Source: Anaerolineae bacterium
Lineage (GTDB): Bacteria > Chloroflexota > Anaerolineae > Promineifilales > Promineifilaceae
Length of the DNA: 64,000 nt
Direction: 5' to 3'
Assembly (NCBI GenBank): GCA_023954475.1
Contig: JAMLHW010000010.1
Location: 124,001-188,000, forward strand
Both the position numbers and the translations under genes were made by a program. Below are positions 1-64,000 of this stretch, one piece after another; the stretch's first letter is position 1; every line of letters starts with the position of its first letter. The notes under the pieces are model-generated. The model did no database searches. It saw only the letters and a program-made list of their open reading frames with translations, and had not been told where the DNA came from.

Positions 1-887
1 CCGACGTTATCGGCATGGTATGTGTCGCGCAGAGTGTGGACAATATCCATGATTCCATCTGTCTTGCTGCGTATGGCGTCCAGATCCGTGCCGAAGTCGT
101 TTACAGCACCGGTTATCTCTTCCATGTGGACCAGGTTAATGCGCTGATCGATGTTGCTGTTTGCATAAGCTGTATTGGTTTCCGATACAGCCAGGATAAT
201 TGTGTTTTCGATGGCTGTCGTGCTGCCGGCGGCAATGCGTGCCTCCGGAGAATAGACAACCAGCACATCGATGACCGCGCCGTCATCGAAGGTCGAGAGC
301 AGCGCCGGATCGGTAGGCTCAGCTTCAGGATAAACCACGTCGATGGGCGGCAATTCTTCACCAAAAGCGGCGGGATTGAGCTGCACAATCTTGTGAACGT
401 CATCGCTGACATAGCGAATCTCGTAGAGGCCTTCCAGCCAGACAACTTTGCCGATCATGACGCCCTTGTTGACGACCAGTGTCACCAGGCTAAATTCTTT
501 GTCGTCCGGCAAATGCCCGACCCACGTGAAGCCGCCGTCCGGATTTTGTTCCAGCCGATCCATTGACGCCACAAGAGAGATGTCTTCAAACAGGTTCAGG
601 AGTAGATGCTCGCTCATGCTGGAATCCGAACCAGTTGTGAATACATCGTAGTTGATGGTCACCGCCCGGGAGCGGATGACAGTTGCATCGGTTTCGTCCG
701 GCAGGCGGGCGTCACTTGCCGTGAACAAGCCACTATCGCTTATTTGCGCGGCGGGTTCAGCAGTCGGCGTTGGTTCCTGTGCGTGTGTTGTAGGCGGAAT
801 CGCCAGAATCGTTATGCCAATGACTAAAAGCAGTGCAATGCGCAATGTGAACAGAATAGACGATAGAAACGAGACTGATTTATTCAT
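1..887 (-). CDS. Secreted reprolysin-like zinc metallopeptidase, N-terminal part (runs off window)
   Basis: The reading frame is open from an ATG at 887 to the window edge, so the C-terminal half, including any HExxH zinc site, is not visible. An RBS (TTGGAGGG) lies about 8 bases before the ATG. The first 36 residues are a signal peptide (MNKSVSF, long hydrophobic core, THAQ cleavage region). From about residue 205 the segment IDVLVVYSPEARIAAGG followed by TNTAYANSNIDQRINLVHMEE and LRDTYHADNVG is the typical beginning of bacterial reprolysin-like (M12B-related) peptidases; the preceding 165 residues would be the propeptide. The function is inferred from these motifs only; it is likely an exported protease. 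Monocistronic as far as seen. Confidence 0.7.
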   Translation of the reverse strand, partial: MNKSVSFLSSILFTLRIALLLVIGITILAIPPTTHAQEPTPTAEPAAQISDSGLFTASDARLPDETDATVIRSRAVTINYDVFTTGSDSSMSEHLLLNLFEDISLVASMDRLEQNPDGGFTWVGHLPDDKEFSLVTLVVNKGVMIGKVVWLEGLYEIRYVSDDVHKIVQLNPAAFGEELPPIDVVYPEAEPTDPALLSTFDDGAVIDVLVVYSPEARIAAGSTTAIENTIILAVSETNTAYANSNIDQRINLVHMEEITGAVNDFGTDLDAIRSKTDGIMDIVHTLRDTYHADNV

Positions 888-1103
888 GAATAATGCCCTC
901 CAATCAATGATCACGTAGCCTATGTAGGTTAACCCGGAATTTCAATCTGGTAAGCCACTGAGTTTCGTACCGAAAGTATTATTCGTACTATAAGCACATA
1001 TGCAAATACTGACCACTCTAGTTGACCCCTCGGCACCGGAGATCATACCAGAATTGCGTTCGTATTTCGACTGGCGAGACAGTAAATTTGTACCAATCAG
1101 CGG

Positions 1104-2183
1104 TCAGTGGTGAATTAGGCTCTGGCCGATACTTCCCCACCGTTGCACATACGCCCACCATAGCGATTGGCCCGACTGATAGCGCCAATGCGCTGCCATG
1201 TATGGGGCAGGCGGAACGACCAGATGCGCAATATAGCGCAACGCCAGGCGCAGTGGCAGATTGCGCAGCAGGCAGAGATTGCGCATCACATCGCTACGGC
1301 GACAACGGATGCTAGTGTGTTCCATTCGGCCGATTGGCAATTGTGTCAGTTGTAGCAGCACATTTTGCGGAATTGGTACGTGCCAGTCGGCGGCCAGGCG
1401 CGGTAGCAGCGCTTGCAGGGCGGCGACAAAGTGGTGGGTTTCGGCCGAATGCAGCACCCGTGCCCAGGAAATGTCATCGCGATGTTGTGTCAACAACTGC
1501 ACCAGATCAACTTCCGCCAGCGGCCAGTTACCGTCGTGGTGATGAAACGCGTGAACACAGAGATGCAGCAATTGATCATCACACGCAAGCACACGCCAAT
1601 GGGGGCGGTCGGGTAGGGCGGGGGCACGTTGCCAAAGCTGGTCGAACGGCGGGTGGGCGTCGTAGCGCGGCGACTGCAACCAGCGGCTGTGAATCTCCAG
1701 ATTGAGCGGAATGCTCTCGTGTTTACACCACCACACGGCGTGCGTCACGAGACCGGTTGCATCGTCCAGCAGCAGCGGTTCAGCCAGTTCCCAGCCTAAC
1801 CCATGCAACACAGACGGAATGCGCGGCCAATCGGCGCGGCTAACCTGTATATCGACATCACGCATGGGTCGCTGGGCCACATCGGTGTAAACGGTCTGCG
1901 CCAACGCCGCGCCCTTGAGAACAATGGCGCGTATACCGGCATGGTGCAGCGCTTGCAGCACGTTGTCCAATGCCTGCAGTAGCAGCGTGTTGCGCAAACC
2001 GGTCGCGGCATATGCCTGCCGCAATTGGCGTCGTACGGCGTCGGGTACGGCGTCTGTGTCGGGCAAACGGCTATATAGTAAGGAAGAGAGGAGGGTTTGT
2101 TGTGCAGCGGCAGCGGCCGTTTCCCATTCGGCCGAATCGAGCGTCTCGCCTTGCAGCGCCGTGCGCAATTGGGTCGGGATCAT
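1104..2183 (-). CDS. Nucleotidyltransferase-like protein of PqqD/lasso-B2 clusters
   Basis: About 359 residues from the ATG at 2183, chosen because it overlaps the stop of the upstream gene as ATGA; a longer frame to 2297 would run inside that gene. The core HHAGIRAIVLKGAALAQ followed by RPMRDVDIQV has the shape of the NTP_transf_5 family (uncharacterised nucleotidyltransferases; KG loop plus DxD metal site), with later LHSRWL-like and HLCVHAFHHHD segments typical of that family. Such proteins accompany PqqD and B2 proteins in lasso-peptide and other RiPP clusters, where they may modify the peptide. Here it is the last gene of a three-gene overlapping operon. The substrate is unknown. Confidence 0.75.
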   Translation of the reverse strand: MIPTQLRTALQGETLDSAEWETAAAAAQQTLLSSLLYSRLPDTDAVPDAVRRQLRQAYAATGLRNTLLLQALDNVLQALHHAGIRAIVLKGAALAQTVYTDVAQRPMRDVDIQVSRADWPRIPSVLHGLGWELAEPLLLDDATGLVTHAVWWCKHESIPLNLEIHSRWLQSPRYDAHPPFDQLWQRAPALPDRPHWRVLACDDQLLHLCVHAFHHHDGNWPLAEVDLVQLLTQHRDDISWARVLHSAETHHFVAALQALLPRLAADWHVPIPQNVLLQLTQLPIGRMEHTSIRCRRSDVMRNLCLLRNLPLRLALRYIAHLVVPPAPYMAAHWRYQSGQSLWWAYVQRWGSIGQSLIHH

Positions 2184-2620
2184 ACCCATTCCAAACCGGC
2201 TTCCAAATCGGCAAACGGTTGAAATTGCGCTACAAATTCGGCCGAATCCCCTATCGGAACCCCATCCAGCGTAACCCACGCATGCGCAGCTAGACAAGCT
2301 GCCTGTTTCCGGACGCCAATGTGCAGCACTGCATCATAGCCGTTTTGCCGCAACATACGCGCTAAAGTCAGGGCACGGGGCAGGCAGGAGAATGATACCA
2401 GACGATTATTGGCGGCACGCACTACCGCTTGCCCGATTGCATCAGGCGATTCGGCTTTGCGTGGATGCCGTGCCCTGCCATGCTGTGCATAATGATAAAC
2501 GCGGCTAATGCTGACCCAGCGCAACGTCAGGCGAACCAGGATCAGGTTGAGCAAGGCGTACCTTATCAAGCGTCGCTCACCTCTGGATAAGGCCCACCAT
2601 TTATGCCACATCGGCTGCAT
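2180..2620 (-). CDS. Lasso-peptide B2-type protease (transglutaminase-like, Transglut_core3)
   Basis: 146 residues. After a basic N terminus comes the family core SFSCLPRALTLARMLRQNG (catalytic Cys), AACLAAHAWVTLDG (catalytic His in AHAWV, followed by Asp). This Cys-His-Asp arrangement is that of the microcin-J25 McjB C-terminal domain, the leader peptidase of lasso peptides. The start ATG at 2620 overlaps the end of the PqqD gene by 20 bases and the stop overlaps the next gene by ATGA, so the three are translationally coupled. No lasso cyclase (asparagine-synthetase-like) or precursor peptide was found nearby, so the substrate is unknown. Confidence 0.8.
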   Translation of the reverse strand: MQPMWHKWWALSRGERRLIRYALLNLILVRLTLRWVSISRVYHYAQHGRARHPRKAESPDAIGQAVVRAANNRLVSFSCLPRALTLARMLRQNGYDAVLHIGVRKQAACLAAHAWVTLDGVPIGDSAEFVAQFQPFADLEAGLEWV

Positions 2621-2894
2621 CTGTAATCTGTACCAGACCCGTCGATGACAACTCGGCTAATAATTCATCCAGGTCACTCGTCAATTCTGCAGGCGCAACA
2701 TCAAACTCGCACAACAGCCTATCATATACAGCGCGTGTCGATTGATGTTCTGCAAGCAGTTGCCAGATGCGTGTGCCCACACTATCCAAACCGAAATAGC
2801 GCTCTGTACGCAAATCGAGCAGTACCATTTCATCGCCAACCGGCTGAGCGATTACAGTTGAGTTGAGAAGGACGCGTCGATCAGTGAGTTCCAT
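2601..2894 (-). CDS. PqqD-family peptide-binding protein (RRE domain, lasso B1 type)
   Basis: 97 residues. The pattern QPVGDEMVLLDLRTERYFGL, then G-x-R-I-W-Q-L-L and a helical C terminus with DLDELLAELSSTGL is the PqqD fold, a winged-helix-like RiPP recognition element that binds leader peptides and presents them to a protease. It is the first gene of the B1-B2-nucleotidyltransferase operon. Upstream (2895-3170) I see only short frames; a 31-codon ATG frame near 2950 reads into this gene but lacks lasso precursor features. Family assignment is firm, substrate unknown. Confidence 0.8.
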   Translation of the reverse strand: MELTDRRVLLNSTVIAQPVGDEMVLLDLRTERYFGLDSVGTRIWQLLAEHQSTRAVYDRLLCEFDVAPAELTSDLDELLAELSSTGLVQITDAADVA

Positions 2895-3170
2895 ACTTTC
2901 CTCAATGACGGCAGTATTTCATGAATCTTGTACTCTTTCGCCTTCATGATACGCTTTATGAAACGCGGTGACAAAATTTCGTCGGATGGATCACGCGTTA
3001 CCGGCTTAATTCATTTCGGTTTACAATGGTTTTCGGTGCAAATCCGAATTATGTGGATGTGCCTGATATGGTCGGCTAGATTTTAGGCTGGCTTTGCTAA
3101 ACTGCGCGTTGACGACTTTTGACGTGCTTACCTGTCGCTTATTGTCGTCAGAAATTAGTGCACAGGCTAT

Positions 3171-3220
3171 CAAAAATGCGCAACTACACCATATCTGTAA
3201 GGCGTAGTTGCGCATTTTGC
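3171..3220 (-). terminator. Rho-independent terminator of the beta-propeller gene
   Basis: A 15-bp perfect inverted repeat (AAAATGCGCAACTAC at 3173-3187 and its complement at 3204-3218) with a 16-base loop lies 23 bases beyond the stop codon of the minus-strand gene at 3243. On that strand the stem is followed by a run of T. Confidence 0.75.
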
Positions 3221-3242
3221 AGCATTGGGGATCAAAAAGAAT

Positions 3243-4154
3243 TTATTTGTCTATCCGGTACGTTTGATACGTTGTGGTTTCAGGATTCGTACCAAACCGT
3301 GCGTCGACGAGATAGAGAGAATTGCCGAAGATGTCAGCCGTTGTTGGCGTCTCTGCGCCTTCCACAGGAATGATGGCCTGTACAACACCGGTTGTCACTT
3401 TACTATTGAGTGCAATCTTACTGACCTGCTGAAAAGCATTTTGCACGACATAAAGGGTGCGTCCGCTCAAAACGATGCCGTCACCAGAGAGAACAGTTTC
3501 TCCACCTAGATCGATCTCAGTGGCGTCTCCTGTCGTTGGATCGACATTGTAAAGAAGGCCGGTTGAACTATTGACAACGATGAGCGTCTTGCCATTTTCC
3601 GTTGCGGCAATCCCATTGGCATTGAAGTCGTCACCGCTTACGAACCCATTCATGGGCAATACGGTTATGTCAGCTAAATCTGGTTCGCCCTTATCCAGGC
3701 CAACACGATAGAGAACGGGTACAAATGAATCGGTGAAGTAAACGGCATTGCGTGCAATGATGGCATCGTTGACGAAGGCTGCACCAGGAAATGATATGGT
3801 GTAGAGTAACTCGAGCGTCCCGCCGTCATAGACATAGGCTGCCCCAGCAGGGCCGCCGGCTGCGTAGACGTAATTTGTGCGCGCATCGTGCGTTAAGCCC
3901 ACTGTTTGTTGACCTGGAGCACTAAGAACCAACTCTCCAGTGCGCAGATCGCCGCGTAACAATCCTTGGAACGACAAAGAGCCGACATAAAATTCAGAGC
4001 CGTTGCCAACTACGATTCCTTCCGGGAAAAAACCATCCGGCAACTGGATGTTTTCCGGGAAAGCATTGTCGCTTCCCGGTGCGGCGAACGCAACGCCACC
4101 GGCTAAAGTCAGCATGAGAAGTAGAAGAACAGAATAGATCGAAAAGCGTTTCAT
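3243..4154 (-). CDS. Secreted SMP-30/gluconolactonase-like beta-propeller protein
   Basis: 303 residues. A signal peptide is clear (MKRF, hydrophobic 7-22, VAFA cleavage region). The mature part contains repeated blade-like segments: LPDGFFPEGIVVGNGSEFYVG, LSFQGLLRGDLRTGE, NANGIAATENGKTLIVVNS, STGLLYNVDPTTG and DGIVLSGRTLYVVQN. These are characteristic of SMP-30/strictosidine-synthase-type six-bladed propellers in which Asn/Asp residues bind a metal. RBS AAAGGAG lies 6 bases before the ATG. It stands alone with its own terminator. The substrate cannot be deduced; related proteins are often misnamed superoxide dismutase. Confidence 0.7.
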   Translation of the reverse strand: MKRFSIYSVLLLLMLTLAGGVAFAAPGSDNAFPENIQLPDGFFPEGIVVGNGSEFYVGSLSFQGLLRGDLRTGELVLSAPGQQTVGLTHDARTNYVYAAGGPAGAAYVYDGGTLELLYTISFPGAAFVNDAIIARNAVYFTDSFVPVLYRVGLDKGEPDLADITVLPMNGFVSGDDFNANGIAATENGKTLIVVNSSTGLLYNVDPTTGDATEIDLGGETVLSGDGIVLSGRTLYVVQNAFQQVSKIALNSKVTTGVVQAIIPVEGAETPTTADIFGNSLYLVDARFGTNPETTTYQTYRIDK

Positions 4155-4348
4155 TGATACTCCTTTAGTTTAGTCATTGGTTTGAATTTATCAATACTCA
4201 ATGGAGAGTACAATGCGGCAAGAGCATCGGGCATAAATTACCCCATGCTCTTGCACAATTCTTGTGGTTTGAATTCTTTCGCATTTTCGAATCGTGCAGA
4301 AGACGCGATCACATACGATCGCATAGTAGAGGCTTATTTACAGATTGG

Positions 4349-4738
4349 TCAGCGTGGTGTAGAAAATGGGGGATTCAGGTTGATTTGCGTGCGCGCAATG
4401 GGTAATAACAACTCAGTTACAGCATCGTTAGCCACGGCACCGTCCTCGTGCGCCGGGCCGGATAGATGGATTTCACGCAGCGGGCCGGCTGGTACATGCT
4501 GATTAGTGGCGACCCAGCGCAGTAATTCCAGCACAGCAGGCGTGATGTCGCGGTGTGCGCCTTCGTAGATCAGCGTAGCCGCCATTTGGTGCTCGGGTAA
4601 TTCGCGAAAATCGACGGATGGGTTCAGTGTAGTGTGTGTGGCGTATTTGGGGTGAACGGCCACAGCGGCTTCGACATCGATATTCGTTTCTGTGTACTCT
4701 GTTGCGTGGTAGGGGATCAGTACGGGTTGGAGCAGCAC
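4349..4738 (-). pseudogene. Truncated GyrI-like effector-binding domain (remnant of a MerR/AraC-type regulator)
   Basis: 129 codons from a GTG at 4738; an in-frame TAG lies two codons upstream, so nothing longer exists. The protein begins in the middle of a GyrI-like domain: EYTETNIDVEAAVAV, ATLIYEGAHRDI, WVATNQHVPAGPLREIHLSGP and AVTELLLPI match the second half of effector-binding domains. The first strands and any DNA-binding domain are absent. I see it as the remnant of a transcription regulator. The flanks (4742-5003) show no continuation except a hairpin. Confidence 0.6.
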
Positions 4739-4850
4739 GCGCTATCTCGAACGGGGAACGCCGTTCACCTTCTTGCAAGTGTGGATTGAGCGGTAGACGT
4801 TCTGTAGGATATACGAATTGGGGATGGGCTTTGACGAGTTGAATTGGTTG

Positions 4851-4880
4851 CCGTAACCATACGAATATGTGTGGTTACGG
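4851..4880. repeat. Inverted repeat, 9-bp arms
   Basis: CCGTAACCA at 4851-4859 and TGGTTACGG at 4872-4880 with a 12-base spacer. It lies in the 260-base gap between the regulator remnant and the permease gene. It could be an old operator or a weak hairpin; the T-run after it on the plus strand is only three bases long. Confidence 0.4.
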
Positions 4881-5003
4881 TTTACCGAATCACACAAATT
4901 GCGGAAGTTCCGCGACATAAAACAGTACAAATATAGATTCTGAACCTTCAGGCTGCGTTCGTGTCAGTCTGTTTGCATATCTTGACGATGCCCCTCAAAC
5001 TTT

Positions 5004-7388
5004 CTAGCTCATCACCTTAGTCGCCTCAGCCAGGTTCATACGATTGATGCGGCGCATCGAGGGAATTTGAGAAAGTAAAGCCATGCCGAAGATGAGTATT
5101 GTGACGAGTAAATAACTCAAGGGTGCAATGTAAAATGGCATAAAGAAATCGGCCGAAGCACTGAACAAACCAAAGAGAAAGTACGTGACGACCGTGCCAA
5201 TCACCAAACCCGGGATCAGAGCCATTAACCCGATCAGCATATTTTCCTGAGTGACAATCCCCCATAGGCGGCCCCGATTCTGTCCCAAAGCCCGCATGGT
5301 GGCGATCTCGCGCTGTCGCTCCAGTACGTTGATAGTCATGGTGTTGTAAATGACAGCGGCCGAGATCAACAAGGCAAAAAACAAAAAAGAGCCCAACATG
5401 GCAACGAAAAAGGTTGTGAGTTCGGTCCAGCCGGCGATACTGTCTGCTTTGTAAATGACATTAGCCGCGCCAAACTCATCATACAATCGCTTGCGTACCG
5501 CTTGCTGTTCGTCTTCATCGACCGTGAGTAGCAATCCATTGAATAGCTCAAGTCCCCCAGCCAATTCGTCTTGCAACCAGGTCAAATCTGTATAGATACC
5601 GACACTCATCATTTCTCTATTGCTCGTATCGACACGCACCTTTCGGGAACCAAGAGGCGTCTCTATCGTGGCTGTGTCACCGGTGTCTAATCCCAGTTTG
5701 TCACCTAATGCCGGTGGCAAAAGCGCTTGTGCGGGGAGCAACACGTCCGGCGCTGTTTTGCCTCGAGGCAACTGGAAACCATGCAGCTTTGTGTCCGGCG
5801 CAATAGCTGTCAGGAGCAAATCTTTACTGGTAGTTTCCGATACAAGGGTAGACGGCAATAGGATCACCGGCTCGACAATCTTGACGCCAGGCCATGCGGT
5901 AACCTCATCCAGCACACCAGTTGACTGCGGCTGCGTGAATTGTGCCTGCAAGTCCCAACGATCTGTTTGTTTGAACTGAACGTTGAGCATATTGGCCATG
6001 CCGTCAAACAAAGCCCAACATGCCAGAAGAATAACGAATGCGAAGATGAAGCCTGCCGCAGTAGTCAATGTGCGGCTGCGGTTGCGAACGAGGTTGCGCA
6101 AAGCAATCTTCGTGCCGGTATGCAAATGGAAAACGCGACCAGCCATTCGTTCCAGCCAGGGAATCGATCCCTTGATCAGGGAAACTGAGGGATCAAAGCG
6201 CATGGCTTGGGCCGGGGAGATGCGCGTAGAAGCACGCGCCGGCACATAACTTGCCAGCAGGCACACCATGAGGTTGATGGCAATCGCTGTGAGGGCCGCG
6301 TCGAGGTGAAATTCGGCCGAAACTGACGGCAACCCCAATTCAAGAGCATACCCCTGACTGAGAGCGTAACCAGCCGGGTAACTGAGGAGAAAGCCCAACA
6401 CTGAGCCGACAATAGCTATAATCGCGCCGTAAGCCAGATAATAGCGCATCGCTGCCCAACGACTGTAACCCAACGCCCGCATAACACCGATTTCGGGACG
6501 CTGCGCTTTGACCATGCGACTGAGGACGACATAAAGGGACATGGCAGCAATGAGCAGAAACATGAATGGGACAATGTTCATCATCTGTTTGCCGCCGTCC
6601 AAATCCAATTTTAGCAAGCGATAAGCCGGGTTATCCTCACGCTTGACCACTGACAAAATCGTTGCATCCTCCAAAAGCGTGCTGACCTCAACGATTGCCT
6701 GCTCGACCTGTTCTTTCCCGTCATTGTTCAGACGAATATTCAATTCATTGATGGTATCTTCAGCTCCAGCCAATCGCTGCAATTCATCCTGATCCATAAA
6801 CAGCACGGCAAAGCTATTGGGTGAGGGAACGATATTCTCTGATGATGCCACAGGCATCAAGTATTCCGGGCTGGTGGCCACACCGACGACTGTGACCGAA
6901 ATGCGTTGCCCATTGATGATGGGCTGTAATATGGTCCCTGGACCAAACGCTTTGTAATCGGCAAAATTGTGATCCAGAACGGCCGACAAAACATCGCCGC
7001 GTTGGAGATAGCTCCCCTCGTCAATTTTGATCTGATTTACCGTTGGCTGATCATCGGCCGGCATACCAATTAAACGCGCGTGAATCTCGACATCTTCATC
7101 GAGGCGCAGTCCGGTATTCAGCAATAGTCGGCCCGTCACGGCAGCCACATTGTCGATTGCTGCGACCTCCTCAACGATGCTTTCCGGCACCGTGCCTTCA
7201 AGGGTGATAACAAAGTCCTGAAAGCGCAGGTCGTCCAACGTTTTTTCGACCGATGCTTCGACATCACCGATCATACCGGTCATGCCGCCGTAACTCATTT
7301 CACCCAGTAGAATGATGAGCACCAGCGACCAGAACTGCCACTTATGTTTGCGGATGTCACGCACTAGTTTCAAGTTGATTTTCTTCAT
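5004..7388 (-). CDS. ABC transporter permease, FtsX/MacB-type with two FtsX cores
   Basis: 794 residues from the ATG at 7388 (MKKINLKLVRDIRKHKWQFW), four bases after the ATPase gene; a longer frame to 7481 would overlap the ATPase coding region. Membrane segments: one near residue 20-40, a first FtsX core around residues 265-410 (MMNIVPFMFLLIAAMSLYVV; MVKAQRPEIGVMRALGYS), and a second core at the C terminus (FFVAMLGSFLFFALLISAAVI; LERQREIATMRALGQ). Two periplasmic domains lie between. This duplicated-FtsX layout is the LolE/lipoprotein-exporter type of permease that works with the adjacent ATPase. Cargo unknown. Confidence 0.88.
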   Translation of the reverse strand: MKKINLKLVRDIRKHKWQFWSLVLIILLGEMSYGGMTGMIGDVEASVEKTLDDLRFQDFVITLEGTVPESIVEEVAAIDNVAAVTGRLLLNTGLRLDEDVEIHARLIGMPADDQPTVNQIKIDEGSYLQRGDVLSAVLDHNFADYKAFGPGTILQPIINGQRISVTVVGVATSPEYLMPVASSENIVPSPNSFAVLFMDQDELQRLAGAEDTINELNIRLNNDGKEQVEQAIVEVSTLLEDATILSVVKREDNPAYRLLKLDLDGGKQMMNIVPFMFLLIAAMSLYVVLSRMVKAQRPEIGVMRALGYSRWAAMRYYLAYGAIIAIVGSVLGFLLSYPAGYALSQGYALELGLPSVSAEFHLDAALTAIAINLMVCLLASYVPARASTRISPAQAMRFDPSVSLIKGSIPWLERMAGRVFHLHTGTKIALRNLVRNRSRTLTTAAGFIFAFVILLACWALFDGMANMLNVQFKQTDRWDLQAQFTQPQSTGVLDEVTAWPGVKIVEPVILLPSTLVSETTSKDLLLTAIAPDTKLHGFQLPRGKTAPDVLLPAQALLPPALGDKLGLDTGDTATIETPLGSRKVRVDTSNREMMSVGIYTDLTWLQDELAGGLELFNGLLLTVDEDEQQAVRKRLYDEFGAANVIYKADSIAGWTELTTFFVAMLGSFLFFALLISAAVIYNTMTINVLERQREIATMRALGQNRGRLWGIVTQENMLIGLMALIPGLVIGTVVTYFLFGLFSASADFFMPFYIAPLSYLLVTILIFGMALLSQIPSMRRINRMNLAEATKVMS

Positions 7389-7392
7389 GACA

Positions 7393-8118
7393 CTACCACT
7401 CAATCGCTTCAGCTTCAAGCGGTTTTTCGTTGACATCGATGTGGGCGATGTTGCCATCGCGCAAGTGGATGACGCGATCACCTATCTGTCCGATAGCTGT
7501 ATTGTGCGTTACCAGAACAACAGTCCGGCCATCCTGACGATTGAGGTCTTGCATGACTCGCAGGACCTTGCGCCCCACGCGAAAATCCAGATTGCCTGTC
7601 GGCTCGTCTGCCAGGAGAATCAGCGGGTTCTTGGCCAGGGCACGCGCGATTGCTGTGCGTTGTTGTTCCCCACCAGAAAGTTGGCTTGGGAAGTGGTCGG
7701 CACGTTCGGCCAACCCCACCTTTTCCAGCAAATTCAGCGCACGATCTTGTACTTGTGTACCATTACTCTCAACCAATTCCAGCGCAAACTCGACATTTTC
7801 TCGAGCAGTCAGTGTCGGCAGCAGGTTGAAAAATTGGAAGATGAAACCGATTTTGTCGCGACGATACGTGGTCAGTGCTTTCTCGTCGTAATGGGCAACG
7901 TCTGTTCCGCTTATGATGAGCTCACCGCTTGTGGGTGAATCCAGCCCACCAAGTAAGTTCAATGTCGTGGTCTTCCCCGATCCTGATGGGCCGACGATGA
8001 CGATAAACTCTCCGTCTGTGATTTCGACATTCATATTCTGCAGGGCATGAACCTGCACTTCGCCCATCTGATAAGTCTTTGTAATTTGCTTGAATTGAAT
8101 GAGGGTTTGGGCTGACAT
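7393..8118 (-). CDS. ABC transporter ATPase, LolD/MacB-like
   Basis: 241 residues from the ATG at 8118, which has a GGAGAA RBS; a longer frame to 8193 lacks one. All nucleotide-binding motifs are present: Walker [11 protein letters not shown]-loop [10 protein letters not shown], signature LSGGEQQR, Walker B ILLADEP with EPTGNLD, and H-loop VLVTHN. The [16 protein letters not shown] segment is typical of the MacB/LolD export group. It forms an operon with the FtsX-type permease 4 bases downstream. Upstream, 8119-8469 contains no gene; a small palindrome CAGTATGATACTG at 8246-8258 might be an operator. Confidence 0.92.
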
Positions 8119-8469
8119 CCTATTCTCCCATAGTCTCGGACGATGCATTCCTTGTATGTAGACAAGGTAAATACAGAGGTGCGCATGAAGCATTTGAGAT
8201 CAGATCGCCTCATTATTGTTCACGCGCGACCTATCTCCTGAACCACAGTATGATACTGAATAGGAAAAGCGGGTAGTGAGGAAGCTCGGATCATACGTTG
8301 ATGAATGTCATCTTCAGGTTAAATCCGATTGTTGGAGGTTTTCCCCTTCTATATATTCAGGTGTTTCCAGAACACGGCAATCTACTTGCCCTGTTGCGTT
8401 CTAAAGCCAGATTCAGCAGATGTAAATTCACAGTTTCTCTCGAATTTGTAACTAGCCGTTTGATGTCCG

Positions 8470-9594
8470 CTATTGTTTCGGCAAAGAGGCGACAAAATCA
8501 GCCACCAGATTCAGGCTCGCCTTCTCCAACTTCCATGGCCCATCGCCGTGTTGCAAGTGCAACGGATCGACGGTGACCACCATCATCATGTCCATATCAT
8601 CCAGCAGCACGATCTGTTGCCCGCCGTGACCCCAGGCCAGATTGTAACGATGGTCGCCCGCACGGATGGACCACCACTGGTAGCCATAGGCATTGTCATC
8701 CCAATTTCGGCCGACACGGACCGTCCACACACCTTCTGAATAGGTTTGCAGAGAATCATGTGCCCACTCTGCCGGGACAATCTGCTCGCCGTTATACTGC
8801 CCATCGTTCATGTACACCAGCCCAAACTTCGCCAGGTCATACGCCGTTAGTTCAATATCAGAGTAACCCAGATAGTCTCCGTCCCAGTCAACTTGCCAGA
8901 AGCCCTCTTCGATGCCCAGCGGCCCGAAAAGGTGCTCATCAGCAAACGTCTTCAAATCGGTATTGCAAGCACGGGCTACAATCAACCCCAGCAGATGGGC
9001 GGTCAAATTGCTATAGGCACCGCCGCTGCCCGGATCACGAGCCAGGGGTACATTGATGAGATCGGCTGTATGAAAGCCGGAGAAGAGCAGGTCGGTTCCC
9101 TCGGCCGTGGCCTCTTCCCAGGGATACCCGGCCCGCATTTGGAGCATCTGCCGGATAGTGATGTCGCGTTTTCGTGGATCGCGGATGCGATTGTCAAACT
9201 CCGGGAAGAAATCCATCATCTTTTGATCGAGACTGGTCAAACAACCTTCTTCCAGAGCCAGCCCTACCAGCGCCGAGTTGATGCTCTTGGTGACAGAGTG
9301 GATGTTGACTTGCTGCGTCGGGCTGCCGCCATTAAAGTAATCTTCAGCTACCAGATGCCCGTTTTTGAATACTAGCAGGCTGTAAATGTTCTCCATTTCC
9401 CCTGCGTTGGCATACAGTTCGGCCACCAATTCCGGGTCCAGCCCCTGTTCGGCCGGTGTGGAAATCGGCCATTCGCTGTCGGTGCGTGGCGTGTAATCCA
9501 CTGCGGCCAGTTCTTCGGCCGAAGGGCCGCCACAGCCGAATAGCAGCAACAGAAAGCCAAGTATAAGCAGGTAAGCAACCGTCTTTTTGTTCAT
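8470..9594 (-). CDS. Serine hydrolase of the beta-lactamase (class C / PBP-like) family, lipoprotein
   Basis: 374 residues from the ATG at 9594 (MNKKTVAYLL). The N terminus is a lipoprotein signal with lipobox LLFGC, so the enzyme should be anchored outside the membrane. Motifs: SVTK (SxxK nucleophile, following NIH), YSN (YxN, in GGAYSNLTAHLLG) and WGHGGQQ (HxG, replacing KTG). This set belongs to the beta-lactamase-related serine hydrolases (Pfam Beta-lactamase), which include esterases and peptidases; antibiotic hydrolysis is not implied. RBS GAGGGAATAAT. A fragment of a small gene lies just upstream. Confidence 0.85.
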   Translation of the reverse strand: MNKKTVAYLLILGFLLLLFGCGGPSAEELAAVDYTPRTDSEWPISTPAEQGLDPELVAELYANAGEMENIYSLLVFKNGHLVAEDYFNGGSPTQQVNIHSVTKSINSALVGLALEEGCLTSLDQKMMDFFPEFDNRIRDPRKRDITIRQMLQMRAGYPWEEATAEGTDLLFSGFHTADLINVPLARDPGSGGAYSNLTAHLLGLIVARACNTDLKTFADEHLFGPLGIEEGFWQVDWDGDYLGYSDIELTAYDLAKFGLVYMNDGQYNGEQIVPAEWAHDSLQTYSEGVWTVRVGRNWDDNAYGYQWWSIRAGDHRYNLAWGHGGQQIVLLDDMDMMMVVTVDPLHLQHGDGPWKLEKASLNLVADFVASLPKQ

Positions 9595-9604
9595 TATTAT
9601 TCCC

Positions 9605-9752
9605 TCAATTTGATCTTGCAGCGCGAACAACCAACAACGTCAGCCCCAGCTCGTATAATCGGCGTCGTAGCTCCTGTAGCGTGGCCTGGCTCATACTTCC
9701 GCTTGGTAGTACTGTCACCGGTTGGCTATTGTAGTCGATGGCGGTGTGAGTT
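9605..9752 (-). pseudogene. C-terminal fragment of a small conserved Chloroflexota-type protein
   Basis: Reading from about 9752 down to a TGA at 9605-9607 gives LTHTAIDYNSQPVTVLPSG, then SQATLQELRRRLYELGLTLL. This resembles the end of short proteins with a DQAALYG-LxKLRDLGL motif, a family also represented by the broken gene at 17655-17824. No start codon and no N-terminal half remain. The rest of the gap up to 9944 holds nothing I can recognise. Confidence 0.4.
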
Positions 9753-9944
9753 AATCTACTGATTCAATCGGGCCAATCGTTGTGCGATGCGCCAGATAAC
9801 GCAGTTTGCTACATTGCTGGAGGATGCAGAGTAAGCTTTAGATTACGCCTGGTCATGATCCGTTACCTCTTCCAATATGAATACAATGTCAATCTGTAAG
9901 ACCAGCATAAACGTTGCAGGGATTTTCGTCATCCCACGAAAGTA

Positions 9945-10090
9945 TTATTTGGAGATTATTCCTTAAGGAAATGATGGCGGAGCGTGGTCGCAAGGTCACT
10001 CACACGACAACCTGTCGCTCAGTGCAAGCGTATGCACCTGAATTGGGTAAACGCTGTCGACCGCATCTACAACAACCCAACGATTCGTAG
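9945..10090 (+). pseudogene. IS6-family transposase remnant (N-terminal part)
   Basis: A frame ending at TAG 10088-10090 reads KEMMAERGRKVTHTTTCRSV, then QAYAPELGKRCRPHLQQPND. It is clearly homologous to the IS6-type transposase at 48689-49403 (EEMMERGLSVDHTTIYRWV, QAYAPELDKRCRPYLKQTND). Upstream residues appear deleted, and the DDE domain is absent. Nothing else is seen between here and 10212 except one arm of an inverted repeat at 10116. Confidence 0.7.
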
Positions 10091-10115
10091 CGGCAAACGA
10101 AATCTACATCGGGTT

Positions 10116-10572
10116 CTCTCGAGTGTATCAGTATTAGCCTAAAACTGTGTTAGTTTAATCATGCTATTAGAGGTTTATTTTAGGGAGAGCTTTCGACCTA
10201 ATCGCCCATCACCTAGCCAGAGGTGACAAGATTCCGAGCTGAGTAGGTTTTGACCATGCTCCCCCATTTTTCAAAGAACGCTTTATTGTCGGGAGCGCCC
10301 ACATTGGCTCGCCACGCATTGAGTCCTGCTATATCATCGAAGTCTATGTCGAAGACGACTACGTTATGTTCGCCTTCCTCAGGGTTTATGATTGTGCAGA
10401 TTCGGGAAATCTGGAAAAGAGCGCGTGCTTCTGTTTTCATAAGCTCGACCAGCTCCTCGGTTTGGTCTTCATGAGCGACGGCTGTGACGCGATGGATGAT
10501 CATGATACACTTCTTGTGTTGGTGAAATAGCTTAGCACTTGTTAATTAGCTTAATAATAGTTTGCTCGAGAG
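10116..10572. repeat. Imperfect inverted repeat flanking a small gene
   Basis: CTCTCGAG at 10116-10123, followed by TGTATCAGTATTAGCCTA, reappears inverted at 10565-10572 (reverse complement CTCTCGAG followed by CAAACTATTATTAAGCTAA). A third copy in direct orientation is at about 21020 (CTCTCGAG, then TGAACTAGTATTAAGCTAA). The pair encloses the 96-residue gene at 10213-10503. This could be the ends of a small non-autonomous element or the remains of a larger one. Confidence 0.4.
10213..10503 (-). CDS. Small protein, probable dimeric alpha/beta barrel fold
   Basis: 96 residues from the ATG at 10503. The sequence alternates strand-helix as in stress-responsive or monooxygenase-like ferredoxin folds: MIIHRVTAVAHEDQTEELVE, then ICTIINPEEGEHNVVVFDID, AGLNAWRANVG and FFEKWGSMVKTYSARNL. 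No catalytic residue can be named. It is alone, lying between insertion-sequence debris and enclosed by an inverted repeat. It may have been carried in with the mobile DNA. Function unknown. Confidence 0.55.
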   Translation of the reverse strand: MIIHRVTAVAHEDQTEELVELMKTEARALFQISRICTIINPEEGEHNVVVFDIDFDDIAGLNAWRANVGAPDNKAFFEKWGSMVKTYSARNLVTSG

Positions 10573-10578
10573 GAGTTC

Positions 10579-11760
10579 GATAGTCCCCCTCTTGGGTGTT
10601 GCTGGGTAAAATAGCCTACCCAACACCGAACAAGAGAGGGGCCAATGAATCAATTAGCCAATGTTGGCGATTTTTGTCCAAATGAAGCTTGTTCCGATTA
10701 CGGTAAGCTTCAGAAAAAACAGTCAAAACAGAACATTAAAAAGCATGGTTTCACAGCCAGCGGAATACAGCGTTTTCAATGCCGAACTTGCAGGCAAACA
10801 TTTACGGCTACGAAAGGCACGCTCTTCTATCGACGCCGGACAAAGGCCGCAGAGATAATAGAAACGCTGGCCTTTCTGGCTGAAGGCGTCCGTATCAGCA
10901 CGCTGGCTCGCGTGAAAGGTCATAAAGAAGACACCATTCTGGAGTGGTTGAAAGATGCAGCGGCTCATGTCGCAGAAATCGAAGCCGTTTTGTTGGCTAA
11001 CTACCAACTGGAACGGGGTCAATTGGATGCGATGTGGAGTTACGTGGCGCATAAAGGTGAAAAAAAGGGTATCCCGAAACAGAAGAACAAGGGCAATTCT
11101 GGCGAGCGACCATGATTGACAGCGCTACCCGACTCCGCGTAACCAGTGGCATTGCCAAGACCGAAACAGAAGCATCACAGATTGTCTTCACCACACTCAA
11201 GCAGCGAGGTCATCCTGATAAACCCCCACCGACCATTTCCGATGGCTGGGGCGGCATCCGTGAAGCGATGGTTGAAGTCTATGGTCGAGTACCATCTTAT
11301 TCTGGACGGGGTCGGCCACCAACATTGAAGCAACCAGGTTAAGACTAGCAATATCTCCAAAGGGTCAAGCAACGAGAACACGGCCGGGTCATCGGGACTG
11401 AGTTACGGGTCATTTATGGTAATGAAGCGGCAGTGCTGACCTTGTTAGGCAAGAGCACCAGTTATATTGAGCGCTCCAGCTTAACCGGCCGTCATTTCAA
11501 TAGTCGATTGACTCGAAAAACATTGGCCTTTTCCAAAACCATTACCATGCATCAGGCGGCCGCAAAGCTTGAAGATGCCTACTACAATCTGGTCCGGCCG
11601 CACAAAACGCTGCGTCAGGAGATTGTTGCCTCGGATCGACGTTGGTTACCGCGAACACCAGCTATGACATCTGCTTTGACTGATCATATTTGGACTGTTA
11701 AAGAACTATTTTCAAAAATACCTGTCCCCATCGTTAACAACACTTAACGGGGAGACTATC
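10579..11760 (+). mobile_element. IS1-like insertion sequence, degenerate copy 1
   Basis: The ends are imperfect inverted repeats of about 26 bp: GATAGTCCCCCTCTTGGGTG at 10579 and, on the other strand, GATAGTCTCCCCGTTAAGTG ending at 11760. A second small palindrome follows the left end. The element is 1182 bp and carries one broken transposase gene. No flanking target duplication is visible, so insertion is old or the flanks were rearranged. Confidence 0.65.
10645..11747 (+). pseudogene. IS1-like transposase, broken by frameshift and stops
   Basis: The first frame (10645-11115) has a zinc ribbon, CPNEACSDYG then FQCRTCRQTFTATKGTLFYR, and the helix-turn-helix part of IS1-type InsA-like proteins. 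At about 11110 the frame shifts to MIDSATRLRVTSGIAKTE (DDE-domain start), which meets stops at about 11340-11350. The coding potential continues to 11747 with LLGKSTSYIERSSLTGRHF, YYNLVRPHKTLR and RTPAMTSALTDHIWTVKELF. At least one frameshift and two in-frame stops make it non-functional. The same order is seen in the copy at 12570-13639. Confidence 0.75.
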
Positions 11761-12474
11761 ATCGGATTTACCGACATCTATTTATTCGGACTTGGCCGTT
11801 AACGTGCTGCCAAATCCACCTTAGTACTCTGTAACAGAAAAGATATGAAAATCTCTTGAATCCTTAAAAAAAGCAGATAAGCTAACGGGTACTATGAAAA
11901 AACAACATGTCACCCTAAGCGATAATGATCGCACTTATCTGGAAGACTTAATCAGCAAAGGCAGTTTATCTGCCAAAATGTATAAACGAGCTGTAGCTCT
12001 CCTCGAACTAGATCGAGGAAGCACCTTTACAAAGGTGGCTCAAATCGTCGGTGTGACGATACAAACCGCATCGACCTGGGCCCAAAAATACGGAGAAAAT
12101 GGGCTGGAATTCTTAACCGATAAACCCCGTCCCGGTCGTCCCAAAGAGATTGATGGGATTACCGTGCCCAAATCACAGCCCTGGCTTGCAGCGACGCTCA
12201 AGGATATAGCCAGTGGAGCGCGTCTTTTTTGGCCGAAAAAGTGGTTGAACTGGAATATATTGACACCATTTCCCACACTGAAATTGGACGCATTCTCAAA
12301 AAAACGAACTCAAGCCCCACTTGAAGCGACAGTGGGTAATCGGCAAAATGACGCATGCTTTTCTCGCAGCAAAGGGAACGTATCCTCTGATTCAATATGC
12401 CCAACCTTACAATCCGGCGTCGTCGTCTGCTTTGATGAACGTCCTTTGTTTTCTGATCGGTGACGCTGTCGAAC

Positions 12475-13718
12475 GGTAGTAGTACAGTAAAGCGTGAAAA
12501 TGAGAGAGTTTGACGAAGTAGGTTCAAGATATAGAGCGATCGGTCAGCAAAACTGATCAGGTCATTATCATGAACCTACAGACCCTATTTTGTCCCAATT
12601 ATGCGTGTCCGGCTAGAGGTCAAGTCAATCAAGGCAATATTCATGCGCACAGCGTGCCAGAAAAACGGTGTCGGTGTGATGTGTGCGGGAAAACATTCAG
12701 CGTGACCAAAGGAACGCTCTTCTATCGTTACGCAGCCCACGGCAGTCGTGATGTTGGTGTCGCTGTTGGCATATAAACACCCTGTGCAAGCCATTGTGGC
12801 AGGAATTTGGCTTCGACCGACGCACGGTCAAGCAGTGGTGGCAACGCGCAGGTAGGCACTGTGAAGCATTCCATCAGCAATTTGTGGCCCACGGCACAAC
12901 TCGATTTGCAACACGCACAAGCGGACGAGATCAAGGTCAAAATGTGGGGTCGGTCACTCTGGATGGGGATTGAGCATGATGGTCTCGACAAGATTGTGGT
13001 TGGGCGGTGTCGTCAGCCTCAACCGAGACAAAACCATGATTGACAAGTTGGTTGCAACCATGCGTCAGGTAGCTCTCTGTCGCCCCTTGCTGATTGCAGT
13101 CGATGGTCTGCCACACTATCGCAAGACGATTCTCGATGATGCCGTTTCGCTCTCCCTTGCCACAGTGTGCCAACGGTCGACCACGCCTGATTGCCTGGTC
13201 GGATATCCTGATTGGTCGTGTCATCAAACGCAAGCGGAACGGTGTATTGACCGTCGAACGCCACCTACTGGGGAACAGGCCGCCAACCTGTTACCGCACT
13301 GATTCAGCAATCACGAAGTACCGGTGTTATCAACACGGCTTACATTGAACGGCTCAACGCCACGTTCCGACCAGCATTTGGCATATTAGTTTGTCACGCC
13401 GCAGTCGCGTGTTGGCGCAGCAGACGACGACATTGAACGCCGGCATGTACATTGTTGGTTGCTGCTACAATTTCTGTGATGCTCACAAATCGTTACGCAT
13501 CCGACTGGCGTATGGTTCTTTTGACCACCGCTGGATTCAACGCACACCGGCTCTGGCAGCTGGATTGACTGACCATATCTGGTCGACTCAGGAACTATTG
13601 ATGTATCGCATGCCACCGCCCGATGGCAGCCACCGCTAAAGTGCGGTCGGCGTTCCAGAGAGCTCCAGGCTCTCATTGAGCGGTGGTGTTAATGTTCACG
13701 ATTAAATGTACCACTACC
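12475..13718 (+). mobile_element. IS1-like insertion sequence, copy 2, with 9-bp target duplication
   Basis: The left end GGTAGTAGTACAGTAAAGCG (from 12475) matches the inverted right end GGTAGTGGTACATTTAATCG (ending 13718). Both sides carry CTGTCGAAC (12466-12474 and 13719-13727), a 9-bp target duplication as IS1 elements make. The insertion sits inside the catalytic region of an IS630 transposase. Size 1244 bp. Confidence 0.88.
12570..13639 (+). pseudogene. IS1-like transposase, heavily frameshifted
   Basis: It starts with a zinc ribbon (LFCPNYACPARG, CDVCGKTFSVTKGTLFYR) and then changes frame several times: FGFDRRTVKQWWQRAGRH near 12810, TIARRFSMMPFRSPLPQCAN near 13110, and finally RRSRVLAQQTTTLNAGMY, CDAHKSLRIRL and TPALAAGLTDHIWSTQELL up to 13639. 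It is homologous to the copy at 10645 throughout, and cannot encode a working transposase although its ends are well preserved. Confidence 0.75.
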
Positions 13719-14325
13719 CTGTCGAACCAATAGCCATGCAAACCGGTCAAATCCGCAAAGAGCATTATGCCTATGAAAAGAATGGTTCCTGTGCTCTTCT
13801 GGCAGCGATTGAACCCTTGACGGCCAAACGAGTAGCTGAGATATATCCTCAGCGCACAGGCAAAGAGTTCACCCATTTTTGTCAACGCTTGTCTGAGCTT
13901 ATCCTGAGGCTGACAAGATTTGCCTGGTCCTCGATAACCTCAACACACATACGATTGCCTCTTTTTACAAGCATTTGCCGGCTGATGAAGCCTTTGCTTT
14001 AGGGCAACGATTTGAATTCTGGTATACGCCCGATCAGCCAGTTGGCTCAATATGATTGAAAATTGAGTTCTCGGCTTTGACTCGACTCTGCCTGAATCGG
14101 CGTATTATCCCCACGATCGAGGAATTGTCAACCGAACTGTTAGCCTTGATTGCTGAGCGGATGCGCAAAGGTATCAAAATCAATTGGCAATTCTCCATAG
14201 CCGTATGTCGCCAAAAGCTAAATTCTCGATATACAGTTGTTAATGATGCGAATTCCAAGTTTGCTTATTCACCAACTTCGGAAACCGTGAATGTTTAGGT
14301 CATTTATGTTACAGAGTAATTAGTA

Positions 14326-14413
14326 CACTGTAACGGAAGTTTTTAGAAGCCTAGCTTTTGCTATGAGTAGAGTTTGCACCAGACGAAAAAGCTAGGCTTC
14401 TTTTGTTACAGAG
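14326..14413. mobile_element. MITE with IS630-like ends (88 bp)
   Basis: A short inverted-repeat element flanked by TA on both sides. The left arm is CACTGTAACGGAAG and then AGAAGCCTAGCTTTT; the right arm inverted is CTCTGTAACAAAAGAAGCCT and continues as AGCTTTTT. The outer bases match the ends of the neighbouring IS630 element, so it is probably a non-autonomous derivative. It lies just beyond the stop codon of the gene at 14443 and could also act as a transcription terminator for it. Confidence 0.65.
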
Positions 14414-14442
14414 TACTTAGTCATCAATTTATTATCGAAAGG

Positions 14443-14805
14443 TCAGTTCATAATCTCTTTGGTGCAATTAATTGGGGGTGCGTCCCACGCATCCATAATG
14501 GTGTAGAAATCGGCCGAACTGTCAGCTATCACCGTCTCAAACATCGTTTTGATCGCTTGCTGACTGTGGTATTCGCGCATGGCCGGTGTTTTCAGAAATG
14601 CTTGAAAGTCAGCCTTCGGTTGCCAGATGGAGACAAAGACAAACGGCTTGTCTGGCTTGGGAGGTTCCAGACAAAGTACCTGCAACAAACCCGGCGTGTC
14701 CTGCGTCAAAGCAAACGACTCGCGGGCAATCGCCTTCATCTCTTTGTATTTGTCGGGTTGTGCCAGAAAGGTGGCGTGGAGAGTAAATTGACCTGTTTCA
14801 ATCAT
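14443..14805 (-). CDS. Antibiotic-biosynthesis-monooxygenase (ABM) domain protein
   Basis: 120 residues. FTLHATFLAQPDKYKEMKAI, then ESFALTQDTPGLLQVLCLE, FVFVSIWQPKADFQAFL and MREYHSQQAIKTMFE is the ABM/ferredoxin-like dimeric barrel pattern. Such proteins are small cofactor-free oxygenases or stress proteins. The start ATG at 14805 overlaps the TGA stop of the PadR-type regulator gene, so the two form an operon that the regulator probably controls. The substrate is unknown. Confidence 0.7.
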   Translation of the reverse strand: MIETGQFTLHATFLAQPDKYKEMKAIARESFALTQDTPGLLQVLCLEPPKPDKPFVFVSIWQPKADFQAFLKTPAMREYHSQQAIKTMFETVIADSSADFYTIMDAWDAPPINCTKEIMN

Positions 14806-15324
14806 TGTTGTGTTTCCTCTTGAGTTTCTCGATTAATTCGTGCAAAAAGGATTGTTCTAATTCCAACCTGTCGAATGAGAAAATCCAGCCCGGGATGGGA
14901 TGCGCGGATGTCGTCTGAGAAACCTTCGAGGTCTGCACAACGATCGGCGAGGCGCGAGGCGCACTGCTCCAACAAGGGAATAGCGACTTCTGGTTCGAGA
15001 GTGTGGACAAAGTTGAGCGAGATGCCATCAGGGTATTCAATCGGCCGAAATTCAGCCAACCGCTCCTGCAACAAACGGGTGAATTCAGCCTGCCCTACCT
15101 GCGTAATCGTGTAGACGGTGCGCGGGGCGTTTCGCGACTCGCTCTTCATGCCCTACTACCAATCCATCGCGTTCGAGCTTGGCCAGTAGCTGATAGGCAT
15201 TCGCTTTGCCGATGCGAATCGGGGTGGTTGGGGATTTGAGCAGTTCGTTTAGCTCATAGCCGTGCAAGCTATGCTCGCTCAAAATTCCCAACAGCAACAG
15301 GCGTTTGTCCTTGATCGAACTCAT
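14802..15324 (-). pseudogene. PadR-family transcription regulator, disrupted by one frameshift
   Basis: The first frame (15324 to about 15120) encodes the winged helix MSSIKDKRLLLLGILSEHSL, then HGYELNELL and NAYQLLAKLERDGLVVG, as in PadR regulators. At the C-rich stretch near 15120-15130 homology passes to another frame (PRTVYTITQVGQAEFTRLL), which continues through the PadR C-terminal dimerisation helices to the stop at 14802. A one-base change, or a sequencing error, explains it. PadR proteins repress neighbouring genes; here the coupled partner is the ABM protein. Confidence 0.75.
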
Positions 15325-15911
15325 TGGTAACCATTATAATAGTCACAAATAACTATGTCAAGCATGATTATGTTTGGAATGCAACGTACGAAAGTATACG
15401 ATTGCTAAAGCCATACAAATCATTGCCCAGTAACCCTGCGTCCATGTCGATCCGATCCTGGCACAACATCTGGATTAGCTCTTTTTGATAGGTCATCTTT
15501 TAGACGAATGAATAGTTGTCTGTATACTTGGACTGAATGCACAATATGATCCAATTGAAGTAACCTCTCAAACCGTATTGGCGGCACTAGGGCGGGGCGC
15601 TACCCAATCAGCACAGGTCAAAGCCTTCACCCGCTATCAACGCGGCAAATCCCCAACACCTGAAAACACAATATCGCGTGCTGCAACTGTGAGCTCAATT
15701 CCTGAATAGTTCGGCCGAAAAGCAGGGTCATGCTGCAACGTTTTCGGCCGAAACGTTTTCTTCGAACCGGCAGATGTTAACATAGCTCCACCCTTGACAC
15801 AGGCTGCGGCTGCCGCTCAGCGATGTTTAGCACAGTCATGAAGCAAAACAATGGAGAAACGCGAATCTCCCTTTGTGCCATGCGCAGCCGTGACTGGCTC
15901 ACTTGACAATG

Positions 15912-15984
15912 CCTCTTACAAAAACTTGGTGTCAAAAATCGCACACAGGTCTCCATTCGCGCACAAGATTTAGGGTTGTTCTAA
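15912..15984 (+). pseudogene. C-terminal remnant of a LuxR-type helix-turn-helix
   Basis: A frame ending at TAA 15982-15984 reads LLQKLGVKNRTQVSIRAQDL then GLF, the last helix and tail of LuxR/MalT-type DNA-binding domains. Upstream the frame is closed by stops, so this is a fossil. It overlaps the last bases of the Lnt-like gene on the other strand. The rest of 15325-15911 shows the palindrome segment and no gene. Confidence 0.55.
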
Positions 15985-17618
15985 CTCTGATCCTGGGTTG
16001 GTAGAGCGACTCCACAGCTTTCACAAACAGACTGTAGGCCATTTTTTTGACCTACAGTCTGCGGACAACCTGGCGGGGAATATGTGCGCACCAAATCTTC
16101 ACGAAGTAGCTGTGGCGGTTGTGGGGCGGTGTCCTTTTGACGCTTCCCCTGAATGAGGGCGTAGGCACCGAGAACCACCAAACCGACAACAGACAGGAAG
16201 CCAACTACGTCGCCGATTACCGGGTAGAGAGTCGTTGGGCTGCTGGTGGGCACGTCGACCCGGAGGTAATTGCCGTCTTCGGCCAGACCCTCGCCAGTGG
16301 CCAGCGTACGTCCGTAGCCGTCAACCACGATTGACTGACCCTCATCGGCCTGACGAATCACCGACACGCCATTCTCGATGGCGCGGAATGCGGCCATTTC
16401 AGCGTGCATCGGGTTGATACCTTCCCATTCCTTCGCCGGCGAGAGCAAGATATTGGTGTCCTGTGCGCCAACCTGACGCACGATGTCGGGATAGTTGGTG
16501 TCCCAGCAAATGATGCCGGAGAGATTACCGTGTTCTGTCTCGATAGTGGCGATTTCACCGTCGCCCTTCAGCGTCCCTTCCAATAGGTTGCCGCCATACT
16601 TGACATGTTTGATGACGATGTCGCCTGTCGGGCCGGCCACATACAATACATTCTCGTCTCGCTGATCGCTGTCGGGGAAGAAGATGAACGTTGGCATGCT
16701 CACGTAAACGCCGCTTTCCTGGGCCAACGCCTGCCCACGGGCGATGACTGCCTGCACATCTTCTGCAACGCCCGCGATGGCAAGCTCCGGCCAGAGGATG
16801 ATCTCTGCACCGTCATCGATAGCCGTCTCCGTCATCGTCAGATATTGCTCGTGAACGCTTTGTGTTTCTTGCCGGAAAGCATCGATCCCTTCCTCTTCCA
16901 GCAGTTGATTCAATTCACCTATATGGATTTCGGTCAAAGTGAAGGACGCAACCGGCACACTGTCCTGTGAACCAATTTCCGGTGCAGTTGCCAACCGGAT
17001 AACGCCGTATCCGATGACAACCGCCAGGACACCGATGAAAGCGATGACGCCGGCGCGAACACGTCGCCATTCAAACCCATTTTCCCAGACCCAGTTGACG
17101 ACAGCGGGGAACCAGGCAACGAGGAAAGCGAGGCCCGACATGCCGGTGACGGCTGTGATTTGGGTGAGGACCGGCATACCGTATTGAGAGTATCCTACTG
17201 CGCCGAAATTGCCGATAGGATTGCTGCTGTTGCCCAGGAACTCCAGCGCCGTTGCAGCCAAGGGGAAAATGAAGGTGGCGATAAACGGGAGACGGCCATT
17301 CTGACGCAGTTTCGGAGCCAGCCAACTGTCCAAAGCGAACGGGATGAAGCCAATCAACGAGGTGATCGCCATAAAAATGAAGTGCGCCGGGCCGAAAATC
17401 GGCGTTGCTCCATACCAGGCGATGGACAGCGTCAGCCAAAACACAAGATAGAAGTACAAATACTTGCGTCGCTTGGGATAGATGTGCAAGTAGCGCAACC
17501 CAAATATGGACGCGAGCCAGGCCGCCACTGCTATTGTCCAACGGCCAGAAGCAAACAGATTTAAGAGCGCAAAGAGAACTAACCACAATGTTGTCAGTGA
17601 AAAGATTTTCTTAGTCAT
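15981..17618 (-). CDS. Lnt-like membrane protein with carbon-nitrogen hydrolase domain
   Basis: 545 residues. Residues 1-200 hold about six membrane segments (TLWLVLFALLNLF; YLYFYLVFWLTLSIAWYG; FIFMAITSLIGFIPFAL; and so on). Residues 220-460 are a nitrilase-type domain with Glu in EIILWPELAIAG, Lys in IKHVKYGGNL and Cys in GIICWDTNYPDIVR, followed by a last membrane helix. The arrangement is that of apolipoprotein N-acyltransferase. An unusual C-terminal tail carries CPQ...CESC and could bind zinc. It could act on lipoproteins such as the one at 8470, but divergent relatives with other acyl substrates exist. RBS AAGGAAGG before the ATG. Monocistronic. Confidence 0.75.
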   Translation of the reverse strand: MTKKIFSLTTLWLVLFALLNLFASGRWTIAVAAWLASIFGLRYLHIYPKRRKYLYFYLVFWLTLSIAWYGATPIFGPAHFIFMAITSLIGFIPFALDSWLAPKLRQNGRLPFIATFIFPLAATALEFLGNSSNPIGNFGAVGYSQYGMPVLTQITAVTGMSGLAFLVAWFPAVVNWVWENGFEWRRVRAGVIAFIGVLAVVIGYGVIRLATAPEIGSQDSVPVASFTLTEIHIGELNQLLEEEGIDAFRQETQSVHEQYLTMTETAIDDGAEIILWPELAIAGVAEDVQAVIARGQALAQESGVYVSMPTFIFFPDSDQRDENVLYVAGPTGDIVIKHVKYGGNLLEGTLKGDGEIATIETEHGNLSGIICWDTNYPDIVRQVGAQDTNILLSPAKEWEGINPMHAEMAAFRAIENGVSVIRQADEGQSIVVDGYGRTLATGEGLAEDGNYLRVDVPTSSPTTLYPVIGDVVGFLSVVGLVVLGAYALIQGKRQKDTAPQPPQLLREDLVRTYSPPGCPQTVGQKNGLQSVCESCGVALPTQDQS

Positions 17619-17654
17619 AGTGAACGCCTTCCTTGAGATTGATCGAAACTAATG

Positions 17655-17824
17655 TCATGTCCAAGTCCGCAACTTCGTCAATATGCCGTACAATGCCGCC
17701 TGATCGGCAATTGAGCCTGTGGCTGCGATTGTTCCTGCCCAAGATGAGTGATTTGCAAACCACCTAACCATCCGGACCAATGAAAATCGATCTGTCCTTT
17801 GATGATGATTTCTACGTCTTGCAT
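17655..17824 (-). pseudogene. Small conserved protein, frameshifted
   Basis: From ATG 17824 (AAGAGG upstream) the sequence reads MQDVEIIIKGQIDFHWSGWL, then GGLQITHLGQEQ. In a second frame it continues as ATGSIADQAALYGILTKLRT to a stop near 17655. The two parts together match a short protein family with a W-x-x-W core and a DQAALYG-LxKL tail that I associate with Chloroflexota. One frameshift near 17735 separates them. Function unknown. The gap 17825-17985 holds nothing else. Confidence 0.5.
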
Positions 17825-17985
17825 CACGCTTACCTCTTGCAGCCATTTATGGTTCCCATGATACCGGCTCAGTCTGACCTGTACCCACCCAAAGCAGGTG
17901 ATTAGCGGGTGGTTCAACAGGCACGCAGCATGGAATCTCCATCAAGCTGGGCTGATTGTGACCCGTAATGGGGCGATTTGTCTTG

Positions 17986-20620
17986 TTATTTGTGGGGGGC
18001 TAACAAGTGTAATGCACGTGCGCGAGCGACGGCTTCGCGGCGATTGTGTACGCCTAGCTTACCGTAGATACTCTTCAAATGGCTCTTGACGGTGTTGACC
18101 GAAACAAACATCGATTGGGCAATCTCCTGGTAAGTTAGGCCATCGGCCAGTAGCACCAGCACGTCGATTTCCCGTTCGCTGATTGTCTCGATTAGTGGGT
18201 TTTCGGCCGAATCAAGAGCGACAGGCGGGAGACGGCAAGGCAGTTTTTCTGAAAAATTCGGCCAGCAGACTGCGGCAGTAATCGGAATGCAATTGTCTGC
18301 CGGTGGCCATGCAAAGAGGGTATCAGGTGCTCACCTTGTCGATGAACGTGCGCACAAAACCTTCAGGTTGGGCCATAGTCAACGCGTCGGCGAGATAGTG
18401 CAAGGCATCATCGACGCTACTTGCCGCTAGAGCTTGTAGCGAGCGGATTTCGATCTGCCCATAACGCCAGCCTGCTCCGGAAGCTTTCTCATATTCGACA
18501 GCCAAATGTTTGCCGGCCGCCGGTTTATTCCCCTGTGCCAGGTGCAAGCGCGCCGGAATCAGGAAAAGCGGCACATAAAATAGTGACGCAGATGCTGTGG
18601 TCTGCATCTGATCCGCCCACCGCCGGGCTGTTTCCAGATCATTTTGCGCCAGGGCAATGACAACTGCGGCAGCCTGGTTGCGGGCGCGTGTGATCTGGGG
18701 TGCATCATCACCGGCGGCACGCTTTGCCAGAGCTAACGCTATCGAAACAATAAATTGATGGCCTGTGGCCTGTGCAAGCAACGCCAACTTGCGGTAAGCG
18801 CTACTTTCAAGCTCTCTATTGCCACTACGCTGGGCAAGCGTGATTGCTTTTTGCAGGCTGGCGTCTGCTTCATCTAGTTGATTCCATTCGTAGAGCAAAG
18901 CTCCCTGTACAGATGAGGAAAGCGCACTTTGCCGGGAATCCGGCAGCCCCGCTAGCGCTGTGTGCAGCAGATCTGTGCATCATGGAGCCGCCCTGGCTAG
19001 CCTGGATTATATGTGAATCCGATTGACAGCAGTCTGATGTGATGGTTTTGTGACGCCTGGGACATTTCCCGAGCTTCTGAAAATGCGTCTTGCGCGGCGA
19101 TTAATTGTCCGCTTTGCCAATAAGCCATGCCCAAATTAAGGGAAAGGGCAGAGCGCGGTTCGTATGCAGTAGCCGGGATTAGGGAGAGCGCGCGGCGGGA
19201 TAGCGCGATAGTCTGAGGCAAATCCTGGCGGATTCGGGCTATGTGAATCTTGGCTGACAACACGAGACTATATTGCGCCGGGTTATCATGAAACGCTTTC
19301 TCAGCTACCTGCAGAAAGCCGTCCGCAGCATCTGGCTGCCCGCTAAGCGCCAATGCCCAGGCATAGTCAAGGCACAAGGCTGGATGACTTTGAATCACTG
19401 AATCGGGCAACGCTTGCATCCAGTTCAAAAAGGTCGTGTTTTCACCCCGTTTCTGTAGGCCAGTGCTTTGCGCATGGATCAGGGTCGCGGCCTGTTCCCA
19501 GGCAGCGGCGGCGAGATAGTGGTTCACGGCTCTACGCAGGAAGCCGTTGGCTTGATGCCATTCACCCGCTCGTTGCTGCAGAGTGGACGTGTCTCCCTTT
19601 CGGAGCCGCAGTTGCTGGCGTAGGAGATCGGCAAAGAGTTGATGATAGCGGAACCATTGCCGTGACTCGTCCAACGGAACAATGAAAAGGTTTGCTTGTT
19701 CAAGCCGCTCCAGCATCGCCTGGGCGTCTCGAACAGACATGTCGTCGGCGACAACGGCGGCACACAATGGCGCAGTGAGTTGCTCCAGAATGGCTGTTTG
19801 CAGCAAGAACGCTCTCACATCAGGAGGCTGCTGCCGGAACACTTCTTCGATCAGGTAATCGAGAATGAAGCGGTTACTACCGGCAAAAGAATCCAGGAAA
19901 TGATCTGTATCCTCTTGACCGTGTAGAGACAGCGCGGCCAACTGCAAGCCTGAAATCCAACCTTCCGTTTTGCTGCCCAGTATCTCGATTTGTTGCGGCG
20001 TCAAATCCAGGTGCAACTGGTCATTGAGGCGCTGCGATTTCATCGAGCGTGAACCGCAAATCACTTTCACGAATTTCAGTCAGTTCTCTGCGAGCACGCC
20101 ACCGGGGAAGAGGTATCGGCGGATCTTCGCGGGTGATTATCACCAGGTGCAGTTGCACTGGTTGGTGTTCCAGCAAATAGGCGAGTGCATTGTGGATGGC
20201 ATCATTCTTGATCAGATGATAATCGTCGAGAACGAGAATGATCTGATGCGACATGCTGCCAATTTCGTTGATCAAGGCAGAAATGACCGCTTTCAGCGGT
20301 GGCGGCGGCTCAGATTGCGAAGCGTGTAATGCGGTCTTCCCTAGCTCGGCATGGAGTTTCTGTAACCCGGCTGTCAAGTACAGCAAAAACCGTGCCGGAT
20401 CACTGTCCTCGCTATCCAAAGAGAGCCAACTGGCAGGTAATTGATATTCCGCGAGCCAATTGCTGACCAGCGTCGTTTTACCGAAGCCGGCTGGAGCGGA
20501 GAGTAAGGTCAGTTTGTGGGCCAGACCCTGGTTAAGTATTTCGATGAGGCGGGGGCGAGCGACTAGCGACGGTCGTACGCGAGGCGTAAACAATTTGGTT
20601 TGCAGCAAGTCGTCAACCAT
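17986..20620 (-). pseudogene. LAL-type LuxR transcription activator (MalT-like), multiply broken
   Basis: Translation in successive frames from ATG 20620 gives an AAA/STAND ATPase start (MVDDLLQTKLFTPRVRPSLV; Walker A SAPAGFGKTT; Walker B ILVLDDYHLI). A frameshift near 20050 leads into WISGLQLAALSLHG, RYHQLFADLLRQQL and TPR-like repeats to 18997. Further frames cover 18898-18323. The end is a LuxR helix-turn-helix, ISEREIDVLVLLADGLTYQE and MFVSVNTVKSHLKSIYGKL, stopping at 17986-17988. At least three lesions occur. An intact protein would have about 870 residues and would activate nearby genes on sensing a ligand; this one cannot. Confidence 0.8.
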
Positions 20621-20769
20621 AGGTTCATTATAAGCGTGGCTCAGGCAAAGACAAAGCTCCGATCGTTAAGGGATGTGCTCCCAGTCTCATAATCGCTTCT
20701 GCCGCGGAGTATCGATCTTTTCGGCCGAAAAACAGGGGTACTTCGCTGCATTTTCGGCCGAAACCTTTT

Positions 20770-20922
20770 TCTCCGAACCGGCAGGGTGGGGGAGATGGCG
20801 CGGCATGGTCGGCCGATGACAGAACTCCGCGATTGGTTTGGCTGGACTCAGGAAAGCACGATGCCAATGCGTTACATTGCCGCAGCGGAAGTGATCACGC
20901 GTGGCGACCTGGAAGTTGCATA
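20770..20922 (+). pseudogene. Possible C-terminal remnant of a tyrosine recombinase
   Basis: One frame ending at TAG reads FLRTGRVGEMARHGRPMTEL, then RDWFGWTQESTMPMRYIAAA. The spacing of an R-T-G, a G-W and a final M-R-Y resembles the end of phage-type integrases (active-site Tyr in RYIAAAE). Nothing upstream is open. The evidence is weak. The remainder of 20621-21220 is otherwise without genes. Confidence 0.3.
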
Positions 20923-21220
20923 GCAAGCTGTGTCGATTTTGTACGAGATGTGACGCTTGCTAATCCGCCCTACCGAGAACTCCAAAAACAGGCTCAGTAG
21001 GGCGGAAATCGGCTATTTCTCTCGAGTGAACTAGTATTAAGCTAAGAATAATTAGCTTAGGTATAGACTCATCTTCAAATCTTCTGTCGCCTTCTTCTGC
21101 GGTGAACCCATTGGCAGTACTGTGGTTTTGCCTACGCAACAGACTGTGAATGTAGCCAGCGCTGCATGTCGGTTTCGATGTCAGACAATGTGATCAATCT
21201 CGTGGCGGCTAAAGACCGCG

Positions 21221-21252
21221 GGTCGCGATTCGGAAATCTTTGCAACAGAGCC
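21221..21252. repeat. Solitary IS6-family end
   Basis: GGTCGCGATTCGGAAATCTT followed by TGCAACAGAGCC is the same as the outer 32 bases of the IS6 element beginning at 47451 (inverted) and close to those at 44120-44153. No transposase part is attached. It lies 12 bases beyond the end of the CBASS effector gene and may mark where IS-mediated joining brought the defence island here. Confidence 0.65.
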
Positions 21253-21263
21253 TTCTGGTGATT

Positions 21264-22913
21264 CTATTTGATTTGATAGCTTCCAGGCAACGAAAAAGCA
21301 TAACGATAGCCTGGGTTCTGATACCAATGTAAGTGAATGCGATTACAGGCCTGCAACTGTTGTCCAATGAGTACTGCTAGAGCGCTGGGAATTCGGCCGA
21401 AAACATAGACATCAGTAACGCCCGACTCATTCAATCTGCGAATGAGTCGACCTACTTGATCTGCATAAGCGAGCGCAAGAGCCTCGCTGACGGGGTATAC
21501 CGTTTGACCATTGACTTGCAGTGGTAGCTGCACATGCGCTACTGGTTGAATCCCTTGTGAATTGAGATACTCTTCAACAGCCGTTGCAATTGAGACGTAG
21601 GTTGTTAACTCAACTACCGCAACTGTCCCACTGATTTTCGGCCGAATCACCCATTCTGGCTCAAAATGAATATCCGCGGCCTGATTCTGAGAAAACCAGA
21701 ATTGTCGATTCAATCCGCTAACCTCATCTCGACGTCTACTCCAAACGCCTACATCCGCCACTCGGATATTGAAGCAGTGCCCGAGCGCAAAGGCGACCGG
21801 TATGGGGAGGTGGCAGTCGAATTGAATCCGTAAACGCTCGCTTTGTTCAAGCAAAGTTCGGCGGACGACATTCAGAGCTGGAGTAAACCACTTATGCCAT
21901 TCTACGCTGGAGGGATGGCGATCGATCCCCAAATAGTAGCGCCAATCGAGGTCGAGCAAAACTTCACTTGGACGATTGTCTCTTGTGCGCACACTCAAGT
22001 TTACGGTCGATGTTTGTCCCCGCCGTTGATACCCGAAGGCGAAGAAAGCCTCGAATAGTTCGTTGGCCAAGCCCGATCGAGTCGAGGAATAGAGATGGTA
22101 GCGATGCCCGTCTATTCCAAGGCTGCGTAACGCCTCAAAAAATGAAGAGCGAAGCGAGTCTGGTAGCACGATGAATGCTGGGCAAGTAGCTTCAGGAGCC
22201 AGCATCCGTTCATATGCCGCGACCCTCGCCATCAATGATTGGTTATCAGCACCTACTAGAGATAACACGACACCATCAACTCCAACGTCATCGATTGTGT
22301 TTGGTTTCCTGTTAGTGACACGAACACCGCGCATCCTGAGTTCGGTGGTCAAAGTGTCAGCGTAAGCCTTATGGCCAGAATGCACCAGAATAATTTGGAT
22401 CGGTGTATCAAGGAGGTGTTCAATCCCCGTGTACGTGGTGACTTGGCGGAAGAGGTCTGGATAATAGCGTACGAGAAGCTTCGGATAAGCCGCCAATCGT
22501 TCACAGATGCTGTCCCAGAACCAAACAACTACCCGAAATCGGCCGTTTGCAATCTCACGCTCGCTTATTCCATCGACAAGTATCTGCGTTTTTATGTCGC
22601 GGGGAGCATCGGTAACAAGATACAAGACATCTAGATCATACGGAAAACCGTGAGCCTCGCAGACTTCATGCTCGATTTCCGCTTCACTGAGTTGCTTACC
22701 AGTTGTCCGTAGCTTGCATTGTGCAGCCCGATACACGCCATTGCCATCAACCGGTTGACCATATACATCGACACCGTGCTGCTTTTGACCTTTTCGGCCG
22801 AATTTCTCCGTATTCGGATCCCCCCACTCTCGCGCCATCACATCGCGCACTAGCGATTCAAATTCATCTTCATTCGTTAATCTAGGATAGTTGATCGTTC
22901 CGAGTGTTGGCAT
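21264..22913 (-). CDS. CBASS effector: Mrr-type endonuclease fused to a SAVED domain (Cap4-like)
   Basis: 549 residues. The N terminus is a PD-(D/E)xK nuclease of Mrr type: FESLVRDVMAREWG, HGVDVYG with Asp49, and AAQCK with Gln65/Lys67. Residues 170-300 form an unassigned alpha/beta segment beginning IQIILVHSGHKAYADTL. Residues 330-549 look like SAVED: the end has VTDVYVFGRIPSALAVLIGQ and HLHWYQNPGYRYAFSLPG. SAVED domains bind cyclic oligonucleotides, which would switch on DNA cleavage and kill the infected cell. The gene is last in the operon and overlaps the E2-like gene by 32 bases. Nuclease type distinguishes it from Cap4 proteins with other nuclease folds. Confidence 0.82.
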   Translation of the reverse strand: MPTLGTINYPRLTNEDEFESLVRDVMAREWGDPNTEKFGRKGQKQHGVDVYGQPVDGNGVYRAAQCKLRTTGKQLSEAEIEHEVCEAHGFPYDLDVLYLVTDAPRDIKTQILVDGISEREIANGRFRVVVWFWDSICERLAAYPKLLVRYYPDLFRQVTTYTGIEHLLDTPIQIILVHSGHKAYADTLTTELRMRGVRVTNRKPNTIDDVGVDGVVLSLVGADNQSLMARVAAYERMLAPEATCPAFIVLPDSLRSSFFEALRSLGIDGHRYHLYSSTRSGLANELFEAFFAFGYQRRGQTSTVNLSVRTRDNRPSEVLLDLDWRYYLGIDRHPSSVEWHKWFTPALNVVRRTLLEQSERLRIQFDCHLPIPVAFALGHCFNIRVADVGVWSRRRDEVSGLNRQFWFSQNQAADIHFEPEWVIRPKISGTVAVVELTTYVSIATAVEEYLNSQGIQPVAHVQLPLQVNGQTVYPVSEALALAYADQVGRLIRRLNESGVTDVYVFGRIPSALAVLIGQQLQACNRIHLHWYQNPGYRYAFSLPGSYQIK

Positions 22914-23334
22914 TTAGCACACCTATTTCGTCATGAGAGGATGGCCCCAACCATTTACCTGTATCAAGCCAAAGCTCATAGTAAAAGAGCCACAAAGCCG
23001 CCCACGGCAAAATTGTATCAGCAATCAAGTGACTTGGATCCCAACGCCACTCTTTCGGCCAATATAAGCAAAGTGTGCCATCACCATAACAATGTGGCGG
23101 GTTATCAGTTAGATCAGGTGAGACAACGCGAACCTTTGGAAACTCTCTGTATTTGTAGCGAATTTCAACGCTGTACACAGGCGATGTGATTCGTGGCTGT
23201 AGCTCTCCCATCCATAAGGCGGATTGTCTTCTCAGAGTCGCCTGGAATGAAGGGAATCTTGATCGAATGTGACCGTCTTGTACGGCAATGCTAACCCATT
23301 TTGCTTTGGGTGGCCTCGGTTTACGTCTCGCCAT
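22882..23334 (-). CDS. CBASS E2-like protein (short type II system)
   Basis: About 150 residues from ATG 23334 (MARRKPRPPKAKW); it overlaps the CD-NTase gene by 14 bases. An upstream ATG at 23391 would extend inside that gene. The pattern VYSVEIRYKYREFPKVRVVS, PPHCYGDGTLCLYWPKEW (Cys in GTLCLYWP as the likely E2 catalytic residue), ADTILPWAALWLFYYELWL and TGKWLGPSSHDE is that of bacterial E2-like proteins found with CD-NTases lacking E1 and JAB partners. Such E2 proteins are thought to prime or load the CD-NTase. Confidence 0.82.
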   Translation of the reverse strand: MARRKPRPPKAKWVSIAVQDGHIRSRFPSFQATLRRQSALWMGELQPRITSPVYSVEIRYKYREFPKVRVVSPDLTDNPPHCYGDGTLCLYWPKEWRWDPSHLIADTILPWAALWLFYYELWLDTGKWLGPSSHDEIGVLNANTRNDQLS

Positions 23335-24394
23335 GAAATTTTGTCGGTTTGATCCTGGTTGCTTTTGGAGCGGACGCAGTTGCAGGCACAATTAGACCTG
23401 TCGGGGTCGTTTTGCTCACGCCTGGCCAGGCATTGTGGGCCATATTTTGTGCAGCTTCTTCGATCTCGATTGGAAAAGCTTCCCCAAAGATCGATTGCCA
23501 ATGCTCGATTGCCTCGCTTCTATCTTGTGCAGCCAAAGCCTTTTCGGAGCATTGCCGCGCTTCATCGAGTCGTCGCATAAAGGTTTCAAAGTGAGAGCGT
23601 GACCAATTCCAGGAGATGTTGTGACCTAACATCGGGTCTTCAAGGTTGGGGGTTGCGGTGTCGCTCGTCCAGAGCAAATGATCATATTGGACATGAATGG
23701 CATCAACGAGATCGTGGAATAGCTCACCGAGTGATTTTGTTGTATCCAACCCGTCGTCGCGCCGAATATGGTAGATAACGAGCGCGCCAAGCCAGTAGCT
23801 TTTCGGCCGACGATAGATCATTTGCTCGTTGCGGAACTGCTTGATCAGTTTCATCAACGGCCTTACCTTCTTATGATACTCGCGATCGAGGTCTGTGATT
23901 AACTGAACGTAACCGATCGGCTGCGATTTGATCCATTTGTTCCAATTGCGGTCGGGTACATAGACCACGTTCTCAATGCCATCAGGAGCGATGCAAGGCA
24001 CAGCATCGACATGGAAATCCTCGTCTTTGAAGTAGACATGCACTGAGCGGCGATTGCGCTCGACGACAGTTTCTCCTTCGTCGTACCCTAATGCTTGGGG
24101 CAAGTCGTCAAGCGCCTTCTTCAAATCCTGCACGACCTGCTTGGCTTCTGGCTCGTTGTTTTCTGGATCGCCGTCGACGGTGACGAGGAAATCGACATCT
24201 TTGACATCGCCAACGCAAGTGCGCTGGGCATAGGAGCCAGCCAGGCGTGAATGGGGTATCACTGTGGCAAATAATTCGTGATCTCTCAGATAATCTCGGA
24301 CTTTGGGCGGCAGATCGCGGGCCGTATCCAGACGATCTTGTGGGGGCTGAATGTTTTCGAGTAGTTGGCCGAAATGGTTTGTTAGTTTGTGCAT
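23321..24394 (-). CDS. CBASS CD-NTase (cGAS/DncV-like nucleotidyltransferase)
   Basis: 357 residues with RBS AAAGAGG before ATG 24394. The catalytic signature is complete: GS at 53-54 (SRLAGSYAQRT), Asp66 and Asp68 (VKDVDFLV), and Asp130 in the strand FHVDAVPCI. The C-terminal part is the helical OAS1/SMODS-like half (LMKLIKQFRNEQ; KSYWLGALVIYHI). On phage infection such enzymes make cyclic di- or trinucleotides that activate the downstream SAVED effector. The product cannot be told from sequence. The C terminus (residues about 340-357) is basic and disordered, as expected if the E2-like partner acts on it. Confidence 0.88.
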   Translation of the reverse strand: MHKLTNHFGQLLENIQPPQDRLDTARDLPPKVRDYLRDHELFATVIPHSRLAGSYAQRTCVGDVKDVDFLVTVDGDPENNEPEAKQVVQDLKKALDDLPQALGYDEGETVVERNRRSVHVYFKDEDFHVDAVPCIAPDGIENVVYVPDRNWNKWIKSQPIGYVQLITDLDREYHKKVRPLMKLIKQFRNEQMIYRRPKSYWLGALVIYHIRRDDGLDTTKSLGELFHDLVDAIHVQYDHLLWTSDTATPNLEDPMLGHNISWNWSRSHFETFMRRLDEARQCSEKALAAQDRSEAIEHWQSIFGEAFPIEIEEAAQNMAHNAWPGVSKTTPTGLIVPATASAPKATRIKPTKFHGET

Positions 24395-24447
24395 TGTTCT
24401 GCCTCTTTCATAAAAAGAAAATCAGCCGTTTAATTTCGGCCGACTCT

Positions 24448-24597
24448 CTAACTCACCTTGATATACTTTGTCTTTTGGCCCTTTCCGCATTTGCCACATG
24501 GGGGGAGACGGTCATCGTGGTCGTCGAGGGTCACCCGCCACCCGCATTTGGTGCAAACGTAGGTTCCTTTTCCGGGTTTTTCGCCAATATCGTACAT
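24448..24597 (-). CDS. Small zinc-ribbon protein at the head of the CBASS operon
   Basis: 49 residues, ATG 24597 to TAG 24448. Two CxxC pairs, TYVCTKCGW (Cys15, Cys18) and LPPCGKCGK (Cys34, Cys37), 15 residues apart, form a zinc ribbon. The start MYDIGEKPGKGTYVC recurs in small proteins of this family. It is co-oriented with the CD-NTase gene 54 bases downstream and faces the XRE regulator. It might be a part of the defence system (nucleic-acid or protein contact) or a bystander; function unknown. Confidence 0.7.
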   Translation of the reverse strand: MYDIGEKPGKGTYVCTKCGWRVTLDDHDDRLPPCGKCGKGQKTKYIKVS

Positions 24598-24638
24598 TTT
24601 GTACTCCTTTTCGATGTTTGCGTGTACACTCGGTTGGA

Positions 24639-24710
24639 CACTGTTTCATAGATCGTACACCACAGATGCAAGATTGTCAAATTGTCGAAACAGTGTTTTA
24701 TAAATCGAAC
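24639..24710. promoter_or_regulatory. Divergent control region with a 20-bp imperfect direct repeat
   Basis: CACTGTTTCATAGATCGTAC (24639-24658) and CAGTGTTTTATAAATCGAAC (24691-24710) match at 15 of 20 positions and are 52 bases apart. They lie between the divergent zinc-ribbon/CBASS operon and the XRE regulator gene. They are good candidates for operators of that regulator, so that it would control both itself and the CBASS operon. Binding is inferred. Confidence 0.5.
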
Positions 24711-24725
24711 GACTTCGGAGGAAAT

Positions 24726-25115
24726 ATGGATACTCGCCTAAGAACAGACAAACTGGCAGCGATGGCTCGTGCAAAACGTGGGGCAGATGGATTGCGTGCC
24801 ACTGCCCGCGAGATCGATATCAGTGCCTCTACGCTATCTCGTATTGAGCAGGGTAAAGTTCCGGACATAGAAACTTTTATCCAGTTATGCGATTGGTTGG
24901 AAGTATCCCCGAGTGAATTCTTTGAAACTGACGAAGAAGAAGGTACAGTTATGCCAACGTTTTCGCCAGATATGTCGACGCCAGAACGTATTGAATTTCA
25001 TCTCCGTGCGGATAAAGAACTCAATCAAGAAACTGCAGAGGCATTGGCGAATATGGTTAAGGCTGCTTACGTCGCAGTAATGGCTGGGAAATTGGGGTAC
25101 AGACCAGAAGAGTAA
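24726..25115 (+). CDS. XRE-family helix-turn-helix regulator
   Basis: 129 residues from ATG 24726, with GGAGG 5 bases upstream; an open frame extends further back but lacks an RBS and crosses the control region. The HTH is GLRATAREIDISASTLSRIE, followed by GKVPDIETFIQLCDWLEVSP as in Cro/CI-type proteins. The C-terminal half is helical and may dimerise. One base separates it from the ImmA/IrrE-type peptidase gene. The pair resembles phage and ICE switch modules in which the peptidase cleaves the repressor. It probably controls the defence genes on both sides. Confidence 0.85.
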   Translation: MDTRLRTDKLAAMARAKRGADGLRATAREIDISASTLSRIEQGKVPDIETFIQLCDWLEVSPSEFFETDEEEGTVMPTFSPDMSTPERIEFHLRADKELNQETAEALANMVKAAYVAVMAGKLGYRPEE

Positions 25116-25116
25116 A

Positions 25117-25683
25117 ATGGCACTTTCTCCTGACTTCAAACTATGGTGTGAATTACAAGCCTGTATCTACCGGAAGGCTTTGGCAAAGGAACCATTTGAA
25201 GCGCTGTGCGCTTTTGATCTCGCAAAATATTTGCGTATTCAAGTGATGCCACCAGGCTTTGTACCTAAGTTGAGATGGAATGATCGACAAGTTCTACAAA
25301 TAGATGACCCAGAGGGGTGGTCAGCCGTTACAGTGATTGGAGGGGATGTACCGGTAATCATCAATAACACTCGTCACCAATACCCAAGACAGCAAGCAGA
25401 TGTTATGCATGAGCTTGCTCACATTATTCGCGGTCATAGACCAATGACGTTAGAACGATTTCCTGGCAATGGTATGTTCATTCGCCAATTCAATCGTCAG
25501 GATGAAGCTGAGGCTGCGTACTTGGGAGGTTGTCTCCAAGTGCCTGAAGTTGGGTTGAAGCAACAATTTGAAAAAGGTGTGCAAGATGTGCAGAGAATTG
25601 CCGCATACTTCAATGCAAGCAAAAAGATGGCTCAATACCGGATCAATGTGACAGGCGTCCGCAAACGATACGAGATGAAATAG
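25117..25683 (+). CDS. ImmA/IrrE-family zinc metallopeptidase
   Basis: 188 residues. The zinc site is in DVMHELAHIIRGH (HExxH with HELAH) and a further acidic segment DEAEAAYLGG lies about 30 residues on, as in the ImmA/IrrE (DUF955) family. In known systems such enzymes inactivate an XRE-type repressor after DNA damage or signalling. Here the partner repressor is the adjacent upstream gene, and 19 bases downstream begins the restriction operon. Induction of defence genes upon stress is the likely role but is inferred. Confidence 0.85.
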   Translation: MALSPDFKLWCELQACIYRKALAKEPFEALCAFDLAKYLRIQVMPPGFVPKLRWNDRQVLQIDDPEGWSAVTVIGGDVPVIINNTRHQYPRQQADVMHELAHIIRGHRPMTLERFPGNGMFIRQFNRQDEAEAAYLGGCLQVPEVGLKQQFEKGVQDVQRIAAYFNASKKMAQYRINVTGVRKRYEMK

Positions 25684-25702
25684 TTCGCAACAAGATACTC
25701 TA

Positions 25703-27259
25703 ATGACAAAGCAAGCCAAAATTCAATCTAATGGCAATCCCGACAAATCCCTCGAAACGTGGATTTGGGACGCCGCCTGCTCCATTCGCGGAGCACAAGA
25801 AGCCCCCAAATACAAGAACTACATCCTGCCCCTGATCTTCGTCAAGCGACTGTGCGACGTCTTTGATGACGAAATCCAGCGCATCGCCGCCAAAGTCGGC
25901 TCGCGCAAAAAGGCGTTCCAACTGGTTGCGCTTGACCACAACCTGGTGCGCTTCTACCTGCCGTTGCAGCCCGACGACCCCGACCAGCCTGTCTGGAGTG
26001 TAATCCGCACGCTGACAGGCTCGATTGGCGAGGATTTGACCACCTACCTGCGTGCCATCGCCAAAGAAAACCCGCAGCTCAACGGCATCATCGACCGCGT
26101 CGACTTCAACGCCACCACGCACGGTGTGCGCGACATCGATGACGACCGCCTGAGCAACCTGATCGAGGAGATCAGCAAGAAGCGGCTGGGGTTGAAGGAT
26201 GTCGAGCCAGATATTATTGGCCGATCCTACGAATACCTGATCCGCAAATTTGCCGAGGGTAGTGGCCAGAGCGCAGGCGAGTTCTACACGCCCAAAGAGG
26301 TCGGCATCCTGATGGCGAACATCATGGATCCACAGCCAGGCATGACCGTTTACGACCCGACGTGTGGATCAGGCGGTTTGCTGATCAAGTGCCAGTTGCG
26401 CATGGAAGAACAACACCCTGACGCCACGCCGCTCAAGCTGTACGGGCAGGAGTATGTACCCGACACGTGGGCGATGGCGAACATGAACACCATCATCCAT
26501 GACATGGACGCCGCCATCGAGATCGGCGACTCATTCAAGAATCCCAAATTCCGCAGCGCGGGCGGCTTGCAGACGTTCGATATTGTAGTGGCCAATCCGA
26601 TGTGGAATCAGGACTGGTTTACCGAAACCGATTACGACAAGGATGAACTGGGGCGCTTTGACGACGCGGGCTATCCAGGGCGCAAGGCGGATTGGGGGTG
26701 GATGCAGCACATTTTGGCCAGCCTCAAGTCGACGGGGCGGGCTGCCGTCGTCCTCGATACGGGCGCGGCGTCGCGCGGGTCGGGCAACGCGCACACCAAC
26801 AAGGAGAAGACGGTGCGCCAATGGTTTGTCGAGCAGGACGTGGTCGAAGGGGTGATCTACCTGCCCGAAAATCTCTTTTACAACACCAGCGCGCCGGGCA
26901 TCATCATCTTGCTCAACAAGGCGAAGCCGGCCGAGCGGCGCGGCAAGTTCGTGCTGGTCAATGCCAGCCGCGAGTTCAAGAAGGGCGACCCCAAGAATTA
27001 TCTACCTGATGACAGCATCGAGCGCATTGCGGAGGCGGTACAAGGGTGGGAAGACGTGGAGAAGTTCGCCACAGTGGTGGAGACAGCCGCGCTGGTCAAG
27101 AACGATTACAACATCTCACCTAGCCGCTATGTGCATGTGGCGGATGAGGAGGAGTATCGGCCGATTTCCGAGATCGTGGACGAGCTTAACACAATAGCAG
27201 AAGAAGCGAGTGAAGTTGAGGAAATCCTTCAACTGATATTGGCTCAACTTGGGGCATAA
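25703..27259 (+). CDS. hsdM: Type I restriction-modification DNA methyltransferase subunit (HsdM)
   Basis: 518 residues. N6-adenine methyltransferase: S-adenosylmethionine motif I MTVYDPTCGSGGLLIK at about residue 217 and catalytic motif IV VVANPMWNQDWF at about residue 298 (NPMW instead of the commoner NPPF/Y). The N terminus NKSLETWIWDAACSIRG and the FAEGSGQSAGEFYTP segment are typical HsdM features. It is the first gene of an operon hsdM-hsdS-NACHT-hsdR-peptidase. It methylates host DNA to protect it from the HsdR nuclease. No strong RBS is visible. Confidence 0.93.
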   Translation: MTKQAKIQSNGNPDKSLETWIWDAACSIRGAQEAPKYKNYILPLIFVKRLCDVFDDEIQRIAAKVGSRKKAFQLVALDHNLVRFYLPLQPDDPDQPVWSVIRTLTGSIGEDLTTYLRAIAKENPQLNGIIDRVDFNATTHGVRDIDDDRLSNLIEEISKKRLGLKDVEPDIIGRSYEYLIRKFAEGSGQSAGEFYTPKEVGILMANIMDPQPGMTVYDPTCGSGGLLIKCQLRMEEQHPDATPLKLYGQEYVPDTWAMANMNTIIHDMDAAIEIGDSFKNPKFRSAGGLQTFDIVVANPMWNQDWFTETDYDKDELGRFDDAGYPGRKADWGWMQHILASLKSTGRAAVVLDTGAASRGSGNAHTNKEKTVRQWFVEQDVVEGVIYLPENLFYNTSAPGIIILLNKAKPAERRGKFVLVNASREFKKGDPKNYLPDDSIERIAEAVQGWEDVEKFATVVETAALVKNDYNISPSRYVHVADEEEYRPISEIVDELNTIAEEASEVEEILQLILAQLGA

Positions 27260-27263
27260 AACT

Positions 27264-28463
27264 ATGCGGCTCGTGGATGTTGCAACTCTAATAATGGGAC
27301 AATCGCCCCCTTCATCAACCTACAATGAACATGGAGAAGGGCTTCCGTTTTATCAAGGTAAAACAGATTTTGGCTTCATGTATCCTTCTCCACGGAAATA
27401 CTGCGCCGCGCCGAAGAAGATCGCTGAGGTGGGCGACATTCTGATCTCTGTTCGTGCCCCTGTCGGGCCAGTGAATAAGTGTCGAGAAAGATCGTGTATT
27501 GGTCGCGGGGTATCAGCGATACGAGCAAAGGATATTGATCGCGATTTCCTTTACTACAACCTGATCTACTTGGAAGATTACATCGCAAGTCAAGGCACTG
27601 GGAGTACGTTCAAGGCCATAAACAAGAGCCGACTTCAGAGTATAGAAGTGAACACAAGTGAGTTCGAGTTGTCGGAACAGCGCAAGATCGCGTATGTGCT
27701 GGGAACCGTCCAACTGGCGATTGAGCAGCAGACCCAGCTGATCGAGCGCACGCAGGAGCTTAAACGCGCCCTGATGCACAAGCTGTTCACGGAAGGCACA
27801 CGCGGCGAGGCGCAGAAGGAGACGGAAATCGGCCGAGTTCCTCAAGACTGGGATATTGTTCCCGCGGGCGATGTGATAGTGTCATCTCGTTACGGCCTGT
27901 CCAAGAAAGGTGGCGATAATGGTCAATATCCGATTCTGCGCATGACCAATCAAGTGAACGGGTTCATTTCGGCCGATAATCTTCAATACGTCGATCTGAG
28001 CGACGATGAATTCGAGAAAACAAAAGTTGAACAGGACGACATTTTGTTCAATCGAACCAATAGCTTTGAGCTTGTTGGTCGCACGGCGATTTTTACCCTT
28101 GAAGGCGATTACACATTTGCATCGTACCTAATCCGAATTAGGGTTGATACTGGTCGAATCGATCCTTACTTCCTCAACAACTATCTTGGGTCAGATGTCG
28201 CTCAAGTACGTCTGAAATCAATTGCAACTCGCGGTGTAAGCCAGAGCAATATCAGTGCAACTCGTCTAAAGGGATTTCTAATCCCACTACCATGGTTCGA
28301 TGAGCAATGTGCGATCAATGAAAAGATTCGTGTCGTGAATAAGAAAGTGGCGATTCATCAGCAGAAGAAGCGAGTTCTTGATGAGTTATTCAGGACGCTA
28401 TTGCATAAACTCATGACAGCACAGGTTCGTGTTCACCATTTGGCGTTGCCTGATGAAGAGTAG
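27264..28463 (+). CDS. hsdS: Type I restriction-modification specificity subunit (HsdS)
   Basis: About 399 residues from ATG 27264 (MRLVDVATLIMGQSPPSS); a TTG at 27249 would overlap hsdM. Two target-recognition domains are evident: the first ends with the conserved region LPLSEQRKIAYVLG-like FELSEQRKIAYVLGTVQLAI and QTQLIERTQELKRALMHKLF. The second starts at EIGRVPQDWDIVPAGDVIV and ends LPWFDEQCAINEKIRVVNKK and LFRTLLHKL. Each recognises one half of the target DNA sequence. Located 4 bases before the NACHT gene. Confidence 0.9.
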   Translation: MRLVDVATLIMGQSPPSSTYNEHGEGLPFYQGKTDFGFMYPSPRKYCAAPKKIAEVGDILISVRAPVGPVNKCRERSCIGRGVSAIRAKDIDRDFLYYNLIYLEDYIASQGTGSTFKAINKSRLQSIEVNTSEFELSEQRKIAYVLGTVQLAIEQQTQLIERTQELKRALMHKLFTEGTRGEAQKETEIGRVPQDWDIVPAGDVIVSSRYGLSKKGGDNGQYPILRMTNQVNGFISADNLQYVDLSDDEFEKTKVEQDDILFNRTNSFELVGRTAIFTLEGDYTFASYLIRIRVDTGRIDPYFLNNYLGSDVAQVRLKSIATRGVSQSNISATRLKGFLIPLPWFDEQCAINEKIRVVNKKVAIHQQKKRVLDELFRTLLHKLMTAQVRVHHLALPDEE

Positions 28464-28466
28464 AGT

Positions 28467-31400
28467 GTGATGATGACATCCCCCCTGACCCAAGCCGAAA
28501 AGCACTACTGTGATCAGGTAGCACGCAAATACAGTCGCCTAAAGCTGTCAGGGTTGCCGGAGCGCGATCCCAATTTGCATTCTGTCCCACTTGAGCGGAT
28601 TTTCGTCAAATTGCAGACAGAAGTTGAGCGGGTTTTGCCCGTTGAGCGTGAGGCAGAAGACGAGTCTAAATCCACACTCATTGATAGGGGCGGTGATCTG
28701 CCTCCTCAGCCTGTTACCGAAAGCAATGAGCTAGGCAATGTCACGTCTACCCAGAAGGATCCGAGAAGGCAAGAATCCAGAATCATCAGAGCAACCAAGT
28801 CAGTAGATGAAGCGCTGCATCAATACCGCCACCTGTCAATTGTCGGTGGCTCTGGCTCAGGCAAAACAACATTGATGCTTTGGTTGACGCTCATCTTCGC
28901 ACGCGAAGAGCAAGCTCGGGCAGTGAATTTGGGAGAGAAATTCGCGCAAGCCCGGCTGCCAATTTTGCTTGAACTACGCTACTTTGCAGATACTTTTGCA
29001 GATGAACGAAAGAATGCACACGTGCCAGACTTGGTGCAAATAATCGTAGACTATATTGACCAAGATGTATCCTATAAAGGTGTCGCATCGCGCACAATTC
29101 AGGAAGCTTTGGCTGAAGGTCGTTGCATTTTGTTGGTAGATGGCGTCGATGAAATCGTCGATTTGAAAGCGCGGCGGGAGTTTGCCCGCGCATTGGATGG
29201 ATTGTTCACGCGTAGCGATGGTGACTATGCAAGCAATTTGTGCCTGATTACCTCACGTCAACATGGTCTGCGCGATCTCGCTCTTCGTCCGCATTTTCAA
29301 ACTTGTTACGTCAAACCGTTCTCCGCGGATGATGTGGAACAGTTCCTAAAACAATGGTACGAAGCGGCGTATGGCAATGAAGCCAGTGATGTGGTGGCGA
29401 CACTATTCACTCAATTGGAGCAAAACAAGCGTGTGATGGCATTGGCAACTAATCCGCTACTCTGCACAATTATCGCCATTGTTTATCGCAACAACCGTGT
29501 CTTACCGCACCGTCGTGCAGAACTCTACTTGAAGTGTTGTGAAACCTTACTTGACAGGTGGGAGCGTGATAAGGGAATTGAGGTGTCTGACTGGTGGGAT
29601 CAGCACGATTGGCAAACAAAGCTCGAACTGCTTGCCGCGCTAGCTTATTGGCTACATGGAGAAGAGAATCGGATAGCTGCTACTGAAGAAAATTGCACTG
29701 AACAACTCGCTCAGATTTTTCTTGATAAAGGGCGACTGTCTGATCTCACATATGCCCGCCAGGAAGCTCGTCATTTCCTGCAGGCGGTGCGTAATCGTAG
29801 CGGTCTTATAAGTGAACGCGGTGACAGCACATTTGAGTTTGTGCATCTCACTTTTCAAGAGTACCTGGCTGCGCGGCATATTGCAGCGCAGGATTATCCA
29901 GAATACCTTGACGCTTTCATGCAGCATTACCTCGATCCATGGTGGCGTGAGGCACATCTTCTTGCAATAGGTCATTTGGGTTCTACGGGGGATACGGCTG
30001 AAAAGGCGTCTCAAATAATCCTTGCGATGCTCCATTTCCACCGACAGCCGATGCGCCTATTGCGTCCGACTTTCTCACCATCCACCCAGCGCGTGCTTGG
30101 TTTGGTTGACGAACATAGTACCAATCGCATCACAGAGTGGATTATTGGTGTACCGTTACTTTTGCCACTTCTTTTGCAGCACCGCATTGCTGGTTCGTTG
30201 GCCAGGCTACAGTGGCAGCGACGCATCGCTTGGTTGGCGGGACGCAATTTCGTAGCAGCTTCCACCGCTTTCGCCGAGTGCTCCCCTTTGGGTGTGTGTC
30301 CAGAAGTTGAAAAGGTCTTGCGTGAACAAGCATCATATTGGTTGGTTCAGATACTCAACGATCCCGGGTTGCACATCGGTATCCGCAACATGTCGCAAGA
30401 TAGAGATGAGTTCACGCTGTTTGGTAAATCGGAAACGCCACAAGAGATGGTGTCAGATAGCGAGTTGTATGAAAGATGCCTGTCATTTTTGATCGGTGAC
30501 ACTACCTTAGTTGCTCCAATTGTTGCAGCCATAAACAATCCTGATCCGGAGATTCAGCAAGTCGCCATTATGACGGCTCGATCGTTAGAGCTGCGCCACC
30601 ATAGAATCGTAACTGCTATTGAGACCTTACTCGACAACCCTGATGTGTCTCCTGATGTGCAGGAAACGATCTTTTCCCATATCGCATTCCTGACAGAAAA
30701 AGCCTCGCGAACAATCCCAATTCTCGAGCGCGGGGTGGCTATCAAGCGATCCTATGCTGGGTATCGTGCCATTACCGCACTGGGAGAGCTAGAGGGTCTT
30801 GCATCTGAGGATGTGGCGTTACTGCATCCACTGTTGAAGACGACTGAGAACAGCTCAGTTCGCAATGCGATTGCAAAATGCATGGCTCAGGCGGACTCAT
30901 TGACATCAGATTCGGCCAAGATTCTTATGGAAAAACTGATTGAGCACAGTGAAGACCATCCGTTCATTACTTATGGAATCAAGGCATTGAGCAAGCATAG
31001 TCAGTCGCTTCCAATTTGTCGTGCTCACTTGAAACATATTCTTGAGAGCGATGCTGACAAATGGTTGCGTCGCCGAGCGGCTGAGCAACTGGGCAATTTG
31101 CCCGATGCAGACGCCGAGATCATCGAGTCGCTCGTCAATTCTATGAGAGACGAGGATGAAGTTGAGGAAGCTGCGGCAAAAGCACTGGCGAGAATTGGAG
31201 CCAGCAATCAAATAGCTGTCAATCGATTGATTGATATCGCGGTAGCAGCAGACCTACCTGAAGGAGCACGATATGTGGCTCTGAATGCCTTGTCAGAAAT
31301 GCCCAACGTGCCGACCAATCGATTACTAGGTATTCTGGAGTCTATAACGTCATTGTCCGATTATTATCTCTACAATCGAGCCACAATAGGCAAATCTTTT

Positions 31401-33986
31401 CTAGAAAACTCGGCACATCTCATACCCGTTGCTTGTCAGTTGGCAGCGGATGGCATAAATGATACCGTAGTTCGGTATTTGATTTTAGTTTTTGGTGAGT
31501 TGCGGTATTCTTCTCCCTGCATAATGGATACTTTAGTCTACTTCATTGAAACGAATGACCAAGATTTAGCCGCCTTATCTGCACAGCAATTAGCTAGAAT
31601 TGCAGAGCGTCCAACCGCTGCCAGAAGTCGCCTTATTGCGCTTCTGGAGTCAGACAGCGACGTACGAGTACCGGTCGTTGTTGCGTACGGTCTTCACAAG
31701 CGACAAATTCCCAACGACATCCAGCAAGCCCTGAGTCGCTTGTTGAAGAGCCACCATGATCAAATCCGTTTGGCAGCCGCAGCCGCATTGCTTGAATCAC
31801 GGGGCTACGTGTCTGAAGCAGTAGACTCGTTGCTCAATGTCTTGCTTCATGGCTCTGTTCTTAACCGTTCGTTGGCTGCACACCATCTAGCGTCAGCCGA
31901 GTTTGCCCGGCCACTAGATTTGATTGTTCATGCTCTGGCATATTCTCTTGGCGATCCTGCTACTGCTGTACGTACAAAGGCTGCTGAAAGCCTTGACTCA
32001 CTGTGGAAAAAAACTGATCAGTATGTACATCAATTTGGAATGTCAGTTGAGCTAGACCTTGACCAATCAACCGTCCCCCAGATCGAGCAAGTATCTCTGG
32101 TCTGCATGAGCGCTCTGACTAATCTTCAATCTGAGGTGCCTGTGCAAGTCGCCGCTGCAACGTGGTTTGAGAAGTATCCCGTTGCACAGGGAGACGTAGC
32201 GGATGCGCTCGTGCAAGCGGCTCGCGATCCATCGGAGCGGGTGCAACAAGTAGCTATGAGAAGTCTAGGCAGAAGTGGTGTCACAACATCAGAGGTGATT
32301 TCGGTATTGCTTGAAGCATTGGCAGCGAGTGATGATTTACAGGATATGGCGGCCGAAAGCTTAAAGCTCCTCGGTGTGGTGAATGCCTCTATTCTGCATG
32401 CTTTGCTCACGTCAAGACCTGATAGACCTGTTACGAAATGGCAGTGCCTTCAATCGACGATTAAGTCGCTAATGCTACAACAGCCTCAACACCTTCCCAA
32501 GCTGACTGGCTACTTATCGTATGAACACGACGCTAGACATCGGCGACGTGCAGCAAAGGCGCTGGGGGAGTTGTTAGTTGTTGAGGGTGCAACAATAGCT
32601 TTGTTAAGTGTGGCTCACGACGATGATGTAGAACTTCGGAGAATCGTTTCCGAGAGTTTCGGTAGGTATGATGCCAATGTACCGTTAGAGGCAGTTGATG
32701 TACTCATCAAGTTGTTGGGAGATAATGATCCAGGCGTTCAGTCTGGGGCAGTCAGGGCGCTTATCATGATAAGGCATAGGGATGCCTTGATTGAGGCCCA
32801 CTTGCGTGAGGCCCTCCGCAGTAGTTCAAGTGACCAGCTCAAACGGACAGTTGCATACAATCTGATACACGCCGGAAAGCTAACGCTCCAAACAATGAAC
32901 GTATTGGTTACGTTTGTTGTGCAGAGCAATGATTCGCGTCTTCAACGGGACATGCTACGGGCATTGCACGACAAGCCATGGAGTCAGCACCATGAACGCT
33001 TGCTACCAGCCGCTATCAGTCTCACACGCGATCCCGACCTCGAATACAATGATCGACGGCATTTAAACTGGGATCTCGATGATATGATCCGCCCAGAACC
33101 TGAGCCAGTTGATGCGCTTGCCTCAATCCTTTCCGCTCAAGATGAAAATGCTGACACTTTGCAATGGGTTGCCCACCGCCTCGGGAAACTGAATCCAACC
33201 ACACAAAAAGCGATTTCCGTCTTGTTAGATGTAGCAGTATCTGATGATGATCTGAACCTGAAACGTGCCGCCGATAAGAGTTTGCAAGCATTGACGGAAT
33301 CGTCTAATCAAGCTGTAGAATGGGTTTGCAAACAATACGATCAGCGATCATCAGAGGATAAAATTCGCATCGTCCACAGACTGGCAACGCTAAAGCAGCC
33401 AAATCGAGAAGCAATTCAAATCCTGCAAGATGTGATTGTGGTACCTGATCACCCTGCAAAGCGTCAAGCCGCAGAGGGGCTGGCAGCAATGCAGGCGGTT
33501 GATGAAGTTGTAGTGGAAATACTAATTGAGAATATGGATGAGCCATTATTTGCAGGTGAATCGACTGCTCTGAGAATCCTGAGTACTATCAAAATCACAG
33601 ACGACGAGTTTCTCAAGGACGTGTTGATTCGACTGCTTAAGAATTTACACGCGAATATCTTTGCGCGGAGTGATTTGCGGCGAGGATTGATGATGGCCAT
33701 TGATCGACAAGCACGCGATCGACCGTTGCTCAACGATAAGTGGGAGCAGATTGAACTCCGTCAGGAGCGGCTTCGACGATGGAAGTCTCGAACAATTGGC
33801 TTTATCATTGCTTTTCTGATTCTTGTAGTGTTGCTCTTCATCGGTGGGCGGTTGGCACATATGGACCAGGATGATCCTTGGGTCCGATTGACCGAAATAT
33901 TGTCATGGCTTCTTGCTATTGGTGGTGGAATTAGTTGGCTCATGTCGGAATCAATTAAGCGTATAGAGCAGTCTAGGGGAGTCTGA
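28467..33986 (+). CDS. Giant NACHT-HEAT protein with C-terminal membrane helices, within the type I RM operon
   Basis: 1839 residues. Residues 1-110 are a variable leader. A NACHT NTPase follows: Walker A SIVGGSGSGKTTLMLWL at about 126-142, Walker B CILLVDGVDEI at about 219, sensor LCLITSRQHGL, and FEFVHLTFQEYLAARHI at about 452, typical of NACHT ends. From about residue 650 to 1760 come many HEAT-like repeats (for example AVRTKAAESL, RVQQVAMRSLG, HRRRAAKALGELL). The C terminus has two membrane segments (TIGFIIAFLILVVLLFIGG; EILSWLLAIGGGISWLM). It resembles a bacterial NLR in architecture: sensor repeats, switch ATPase, membrane-located end. Its place between hsdS and hsdR suggests it backs up or guards the restriction system. 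Confidence 0.85.
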   Translation: MMMTSPLTQAEKHYCDQVARKYSRLKLSGLPERDPNLHSVPLERIFVKLQTEVERVLPVEREAEDESKSTLIDRGGDLPPQPVTESNELGNVTSTQKDPRRQESRIIRATKSVDEALHQYRHLSIVGGSGSGKTTLMLWLTLIFAREEQARAVNLGEKFAQARLPILLELRYFADTFADERKNAHVPDLVQIIVDYIDQDVSYKGVASRTIQEALAEGRCILLVDGVDEIVDLKARREFARALDGLFTRSDGDYASNLCLITSRQHGLRDLALRPHFQTCYVKPFSADDVEQFLKQWYEAAYGNEASDVVATLFTQLEQNKRVMALATNPLLCTIIAIVYRNNRVLPHRRAELYLKCCETLLDRWERDKGIEVSDWWDQHDWQTKLELLAALAYWLHGEENRIAATEENCTEQLAQIFLDKGRLSDLTYARQEARHFLQAVRNRSGLISERGDSTFEFVHLTFQEYLAARHIAAQDYPEYLDAFMQHYLDPWWREAHLLAIGHLGSTGDTAEKASQIILAMLHFHRQPMRLLRPTFSPSTQRVLGLVDEHSTNRITEWIIGVPLLLPLLLQHRIAGSLARLQWQRRIAWLAGRNFVAASTAFAECSPLGVCPEVEKVLREQASYWLVQILNDPGLHIGIRNMSQDRDEFTLFGKSETPQEMVSDSELYERCLSFLIGDTTLVAPIVAAINNPDPEIQQVAIMTARSLELRHHRIVTAIETLLDNPDVSPDVQETIFSHIAFLTEKASRTIPILERGVAIKRSYAGYRAITALGELEGLASEDVALLHPLLKTTENSSVRNAIAKCMAQADSLTSDSAKILMEKLIEHSEDHPFITYGIKALSKHSQSLPICRAHLKHILESDADKWLRRRAAEQLGNLPDADAEIIESLVNSMRDEDEVEEAAAKALARIGASNQIAVNRLIDIAVAADLPEGARYVALNALSEMPNVPTNRLLGILESITSLSDYYLYNRATIGKSFLENSAHLIPVACQLAADGINDTVVRYLILVFGELRYSSPCIMDTLVYFIETNDQDLAALSAQQLARIAERPTAARSRLIALLESDSDVRVPVVVAYGLHKRQIPNDIQQALSRLLKSHHDQIRLAAAAALLESRGYVSEAVDSLLNVLLHGSVLNRSLAAHHLASAEFARPLDLIVHALAYSLGDPATAVRTKAAESLDSLWKKTDQYVHQFGMSVELDLDQSTVPQIEQVSLVCMSALTNLQSEVPVQVAAATWFEKYPVAQGDVADALVQAARDPSERVQQVAMRSLGRSGVTTSEVISVLLEALAASDDLQDMAAESLKLLGVVNASILHALLTSRPDRPVTKWQCLQSTIKSLMLQQPQHLPKLTGYLSYEHDARHRRRAAKALGELLVVEGATIALLSVAHDDDVELRRIVSESFGRYDANVPLEAVDVLIKLLGDNDPGVQSGAVRALIMIRHRDALIEAHLREALRSSSSDQLKRTVAYNLIHAGKLTLQTMNVLVTFVVQSNDSRLQRDMLRALHDKPWSQHHERLLPAAISLTRDPDLEYNDRRHLNWDLDDMIRPEPEPVDALASILSAQDENADTLQWVAHRLGKLNPTTQKAISVLLDVAVSDDDLNLKRAADKSLQALTESSNQAVEWVCKQYDQRSSEDKIRIVHRLATLKQPNREAIQILQDVIVVPDHPAKRQAAEGLAAMQAVDEVVVEILIENMDEPLFAGESTALRILSTIKITDDEFLKDVLIRLLKNLHANIFARSDLRRGLMMAIDRQARDRPLLNDKWEQIELRQERLRRWKSRTIGFIIAFLILVVLLFIGGRLAHMDQDDPWVRLTEILSWLLAIGGGISWLMSESIKRIEQSRGV

Positions 33987-33997
33987 GGTCAACGAAA

Positions 33998-36922
33998 GTG
34001 CCCAAGCCGACCGAACACAAAACGGTGCAGGCTCGTATCCTGCACTATGCCGAGCAAATCGGCTGGACGGTGCTCACGCGCAGTGAGGCGGAGGCACTGC
34101 GCGGCTTTGGCAGTAGCGGCACGATCAGCGCCCGCGCCCGCGCCGGCTCCCGCTACTTCCCCGATATCCTCGCCGAGCGCGTAGCCGCCTTCAACCCTTT
34201 CTATAGTGGCGGCATCGGTGACCTACTGCGCCGCTTCGACCTGTTGCGTGCCGACATCTTCGGCAACCGCGACTCCCTGCGTTTTCTGCGCAACGAGCAA
34301 ACCTACTTCGTCCCCGCCGAAAACCGCGAACGCAATCTGATCCTCATCAACTACGGCGACCCCAGCCAAAACGTCTACCACGTCACCGAAGAGTATTATT
34401 ACCACAACGGTCACTACGGCAATCGAGAGGATGTTGTCTTCCTGATCAACGGCCTGCCCGTGCTCGTTATCGAGTGCAAAAACGCCACCAAGACGGAAGC
34501 AATCGCCATCGGCATCGACCAACTGCGCCGCTACCATCGCGAAACGCCCGAAATGATGACGCCGCAACAGCTCTTCACCGCCACCGAAGCGATTGGCTTC
34601 AGCTACGGGGTGACATGGAACACGGTGCGGCGCAACATTTTCCGCTGGAAAAGCGAGCAGGTCGGCAACCTAGAAGCGAAAATCAAGAGCTTCTGTGCCA
34701 TCGACCGCCTGCTGGCTACCCTGCGCGACCACATCATCTTCGCCGAAAAAGATGAAGAGTTAAACAAATACATCTTGCGTCAGCACCAGACGGCGGCGGT
34801 GCAGCGCGTGGTGCAGCGGGCGCTCGATCCCGACAAACGGCGCGGCCTCGTCTGGCACACGCAGGGATCGGGCAAGACATTCACCATGATCAAGGCGGCA
34901 CAGTTGCTCTTCCAGGCGGCGGCCGCCAACAAGCCGACCATCCTGCTGATGATCGATCGCAACGAACTGGAAGACCAGATGCTCAAAAATCTGGCTGCGC
35001 TCGGGCTAGAAAACGTGCAGCATGCCGACCGCATCGCCACCCTGGAGCGGCTGCTGCGCGAGGATTATCGTGGCATCGTCGTCACCATGATTCACAAATT
35101 TCGCGGCATGGCGGCCGACATCAACCAGCGCGACAATATCTACGTTCTGATCGATGAAGCTCACCGCACCACAGGCGGCGATTTGGGCAACTTCCTGATG
35201 GCGGCGACCCCCAATGCGTCCTTCATCGGCTTCACGGGTACGCCCATCGACAAGACCGCCCACGGCAGAGGCACCTTCAAGACGTTCGGCATCGACGACG
35301 GCGTAGGCTATCTGCACAAATACTCGATTGCCGACTCGATTGAAGACGGCACGACGCTGCCACTGTTCTACGCTATCGCGCCCAACGAATTGCTCGTGCC
35401 GACAGAAGATCTGGAGCGTGAATTTCTCAGGTTGGCCGACGCTGAGGGCGTAGCCGACATCGACGAACTGAACAAAATCCTCGAACGCGCCGTCAACACG
35501 CGCAACTTCCTCAAGGGGCAGCGGCGGATGGCGAAAGTGGCCCAGTACGTCGCTGACCATTATCGTGACAATGTCGAACCACTGGGATACAAAGCGTTTT
35601 TGGTGGCCGTCGACCGCGAGGCGTGTGCACGCTACAAAGTGGCGCTCGATGCCATTTTGCTGCCAGAGTATTCGGCCGTTGTCTACACGGGCAATAACAA
35701 CGACGGCGACTTGCTCAAGCAGTTCCATCTCGACGAAAAAGCTGAAAAGGAGACGCGCAAGCGGTTCCGCAAACACGATAATCTGCCCAAAATTCTGATC
35801 GTCACTGACAAGCTGCTGACAGGCTTCGACGCGCCCCTGCTCTATGCGATGTACCTCGACAAGCCGATGCGCGATCACACGCTGCTACAGGCGATTGCCC
35901 GCGTCAATCGCCCTTACGAGGATGAAGAGCGCGGCATGGTCAAGCCTCACGGCTTTGTGCTGGACTTTGTCGGTATCTTCGACAAGCTGGAGCAGGCGCT
36001 ACTCTTCGACAGCGACGAAGTCAGCGCCGTCGTGCGCGATATCGCCCTGCTAAAAACGCTGTTTGAGACGAAGATGGTGACAGCACGGGAAACGTATCTC
36101 GGCCTGTTGCAGCACAATTTCGACGACCGCGATGTGGATATTCTGATCGATCACTTCCGCGAGGAAGAGCGGCGCAAGAAGTTCTTCAAGCTTTACAAAG
36201 AGCTTGAGATGCTCTATGAAATCATCTCGCCTGATGCGTTTATGCGGCCGTTTATCGCCGACTACACCACACTCTCCAACATGTATCGTGTGGTTAGTCA
36301 GGCGTTCAGCAAGCGCGTCTACGTCGACAGGGACTTCCAGCGCAAGACAAACCAACTGGTGCAGTCGCAGGTGGGCGTTGGTGAGATCGCGCCCGTGACC
36401 GATTTCTACGAAATCAACGAGCGCGGTATCGAATTGATTCAGCAGAAGAATGTCGGCGACAATACGAAGGTAATCAACTTGGTCAAGAGTATTGAGCGGG
36501 CAGCCATTGAAGGTGCTGACGATCCATTCCTGATCTCGCTGGCGGAACGGGCGGCAGCGGTGCAGGAGCGGTATGCCGAGCGCCAACTCAGCACCCAGGA
36601 CGCGCTGGAAGAACTGTATGCCTATGTCCGCAGCGAAGATGAACGCAAGCAGCAGCAGGCGGAGAAGGGATTCGATGGCCTGACATTTTTCGTCTATCGT
36701 ACGCTGCTTGATTACGATGTGCCTAATGCGGAGCAGGTGGCGGGGAAAGTCAAGCAGGCGTTTGTCGAACACGCGGATTGGCTGTCACATGAGTCCATCT
36801 ATCGAGATTTGCGTCGAGAAGTCACGTTCGCTCTTGTTGCCGAGATGGATGACTATTCGCAGGTAACATACATCGTCGAGCAGCTGTTCACGTTATTGCG
36901 GAAGGCCTATGACGGCGACTAA
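33998..36922 (+). CDS. hsdR: Type I restriction endonuclease subunit (HsdR)
   Basis: 974 residues from a GTG at 33998 with GAGG upstream. The N-terminal nuclease has [19 protein letters not shown] (PD-(D/E)xK motif). Superfamily-2 helicase motifs follow: [18 protein letters not shown] (motif I), VLIDEAHRT (DEAH, motif II), [10 protein letters not shown] (motif III) and [15 protein letters not shown] (motif VI). The C-terminal helical part contacts the methyltransferase. It translocates and cuts unmethylated DNA. GC content appears higher than in the preceding NACHT gene, which suggests that the latter was inserted into a standard M-S-R operon. Confidence 0.93.
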
Positions 36923-37244
36923 CCATGGGTTGGAGGGATGGCGTGATAAGGCAGAGTTCCGGGCGCAGATAGATGTGTGGGCGCAGAAACTGGATGTGGA
37001 GCTGACGCGGGTGACTTTTCGAGAAATGCGTACGAAGTGGGCTTCGTATTCGACCAAAGGGACGTTGACGCTCAATACTGAACTACTCGATCTCGACCGG
37101 GAAATCGGTAACTACGTCATCGTCCATGAATTGCTGCACGATAGCGTACCGAACCACGGTCGCCTTTGGAAGAGTTTGATGACGGCGTATCTAGGTGATT
37201 ATCAGCAGATCGAAGTGCGATTGAGCCGGCTTACGGTGCGATGA
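36909..37244 (+). CDS. YgjP-like zinc metallopeptidase (DUF45/WLM-type)
   Basis: 111 residues. The HELLH motif is in YVIVHELLHDSVPNHGRLWKSLM, with the third ligand in NHGRLW, as in the YgjP/DUF45 family. REMRTKWASYSTKGTLTLN upstream is the other family hallmark. The gene overlaps hsdR by 14 bases. Such small peptidases are frequent last genes in type I restriction operons; their role there is not established. The next gene starts 4 bases before its stop. Confidence 0.85.
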   Translation: MTATNHGLEGWRDKAEFRAQIDVWAQKLDVELTRVTFREMRTKWASYSTKGTLTLNTELLDLDREIGNYVIVHELLHDSVPNHGRLWKSLMTAYLGDYQQIEVRLSRLTVR

Positions 37245-38449
37245 ACAAACTCGAGACTGCCCAACGGCGACATGCCGAATACTATCTTGAGCTTTTGCAA
37301 GAGACCCAGACACGCTATTTGAAAGGTGGGACGGCGAATATGGTTCCTGCATTGACTTGTCTTGGGCAGGAATGGAGTCAGTTGGAGCATAGTCAGCAGT
37401 GGAGTTACGTCCACATGCGGACAGATGAGCGGGCAGCCTTGCTGTGCAATTTGTTCCCCGATGTGGGGGCTTATTTGTTACTCTACCATCGGCCGACAGC
37501 AGATCAGATTCGTTGGTGGGAGGCTGCTCTGGAATCGGCCGAATACCAACAACATCAACGCGCCATCGCCATGCACAGCCTCAATTTGGGAACCGCATTC
37601 TTTCTTCAAGGGAGTTACGAACGTGCTGAATCTCTGTATCGTCAGTCGCTTGAATTCAACCAGCGCACGGGTGAGCGCTTCAGCGAAGGGATGGCTCTGG
37701 GTAATCTGGGCAACATCTATGACCGGCGAGGCCAGATAAGCGAGGCGATCGATTGCTATCAACAACAGCTTGCTATCGCTACGGAACTCGACCACCGGAA
37801 TGGCATGGCGAACGCTTTGGGCAACATCGGAAATGCGTTTTGCAGTATTGATGACTACGTTCAGGCTGAACAATACTGTCGTCAGGCGATTGAGATTTTT
37901 CGAGAGACGGGGGATCTGGCTGATGAGGCAATCGCTTTGAATAATATGGGCATTGCTATGCGCCATTTGCAGCGTTACACAGAAGCACAGACAGCGCACG
38001 AGGCTGCGTTAGCTATTGCCCACCAGTTGCATGACATGCGGGTGGAAGCGATGGCGTTGGGCAATCTGGGTCAACTGGCAACTACGCTTGATGACAATGA
38101 ACTGGCGCTACGTTATTATGAAGAGGATCTGGCCTTGTGTCGAGCAATAAGTGACCAACACAGTCAGGCGGTGGCATTAGGTAATCTCGGCAAGTTATTC
38201 CTAAAGATGGGGCAACACTATCAGGCACGAGCGTTTCAGCAATAAGCGTATCAAGCTTTTTTGCATGTGGGCGATCATGATGGGGCGGCTCGGGCAGCGT
38301 GGAATATCAGCTTAGTGTGGCAAAATGATTCGGCCGATGCACAAACAGAAGAGCAAGCTGTCAAGTGGGCAAAGGTTGCGCTTGAATTGGGCGAGAACAT
38401 AGAGAAGTTCGGGCATGGGCCTGTGGTTGACTTTCTGAGGAGTCGGTAG
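37241..38449 (+). pseudogene. TPR protein with a premature in-frame TAA (sensor-like module 1)
   Basis: The frame from ATG 37241 runs to a TAA at 38243-38245. The same frame then continues (AYQAFLHVGDHDGAARAAWN) to the stop at 38447-38449, so a single CAA-to-TAA-type change truncates 402 codons to 334. Residues 1-105 are a pre-TPR helical region (ETAQRRHAEYYLELLQET) shared with three other genes of this window. Residues 110-390 are TPR repeats of the AIxCYQQQLAIATELDxRNG type. It lies immediately before the NB-ARC gene (2 bases) and was probably co-translated with it. The truncated protein may still be made and stable. Confidence 0.75.
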
Positions 38450-38451
38450 CT

Positions 38452-40260
38452 ATGGACGCACAAGCAATCTACGACATTTGGACAGGGGCGTTTGGTGATG
38501 GGATCGGTGGCCTGGCCAGCACCATGATCACCGCCGCCACTGTTGCCATCCGTAAGCGATTTGAGCGGGATCCGGTTGAAAAGGCATTGTATACTGCTCT
38601 GGAAGAAGCTTTGCTAGAAGCAGCCGAGAAGGCATTGCGCTCTGATCAAGCCGGTGTCACCGATTATTACATTCAATGTGTGGCAACGTATTTACGTCGA
38701 CCCGCTGTGCAAGCGCAGCTGGCCATCTTGCTAGAGCCGCACTCTCTGGCCCTTGATGAGGCGGCTGCTATCGTCGATACACAACGCGCTCATTTTACCC
38801 AGGTGGCAAACGGCTATTTGCCTGAGCAGATACCTGACCTCGACTTCGAGCATTATCTGACGACGCTATTTGGTGCATTTTATCGAGCAGCTGAACGGCA
38901 ACCGACACTCCAACCAATAATTGAATTGCGTCTGTTGAGTCGTATGTGTACCGAGTTGAATAGTGTTTTGCTTGCCAGTACACGAATTGCCCACGACACA
39001 AAGCGCGGGGCTGATTCGGCCGAACTTATTGCCGGTTACACCGAACCGCTTGCCGACAAGCTCGACGCACTACATCAGGAATTACGTTGGATGCGTCAGG
39101 AAGGATCCACGAACCGTATTTTGGCAGACGAAGCGAAGCAAGCACAATGGTCAGAATTCGTTGAGGCGATCAACGCTTTGTTGAAAGACAGGGAAAAGGA
39201 ATCACGTCAGTTCGAACCTGAAAAAACTGGCAATTTGCCGGCCAGACCCGGTTTGTTAATTGGGCGTGAAGAAGCAATAAATGATCTGAAACAACGCTTT
39301 GGGTTAGCCGCTGGTACCGAAGCGCCATCCCTTCAGATTCTGACGACGGTGCGTGGGTGGCCTGGGGTGGGCAAAACAACAGTGGCCTCGGCTCTGGCTC
39401 ATGACCCTGATGTGCAAGCTGCATTTCCTGACGGTATTTTGTGGGTGTCATTAGGCGAATCCCCTAACGTATTGAGTGAACTGGCGACGTGGGGCCGATT
39501 GCTGGGTATTGATGAGGTCATGCGCGCCAACGATCCTGCACGCGCCGCTGAAATACTACGCATGACATTACATAATCAGCGGCGGTTGATCATTGTCGAT
39601 GACATCTGGGATGAGCAGATTGCCACCTTTTTCAAGATCGGTGGCCCCCAATGTGCGACATTGTTTACAACCCGTTTGCCACTTGTGGCAAACGCCATTG
39701 CTGAAGCGCCGGATGACGTGTATGTTCTTGCTGTATTAACAGACGAAAAAGCTTTCTTATTACTGCGTCGCCTCGCGCCACATGTTGTGACAGAGTACCC
39801 CGACGAATCACTAAAATTGGTGCAAGAGCTTGAAGGATTGCCCCTTGCCATTCAGGTTGCCGGAAGATTGCTGCATGAGGAGCAATCTCTAGGCTTCAGT
39901 GTGCAAAAATTAATGGCAGATCTCAGGGAAGGCGCAGCTTTGATCGAAGCACAGGCGCCAGCCGACCGGGTCGATGTTGCAACCCAAACAATACCCACAG
40001 TGGCCGTATTGCTTCAAAAAAGCACGGCCATGCTCGATGAACAAACGCTGGAATGTTTTGCGTTTTTGGGCGCATTTGCGCCAAAGCCAGCCACTTTCGA
40101 TTTGGATGCAATGAAATTTGTCTGGCAGGTGGATGATCCCAAGCCGTTTGTCCGAACGCTAGTGGCACGTGGTTTGCTGGAGCCGGTGGTTGAAATCGGC
40201 CGATTTCAAATGCATGCACTTCTGGTAACTCATGCCAAAGCACTGCTGGATGCAGGGTAG
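38452..40260 (+). CDS. NB-ARC (STAND) ATPase without its own TPR tail
   Basis: 602 residues. Residues 1-215 are an alpha-helical N-terminal domain of unknown function with a glycine-rich amphipathic stretch (GDGIGGLASTMITAATVAIR). Residues 270-570 are NB-ARC: Walker A VRGWPGVGKTTVASAL (about 304), Walker B RRLIIVDDIWDEQ (about 382), ATLFTTRLPLV, GLPLAIQVAGRLL. The C terminus stops at the winged helix (IGRFQMHALLVTHAKALL), exactly where fused homologues continue into RHAxYYL-type TPR repeats. Those repeats occur here as separate genes before and after. It is thus a signalling switch, probably of defence or cell-death type, whose sensor is in trans. This is inferred from architecture. Confidence 0.85.
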   Translation: MDAQAIYDIWTGAFGDGIGGLASTMITAATVAIRKRFERDPVEKALYTALEEALLEAAEKALRSDQAGVTDYYIQCVATYLRRPAVQAQLAILLEPHSLALDEAAAIVDTQRAHFTQVANGYLPEQIPDLDFEHYLTTLFGAFYRAAERQPTLQPIIELRLLSRMCTELNSVLLASTRIAHDTKRGADSAELIAGYTEPLADKLDALHQELRWMRQEGSTNRILADEAKQAQWSEFVEAINALLKDREKESRQFEPEKTGNLPARPGLLIGREEAINDLKQRFGLAAGTEAPSLQILTTVRGWPGVGKTTVASALAHDPDVQAAFPDGILWVSLGESPNVLSELATWGRLLGIDEVMRANDPARAAEILRMTLHNQRRLIIVDDIWDEQIATFFKIGGPQCATLFTTRLPLVANAIAEAPDDVYVLAVLTDEKAFLLLRRLAPHVVTEYPDESLKLVQELEGLPLAIQVAGRLLHEEQSLGFSVQKLMADLREGAALIEAQAPADRVDVATQTIPTVAVLLQKSTAMLDEQTLECFAFLGAFAPKPATFDLDAMKFVWQVDDPKPFVRTLVARGLLEPVVEIGRFQMHALLVTHAKALLDAG

Positions 40261-40334
40261 TTACCGTTAAGAGTGCAAAACAAACTATGTCTCATCTACA
40301 TACTCAATTTTGCTTCAAGTACATTGTGCATTTC

Positions 40335-42089
40335 TTATTTTCCCACTGCCTGGGTTACTGTTGACATACTTGCCATCTCGTCCAAAAGTTGCTGTATTGT
40401 GCGTGCTTGGGGTGAATTTGAATCTTCGAATTGATCATATGCTTGTTGTAAATAATGCTGGGCTTCCCGCCTTTGCCCCAAACCGCGATGTAACAATCCA
40501 AGGCTACCTAACGAATTGATTTCTACCTCTTGATTGCCGCTAATTTGTGCAGCAGTCAGGGCTTGTACATAGTAAGAGATCGCTTGTTCGGATTTCCCCA
40601 TCTTACTGTGGGCCAATGCAACGTGTCTGAGTTGCGTAGCTTGTCGATAAGTGTCCGCTAATGCGTGACTTGCCGTTGCGGCTCGTTGATAGTAAGTGAC
40701 AGCTAGCTCCCATTGTTGATCCTCATAATACGCACGACCCAAATTGTTAAGCCAAGCTATCTCGTTTTGATGATCTCCAGCACGGTGATTCGCCTCAAGC
40801 GCTTGTTGATAATACGTGATGGCCTGATTGATCTGTTCCTGCGCAAAATGGATATTTCCCAACCTGTTCAAGATAACACCTTCGTTGTGTGCATCATCCA
40901 TCTTCCTTGCCAGTGAAAGAGCTTTGTTATAAGCTGCAATTGCGTTGTCAGTCTGATCCCAAGCACTATAAACATTACCGATATTCGCCAGGTTACCCAT
41001 TTGTCTTTGCTGATAATCTATCTCTTGGGCTATCGCAAGAGATTGTTGGTAATGTGTCATCGCCATACTGAGATCGTCCATATCGTAGTAGACGTCTCCC
41101 AAGTGGCCCAATGTAATGGCTTCCCCCTGTTTTTCGGACAACTCACGCCAAACAGTGATGGCCTCTCGATAATAATCGATGGCTGTATTGTTGTGCGCTA
41201 GCGTATGATGGGCGGTTCCCAAGTTGTATAAATTGTCCCCCTCATCGCGTTTATGTTCCATTAGTCTGGCAATCACCAAAGCACGTTCAAAGAAACTGAC
41301 GGCCAGATCGCAACGTCCCAATTCGGTATAGGTCAGTCCCAAGTTTTCTGATACCTTCCCTTCCATTGGCAAATCGCCAAACTGATGAGCGTAAACCAGT
41401 GTTTCTTGATAGAAAGAAACAGCGGTCTCTGGTTGCCCCAATCCACGATAGCTTGATCCGATGTTGGCTAAAGCCAATCCCAGCATGCGTTGATTATCTG
41501 TTTCACGGGCAATGATCACTGTTTTTTGACTGTATTCAATTGCTTTGTTTAATTCGCCTGTGTCGTAATAGAGCAAGCCAAGATTACCTAGTGCATTCCC
41601 TTCGACTGCCTTTCTTCCGGTTTTCTGAGCCAGGGTCAAAGCCCGCTGAAAATAGTCAATAGCCGAATCAGTTTGCCCCAAATCATGAGAAACCAACCCC
41701 AGATGATTCAGATTTGTACTCTCAAGCCAGGGGTTGCCCTGCGACATTTGTAAGGCTTCTTGCAAGTGTTCACGAGCTGTCTGGGGTTGACCAATCTCAC
41801 GGTAAGCAGTCCCGAGATTACTTAAATGCACGGTTCGGTTGGTGCCTTTACAAACAGCTACAGCCTCCTTTGACCACCATATTAGTTCCTGAAACATAGC
41901 TCGAGCATGCCAGTAAGCTGATAATTTGCCGACGAGTACCGTAAAATGAAAGTGTCGATATTCCAGTAAAGCCCTAATTTGTGGCCAATCAGAGTCGAGG
42001 GCATGGTATTGTTTGTTGTCAACTGTTTGGGTGACCACATTCAAGTAATAATCTGCTACCCGTGTTCTTGCCGCATTCAATGTTCTCAT
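40335..42089 (-). CDS. TPR-repeat protein (sensor-like module 2)
   Basis: 584 residues from ATG 42089 (MRTLNAARTRVADYYLNVVT); the open frame further upstream enters the ISL3 terminal repeat and is rejected. After a degenerate pre-TPR region come about twelve 40-residue TPR units (for example GNALGNLGLLYYDTGELNKA; DNLYNLGTAHHTLAHNNTAI). It converges on the NB-ARC gene with 75 bases between. Base composition is AT-richer than its three paralogues, and it lacks the TTCGGCCGAA palindrome that they carry. The ISL3 element sits 50 bases before its start and may have displaced its promoter. Confidence 0.8.
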   Translation of the reverse strand: MRTLNAARTRVADYYLNVVTQTVDNKQYHALDSDWPQIRALLEYRHFHFTVLVGKLSAYWHARAMFQELIWWSKEAVAVCKGTNRTVHLSNLGTAYREIGQPQTAREHLQEALQMSQGNPWLESTNLNHLGLVSHDLGQTDSAIDYFQRALTLAQKTGRKAVEGNALGNLGLLYYDTGELNKAIEYSQKTVIIARETDNQRMLGLALANIGSSYRGLGQPETAVSFYQETLVYAHQFGDLPMEGKVSENLGLTYTELGRCDLAVSFFERALVIARLMEHKRDEGDNLYNLGTAHHTLAHNNTAIDYYREAITVWRELSEKQGEAITLGHLGDVYYDMDDLSMAMTHYQQSLAIAQEIDYQQRQMGNLANIGNVYSAWDQTDNAIAAYNKALSLARKMDDAHNEGVILNRLGNIHFAQEQINQAITYYQQALEANHRAGDHQNEIAWLNNLGRAYYEDQQWELAVTYYQRAATASHALADTYRQATQLRHVALAHSKMGKSEQAISYYVQALTAAQISGNQEVEINSLGSLGLLHRGLGQRREAQHYLQQAYDQFEDSNSPQARTIQQLLDEMASMSTVTQAVGK

Positions 42090-42139
42090 CTTTGATTTTC
42101 CATTATTGTGTTGACTTCCAACTTGCTCTTTGGGGGATG

Positions 42140-43959
42140 TGTACTGTTTTATTACATCGTGGGTCTTCCCAGATTTATGTGAAGGTGAGCCGCCCATGCC
42201 ACAGTACGCATTTGCGCAGTAGTTGAAATCCTGCTCGATCGTACATCATCCGCTTAATTATTTTCAGACGATTTATCTGACCTTCAACTTGTCCATTGCT
42301 AAATTCAGAAGTGAAAGCAGCTTGAACCGCCGCGAGGTCAAGTTCAATTCCTTTGGCGAAACCAGATAGATACGATGCTGTAGACCGTTTTGTCGTAGCC
42401 AACCAGTCGTTGAGAAAATCGTCTTTGCGTTGGCGCAATGCGTCGATAAATTGAGCGGCGATGTCGGTGGCAGCTGCAATGGTGGGTTCTCGTTGAACAA
42501 GTGAATCTAACCACTGCTTGTGTTCAGTCGACCGATTGTGAGCGGGCATCATCACAATGGTGGCAAGCCGACGTGGGGTTAGATGTGACATCTTGCGTGA
42601 GGGCTCCCGCCTGATTTGCGCAGGCGTTGTAAGGCCAAGTTCATGGCGAAGTTGACAAACCCAACCATAAAGGGTTGACCGGCTGTGTTGGTATCCCTTT
42701 TCCTGCAACTCGGCTAGCAATTGATTAATGGAAGGCGGTGATGGGTCTTGCAAGCGACCTATCATGTAGACACGATACGGATTCGCAATCCGCCACCCGC
42801 TCGGTTTAGGGGATGTTCTTCGAGGGAGTGTCTCAAGTCGCATGTACTTTTGCACCGTCCCCTTGGCAAGGCGCGTAGTGCGAATAATCTCTGCTGCGGA
42901 ATACCCATTTGCTTGTAATTGCTTGACCTCAGCAAAGCGCGCCTCCCACTTTTTCCGCCTTTCTTGGCATACGATCTCGGTGGGTGAAAGCGTGCGTTTT
43001 TTGGCTGATTGTTGTTTTTCATCAGCAATTGGTTGCGTTTCTTTTGCATACTCACTCGATTGTTCGACGGGCTGTCGCTCTTGTTTAGGTACAGCATAGG
43101 TACAGCATATTCTCGCAAAAGTGGTGCGTGTGCCTCATACGTCTTTGCCAATGCGTCCCACAAATTGTGGAGCAGGTGCCAGCGGTCGGCCACCTGCTGA
43201 GCATCTGGGACACCTTGCCTTGCACCTTCTGCGTATGCGCCCGCTCTGTCCCGACTCACCACTTCAATCGTCGGATGTGTTTTGAGCCATTTCTCAACAG
43301 TGTCCGCCTGACTATCGGCTAACAAGTCGATCACTTGTCGTTTCTCCAAGTCGACGACAATTGTGCCGTACCTGCGCCGCCGGCATTGTGCCCAATCATC
43401 AATGCCAACGACTCGTATTGCTTCATCTGCTTCTACATCGGGTAACGCTCTCAACCGATTATTGACCGCTGCATCGCTGATCCCGATTCTCATATGCGAC
43501 AGCACAACTTCGGCCGCACGCGCTGCCATTGCCAGCCCTATCGCCTGTTGAGATTGTTCCACTTGCTTTGTCTGTCTTGCGTAAGGCCCTACTAATTCTG
43601 GAAATCGTTCCGCAAATGTCTGTTTCTGACACATTTGGTTCTTGCATCTGTAACGTTGCACCTGCATCTGCAGCATCACCTGCCACTTTGCCCATGCCAA
43701 TGATTGCACCACCCGCTCATACCAACTGTGTTTCGTTGCACTCGGCTCGCCGCACGCTGGGCATGTTGCCACGTCACTGTTGGCTGCTACCTTCATCAAC
43801 AACACGTTGCCCACCTGGATTACATCGGTTACTGTAAACGGCGGCAAGTCCAAAATCCTTGTCCATACACTTTCCCAGTTCATACTTTGTTACAACTTAC
43901 ACCGCCTCATTTCGTTTCACATAAATCTGGGAAGACCCACGATGTAATAAAACAGTACA
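42140..43959 (-). mobile_element. ISL3-family insertion sequence with 44-bp terminal repeats
   Basis: Positions 42140-42183 and 43916-43959 are inverted repeats that I read as identical over 44 bases (begin TGTACTGTTTTATTACATCG, continue with GGGTCTTCCCAGATTTATGT and GAA). The element carries a transposase in two frames on the minus strand. Its right side abuts a truncated IS6 transposase; its left side lies in the upstream region of the TPR gene. No direct target repeat is visible. Confidence 0.85.
42175..43883 (-). pseudogene. ISL3-family transposase, frameshifted
   Basis: The first frame (ATG 43883) contains the ISL3 zinc-binding N terminus (VATCPACGEPSATKHSWYER; RYRCKNQMCQKQTFAERFPE) and the catalytic core (VVGIDDWAQCRRRRYGTIVV; VVSRDRAGAYAEGARQGVPD; VADRWHLLHNLWDALA). 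Near 42830 homology moves into the frame starting about 42855, which continues with PSINQLLAELQEKGYQHSRS and ends with FSNGQVEGQINRLKIIKRMM. One frameshift separates them. The perfect ends suggest recent insertion, so a sequencing error or programmed shift is possible. Confidence 0.8.
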
Positions 43960-44153
43960 GCTTGGCGTACGATTCGCGGCATTGAAGCGAACCACATGAT
44001 TCGAAAAGGACAGATTGAAGGCGTTAGCAAATCAGATATCGTCGGGCAGAAACAGTTCATCCACAGGCTGTTTGGTCTGACGCAGTAAGAACGGTGCTCG
44101 CCCAGCCGCAATGGGTCTGGTGATCGCGACTCGGAAATCTTTGCAACACAACC
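43960..44153 (+). pseudogene. IS6-family remnant: transposase C terminus and right end
   Basis: From the ISL3 boundary the frame TIRGIEANHMIRKGQIEGVS, then KSDIVGQKQFIHRLFGLTQ and TAA at 44086-44088, matches the end of the IS6 transposase at 48689. The terminal repeat (GACTCGGAAATCTTTGCAAC) follows to about 44153. The 5' part is missing, and the left side of ISL3 does not carry it, so a deletion accompanied the ISL3 insertion. Confidence 0.75.
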
Positions 44154-44157
44154 CCCG

Positions 44158-45384
44158 TTAGTGCTCTGTAGCCTGCGAAAATATCCTCCAACGCGCCACT
44201 TCATCCCGCACCACAACAACAAACGGATGCTGCATCGCGGCGTATAGGCTGGCTGACTCGTTTGCAAACTCAAACGCCCGCTCATACTGCTCGACTTCAG
44301 CGAGGATTCGGCCGAGATTAAACAGTGCATTCGCCATCCCAACCTTATCATCTACCTCCTCCGCGATGTCCAATCGCTCACCGTACAACTGTGCCGCTCG
44401 CTCCAAATCCCCTGCATAGTAGTACGCATTGCCCAGATCACCCAAATCAGCCCCGATGTCTTGTAAATCCCCTAGCTCGCGGTCAATCGCCAACGCTTGC
44501 TCAAACAGCGGGATCGCCTGTTCCCAATTGTGCGTCAACAGATACGCATTGCCCAATCCACTGTAAGCTGACCCCTGGCTGCTGCGGTCGCCAATCTGTT
44601 GGGCGAACTGTATTGTTTGCTGGAAGTGGGGAACGGCCGACGCTGCCTCTTCCAAATCTAAATAACAACTCCCCAACTGATAGTGCGTCGTGGCTTGCCA
44701 GCGTATATCGCCAGCGTCTGCAAGAATGTGCAGCGACGCTTGCAAGAGGCCAATCGCCCGCTGCGTCTCTCCCAAATGACGATACGCCGCGCCCAAGTTG
44801 CCCAAATCCAACGCTTCGGAACGACGATCTCCGCTCTGACGACTGAGTTCAAGTGCCTCCTCAAAGCAGGCAATCGCCCGTTCAATTGCGCCACTTTGCA
44901 GATAGACGTCGCCCAAATTGCCGAGTGCGTTGCTCTGCGCCGTTGCGTCGGCCGTCTCTCTCGCAATTGTCAAATACGCCTGCTGATGTTCCAATGCCTG
45001 ATCCCACTGATAGAGTTGGCGATAGGCAAGACCAAGATTGCCGTGATGCGCTCCTTCTGCAATACGATGTTGCAACTGCCGCGCCGCCTGTAAGCCTGTC
45101 CGCAACCATTCAAGCCGCACCGCTGGTGGCTGTCGCAATGTCAGGCAATATGCTCCGCCGCTGGCAAGTCGATTGGCAATGCGAACCGCCGCTTGATTAT
45201 GCGCCAACTGTGCCGCCGCCCAAGCCTGACCGAGCGCGATGTGCGGCCACTCCAAGTCAAACAGTGCCAAACCCGCCACCATCTGCTCTCCACCTGCACG
45301 ATACATCTCTTCCGCACGCAACAAAAGCATGCAGTAATGCTCGGCGTGACGCTTGCGTGCCTCGTTGAGCGTCACCTTCGTCAT
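44158..45384 (-). CDS. TPR-repeat protein (sensor-like module 3)
   Basis: 408 residues from ATG 45384 (MTKVTLNEARKRHAEHYCML), whose ATGA overlaps the stop of the upstream TPR gene; four further residues upstream are possible but lack that coupling. Residues 1-110 form the pre-TPR region (ALFDLEWPHIALGQAWAAAQ). The TPR units follow (for example SNALGNLGDVYLQSGAIERA; GSAYSGLGNAYLLTHNWEQA). The stop codon is 5 bases from the IS6 remnant. It is coupled to module 4 and probably co-regulated with it. Confidence 0.82.
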   Translation of the reverse strand: MTKVTLNEARKRHAEHYCMLLLRAEEMYRAGGEQMVAGLALFDLEWPHIALGQAWAAAQLAHNQAAVRIANRLASGGAYCLTLRQPPAVRLEWLRTGLQAARQLQHRIAEGAHHGNLGLAYRQLYQWDQALEHQQAYLTIARETADATAQSNALGNLGDVYLQSGAIERAIACFEEALELSRQSGDRRSEALDLGNLGAAYRHLGETQRAIGLLQASLHILADAGDIRWQATTHYQLGSCYLDLEEAASAVPHFQQTIQFAQQIGDRSSQGSAYSGLGNAYLLTHNWEQAIPLFEQALAIDRELGDLQDIGADLGDLGNAYYYAGDLERAAQLYGERLDIAEEVDDKVGMANALFNLGRILAEVEQYERAFEFANESASLYAAMQHPFVVVVRDEVARWRIFSQATEH

Positions 45385-46943
45385 GTAGCACCCCACTCAG
45401 CTAGCTTCTCACTAACTCGTCGCGCCAATGGGCTTTCGATTGCCCTGTACAGTTGCCGCGCGTGTTCAGCATGTCTGATTGCCGCATCGACATCTCCCAT
45501 TCCATGCAAGACATAGCTCAAGTTAAAGTTGGCATCCGCTTCCCCTTTGCGATGTTGCACCTCCCGCGCAATCACAATCGCCTGTTCACATGCGCCTTTG
45601 GCGTTGGTCAAATCGCCAAGTAGCAGATACTCGGCCGCCAAGTTAGACAAGACAATTCCCTCTCCGCGCCGATTCCCGCCAGCACGATAAGCAGCACTGG
45701 CTTGCTCATAGTAGTTGATCGCTTCCGCTCTCTCATCCAGCGCAGCATACGCATTGCCTAAATTGTTCAGGCAGTCAGCTTGCCCATCGAGATCGCCTAG
45801 CTCACGGTCAATTGCCAACGATTGCGAATGGTGCGTGATAGCTGCTTGTTGCTGGTCTAATCCACTGTACACGTTGCCGATGTTGCCCAGTACGACACTT
45901 TCACCGCGTCGATCATTGAGTCGTCGATAGATGTTGGCCGCTTCGCTGTAGTAGGCGAGAGCGGTCTGGAACTGCTCACGCTTTTCGTGCAGAATGCCGA
46001 TGTTGACCAGCGTGCCAGCTTCGCGCCGACTGTCCCCAATTTGCCGATCAATTGCCAGCGACTGTTCGAGATAGCGCAACGCCTGCGTCATCTGCCCTGT
46101 TGTGCGATAGGCGTTGCCCATGTTGGAGAGTGCATCCGCCTTACTACGCTGATCGCCGACGCTCTCGGCAATTGTCAACGCTTGGTCATAGCGCGTCAGT
46201 GCATCGTGCGTTTCCCCCAAGCTAAAATGGGCGAGACCGAGATTGTTCAGGGCGCGGCTCATCTGCTGGCGGTCGCCAATTTCGAGGAAGAGTGCGAGGG
46301 CGGATTGGTGAAATTCGGCCGATTGTCGAAACTCACCCTGATATCGATACGCATTCCCCATATTCATCAAGGCGTTCGCCTCCCCATACGGATTGCCCAG
46401 CTCGCTCGCCAATTCCCGATGCCGTTCAAAATACCCTAAAGCCTTTTGAGTATCGCCCAAGTGCATATAGATAATGCCCAAATTGCTCGATGCGGCTCCT
46501 TCATCCAGCTTATTGCCGTGAATCGCCTTGCTGTCCAGCACCTTTTGATAGCACTCAATTGCTTCGTCAAAGCGGCTAAGCGCATAGTAAGCCAATCCCA
46601 AATTGACCCACAACATCGGTTTCGCCTGCCAGTCCTGATCCGCTTCCGCAATCGCCAACGCACTACGCAGCCAGCAGATGCGCTCATGCGGCAAGAGGCG
46701 CAGCTCGATTAGGCGCGTTGCCACCAGCGAAAACCGCTTGCACAACTCAGCCGCCCGCGAATCGTTGAGCCGATTGCGCTCTGCCCACGACTGCGCTTGG
46801 TCTATCTGATCGAATTCTTCGTCAAATCGCGCAAGGGCATCTGTTACTGCCTCATCCCCCTGCAAGTACCGCTCATGTAGCTGCTTGAGGTTTTTCAGGT
46901 AATAGGTGGCGTGTCTTTGGAATGCAAAGTTACGACGTAACAT
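45381..46943 (-). CDS. TPR-repeat protein (sensor-like module 4)
   Basis: 520 residues from ATG 46943. The first 115 residues match the other modules (FQRHATYYLKNLKQLHERYL; DEEFDQIDQAQSWAERNR; LPHERICWLRSALAIAEADQ). About ten TPR units follow (SSNLGIIYMHLGDTQKALGY; ADALSNMGNAYRTTGQMTQA; VVLGNIGNVYSGLDQQQAAI). First gene of a coupled pair. There is no ATPase or effector domain in it, so it needs a partner; the only NB-ARC gene in the window is 5 kb away. The gap 46944-47095 shows no gene. Confidence 0.82.
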   Translation of the reverse strand: MLRRNFAFQRHATYYLKNLKQLHERYLQGDEAVTDALARFDEEFDQIDQAQSWAERNRLNDSRAAELCKRFSLVATRLIELRLLPHERICWLRSALAIAEADQDWQAKPMLWVNLGLAYYALSRFDEAIECYQKVLDSKAIHGNKLDEGAASSNLGIIYMHLGDTQKALGYFERHRELASELGNPYGEANALMNMGNAYRYQGEFRQSAEFHQSALALFLEIGDRQQMSRALNNLGLAHFSLGETHDALTRYDQALTIAESVGDQRSKADALSNMGNAYRTTGQMTQALRYLEQSLAIDRQIGDSRREAGTLVNIGILHEKREQFQTALAYYSEAANIYRRLNDRRGESVVLGNIGNVYSGLDQQQAAITHHSQSLAIDRELGDLDGQADCLNNLGNAYAALDERAEAINYYEQASAAYRAGGNRRGEGIVLSNLAAEYLLLGDLTNAKGACEQAIVIAREVQHRKGEADANFNLSYVLHGMGDVDAAIRHAEHARQLYRAIESPLARRVSEKLAEWGAT

Positions 46944-47095
46944 GTTGTCCTATGATGTCAGAATTGAGTCTGTTTGAGCGACCACCTCTTTCTGCGAAGC
47001 TTTCCAATTAGCCAACTGCTGTTCTACTTCCTTCCGGGTGGGGTCGTTAATCGAAGAGTGTATTTGACAAAGGGGCTCTCCCAACTTAAACGTGA

Positions 47096-47422
47096 TCATG
47101 GCGGCTGATAAAGCACGCGCAGGCGGAGAAGATCAAAGTCGGCGCGACCGTACATCTGGCGCTTAATCAGTTTGAGGCGATTGACCTGACCCTCCACCTG
47201 ACCTTGACTCCACGATAGCGAAAGTCCATTCGAGACAGCCGCATAATCATTTCTCAAACCGTTGGCGAACCCGATTAGCGGTCCGAAGTTGGCGTTGTCG
47301 ACATCGTTAAGCCATGGGTCAAGTAGGGACGCTGTGCGTTGCTTTGTCATCTGAAGAAAGCGCTTGACAAGTGAGTCAAGAGTAACGAGCTTTGGGTCGG
47401 CCGTCAACAAACGATCACGCAT
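47096..47422 (-). pseudogene. C-terminal fragment of a second ISL3-type transposase
   Basis: 108 codons ending LSLSWSQGQVEGQVNRLKLI and KRQMYGRADFDLLRLRVLY, the conserved end of ISL3 transposases. It differs clearly from the copy at 42175, so it stems from another element. It is cut 28 bases before the IS6 terminal repeat at 47451. Confidence 0.7.
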
Positions 47423-47486
47423 CGCGATCTAATCCGTTTGTAGATTAACTGGCTCTGTTGCAAAGATTTCCGAATCGCGACCACTA

Positions 47487-48653
47487 GTACCTCAAATTTC
47501 TAAATTTGAGGGGTAATGGTTCGCAAACACCTTGCGAGCGTCATCAACCGTAAATGACCAATGAATCTTACGACAAGCGCGATTAGCTTGAAGCTCCCAC
47601 GCCATCAACTCAGTGCCCAATGTCCATTCGTCGGGGATGCGACGGCGCAGACATTGATGACGCATGATACCGATTTCAATTTCGGCCATGTTGAGCCAGG
47701 AGCCATGTGGCGGTGTGTAGTGGAAGCAAATACGCTGCATGATTCTAGCAGCCTCCCGCTTGCCAAAGATTTCAACCAGAACCGAATAACGATGGGTATT
47801 GAGGTTGTCCAGAACAAGCTCAATGCACTCAACGTGGGGATAAAGCACATCAACCAGATAACGTATCGCGTAGGCAAATTGCTCCTTTTTGCGCCGACAA
47901 GTGACCAACACAGCCCGTTGACCAGCCAGTGGCTCAACGAAAACAAACAGATTGCGCGTCCCACGGCGTTGATACTCATAATCCTGCTTGCCGAGTTGAC
48001 CGACATTGGCGGCTTGTGGTTGACGCACATGAGCCAACAACTGGTGCGATGCTTCATCAAAGCAAACGACAGGTCGTTGCGGATTGTAAGCACGTCGATA
48101 CAGCTTAAGGATCGCTTCCATCCGCTTGATGAACAAGGGTGTCAAGGTGGCGATGCACCAGCATTTGAGACGCCATGGCTTCAGTTTGTTTTTTTTAAGG
48201 TCATTTGCACTTTGGAAGGACTGATGGTGTCGATTTTACCATCAGCTACCATCCGTTCGGCCAACAGCTCGATCGTCCAGCGGGCATATCCTTCTGGTGC
48301 GTCACTACAAGCCAGGGCAATTAGATACGCCTCTTGCTCGTCATTCAGTTTCGGTTCACGTGGTGTATATGGGTTGCCGTTCAGCGCATGGTCCAATCCC
48401 TGTTTCCAATATCGTTGGCGAACGCGTCTGACTGTTTCAATCCCCACATATTGCAATGCTGCGATTTCCTCATCTGTTTTGTCCTCATCTGCTTTGAGGA
48501 GAATGTGGGCATTGGTAATCACCTGTGCCTTTGTGCGTCCGTATCGCACCAGCTTCTTCAAATCTTTTCGTTGTTTGGAGGTAAGGTCTACATGATAGAT
48601 TTTTGGCATCCATCTAGCATACCCTACCCGTCAATTTTAGAAAATCACGACAC
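47487..48653 (-). mobile_element. IS630-family element, apparently intact
   Basis: The ends match over about 30 bases as imperfect inverted repeats (left GTACCTCAAATTTCTAAATT; right, inverted, GTGTCGTGATTTTCTAAAAT), each next to TA (47485-47486 and 48654-48655), the IS630 target duplication. Length 1167 bp. It carries one transposase encoded in two overlapping frames. Confidence 0.82.
47492..48609 (-). CDS. IS630-family transposase in two frames joined by a probable -1 frameshift
   Basis: The first frame (48609-48181, 142 residues) holds the helix-turn-helix (TDEEIAALQYVGIETVRRVR) and ends MTLKKTN-stop. At 48189-48196 the minus strand has eight A followed by CAAAC. Slipping back one base there gives KKNKLKPWRLKCWCI and continues into the second frame (PVVCFDEASHQLLAHV; CIELVLDNLNTHRYSVL; FHYTPPHGSWLNMAEIEIG), the DDE catalytic part, ending at 47492. 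The region between the two frames is conserved protein sequence of the family. Programmed frameshifting is known in IS630 elements, so the enzyme is probably functional. Confidence 0.8.
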
Positions 48654-48688
48654 TAGGCCCATTGCGATTGGGTGGACACTGTTGCTGA

Positions 48689-49403
48689 CTACCTCAGACC
48701 AAACAGTCCATGGATGAACTGCTTCTGTCCGATGATATCTGATTTGCCGACGCCGTTGATTTGTCCTTTTCGAATTTGATGGTCCGCTTCAATCCCGCGA
48801 ATCGTTCGCCAAGCGGTGGGATAAGATCCATACCCCATCGCGGCTCTGACCTGCCTCTTCACGCAGCGATGGTCTTGCTCGACGATGTTGTTCAGGTACT
48901 TGGTCGGCCTGCGCTGACACTCAGGGGGTAACTGGCCGTCATCCTTCAGGTCATCAACTGCCCCGATGTAAGCTGGATTCTTGTCCACATTGATCACCCG
49001 TGGTGGCGTGACATGCGAATTACCCAGCATGTTGCGGAAGAAACGCTTGGCTGCTCTGGTGCTGCGGGTTTCATTCAGCAGAAAATCGAGTGTGTTGCCT
49101 TCAGAATCCACCGCTCGATACAGATACAGCCACTGGCCGCGCACCTTGATGTACGTTTCGTCGACTCGCCAGGAGTCAGTCGTTCGTTTGTTTCAAATAC
49201 GGCCGGCAGCGTTTATCCAACTCAGGCGCGTACGCTTGCACCCACCGGTAGATCGTGGTGTGATCGACTGACAATCCGCGCTCCATCATCTCCTCCAAGT
49301 CACGATAGCTCAGCTGATAGCGAAGGTACCACCTTACGTTGAGAAGAATGCGGTCGCTCCGGAAATGACGCCATTTGAACGGATTATCTATCTCTTTGCT
49401 CAT
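48689..49403 (-). pseudogene. IS6-family transposase, disrupted by a 4-bp duplication
   Basis: The first frame (49403-49176) reads MSKEIDNPFKWRHFRSDRIL, then YRDLEEMMERGLSVDHTTIY and KRCRPYLKQTND-stop. The second (to 48689) reads RGQWLYLYRAVDSEGNTLDF, FRNMLGNSHVTPPRVINVD and IVEQDHRCVKRQVRAAMG. At the junction the minus strand has AACGACTGACTCCTGG; removing one GACT restores a single frame (NDSWRVDETYIKV). So a tandem GACT duplication inactivated it. Confidence 0.8.
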
Positions 49404-49643
49404 TCACCAATCATCGCACGACTGCTACTGGATTGGCAAGCCTTTGACCCACCCGATTATTTGCAACACTACCTCGACAAACAATAGCCCAAGTCGACAG
49501 TTTTTTTACAGATTAATTGGATGCTACTTTTTACTTGTTAGGAGTGGCTTTCCTTGGCAAGAGGCCGAGCCTATCGGCTCGGAATCGCTTGTGAATGGCG
49601 TCTTGCGAGACACGCCAACCCCACTGACAAGCGAGGATACCTC

Positions 49644-52487
49644 ATGAACCAGCCTGCCTTACTAATAGAAGACAACCACTCTGCCCCCACTGCCGACCCT
49701 ATCTCTATCACCGTCCGCGATCTCACCGTCCATCCCGGCCACGACCGCACGCGCTTCAATCTGGCCAAGCTGGCCGGTTTGTGCCTGCAGATCATCGCCC
49801 GTGGCGGCATCGACCCCACCCGCCCCGTCGTTGCGGCCGAAAATGCAGACGGTGACGGAACCTGGCAGATCATCAGCGGCTACCGGCGTTATGTGGCTCA
49901 GGTGCTGGCTTACGGCGTGCGCGAATGGGTCGACCGCGAGCCGGAACGCATTGCAACTGAAGGTGGTCTGACGTTGGGATTTGTCGAAGAACTGGTTCTG
50001 AAGATGATTACCACTTTCGGCCGAAAACCAGCCCCCAATGGTCACAACGGGTCAATCGCCAATGGCAGTCAACCGCTTCTATCTATAACAACCGACGTGC
50101 CTGCCGCCCAAATCCGCGCTACCGTCGCCGCCTTGCTGCAAGTGTACGGCGAGCGCGACATCCAGATCGTACCGTTCACCGGCAACATCAAGCAGCAATT
50201 GCTCACCCTGCAAAGCGACAACGCCGGAGCCGAAACCCCGGACAAGCTGGGCCAGGCGCATTCCTTCAAAGCGGCCTACGAAGCAGGCGCAACGCCGCAG
50301 GAGATCGCCCGCCACAGCGGCATGAAGCTCTCCGATGTGCTCAACCTGCTGGCGTTGACCCAGGTGCCGCCCGCCATTGCCGAGGCATGTGCTGCCGGCA
50401 GCATCGGCTTTGGCGTCGTCACGGCATTGGCTGCACTCAAGTCGCCACGCAAGGACGGCGTCGCCGACTTTGTCCTCAGCGCCTTTGACCGGCAGGATAT
50501 CGCCCTCACCGTCGAACGCGTCAAGAAGGTGTGTCGCGAGATCGGCGGCTGGCAGGGCATCACGCCGCCGTTGACCTATGCCAAACAGGCGCAGCGCAAT
50601 GTCGCCCGCTGCCTGACGCGGCTGTGGACGCGAACGGTCACTGACAACCCCGGCATGGCCTGGACAGCGGCCGCCGAGATGGCATATTGCTACACGCTTG
50701 ACGCACCGTGGGTAGATCCCGACCTGACCCGCAGCTGGCTGCGTCTGCTCGACACAGACCACCGCTACATCACGGCCCAAGGCGAGATTCAGTGGCAACA
50801 CGTTATTGCCGACCTGTTGACGGAAGTCACCTGTGCAACCTGCCCGGTCAATCAATTGCCCCAACGACAACTGACCACCGACATCGGCGAGGGACGCGGC
50901 GGCGCGACCGGCATTCCGTGCCGGACAGCAACACGCGCAGAACACGGCAACTGCCTGCATGGCTTTGCACCGGGCGATGCGGTCAGTCTGCCCGTTCCCT
51001 TCTCCTGGGCAGAGCACCCCGGCGTGACCGGCAGCGGCGGCATCTACACCGTCACATCGGCCGAAACCCTGCAGCAGGCGTGGCAAGCCCAGGCTGCTCT
51101 GGAATGGCAGGAAAGCAGCGTCGTGTTTCCCGCCGCTGCCATTCTGTTTCCGGTCGTCGTCGCCGGTGATCATGTACCCGAGCCGTGGACGCTGTATCGC
51201 ACCACGGCCGACATCGAAGGCGAACCCCTCAGCGGCTACTATGCCGAACGATCGCTAGCCGGTGCCGACAGTGCGCGTCCGGATTCGGCCGAACGTGTGC
51301 AGAGCGATGTCGCAGCAAACACCGCCCTCTCGCTGGAACAAGTCGAGCGCACACCGACCCTGCGCACCATTCAGGATGTGCAGGACGCCATCCAATACGC
51401 AGACACAGCCCCTGCCCGGCCAACCATCATTCGGCCGAAAGTGGTCGTTCACAGTTTCCTGGCCACCGACGCCGTTCAACCCGCACCAGATCGCCCGGTG
51501 CAACCGGGTGAGATTCCCGGCTCTAAAGCGTTCTATGAAAAAGCCACAGGCTGGCAGTTAATCATCTCCATGCGTCACAACGGCATCTACCTCTACGGGG
51601 AACACAAATCGGCCGACATCCCGACGCGTACACGCGGGCACGACAGCGTCGATGGGGTGTTGGAGGAGATAGCAGGAAAGGATGAAGGCGGGAGGATGAA
51701 GGATGAAACGGGAGAAGAAAAGAGGAAGGATGAAGGTGGAGGGCGGAAGGCGGAAGAAGAAAGGCAGAGAGCGGAAGGCGAAAGGCGGAAGGCGGAAAGG
51801 GAAGACACAGACTCCCAATCCCTGGCCCCAGATGCCCCATCTCCGCCATCACTCACGTCTACCCAGCGGCAGATCGCAGATTACATGCAAACGCATACCA
51901 GCGGCAGCACGACACATCCGTTTGCCACGCCGTGTGCGCGCTGCCGGCACAAGCTGACGCAGAGTCCGGTCAAGGGCAACAAACACGCCCCACCCTGCGC
52001 GTGGGCCAAAGGACGGCGCAATCTACGTTTCACCACGCTGAAGCCGGCCGATGGGTACAGCTTCGGCAAAGAAGGCTTGCAACCGATCCCTATCTGCCAC
52101 CAATATGCACCCGTTGACACAGCGTGGAAACAACTCATTCCGGCGTATGCAGGCAAGGATGCCCCACCCCGCGCTTGGTTAATCGCCCAAATCCAGCGCC
52201 TGAGCGCCCTGCTCCAGCGCGACGCCTACACCGACCCGCGCAGCAACGTCACCCAGCGCGGCTTTGAGTTTCTCACCGGTCGGCCGATGGGCAGCAATGA
52301 GAGTCATAGTGACTGGTTTGAGCAACGGTTCGCTGAAAGTGTCGGCGATCTGAGTGATGCCCAGCTGATGACGCTCTTCATCTGGTGTCACAGCGAGCAT
52401 GAGCGCTTGCAACAGCATAGCGCTGGTTTTCTATTACCGGTCAGCAGCGGCGCTCAGCAGTTCGTCAGAGTTAGAGAAGAGGGATAA
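49644..52487 (+). CDS. ParB-related protein, first gene of the PRTRC-like cassette
   Basis: 947 residues from ATG 49644 (MNQPALLIEDNHSAPTA); an upstream open stretch lacks a start with RBS. Residues 20-110 are a ParB N-terminal (Srx-like) domain with RTRFNLAKLAGLCLQIIARG and WQIISGYRRYVAQVLAYG. A KorB-type helix-turn-helix follows at about 215-250 (GATPQEIARHSGMKLSDVLN). The C-terminal half has Cys motifs (CATCPVNQLPQRQ; CARCRHKLTQSPVKG with later CAWAK and ICHQYAP) that may bind zinc or an iron-sulfur cluster. Residues 672-722 are a highly charged linker from a purine-rich repeat. ParB-related proteins of this kind head PRTRC cassettes on plasmids and integrative elements. Confidence 0.75.
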   Translation: MNQPALLIEDNHSAPTADPISITVRDLTVHPGHDRTRFNLAKLAGLCLQIIARGGIDPTRPVVAAENADGDGTWQIISGYRRYVAQVLAYGVREWVDREPERIATEGGLTLGFVEELVLKMITTFGRKPAPNGHNGSIANGSQPLLSITTDVPAAQIRATVAALLQVYGERDIQIVPFTGNIKQQLLTLQSDNAGAETPDKLGQAHSFKAAYEAGATPQEIARHSGMKLSDVLNLLALTQVPPAIAEACAAGSIGFGVVTALAALKSPRKDGVADFVLSAFDRQDIALTVERVKKVCREIGGWQGITPPLTYAKQAQRNVARCLTRLWTRTVTDNPGMAWTAAAEMAYCYTLDAPWVDPDLTRSWLRLLDTDHRYITAQGEIQWQHVIADLLTEVTCATCPVNQLPQRQLTTDIGEGRGGATGIPCRTATRAEHGNCLHGFAPGDAVSLPVPFSWAEHPGVTGSGGIYTVTSAETLQQAWQAQAALEWQESSVVFPAAAILFPVVVAGDHVPEPWTLYRTTADIEGEPLSGYYAERSLAGADSARPDSAERVQSDVAANTALSLEQVERTPTLRTIQDVQDAIQYADTAPARPTIIRPKVVVHSFLATDAVQPAPDRPVQPGEIPGSKAFYEKATGWQLIISMRHNGIYLYGEHKSADIPTRTRGHDSVDGVLEEIAGKDEGGRMKDETGEEKRKDEGGGRKAEEERQRAEGERRKAEREDTDSQSLAPDAPSPPSLTSTQRQIADYMQTHTSGSTTHPFATPCARCRHKLTQSPVKGNKHAPPCAWAKGRRNLRFTTLKPADGYSFGKEGLQPIPICHQYAPVDTAWKQLIPAYAGKDAPPRAWLIAQIQRLSALLQRDAYTDPRSNVTQRGFEFLTGRPMGSNESHSDWFEQRFAESVGDLSDAQLMTLFIWCHSEHERLQQHSAGFLLPVSSGAQQFVRVREEG
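51660..51815 (+). repeat. Purine-rich low-complexity tract inside the ParB-related gene
   Basis: About 150 bases composed almost only of A and G, built from degenerate units such as GGATGAAGG and GGCGGAAGGCGGAA. It keeps the frame and encodes a Lys/Glu/Arg/Gly linker. The same style of repeat is found between genes in other bacteria, so it may be an intergenic repeat captured by the gene. Confidence 0.7.
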
Positions 52488-52525
52488 GAGACAAGGCTAC
52501 AAGGGTGGTTGCGGAACATCGTCCT

Positions 52526-52801
52526 TTACGGAGATTCCTGTGCAAGACGTTCCATGACCCACATGCGAATGAGCGTCTGGTATCCAATGCCTTTTGTTCC
52601 GGCAACCTGTTTAAGCTGGTTGATGGTGGTTGGATCCAAGCGCAGGGATATCTGTTTCTTGGTCGGCCTGGCATCGACAAACGCAATGTCCACTTCTTCG
52701 CTCGCGTCCAGTAGGGCTGTGGAATCGTGTTCATCCCAGAATGCGGCTTCCGCCTGTTCATCTACAAAATCCGGCAGGGTTTTCTGTTTAGCGTTTGCCA
52801 T
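52526..52801 (-). CDS. brnA: BrnA-like CopG/RHH antitoxin
   Basis: 91 residues from ATG 52801 (MANAKQKTLPDFVDEQAEAA). An acidic N-terminal part (FWDEHDSTALLDASEEVD) precedes a ribbon-helix-helix, KKQISLRLDPTTINQLKQVA then GIGYQTLIRMWVMERL. This is the structure of BrnA antitoxins, which bind BrnT and repress the operon. It overlaps the toxin gene by 14 bases. Confidence 0.85.
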   Translation of the reverse strand: MANAKQKTLPDFVDEQAEAAFWDEHDSTALLDASEEVDIAFVDARPTKKQISLRLDPTTINQLKQVAGTKGIGYQTLIRMWVMERLAQESP

Positions 52802-53060
52802 AGTAGCGTTTCTCACTTTGTGTCATGTCGCGTGCCGAGATGACCTTGACGTGGCTGGACTGCCACACAAAAACAACAAATAGATAACGTCCATCCAGAG
52901 AGCGGCCGTAGAGCAAGTATTTATCAGATTCAGTGCGCCGCACCTTGTAGGGCGGGTTGAAAAATGTTTCCTCGACCTCATCAAAAGCGACACCATGCTT
53001 GGCGTCCAGTTTGTCGATGACCCAGTCGAGCCAAATGAATCCTTCAATCCGGTGCTGCAT
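52788..53060 (-). CDS. brnT: BrnT-like ribonuclease toxin
   Basis: 90 residues from ATG 53060; 3 residues upstream are an alternative start. IEGFIWLDWVIDKLDAKHGV, FDEVEETFFNPPYKV, YLLYGRSLDGRYLFVVFVW and VKVISARDMTQSEKRYY form the BrnT signature, a RelE-like RNase fold. The order toxin then antitoxin is the normal one for brnTA. It probably stabilises the mobile region. Confidence 0.85.
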   Translation of the reverse strand: MQHRIEGFIWLDWVIDKLDAKHGVAFDEVEETFFNPPYKVRRTESDKYLLYGRSLDGRYLFVVFVWQSSHVKVISARDMTQSEKRYYGKR

Positions 53061-53093
53061 AGATGTCACTTAACGCATATTGTTCGTATATAC

Positions 53094-53122
53094 ATAGTAT
53101 GTCAATTACGTATGTATGTCAA
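53094..53122 (-). promoter_or_regulatory. Promoter of the brnTA operon
   Basis: On the minus strand TTGACA (53117-53122) and TACTAT (53094-53099) are separated by 17 bases, a near-consensus sigma-70 promoter 34 bases before the toxin ATG. A second TTGACA at 53100-53105 gives a direct repeat (ATTGACATAC twice) over the spacer, probably the BrnA operator. Confidence 0.65.
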
Positions 53123-53228
53123 TGACACGGTCAGGCCCTCCCCTACAGAGTTTGTTGTCTGCTTGTCTAAAAACTGCCGTAACAAGCACCCCACACCAAT
53201 ACCCAAAACATCAGGAGAAGAAATCGAT

Positions 53229-53423
53229 ATGTCAACAAAGACCCGCTTTGAACAATGGATGGCGGCCGTCGACGCCGCTATCTCCAGACGCACCTTTCTC
53301 ACCAGCGACGATCTCGCCGACCAGCCGTACCGCGCCTGGTTTGACGACGGCATGAGTCCGGAAGAGGCAGCCGACGAGACATTGAGTAACGAAGGTTGGT
53401 TTGACAACGGCCTCTTCGATTAG
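53229..53423 (+). CDS. Small acidic protein, unknown
   Basis: 64 residues from ATG 53229 with AGGAG 13 bases upstream; a longer open frame runs against the brnT gene and is rejected. The end PYRAWFDDGMSPEEAADETL, then SNEGWFDNGLFD, is acidic with aromatic residues. I have no family for it. It is the first of several unknown plus-strand genes behind the ParB-related gene and may belong to the mobile element. Confidence 0.6.
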   Translation: MSTKTRFEQWMAAVDAAISRRTFLTSDDLADQPYRAWFDDGMSPEEAADETLSNEGWFDNGLFD

Positions 53424-53531
53424 CCCGTTCCCTTCCTGCCGCGCTGACGCGCGAGTCGCGCTTGAGTACTGACCATTTGTCAGCACTATCTTTTCACCAA
53501 TCCCCACCCCACATCGCCCCGGAGACCATCT

Positions 53532-53864
53532 ATGCCTTCTACAACGTATACGCCACAACTCACCTTTCTGTCCGATCCGGGTCACGGGTGGCTCGTCGTG
53601 CCGCTGGCCGACATCGCCCGCAGCGACTGCGCCAACCAGATCAGCCGCTACTCGTTCATCGATACGCGCGACGGTGTTGCCTACCTCGAAGAAGATTGCG
53701 ATGTCGCACGGTACCTCGAAGCGCTGGAAGCTGCCGGTATCAGCCGTCCGCAGATCGTCAGTGCGTACACCGAGCAGTTCGATCGGGGCCGTTTCCTCCG
53801 CTTTGGTGATGCCCGTTTCGACGCGGCATTCTGGTCGAGCTACGCGACAGCGGTTGGAGATTGA
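53532..53864 (+). CDS. Hypothetical protein of the mobile cassette
   Basis: 110 residues. TFLSDPGHGWLVVPLADIAR, SRYSFIDTRDGVAYLEEDCD and FDAAFWSSYATAVGD suggest a small soluble alpha/beta protein. Similar proteins with PGHGWL and a YLEEDCD-like segment are, to my knowledge, common in plasmids and phages without known role. The start ATG 53532 is supported by the end of the preceding spacer; no strong RBS. Confidence 0.6.
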   Translation: MPSTTYTPQLTFLSDPGHGWLVVPLADIARSDCANQISRYSFIDTRDGVAYLEEDCDVARYLEALEAAGISRPQIVSAYTEQFDRGRFLRFGDARFDAAFWSSYATAVGD

Positions 53865-53933
53865 TGAGATGGCCCACTGCACGCCTATGCCAACGCCTAC
53901 TGCATTACTCATATGTTTCACCGGGAGACCCTG

Positions 53934-54485
53934 ATGTCAACGATAACCGTCTACCACAATCCCAATTTCCTGAATTACAGGGGCGACCACGGCGATATTC
54001 CGCCACCGCTCAATCCGGTCGCATCGGTTACTGTGCCTGACACGCCGGCCGGTACAGGACAAGCGCTCGAATATGCCTACAGCCGGACACAACACATCGA
54101 TTCGCCGTGGTTTACCAATCGCGATGTGCGGCCCCATCTGCGCAGCACCAGCGTCGGTGACCTCATCGCCGATGAAGACGGCGTGTTGTTTGTCGTCGAG
54201 TCAATGGGTTTTGAGCCGTTTCGGCCGCAAGCGATCTCCCCTCGCCATAAGTTGGCTGAGGCGCAGCGTCTGCTGGAAACGATCAATCGCACCAACGATG
54301 CACGCCGGCTTCTGCCAACCGTCGCCGCCGTGCTGGCCACGGTCAACGCGACGCTTGCCGCCGACGGTTGGCCGCAGTGTGACACACCGCTCCTGTGGCC
54401 GGATGCGCAACCGGGGGGCCTCATTGGCAATGGCGGCGGGCAGACGCAATACCGGCTCATCGCCCACAAGCTGCGTCCCAAGTAG
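53934..54485 (+). CDS. Hypothetical protein of the mobile cassette
   Basis: 183 residues from ATG 53934 (MSTITVYHNPNFLNYRG) with GGGAGACC upstream. The N-terminal segment VYHNPNF, ASVTVPDTPAGTGQALEYAY and VGDLIADEDGVLFVVESMGF resembles small plasmid/ICE proteins of unknown function. The second half (RLLETINRTNDARRLLPTVA) is helical. Behind its stop about 80 bases still show coding-like sequence in the same frame (RIVEAIPDAEVWIDGPQTWA), so the protein may once have been longer. Confidence 0.55.
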   Translation: MSTITVYHNPNFLNYRGDHGDIPPPLNPVASVTVPDTPAGTGQALEYAYSRTQHIDSPWFTNRDVRPHLRSTSVGDLIADEDGVLFVVESMGFEPFRPQAISPRHKLAEAQRLLETINRTNDARRLLPTVAAVLATVNATLAADGWPQCDTPLLWPDAQPGGLIGNGGGQTQYRLIAHKLRPK

Positions 54486-54589
54486 CGTGCCCAACGGATT
54501 GTCGAGGCGATTCCCGACGCTGAAGTGTGGATCGACGGCCCACAGACATGGGCGGTACTCGTTGCAGTGGCAGAGCAGGCAACGGGCAC

Positions 54590-55170
54590 CACCAATGAAT
54601 GAAAATGGGACACAGATTTGTGAGATGAACACAGATGCTGCCCGGTTTTATCTGCGTCATCCGCGTCTATCTGCGTCCTGTTGCCTGTAAAGCGAAATGA
54701 AAATGGGACACGGATTTGTGAGATGAACACAGATGCTACCCGGTTTTATCTGCGTCATCTGCGTTTATCTGCGTCCTGTTATCAGTAGAAGCGAAATGAA
54801 AACGGGACGCGGATTTGCGGGATGAACACAGATGCTGCACCGTCTTATCTGCGTCATCTGCGTTTATCTGCGGCCTATTATCAGTAGAAGCGAAATGAAA
54901 ACGGGACACGGATTTGTGAGATGAACACAGATGCTGCCCGGTTTTATCTGCGTCATCTGCGTTTATCTGCGTCCTGTTGCCAGTAGAAGCGAAATGAAAA
55001 CGGGACACGGATTTGTGAGATGAACACAGATGCTGCCCGGTTTTATCTGCGTCTATCTGCGTCCTATCACCTATAAAGCGAAACGAAAACGGGACACGGA
55101 TTTGCATGATCAACACAGATGCTGCCTGGTCTTATCTGTGACATCCGCGTCTATCTGTGTCCCCATTACC
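54590..55170. repeat. Six tandem copies of a 99-bp repeat
   Basis: Units are anchored by GATGAACACAGATGCTGCCC-like sequence at 54624, 54722, 54821, 54920, 55019 and (diverged) 55108, so periods of 98, 99, 99, 99 and 89 bases. Each unit contains CACGGATTTGTGAG, TTTTATCTGCGTCATCTGCG, TTTATCTGCGTCCTGTT and GCGAAATGAAAACGGGAC. It has inverted short words (CAGATG/CATCTG, GCGTC/GACGC), so each unit can fold. No coding role. Confidence 0.88.
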
Positions 55171-55188
55171 AGGAGAGGCGAACCGAGC

Positions 55189-55542
55189 ATGAAATACCTC
55201 ATCACCCCCACCCCACCAACACCGGAATTGCTGCAACGCATCTTCAACGAAGACGATCTGACCATCGCTGAACTCTCGGCCGACTGGCCCGACACGCTGT
55301 CATTTGCCGCAGCAGCCAGAACCAATACCGTCTGTGATCGGGTGTGCATTCGTCGTCTGGGCAGCGACCAAACACTGGTCGTCACCGGTGCGGAAGCGAC
55401 TGTATTGTGGGGCGAACTGGCACGCAGCGCCCTGCCCCTCAACTTCACCGATGCCCCGCCACGCTGGCAGACCCTGCTGCCGCACACTGCCGATTCCGAC
55501 AACAGGCACGACGCGATGGTTCGCAACGGTTCGCTTGTCTGA
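55189..55542 (+). CDS. Hypothetical protein
   Basis: 117 residues from ATG 55189, with AGGAGAGG 6 bases upstream, directly after the tandem repeats. MKYLITPTPPTPELLQRIFN, LTIAELSADWPDTLSFAAAA and CIRRLGSDQTLVVTGAEATV. No family recognised; composition like its neighbours. It precedes the RadC-like gene by 122 bases. Confidence 0.5.
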   Translation: MKYLITPTPPTPELLQRIFNEDDLTIAELSADWPDTLSFAAAARTNTVCDRVCIRRLGSDQTLVVTGAEATVLWGELARSALPLNFTDAPPRWQTLLPHTADSDNRHDAMVRNGSLV

Positions 55543-55664
55543 ACCAAAGTAGTCTAATGTCGGCCGATTTTAAGGCATTGGCAGCAACCTTGCCTGTCTC
55601 GAACACCGTCAAGTCGACGGAGAACGCCATACCCAACCATCGTCACTCAGAAGGAAACCAAACC

Positions 55665-56348
55665 ATGTCCCAGGATAGTCCCTACCGCCGTCTGCGCGAT
55701 CTGGCGGTAGAAGAACAGCCATTGTCCCGTCTCAATCAGGTCGGTGCCGCCGCATTGGCCACCTCTGAACTGCTGGCCCTGCTGCTGGGCTGTGCGCCCG
55801 ACCTCGGCTCCGATTTGCTGTGCCACTTCGGTTCGCTGCATCGTCTGGCACGTGCCCCGCGCAGCCGCCTGATGCAGCGTCACGGTATCGGCCGATCCCA
55901 GGCCGCCCGCCTGCATGCCGTTGCCGAGCTGGCACGCCGTCTGCAAGCACCCCCTCAGGATGAACGCCAACGCATCAACAGTCCGGCCGATGCCGCCAAT
56001 CTGCTCATGCCGTCCATGCGCCATCTGCAGCAGGAGCATCTCTGCACGATTCTGCTCGACACGCGCAACGGGGTACTCGGTATTGAGACGATCTACGTCG
56101 GTAGCCTGAACAGCAGCGTGGTGCGTATTGGCGAGATCTTCCGTCCCGCCATTGAGGCACCGGCCGCTGCCATTATCCTCGCGCATTCGCACCCGTCGGG
56201 CAATCCATCGCCGTCACCTGAAGATGTCCGCGTCACGCGTGAAGTCTGCAAGGCGGGCAAGCTGCTCAGTATAGAGTTATTGGATCACCTTATTATTGGT
56301 GATGGCAGCTGGGTTAGTTTGAAAGATCGCAATCTTGGTTTTGACTGA
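55665..56348 (+). CDS. RadC-like JAMM/MPN+ domain protein
   Basis: 227 residues from ATG 55665 (AAGGAAA upstream); an open frame beginning at 55344 lies over the preceding gene. Residues 1-100 hold a helix-hairpin-helix (LMQRHGIGRSQAARLHAVAE). Residues 105-227 are the RadC/DUF2466 JAMM domain with AHSHPSGNPSPSPEDVRVT (HxH and Asp metal ligands) and VRIGEIFRPAIEAPAAAIIL. RadC-like proteins are common in integrative elements; the enzymatic target is not settled. It is one of two JAMM proteins in this cassette. Confidence 0.88.
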   Translation: MSQDSPYRRLRDLAVEEQPLSRLNQVGAAALATSELLALLLGCAPDLGSDLLCHFGSLHRLARAPRSRLMQRHGIGRSQAARLHAVAELARRLQAPPQDERQRINSPADAANLLMPSMRHLQQEHLCTILLDTRNGVLGIETIYVGSLNSSVVRIGEIFRPAIEAPAAAIILAHSHPSGNPSPSPEDVRVTREVCKAGKLLSIELLDHLIIGDGSWVSLKDRNLGFD

Positions 56349-56419
56349 CCGGCAATAGAGTAACTGAACCACCTGCGATCTTGAACGCACATAATCGACA
56401 AGCCAGCCAAGGAGACACC

Positions 56420-56899
56420 ATGAACCTCGCCGACCTATTCCAATCCCAACTCGAAGACACACCTGCACAAGTCACAGCGCCGGAGGGCGTGCCCGATTCG
56501 GCCGAAACCCCCTTGACACAACCGGCTGATTCGCTGGCCGACAAGCCGGTTGAGATCGTGTTGACCCTGCTGCCCGGTGCGCCCTTCAGTACCCGTCGCA
56601 TCAAGGGCGCCGTCTCGGTTGACGGCAACTTACCCCTGTTCCTGACAACAGACGCCGTGGCAACGGCCATGCTGACCGTAATCGAAGAAGCATATGGGCA
56701 ACTACGGCAGCAAGCTGAGGCGAAAAATTCGGCCGAACCTGTGCTGAGCGCAGCCGCAGTACCTATGCTGAGCCCAGCCGCAGTACGTGTGCAGAGCGAT
56801 GCCAGAGCAAATGTAGCCAACGCCGTCATGGCCACTGGTAACGGTGTAGCAATCGACGAACGCGTAGAGAAGGCACAAGGCGCACTCAGCATTTTCTAG
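56420..56899 (+). CDS. Hypothetical protein of the mobile cassette
   Basis: 159 residues from ATG 56420 with AAGGAG. A low-complexity N terminus is followed by a strand-rich core (PVEIVLTLLPGAPFSTRRIK; LPLFLTTDAVATAMLTVIEE) and an alanine-rich tail in which a short unit AAAV-PMLS-PAAV is duplicated at DNA level. Position and size would suit one of the small PRTRC proteins (E or D), but I cannot establish homology. Confidence 0.5.
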   Translation: MNLADLFQSQLEDTPAQVTAPEGVPDSAETPLTQPADSLADKPVEIVLTLLPGAPFSTRRIKGAVSVDGNLPLFLTTDAVATAMLTVIEEAYGQLRQQAEAKNSAEPVLSAAAVPMLSPAAVRVQSDARANVANAVMATGNGVAIDERVEKAQGALSIF

Positions 56900-57023
56900 C
56901 AGAGCGGACCTCACCAACTGGTACTCTCGAGTAGACTGTGTGGAAAGCAGTTCCCCCGGTTGTCACTGCAATACATTGTCGTATGCTATAATGACCAAAA
57001 GTCGGCAGCAAGAGGAAATTGAC

Positions 57024-57344
57024 ATGCAGACACGATTTGAAGCCGTAACTGTACCGCTTGAATACAATGACCAGGGCGTCATTCGCATCAGCGGGACCCG
57101 CGTCTCACTGGATTCGGTTATGTACGCCTATAACGAAGGGGCGACACCGGAAGAAATCGTCTACCGTTTCCCCAGTCTGAGACTGGATGACGTGTATGCA
57201 GTCATCTCCTATGCACTCAAGCACCCTGACCTCATTGCCGCGTATCTTCAGGAGCAGCAGGACGCACGAATTGAACTGGAAAGGTACGGCACAGTTGACA
57301 ATTTGCGAGTTCGTTTGCTGGCGCGGCGCACTGTAGGTAAGTGA
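57024..57344 (+). CDS. DUF433-type antitoxin
   Basis: 106 residues from ATG 57024 with GAGGAAA. VIRISGTRVSLDSVMYAYNE, GATPEEIVYRFPSLRLDDVY and AVISYALKHPDLIAAYLQEQ is the DUF433 (VapB-like, RHH-HTH) signature. It is followed 18 bases later by a DUF5615 PIN-like protein, its usual partner. Confidence 0.85.
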   Translation: MQTRFEAVTVPLEYNDQGVIRISGTRVSLDSVMYAYNEGATPEEIVYRFPSLRLDDVYAVISYALKHPDLIAAYLQEQQDARIELERYGTVDNLRVRLLARRTVGK

Positions 57345-57362
57345 TAGATCAGGGTGTCCCCC

Positions 57363-57713
57363 ATGCGTTTTCTGGCAGATGAAGATTTCGACAATCGCAT
57401 AGTAAGAGGCGTTTTGCGTCGCTTGCCGCACGTCGACATGGTTCGGGTGCAAGATACGCGGCTAGCAGGTGCGACCGATACGATGGTATTGGCCTGGGCT
57501 GCTGCCGAGGAGCGGATTCTGTTGACACATGACGTGCGTACAATGACTGTTCATGCGGCGCAGCGCATACAAGCGGGATTGCCAATGCCGGGCGTCTTGT
57601 TCGTGAGGCAATCACTCTCGGTGCGTGAGGTGATCGACGATCTGGTCCTGATCGCCGAATATGGCATTGAAGACGAATTGCGCAATCAGATGCGTTTTCT
57701 ACCGCTCACATAG
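57363..57713 (+). CDS. DUF5615 PIN-like toxin
   Basis: 116 residues from ATG 57363 (MRFLADEDFDNRIVRGVL); GTG 57354 is an alternative start. The PIN-like acidic residues are in LADEDFD, AAAEERILLTHDVRTMT and PMPGVLFVRQ. These proteins are the toxin part of DUF433/DUF5615 modules, probably RNases. The pair may stabilise the island. The following 57714-57934 contain no gene. Confidence 0.82.
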   Translation: MRFLADEDFDNRIVRGVLRRLPHVDMVRVQDTRLAGATDTMVLAWAAAEERILLTHDVRTMTVHAAQRIQAGLPMPGVLFVRQSLSVREVIDDLVLIAEYGIEDELRNQMRFLPLT

Positions 57714-57934
57714 CCTTCAGCGAACCGGTACGTTCGCGGTTTTCCGACTACCTTTCACTCTATTTCTTCCACAACAGCACGGACGTCAAACTTCCAGTCT
57801 TGGCCGCGCAGGCACTGTCAATCCTGCCCATCAGACTGTTTTGGATCTGCATTGCTAATCTGCAGTGAAGTGTAGCCTCATCGATCCACAACACGTCGTA
57901 TTCACCCCCTCTCAAACTTGAAAAGGAAATCATC

Positions 57935-58213
57935 ATGAGTGCAACATCCACGACTCCCAAACCCCGCCGCTTCATCTACGGCGATCTGGTCATCGATCAG
58001 GACCCGGGCAGCCATTACAGCAATGAAGACGTGCGCCGCTATCTGGCCGCATACAGCTATCCCGAAGTCGCCAACTGCGACATCGTCGTCAGCGACAAGG
58101 ACGACCACACCGAAGTGCGCTTTATTAAGAAAGCGACGACCAAAGGTCGGACAACCAAAGGTCGGACAACCAAAGGTCGGACAACCAGGGGGATCGGTGA
58201 ACAGCCTGGATGA
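57935..58213 (+). CDS. Ubiquitin-like protein (PRTRC protein C / Prok_Ub) with repeated C-terminal tail
   Basis: 92 residues from ATG 57935 with AAAGGAAA upstream. RRFIYGDLVIDQDPGSHYSN, EDVRRYLAAYSYPEVANCDI and DDHTEVRFIKKATTKG match the Prok_Ub pattern (DPG..S.E.VR..YA..YPE.ANA....F.....TKG). PRTRC protein C ends shortly after the TKG. Here a 15-bp unit has been tandemly repeated, so that TTKGR recurs and the tail ends TTRGIGEQPG. In related systems a C-terminal glycine is the conjugated residue. E2-, E1- and JAMM-like genes lie 2.3-4.6 kb downstream. Confidence 0.75.
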   Translation: MSATSTTPKPRRFIYGDLVIDQDPGSHYSNEDVRRYLAAYSYPEVANCDIVVSDKDDHTEVRFIKKATTKGRTTKGRTTKGRTTRGIGEQPG

Positions 58214-58496
58214 CTTCGCCATCCATGACGTCATCCTGACCGCCATTCGCGATCTGCCTCCTGACGCCATGCAGCCCATTGCCGATATTGAAGCTCAGAT
58301 CACCACCCTGCTCACCCGGGCTGCCGCATTGGAAGCCGGCGACGAGACGGCATGGGATGACATCGAAGCCGTGACCGCTGTCCTGGTCGAATACATTACA
58401 GGAGCAGATGCATGGACGGGCAGCCGCTATTCTCTCCAGCGCCATCTCCGGCAGGTGCGACCGTCCCCGGCAGTGTTTATCCCCACGGGTTTCTAG
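58197..58496 (+). CDS. Hypothetical acidic protein overlapping the ubiquitin-like gene
   Basis: 99 residues from GTG 58197 (GGGGGA upstream), overlapping the previous gene by 17 bases and the next by 85. VNSLDDFAIHDVILTAIRDL, PPDAMQPIADIEAQITTLLT and DDIEAVTAVLVEYITGADAW predict a helical acidic protein. The last 30 residues overlap the next gene in another frame and may not be under selection. No family recognised. Confidence 0.5.
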   Translation: MNSLDDFAIHDVILTAIRDLPPDAMQPIADIEAQITTLLTRAAALEAGDETAWDDIEAVTAVLVEYITGADAWTGSRYSLQRHLRQVRPSPAVFIPTGF

Positions 58497-59374
58497 ACCG
58501 ACCGCTGCTGACACCGCGCTACCTGCCGGGAACCACCTACTACGGCCATTGCGACGAGACGATCCGGTGGTCACTCGCTGTCTATGCCCGTATCGTGACG
58601 CTCATCCGTAGGCTGTTCCCCGACGAACTCCCCCTCTACCCGCAGTTCAATCCGCTGGACAGCAACGACATGGAAGCGGCAATTGGCAAGCTGCACCGGC
58701 TCGTCAATGACAGGCTGTTTCCCGTATACGATCTGGCAGCTGAAGCCGGGTACTTTTATGAAGACGACGACGGCGACGGGCATCTGCCCGACAACCTCAT
58801 CTGGCTGACGCCGGCTGTGCTGGGTGTCACCTATGACAGCGACTACGCCGCTCCCTACGGCAACCATGCCGAGAGCGGCGCCTTTGGCACGCGCGGCGTG
58901 GTCGATTTCATGATGGCGCTCGCCGCTGAGGAAATCGGTGCCGTCAATCCGTACGACGCAGACCGCATTCCCAACACGCCCTTCGGCATCGCCCGCTATC
59001 ACTACGGCACAGCACCGTCCGCCAGCTTCTCGCTGCAGAACGCGCTGCACGGCATCGGCTGCATCACCCTGCCCCAGCCGTACGACGCGCTGCCGCTGCT
59101 GCTGCGCATTGTCCTCAAGCAGACCGGCAACCCCTTCCTCGACATGGGTGCAGACGAACAGTGGGAGGCCACCATCGAATGGGACGACGGCGAGGCTATC
59201 GGCAGACTGACACAAGCATACCGACAGGTACAGCCATGGCTGGAAACAATGCGACAGTTCGACCTGTTCTACAAGCGAGAGCAGACCAGTACGCGGCGCA
59301 CCATCCTGGGCTACCTGGTGTCAGCGTGGCAGATTGGCAGTGGTCAGCTGGCCCTGTTCCCCACGCTCGTCTGA
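58412..59374 (+). CDS. Unknown protein, paralogue A of an adjacent pair
   Basis: 320 residues from ATG 58412. Central segment AAIGKLHRLVNDRLFPVYDL, NLIWLTPAVLGVTYDSDYAA, SGAFGTRGVVDFMMALAAEE and a C-terminal helix with YLVSAWQIGSGQLALFP. The next gene has the same pattern in the same order, so they arose by duplication. No catalytic motif stands out; conserved Asp/Glu and aromatic residues suggest a soluble protein. The stop overlaps the next start (TGATG). I know no family; it is tied to the ubiquitin-like cassette by position. Confidence 0.7.
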   Translation: MDGQPLFSPAPSPAGATVPGSVYPHGFLDRPLLTPRYLPGTTYYGHCDETIRWSLAVYARIVTLIRRLFPDELPLYPQFNPLDSNDMEAAIGKLHRLVNDRLFPVYDLAAEAGYFYEDDDGDGHLPDNLIWLTPAVLGVTYDSDYAAPYGNHAESGAFGTRGVVDFMMALAAEEIGAVNPYDADRIPNTPFGIARYHYGTAPSASFSLQNALHGIGCITLPQPYDALPLLLRIVLKQTGNPFLDMGADEQWEATIEWDDGEAIGRLTQAYRQVQPWLETMRQFDLFYKREQTSTRRTILGYLVSAWQIGSGQLALFPTLV

Positions 59375-60252
59375 TGAACCCGCTGACTGACGCAGGCTTT
59401 CTGGATAGGAAGGCGGCAATACAGGTACAGCCTGAAATCAAAGAAGCGCTGCGCCATGCCACCTGGGCAGCCTACAACAGTGTTGCCCTGCGCCAACTGG
59501 AGCAGCTGCTGACCGGTACGCCCGGTTCGCTCGCACCTGTGACACAGCCCACTGACGCCGAACACGTCGCCAATGCGATCGGGCAGTTTCAGGAAGCGGT
59601 CAACGAGCACCTGTTCCCGATCACCACCGACTGGTACGTCGAAATCGGCGCAGATTTCCCTGCCGCGCCGCTCATCTGGCTGGTTCCCGATGTCCACGGC
59701 GTCGAGTACGATGCCACATTCACTGCCGATGAGAACGGTGCGTTTGCTGAACCCGGCATCATCGACTGCCTGATGGCGCTGGCTGCTGCTGAGATGGGGT
59801 ATGTCGTCAGCAACGAACTGCCCGACGGCATAATCCATGACAGCACCATGCCATTTTCGCTCCTATGCGCCTTCTACCCCGACATCTCCCAACCGCCAAC
59901 TGGCTTCACGCTCTCGGCCATACTCAAGACACTGCAACAGATACCTCTTGAGCCACCCTACAATTGCCTACCACAAGCCGTGCAGATGGTGCTGAAAGCA
60001 ACCGACAACGCCTACCTCGACTGGAGCCATAGCGACATCATCATGAACAATGTCGAAGTCACCTGGGCTGATGAGGGCGTGTTTCTGGCCGAGGAATGGC
60101 AGGCTGCCCAAAGTTGGCTCGCTGCGAGTGCCACGCTGGTGCAAGCCCAGGGCACGACTGACCGCGACAGACGGGCATTCTGCCGTCGCTGTGCCGGCGT
60201 CCTCTACCGCGCCTGGTACATCAGCCAGGGTCAGTTGGCGATGGCGCTCTAG
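59374..60252 (+). CDS. Unknown protein, paralogue B of an adjacent pair
   Basis: 292 residues from ATG 59374, coupled to the preceding gene by TGATG; a frame starting at 59161 lies over that gene and is rejected. Shared with paralogue A: NAIGQFQEAVNEHLFPITTD, PLIWLVPDVHGVEYDATFTA, GAFAEPGIIDCLMALAAAEM and CAGVLYRAWYISQGQLAMAL. The last codon and stop lie in the left arm of a small inverted-repeat element, which may have replaced the original end. Confidence 0.7.
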   Translation: MNPLTDAGFLDRKAAIQVQPEIKEALRHATWAAYNSVALRQLEQLLTGTPGSLAPVTQPTDAEHVANAIGQFQEAVNEHLFPITTDWYVEIGADFPAAPLIWLVPDVHGVEYDATFTADENGAFAEPGIIDCLMALAAAEMGYVVSNELPDGIIHDSTMPFSLLCAFYPDISQPPTGFTLSAILKTLQQIPLEPPYNCLPQAVQMVLKATDNAYLDWSHSDIIMNNVEVTWADEGVFLAEEWQAAQSWLAASATLVQAQGTTDRDRRAFCRRCAGVLYRAWYISQGQLAMAL

Positions 60253-60399
60253 CAGTCTGTCGGAGAAGTCAAAACAGGACGCAGATGAACGCAGATAAAC
60301 ACTGATCTGAAGCGATTTTTGACCAAAAAATGCCCCAATACCTGCGGTAATCTTGAAAATCTGCGTCCCATAGTTCTTTTTCCGACAAGCTGCTAGCAG
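60249..60399. mobile_element. MITE-like inverted-repeat element, about 150 bp
   Basis: CTAGCAGTCTGTCGGAGAA at 60249 and, inverted, CTAGCAGCTTGTCGGAAAA ending at 60399 are terminal repeats with three mismatches. The inside contains GCAGATGAACGCAGATAAAC, related in style to the 99-bp repeats. The left end supplies the stop codon of the gene before it. Between it and 60530 no gene is seen. Confidence 0.6.
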
Positions 60400-60530
60400 G
60401 CTGAATGGAAAAAACGGATTCAGAAAAATACGTCTCTCCGTGAAAATCCGTCCCATCCGTAATAAAAACACCGCTAACAGCTCGCCTGCCTGTCAACCAG
60501 GCACCATAGACCGACCTCTTAAAGACAACC

Positions 60531-61292
60531 ATGACTCACCTCAACCTCGAACCCGTCCAGCCACTGGTGCAAATCAACCTGTACGCCCACTGTACGACGC
60601 TGACCCGCACAGAGGGCGATGCTGTACAGACATACCTCGTCGATGACAAGACAATTGCCAACCTGTTCGCGCCGGCACGCAGCATTGCTACCGGCTTTCT
60701 GCCGCCGCATATCCTTGCCTGGGGGATGGACGCACAAGAGTCCGAATGGGTCGTCGCCTATTTCAAGCCGGCTGTGCGTGACGTCGTCTTGCGCGACGGC
60801 GGCAAAACGGAGCGCCTCACCCTGCCCTTCCCCGGCTGTGTGCTGCGCGGACACGGTCGCTCATACGCCATTTGGGCCGTCAAGCGCCGACCGCAAAACG
60901 CCAACGCCTTGCTCTATCGTTTCCCGGCACCCAACGTGCATGGCAACGGGGCTATCTGTAACGGCAGCGCCACCTTTCCCCAGGCATCGCTCGCCACCAT
61001 CGACACGGCTTTGGACACCTTTTTCACCTCAGCCTTCAATGACCATCTGGCAGGCGAAGCCATTCACGACGGCAAGCTGCTCGATTTGTGGAGGGCGCTG
61101 CATATGCAGCGGGCGCTTGATGACAAGCGGTCGCTTGACGACAAGCAGGCGCTCGCCAACGAACAAACCAGTCAGGCATTAGCACAACTGCCAGAAAGCA
61201 AGCACCAGCACAGCAAGCATAGCAAACCGAAAGCCCAGCGCTTTCCAACCGACCGCCTGATCCGCGCCGGTCGTCTCCAGGAGATTCTCTGA
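60531..61292 (+). CDS. PRTRC protein B (Prok-E2_D, E2-like)
   Basis: 253 residues. The pattern FLPPHILAWGMDAQESEWVV, GCVLRGHGRSYAIWAVKRRP, NALLYRFPAPNVHGNGAICN and TFFTSAFNDHLAGEAIHDGK is that of PRTRC protein B, which belongs to the E2-like Prok-E2_D group (Cys in GAICNG as the candidate active residue). The C-terminal 60 residues are a Lys/Gln/His-rich tail with a short ALDDK repeat. The stop overlaps the next start (TGATG). It should pair with the ubiquitin-like protein and the ThiF protein. Confidence 0.78.
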   Translation: MTHLNLEPVQPLVQINLYAHCTTLTRTEGDAVQTYLVDDKTIANLFAPARSIATGFLPPHILAWGMDAQESEWVVAYFKPAVRDVVLRDGGKTERLTLPFPGCVLRGHGRSYAIWAVKRRPQNANALLYRFPAPNVHGNGAICNGSATFPQASLATIDTALDTFFTSAFNDHLAGEAIHDGKLLDLWRALHMQRALDDKRSLDDKQALANEQTSQALAQLPESKHQHSKHSKPKAQRFPTDRLIRAGRLQEIL

Positions 61293-61898
61293 TGTTCACC
61301 AACCTGATCGGATACCAGTTCGCTACCACGACGGAGTGGCCGCTTAAAACAGTTGTCGGCTACCAATACATCGTCGGCCGCAACGGTGTCTTTATCCACG
61401 ACGCCAATCCGTTCTTTGAGGTGGTAGCTCCCGTGGCGACGTTCACCCTGCACGGTGATTTGCCTCCCATCACACCGGGCATCCGGCTCAAGCAGCCCAA
61501 ACTGCCCGGTACGGTACTGGAGCAAATCATTGCCGATGCCCGTCAGGCAAAACGGCACGGCCTGCTCATCGAAGCGTTCTACGCCGTCTTTCGCTTTGGT
61601 ACCAGGATATCGGTCGTCAAACCGCGCCAGGACGCCAGCCTGAGCCACGTCACGGCACCGGGCGGCAACGAGTCCAACCTGTTCATGCGTCCACACCCAC
61701 GGCAGCGGCAGCGCCTATTTCAGCAATACCGACGACAAAGACGAACAAGGCCTCAACCTCTACTGTGTCCTCGGCAACCTCAACCAACCAATCCCCAGCA
61801 GCGTCCTCCGCGCCGGTGTCCACGGCCATTTCCTGCTATTGAAGATCACTGACGTGTTCACAGCAACACCGCTGCTGAAAGCGATGAGTGACGAGTGA
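61292..61898 (+). pseudogene. PRTRC protein A (JAMM/MPN peptidase-like), one frameshift
   Basis: From ATG 61292 the frame MFTNLIGYQFATTTEWPLKT, through LPGTVLEQIIADARQAKRHG and GGNESNLFM, is coding-like. At about 61685-61700 homology changes frame to CVHTHGSGSAYFSNTDDKDE, GLNLYCVLGNLNQPIPSSVL and AGVHGHFLLLKITDVFT, ending TGA 61896-61898. HTHGSGSAYFSNTD carries the JAMM zinc ligands (HxH and S-x-x-D), so this is the deubiquitinase-like member of the cassette. A one-base indel or sequencing error breaks it. Confidence 0.7.
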
Positions 61899-61955
61899 CG
61901 AGTGATCAGTGGACAGTGATCAGTGGACAGCGGGCAGTGAATAGTGATCAGTATC
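61880..61955. repeat. Short tandem CAGTG/GTGATCAGT repeats
   Basis: Runs of GACGAGT and GTGATCAGTGGACA repeated two to three times between the JAMM-like gene and the ThiF gene, ending AGTGATCAGTATCC. Contains TGATCA palindromes. No coding function seen. Confidence 0.6.
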
Positions 61956-61998
61956 CTGTCTTCCTCTAGCTCTATCTCAAAACTCTACACTTCCCCCC

Positions 61999-62817
61999 AT
62001 GAACCTCACCGACATCGCCATCCCCTACCGCGTCATCACGCGCAAAGAGAAACGCATCGCCGTCTTCCTCATCGGCTGTGGTGGTACCGGCAGTCAGCTG
62101 GCACCCCATTTGGCACGCACCCTGCTCGCAGCCCGTGAGCACGCCATTGAAGCCCACGCCGTTTTTGTCGATTCCGACAGCGTTGAAGAGAAAAACGTGC
62201 TGGCGCGCCAGAATTTCTGCGCGGCCGAAATCGGGCGCAACAAGGCAGTGGCGCTGGCATGGCGCTACAATGCAGCGTATGGGCTGAACATCGCGGCCAT
62301 TCCCGAAGCATTGACGGTCACCAGGGCACGCAGTTGGCTGCGACAGGTGGCGTCGGGCATGCCGGTGCTGTTCATCGGTTGTGTCGACAACACCGCCGCC
62401 CGCGCGGCCATGGCAACGATCATTGAAGGGCTGGACGGACGCGGCTGGTGGTTGGACAGCGGCAATGCGTACGGCAACGGTCACATCCTGTTGGGCAACA
62501 GCGCCCGTCCGCGCAAGCCGAAACTCGACATGGGCCTGCTCTCTGCACTACCTGCTCCGCACATCCAGGATCCGGCCATTATCGCTGCTGAGTCACAATC
62601 CAAAGCAATGAGTTGTGCCGAATTGACGCTGGCGGCCGCACAAGGGCCGGTCGTCAACACCATCGCGGCGGCATTGGCGGCCCAGTACGTGCATAACAGC
62701 ATCGTTGAAGGCAGCGTCACAGCGTTCGCGACGCGGTTCAACAGCGACCCGCCTGTCGTGCGCAGCCGCCTGACGACGGCGACTGAGTTGGCACCGTATT
62801 GGGATCGTGCGCTGTGA
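61999..62817 (+). CDS. PRTRC ThiF-family (E1-like) protein
   Basis: 272 residues. The adenylate-forming nucleotide site is FLIGCGGTGSQLAPHL, then FVDSDSVEEKNVLARQNFCA (Asp/Arg/Asn/Gln residues that bind ATP and Mg) and LFIGCVDNTAARAAM. This is an E1-like activating domain. The PRTRC ThiF family is of this length and lacks further domains. A candidate catalytic Cys is in AMSCAELTLAAAQGP. It follows Prok-E2_D and JAMM genes and a strong terminator lies 52 bases downstream, so it is the last gene of that operon. Confidence 0.83.
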   Translation: MNLTDIAIPYRVITRKEKRIAVFLIGCGGTGSQLAPHLARTLLAAREHAIEAHAVFVDSDSVEEKNVLARQNFCAAEIGRNKAVALAWRYNAAYGLNIAAIPEALTVTRARSWLRQVASGMPVLFIGCVDNTAARAAMATIIEGLDGRGWWLDSGNAYGNGHILLGNSARPRKPKLDMGLLSALPAPHIQDPAIIAAESQSKAMSCAELTLAAAQGPVVNTIAAALAAQYVHNSIVEGSVTAFATRFNSDPPVVRSRLTTATELAPYWDRAL

Positions 62818-62868
62818 GTCGCAGCCAATCACCCCCTCTCCGAGCCTACTATCTCCCCCACACAGCAA

Positions 62869-62908
62869 AAGACCGCCTGCACCTGGTGTGCAAGCGGTCT
62901 CTTTGTAT
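62869..62908 (+). terminator. Rho-independent terminator of the ThiF operon
   Basis: AGACCGC-C-TGCAC at 62870 pairs with GTGCA-A-GCGGTCT ending at 62900 (12 pairs with a single mismatch), followed by CTTTGTATT. It is 52 bases beyond the ThiF stop. Confidence 0.8.
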
Positions 62909-63042
62909 TGGCCGGTTGACCAGCCAATGGATCCGGTCGCTGAATCTACCGCTATGGTAGTGCCAGTTGAGGGGAGGGAAGCTGACCGGATACACCATCA
63001 GTAAACACTATTTTGACCCCAATTGCAAGGAGCAACATCATC

Positions 63043-63546
63043 ATGACAACAAGTCAAGCGACGACCCACCCTACTGACCGGACACCGGTGCTGTCCGTGC
63101 CGCTGGTCGTGACCGACATCGAGCGCGTCGAGATCATCGGCGAGCCGTGGCATGCCGTGCCCGACGACTGGCTGCTGTTCAACGCCCCGCGTCCCATCCG
63201 GGGCAGTGTCCACGACGGCGAGCCGCTGGTATTCACCGACCAGTTTATCAACGGCACCTGTTATGCCGCCGTCAACCCGACCGACCCGCAAGCCCAGCAC
63301 CTCATCGACCACAATCGCGCGCTGGGCGCGTGTCTGCTGCAGGCCATCTCACTGACCGAGCACACTCGCCGGCTGCGGCGCTGGGTAGAAGGGGAGTACA
63401 TCCCGTATGCCCGCGCCGTGTTCGGCATGGCATTCACCTTCGACCAGTTCCCCGTCGCGAGTTGGGATACCCAATACCGCAACGACGCCGAACAGCGCAT
63501 TATCGGTCCACTGTTGACCGATGATGAAGTGAGCCTGTCTGCATAG
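63043..63546 (+). CDS. Hypothetical protein of the mobile cassette
   Basis: 167 residues from ATG 63043 with AAGGAG 13 bases upstream. VTDIERVEIIGEPWHAVPDD, WLLFNAPRPIRGSVHDGEPL and RRWVEGEYIPYARAVFGMAF. No family recognised. High GC like the preceding cassette genes, and the last gene before the tandem repeats at the window end. Confidence 0.6.
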   Translation: MTTSQATTHPTDRTPVLSVPLVVTDIERVEIIGEPWHAVPDDWLLFNAPRPIRGSVHDGEPLVFTDQFINGTCYAAVNPTDPQAQHLIDHNRALGACLLQAISLTEHTRRLRRWVEGEYIPYARAVFGMAFTFDQFPVASWDTQYRNDAEQRIIGPLLTDDEVSLSA

Positions 63547-63558
63547 CGTGTGTCCTTT

Positions 63559-63903
63559 GTGGATCATGCCTTCATTTATGGACACGGATGGCACGGAAAA
63601 CGCGGATGAAAGCCACCTGGCATTACCGTCCGTGTTCATCCTCTCATCCGTGTCCCCATCAGCCATTTGTGGATCATGCCTTCAGTTATGGACACGGATG
63701 GCACGGAAAACGCGGATGAAAGCCCCCTGGCGTTACCGTCCGTGTTCACCCTCCTATCCGTGTCCTTATCAGCCCCCGGCATACGACGCTGGTTCTTCTG
63801 TGGATCATGCCTTCAGTTATGGACACGGATGCCACGGAAAACACGGATTAGCGCCGATAATAGTCAGTATCCGTGTTCATCCTCTCATCCGTGTCCCCAT
63901 CAA
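63559..63903. repeat. Three tandem copies of a 110-130-bp repeat
   Basis: Units start GTGGATCATGCCTTCATTTA at 63559, 63669 and 63800 and contain TGGACACGGATGGCACGGAA, ACGCGGATGAAAGCC and ATCCTCTCATCCGTGTCCCC. GACACGGATG and CATCCGTGTC form inverted words inside each unit, so each can fold into a hairpin. Not coding. Confidence 0.85.
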
Positions 63904-63910
63904 GCACCAG

Positions 63911-63970
63911 ACGCCGCCTATTGGCGTCGACCGCCGCCTATTGGCGTCGACCGCCGCCTATCGGCGTCGG
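63911..63970. repeat. Three tandem copies of a 20-bp repeat
   Basis: The unit CCGCCGCCTATTGGCGTCGA occurs three times without spacer, the first with ACG and the last with TCGG variants. Each contains the inverted words CGCC and GGCG around CTATT. Confidence 0.85.
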
Positions 63971-64000
63971 ACGCAGATGAGTGGGGCGGGTGACAGAACG

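Follow-up and report, generated by a model that had tools for sequence, protein, structure and literature searches.

The window, that is, the whole stretch of 64,000 nucleotides analyzed here, contains an array of genes for a ubiquitin-like protein (Ubl), an E2-like protein, a JAMM peptidase, and an E1-like protein, together with genes placed between Ubl and E2 that belong to no named family. The question is to which class of ubiquitin-like systems this array belongs, and which parts the additional genes and the JAMM peptidase play in it. A reading from the letters alone (the sequence-only reading) had described a PRTRC-type cassette of Ubl, E2, JAMM, and E1 that follows ParB- and RadC-like genes, and profile matches bore this out. 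The open reading frames (ORFs) that it had reported, on the + strand and overlapping or close together, were confirmed from the sequence. Ubl (57935-58213), E2 (60531-61292), JAMM (61292-61898, frameshifted), and E1 (61999-62817) constitute one + strand cassette. The features are as follows.

49653..52487, +: ParB-related protein, long (944 aa); parB_part 1.1e-4, PRTRC_parB 5.5e-4, HTH_ParB 1.4e-4, all under cut-offs
55665..56348, +: RadC-like JAB-domain protein; PF04002 7.6e-41
56420..56899, +: E-like protein with a degenerate clamp-type C-terminus, ALSIF; window-free E-like profile 8.9e-5, on the ORF 56381-56899
57935..58213, +: Ubl of the beta-grasp type, TTKG tail followed by an extension; window-free profile 2.4e-11, Prok_Ub 7e-4
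58135..58187, +: 15-bp minisatellite of 3.5 copies that codes for the repeated TTKGR units of the tail (Tandem Repeats Finder; sequence)
58197..58496, +: small helical domain protein encoded by its own gene; best window match (2.6e-5) to the profile of the relatives' small domain, Ubl-fused or separate
58412..59374, +: F1, alpha-helical component copy 1, terminus GQLALFPTLV; window-free F profile 4e-10; 34% identical to F2
59374..60252, +: F2, alpha-helical component copy 2; window-free F profile 1.9e-13; sister of F1 (97/96 support)
60531..61292, +: E2-like protein (Prok-E2_D), Cys143 retained; PF14460 1.7e-21; alignment of 25
61292..61688, +: JAMM N-terminal half, first frame; JAMM profile 2.7e-24 over 61295-61660
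61689..61898, +: JAMM catalytic half (HTHGSGSAYFSNTDD), second frame; JAMM profile 2e-22 over 61689-61874
61999..62817, +: E1-like ThiF-family protein; PRTRC_ThiF 1.8e-32; alignment of 31

The window-free profiles were built from relatives with the window sequence omitted, and were searched on the 768 window ORFs. The E-like protein and Ubl were each the only significant match to their own profile, and F1 and F2 were the only two to the F profile. Judged by its profile match, the gene at 56420-56899, absent from the sequence-only reading, is the E-like gene and a part of the cassette. A DUF433/DUF5615 pair sits between it and Ubl.

Class and distribution of the cassette

Operon type 6d, described by Iyer et al. 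2006 (PMC1779556), includes a Ubl with a C-terminal glycine, an E2-like protein with a conserved Cys, a rapidly diverging alpha-helical protein, a JAB protein, and an E1, and the window shares these, the JAB protein as two halves. In the window Ubl, TTKG is found at the aligned tail position, with the extension after it. Cys143 of E2 is invariant in 25/25 aligned sequences, and E1 retains all residues invariant across 31 relatives, Cys206 among them. The helical protein is represented by F1 and F2; the AlphaFold2 model of F2 is all-helical but of low confidence (pLDDT 51) and did not qualify for a fold search. Both halves of the JAB protein with its N-terminal domain are present, in separate frames. 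Type 6d is further described with a fully conserved His on the C-terminal side of the E2 Cys; a His is found in the window protein in FNDHLAG, but no such column is invariant among the 25 aligned sequences. The window differs from type 6d in having two copies of the helical protein, a repeated and extended Ubl tail, and a frameshifted JAMM. Two adenosine kinase matches of E1 (E=7e-4, with no stretch passing alone) look like chance.

The PRTRC cassette (NCBIfam TIGR03734-TIGR03742) has the order ParB, E, Ubl (C), F slot, E2 (B), JAMM (A), E1 (ThiF), with a Ubl tail that ends G-x-K-G. The window shares the tail and, compared with L117, L118, and L122, the canonical order ParB-E-C-F-B-A-ThiF, if a duplicated F, RadC, and the interposed DUF433/DUF5615 pair are allowed for. 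Thus the proposed agreement with PRTRC holds for gene order. It does not extend to the curated NCBIfam cut-offs, which were reached by 0/5 models tested on window proteins: PRTRC_B on E2 (57.7 vs 131.45 bits; E=1e-15), PRTRC_ThiF on E1 (112.6 vs 144.75 bits), PRTRC_C on Ubl (18.1 vs 45.95 bits; E=0.002), PRTRC_A on the JAMM ORF (13.6 vs 101.8 bits), and PRTRC_parB on the ParB-like protein (18.6 vs 278.6 bits). The match to PRTRC_A stays at E=0.036 because the JAMM ORF is frameshifted. The predicted matches to Pfam profiles were obtained in part: Prok-E2_D lies above its cut-off, whereas Prok_Ub lies under it. The window further differs from PRTRC in the extra small domain, the duplicate F, the RadC close by, and an F without detectable kinship to PRTRC_F. 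Since the five models stay below cut-off and F shows no detectable PRTRC_F similarity, the cassette is PRTRC-like, not a filed PRTRC member. On sequence evidence it belongs to the class of type 6d, of which PRTRC is a part, as a divergent relative of the Chloroflexota/cyanobacterial type.

Relatives are widely distributed. E2 is present in 27/301 genomes of an evenly drawn sample from the same phylum, the window's genome included, and one of the 27 matches a plasmid of Candidatus Chlorohelix allophototropha. Similar cassettes were also observed on cyanobacterial and other plasmids. Genome contigs scanned with the window E2 as a single protein gave no relative; a scan built on the cyanobacterial E2 subset gave 31 further loci, nearly all cyanobacterial. 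The cassettes on Trichormus variabilis ATCC 29413 plasmid C (L077) and Anabaena cylindrica pANACY.02 (L072) have the same gene set and order as the window, with a homologous F, an E-like protein, and the small domain. In contrast to the window, the small domain in cassettes of this type is fused to Ubl, F is single, and the E-like protein ends with the consensus QLxLF. The Chloroflexota cassettes L041, L046-L048, L037/L062, and L042 share both phylum and cassette with the window. They differ from it in that in L041 and L046-L048 the gene immediately upstream of E is dnaN, and that Ubl, the small domain, and F are fused in L048.

The genes neighboring the relatives are those for plasmid replication and partition, and not consistently those for defence. 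For the window itself, integrase and TraG-type matches indicative of a plasmid or ICE origin were absent from its contig (C2), and the one AAA_31 match there lies at ~80.8 kb. No function for PRTRC or type 6d cassettes turned up in the searchable literature. A search confined largely to open literature returned no paper that ties PRTRC to clamp biology or to ubiquitin-like systems, which is weak evidence of novelty.

Genes between Ubl and E2

Neither Pfam nor NCBIfam has a family for the genes at 58197, 58412, and 59374. They had been taken as insertions between Ubl and E2 that may be targets or ligase-like parts. As insertions they are refuted: homologues fill the same slot in relatives. The genes at 58412 and 59374 are two copies of the relatives' helical component and are not likely targets. 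As the window-free F and small-domain profiles recover them, the extra genes are normal parts of the cassette. The sequence-only reading had named, as a ground for refutation, that the two unknown genes lie for the most part outside cassettes of this kind; here the outcome is in its favor, their homologues being found inside cassettes.

By sequence comparison, F1 and F2 arose by tandem duplication of the alpha-helical protein located between Ubl and E2 in relatives. Duplication of F is recurrent and lineage-specific; the tree indicates that it took place separately in L062 and the lineage of L042. F occupies the same slot as proteobacterial PRTRC_F, and neither profile nor profile-profile comparison gave a match in either direction. 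Homology between the two could be hidden by fast divergence. That the three genes are targets or ligases newly placed between Ubl and E2 is suggested by their position and the lack of a named family, but it is hardly credible given the homologues in the slot and the recurrent, lineage-specific duplication. A ligase-like role of F, as a regular component, is possible.

The gene at 58197 has a GTG start with AGGGGG upstream, and the protein terminates with IPTGF. A G[FW]-COOH terminus is shared by 13/22 small-domain relatives vs 8/1175 background ORFs. From its profile match, this protein is a free-standing copy of the helical domain that in many relatives is fused to Ubl behind GTKG. The predicted model of such a Ubl-small fusion from a relative shows strand-strand-helix-strand-strand, followed by GTKG in a low-confidence linker. 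A fold search with the related Ubl-small model gave nothing at E<=0.001; the weak matches include some beta-grasp proteins, namely protein L and a Dsk2 Ubl domain. Among solved structures, no meaningful relative was found for E2, F, or Ubl.

JAMM and the Ubl tail

The presence of JAMM was scored against the Ubl tail in 62 cassettes having Ubl and E1 on one contig. Where Ubl is extended by residues past the tail glycine, 48 cassettes have JAMM and 0 lack it; where Ubl ends at the glycine (n=14), 3 have it and 11 lack it, the absence being judged at the cassette locus, so that a JAMM elsewhere in those genomes is possible. Across loci, the association has a Fisher value of 7e-10. As most cyanobacterial loci are near-identical, the fair figure is that for clusters at 50% E1 identity, 12/0 for extended and 2/7 for exact-end Ubl with vs without JAMM (Fisher p=3e-4), in a test set that contains the dozen or so loci from which the idea arose. 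The contrast is seen among close relatives: L074 has a 2-residue extension and JAMM, whereas L079, L115, and L116 end exactly and have none; L042 has 3 residues and JAMM, whereas L039 and L043 end exactly and have none. Extensions in relatives range from two residues to a whole domain. In JAMM-less loci where Ubl, E2, and E1 follow one another in this order, E2 and E1 are separated by no more than 139 bases, too few for a JAMM gene. This co-occurrence suggests that JAMM is probably the maturation protease of Ubl. The exact-end loci L117, L118, and L123 nonetheless have JAMM, and thus JAMM may have a second role.

The window Ubl is extended by the 15-bp TTKGR repeats, so JAMM would be needed. 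The JAMM gene had been presented as a 186-aa ORF; the C-terminus of this ORF is nonsense, and a frameshift had been missed. The frameshift falls just ahead of the catalytic histidines, leaving the motif HTHGSGSAYFSNTDD out of frame with the first half, and the motif is intact in 27/27 relatives examined. The halves each still score about 1e-22 to 1e-24, indicating either a recent break or an artefact. A programmed frameshift was considered and rejected, the junction having neither a stop codon nor an obvious slippery run. With JAMM broken as assembled, the window copy could not mature Ubl, barring an assembly error or a substitute protease. The RadC at 55665-56348 is a second copy in the genome, the other copy being on another contig (C20), and no RadC match was found in the remaining cassette loci. 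Replacement of the broken JAMM by RadC was considered as a conjecture and set aside, intriguing though it is since the other cassette loci have no RadC match.

It is possible, but rather unlikely, that the window cassette is decaying and non-functional, with a true frameshift in JAMM, a Ubl tail expanded by slippage, and E-like and Ubl genes parted by DUF433/DUF5615. The split JAMM and three in-frame minisatellites in the linkers of the cassette are consistent with decay. So is a neighboring methylase-helicase gene past the window edge that also appears split, which at the same time hints at assembly errors in the region. Against decay, all invariant residues are retained in E1 and E2, F1, F2, and Ubl are intact, both JAMM halves score strongly with no further damage at the junction, and a sequencing or assembly error would equally give one frameshift.

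Proposed function

It is fairly likely that the window holds a divergent cassette of the type 6d/PRTRC kind which conjugates the ubiquitin-like protein. Most likely it is a system for Ubl conjugation that belongs to an element now or once mobile, and in which F is a partner. Ubl would be made with residues past the TKG glycine, and JAMM, from the co-occurrence above, would cut it to expose the glycine. E1 would adenylate Ubl and may carry it on Cys206. Ubl would then be taken up on Cys143 of E2 and handed to a target. We infer from position and homology that F1 and F2 act as a duplicated helical partner, perhaps as an adaptor or ligase-like component. In other lineages, the E-like protein may place the system at the replication clamp by its QLxLF tail.

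Two other readings fit less well than conjugation. A sulfur-carrier pathway of the ThiS/ThiF kind would explain why ThiF adenylyltransferase models also match E1 (1.8e-9), and some sulfur-transfer operons contain JAMM and Ubl-like proteins (Iyer 2006, PMC1779556). It is very unlikely, as the cassettes never lack an E2-like protein, whose Cys is invariant, and replication and partition genes adjoin the cassettes with no link to metabolic enzymes. An anti-phage system akin to CBASS Cap2/Cap3 or Bil is improbable to a lesser degree. CBASS and type I restriction genes are found in the region of the window cassette, and CBASS lies beside one cyanobacterial cassette. PADLOC gives E1 matches to CBASS E1-E2 models, but these are generic and weak, E2, Ubl, and JAMM have no match, and the relatives lie amid the plasmid replication genes noted above.

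Peptides that bind the bacterial beta clamp have QLxLF as their consensus, frequently at the C-terminus (PMC4549789). This consensus ends the E-like proteins in 40/61 loci with a scored gene upstream of Ubl, and it is seen in cyanobacteria and one Chloroflexota lineage. Among E-like clusters at 40% identity, the strict motif is found in the last 10 residues in 6/14 and a relaxed form in 9/14, and 5/919 other ORFs have the strict motif within the last 14 residues; this comparison is descriptive only, because the lengths differ (10 vs 14) and the clusters are homologous. The fetched flanks of 12 loci from several lineages include dnaN. The clamp consensus was not found in proteobacterial PRTRC_E, whose ends LASLL, NLFA, and SLF are degenerate. 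For the window copy this link is weak, given its ALSIF end and the single dnaN of the genome on a contig other than that of the cassette.

Tentatively, PRTRC-type cassettes might be clamp-directed, with the QLxLF of the E-like protein docking on the beta clamp and E1 and E2 modifying the clamp or clamp-bound replication proteins, although this is somewhat doubtful. Such cassettes would be a bacterial counterpart to PCNA modification. The QLxLF tail offers a first candidate site for the system, the replication clamp, and from the relation between JAMM and the tail the protease gains a definite task open to testing, the maturation of Ubl. Should either prove true, this widespread plasmid-borne ubiquitin-like system, so far uncharacterised, could be tested directly in culturable cyanobacteria. 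The QLALF near the end of F1 also resembles the clamp motif, which may be by chance.

Cassette relatives

In one related cassette (L048), the Ubl, the small helical domain often fused to it and the alpha-helical component F are encoded by a single ORF of 431 aa (3455-4750, reverse strand coordinates). In L049, L052 and L054, the protein encoded after E1 begins with M-T-(S)-T-Q-L-T-L-F, an N-terminal clamp-type motif. These three cassettes have no adjacent E-like gene.

Tandem repeats

Tandem repeats are observed in and near the cassette:
54598-55182, 99-bp unit, six tandem copies, upstream of RadC
56737-56798, minisatellite of 24-bp unit, within a cassette gene
58135-58187, minisatellite of 15-bp unit, within a cassette gene
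61108-61153, minisatellite of 18-bp unit, within a cassette gene
The unit lengths of all three cassette-gene minisatellites are multiples of three.

Other genes in the window and past its end

The window also contains these genes:
21264-24394, minus, CBASS-type pair of adjoining SAVED-domain and SMODS-domain genes
25703-33986, plus, HsdM and HsdS (type I restriction), followed by a 1839-aa ORF
38452-40260, plus, NB-ARC ATPase protein flanked by TPR-repeat genes
42762-43883, minus, ISL3-family transposase
56940-57713, plus, toxin-antitoxin-like DUF433 and DUF5615 pair, between the E-like gene and Ubl

Beyond the window end, a methylase-helicase gene (L035 5180-9302) is apparently split by a frameshift near L035:6400; its homologue in L051 is a single ORF.
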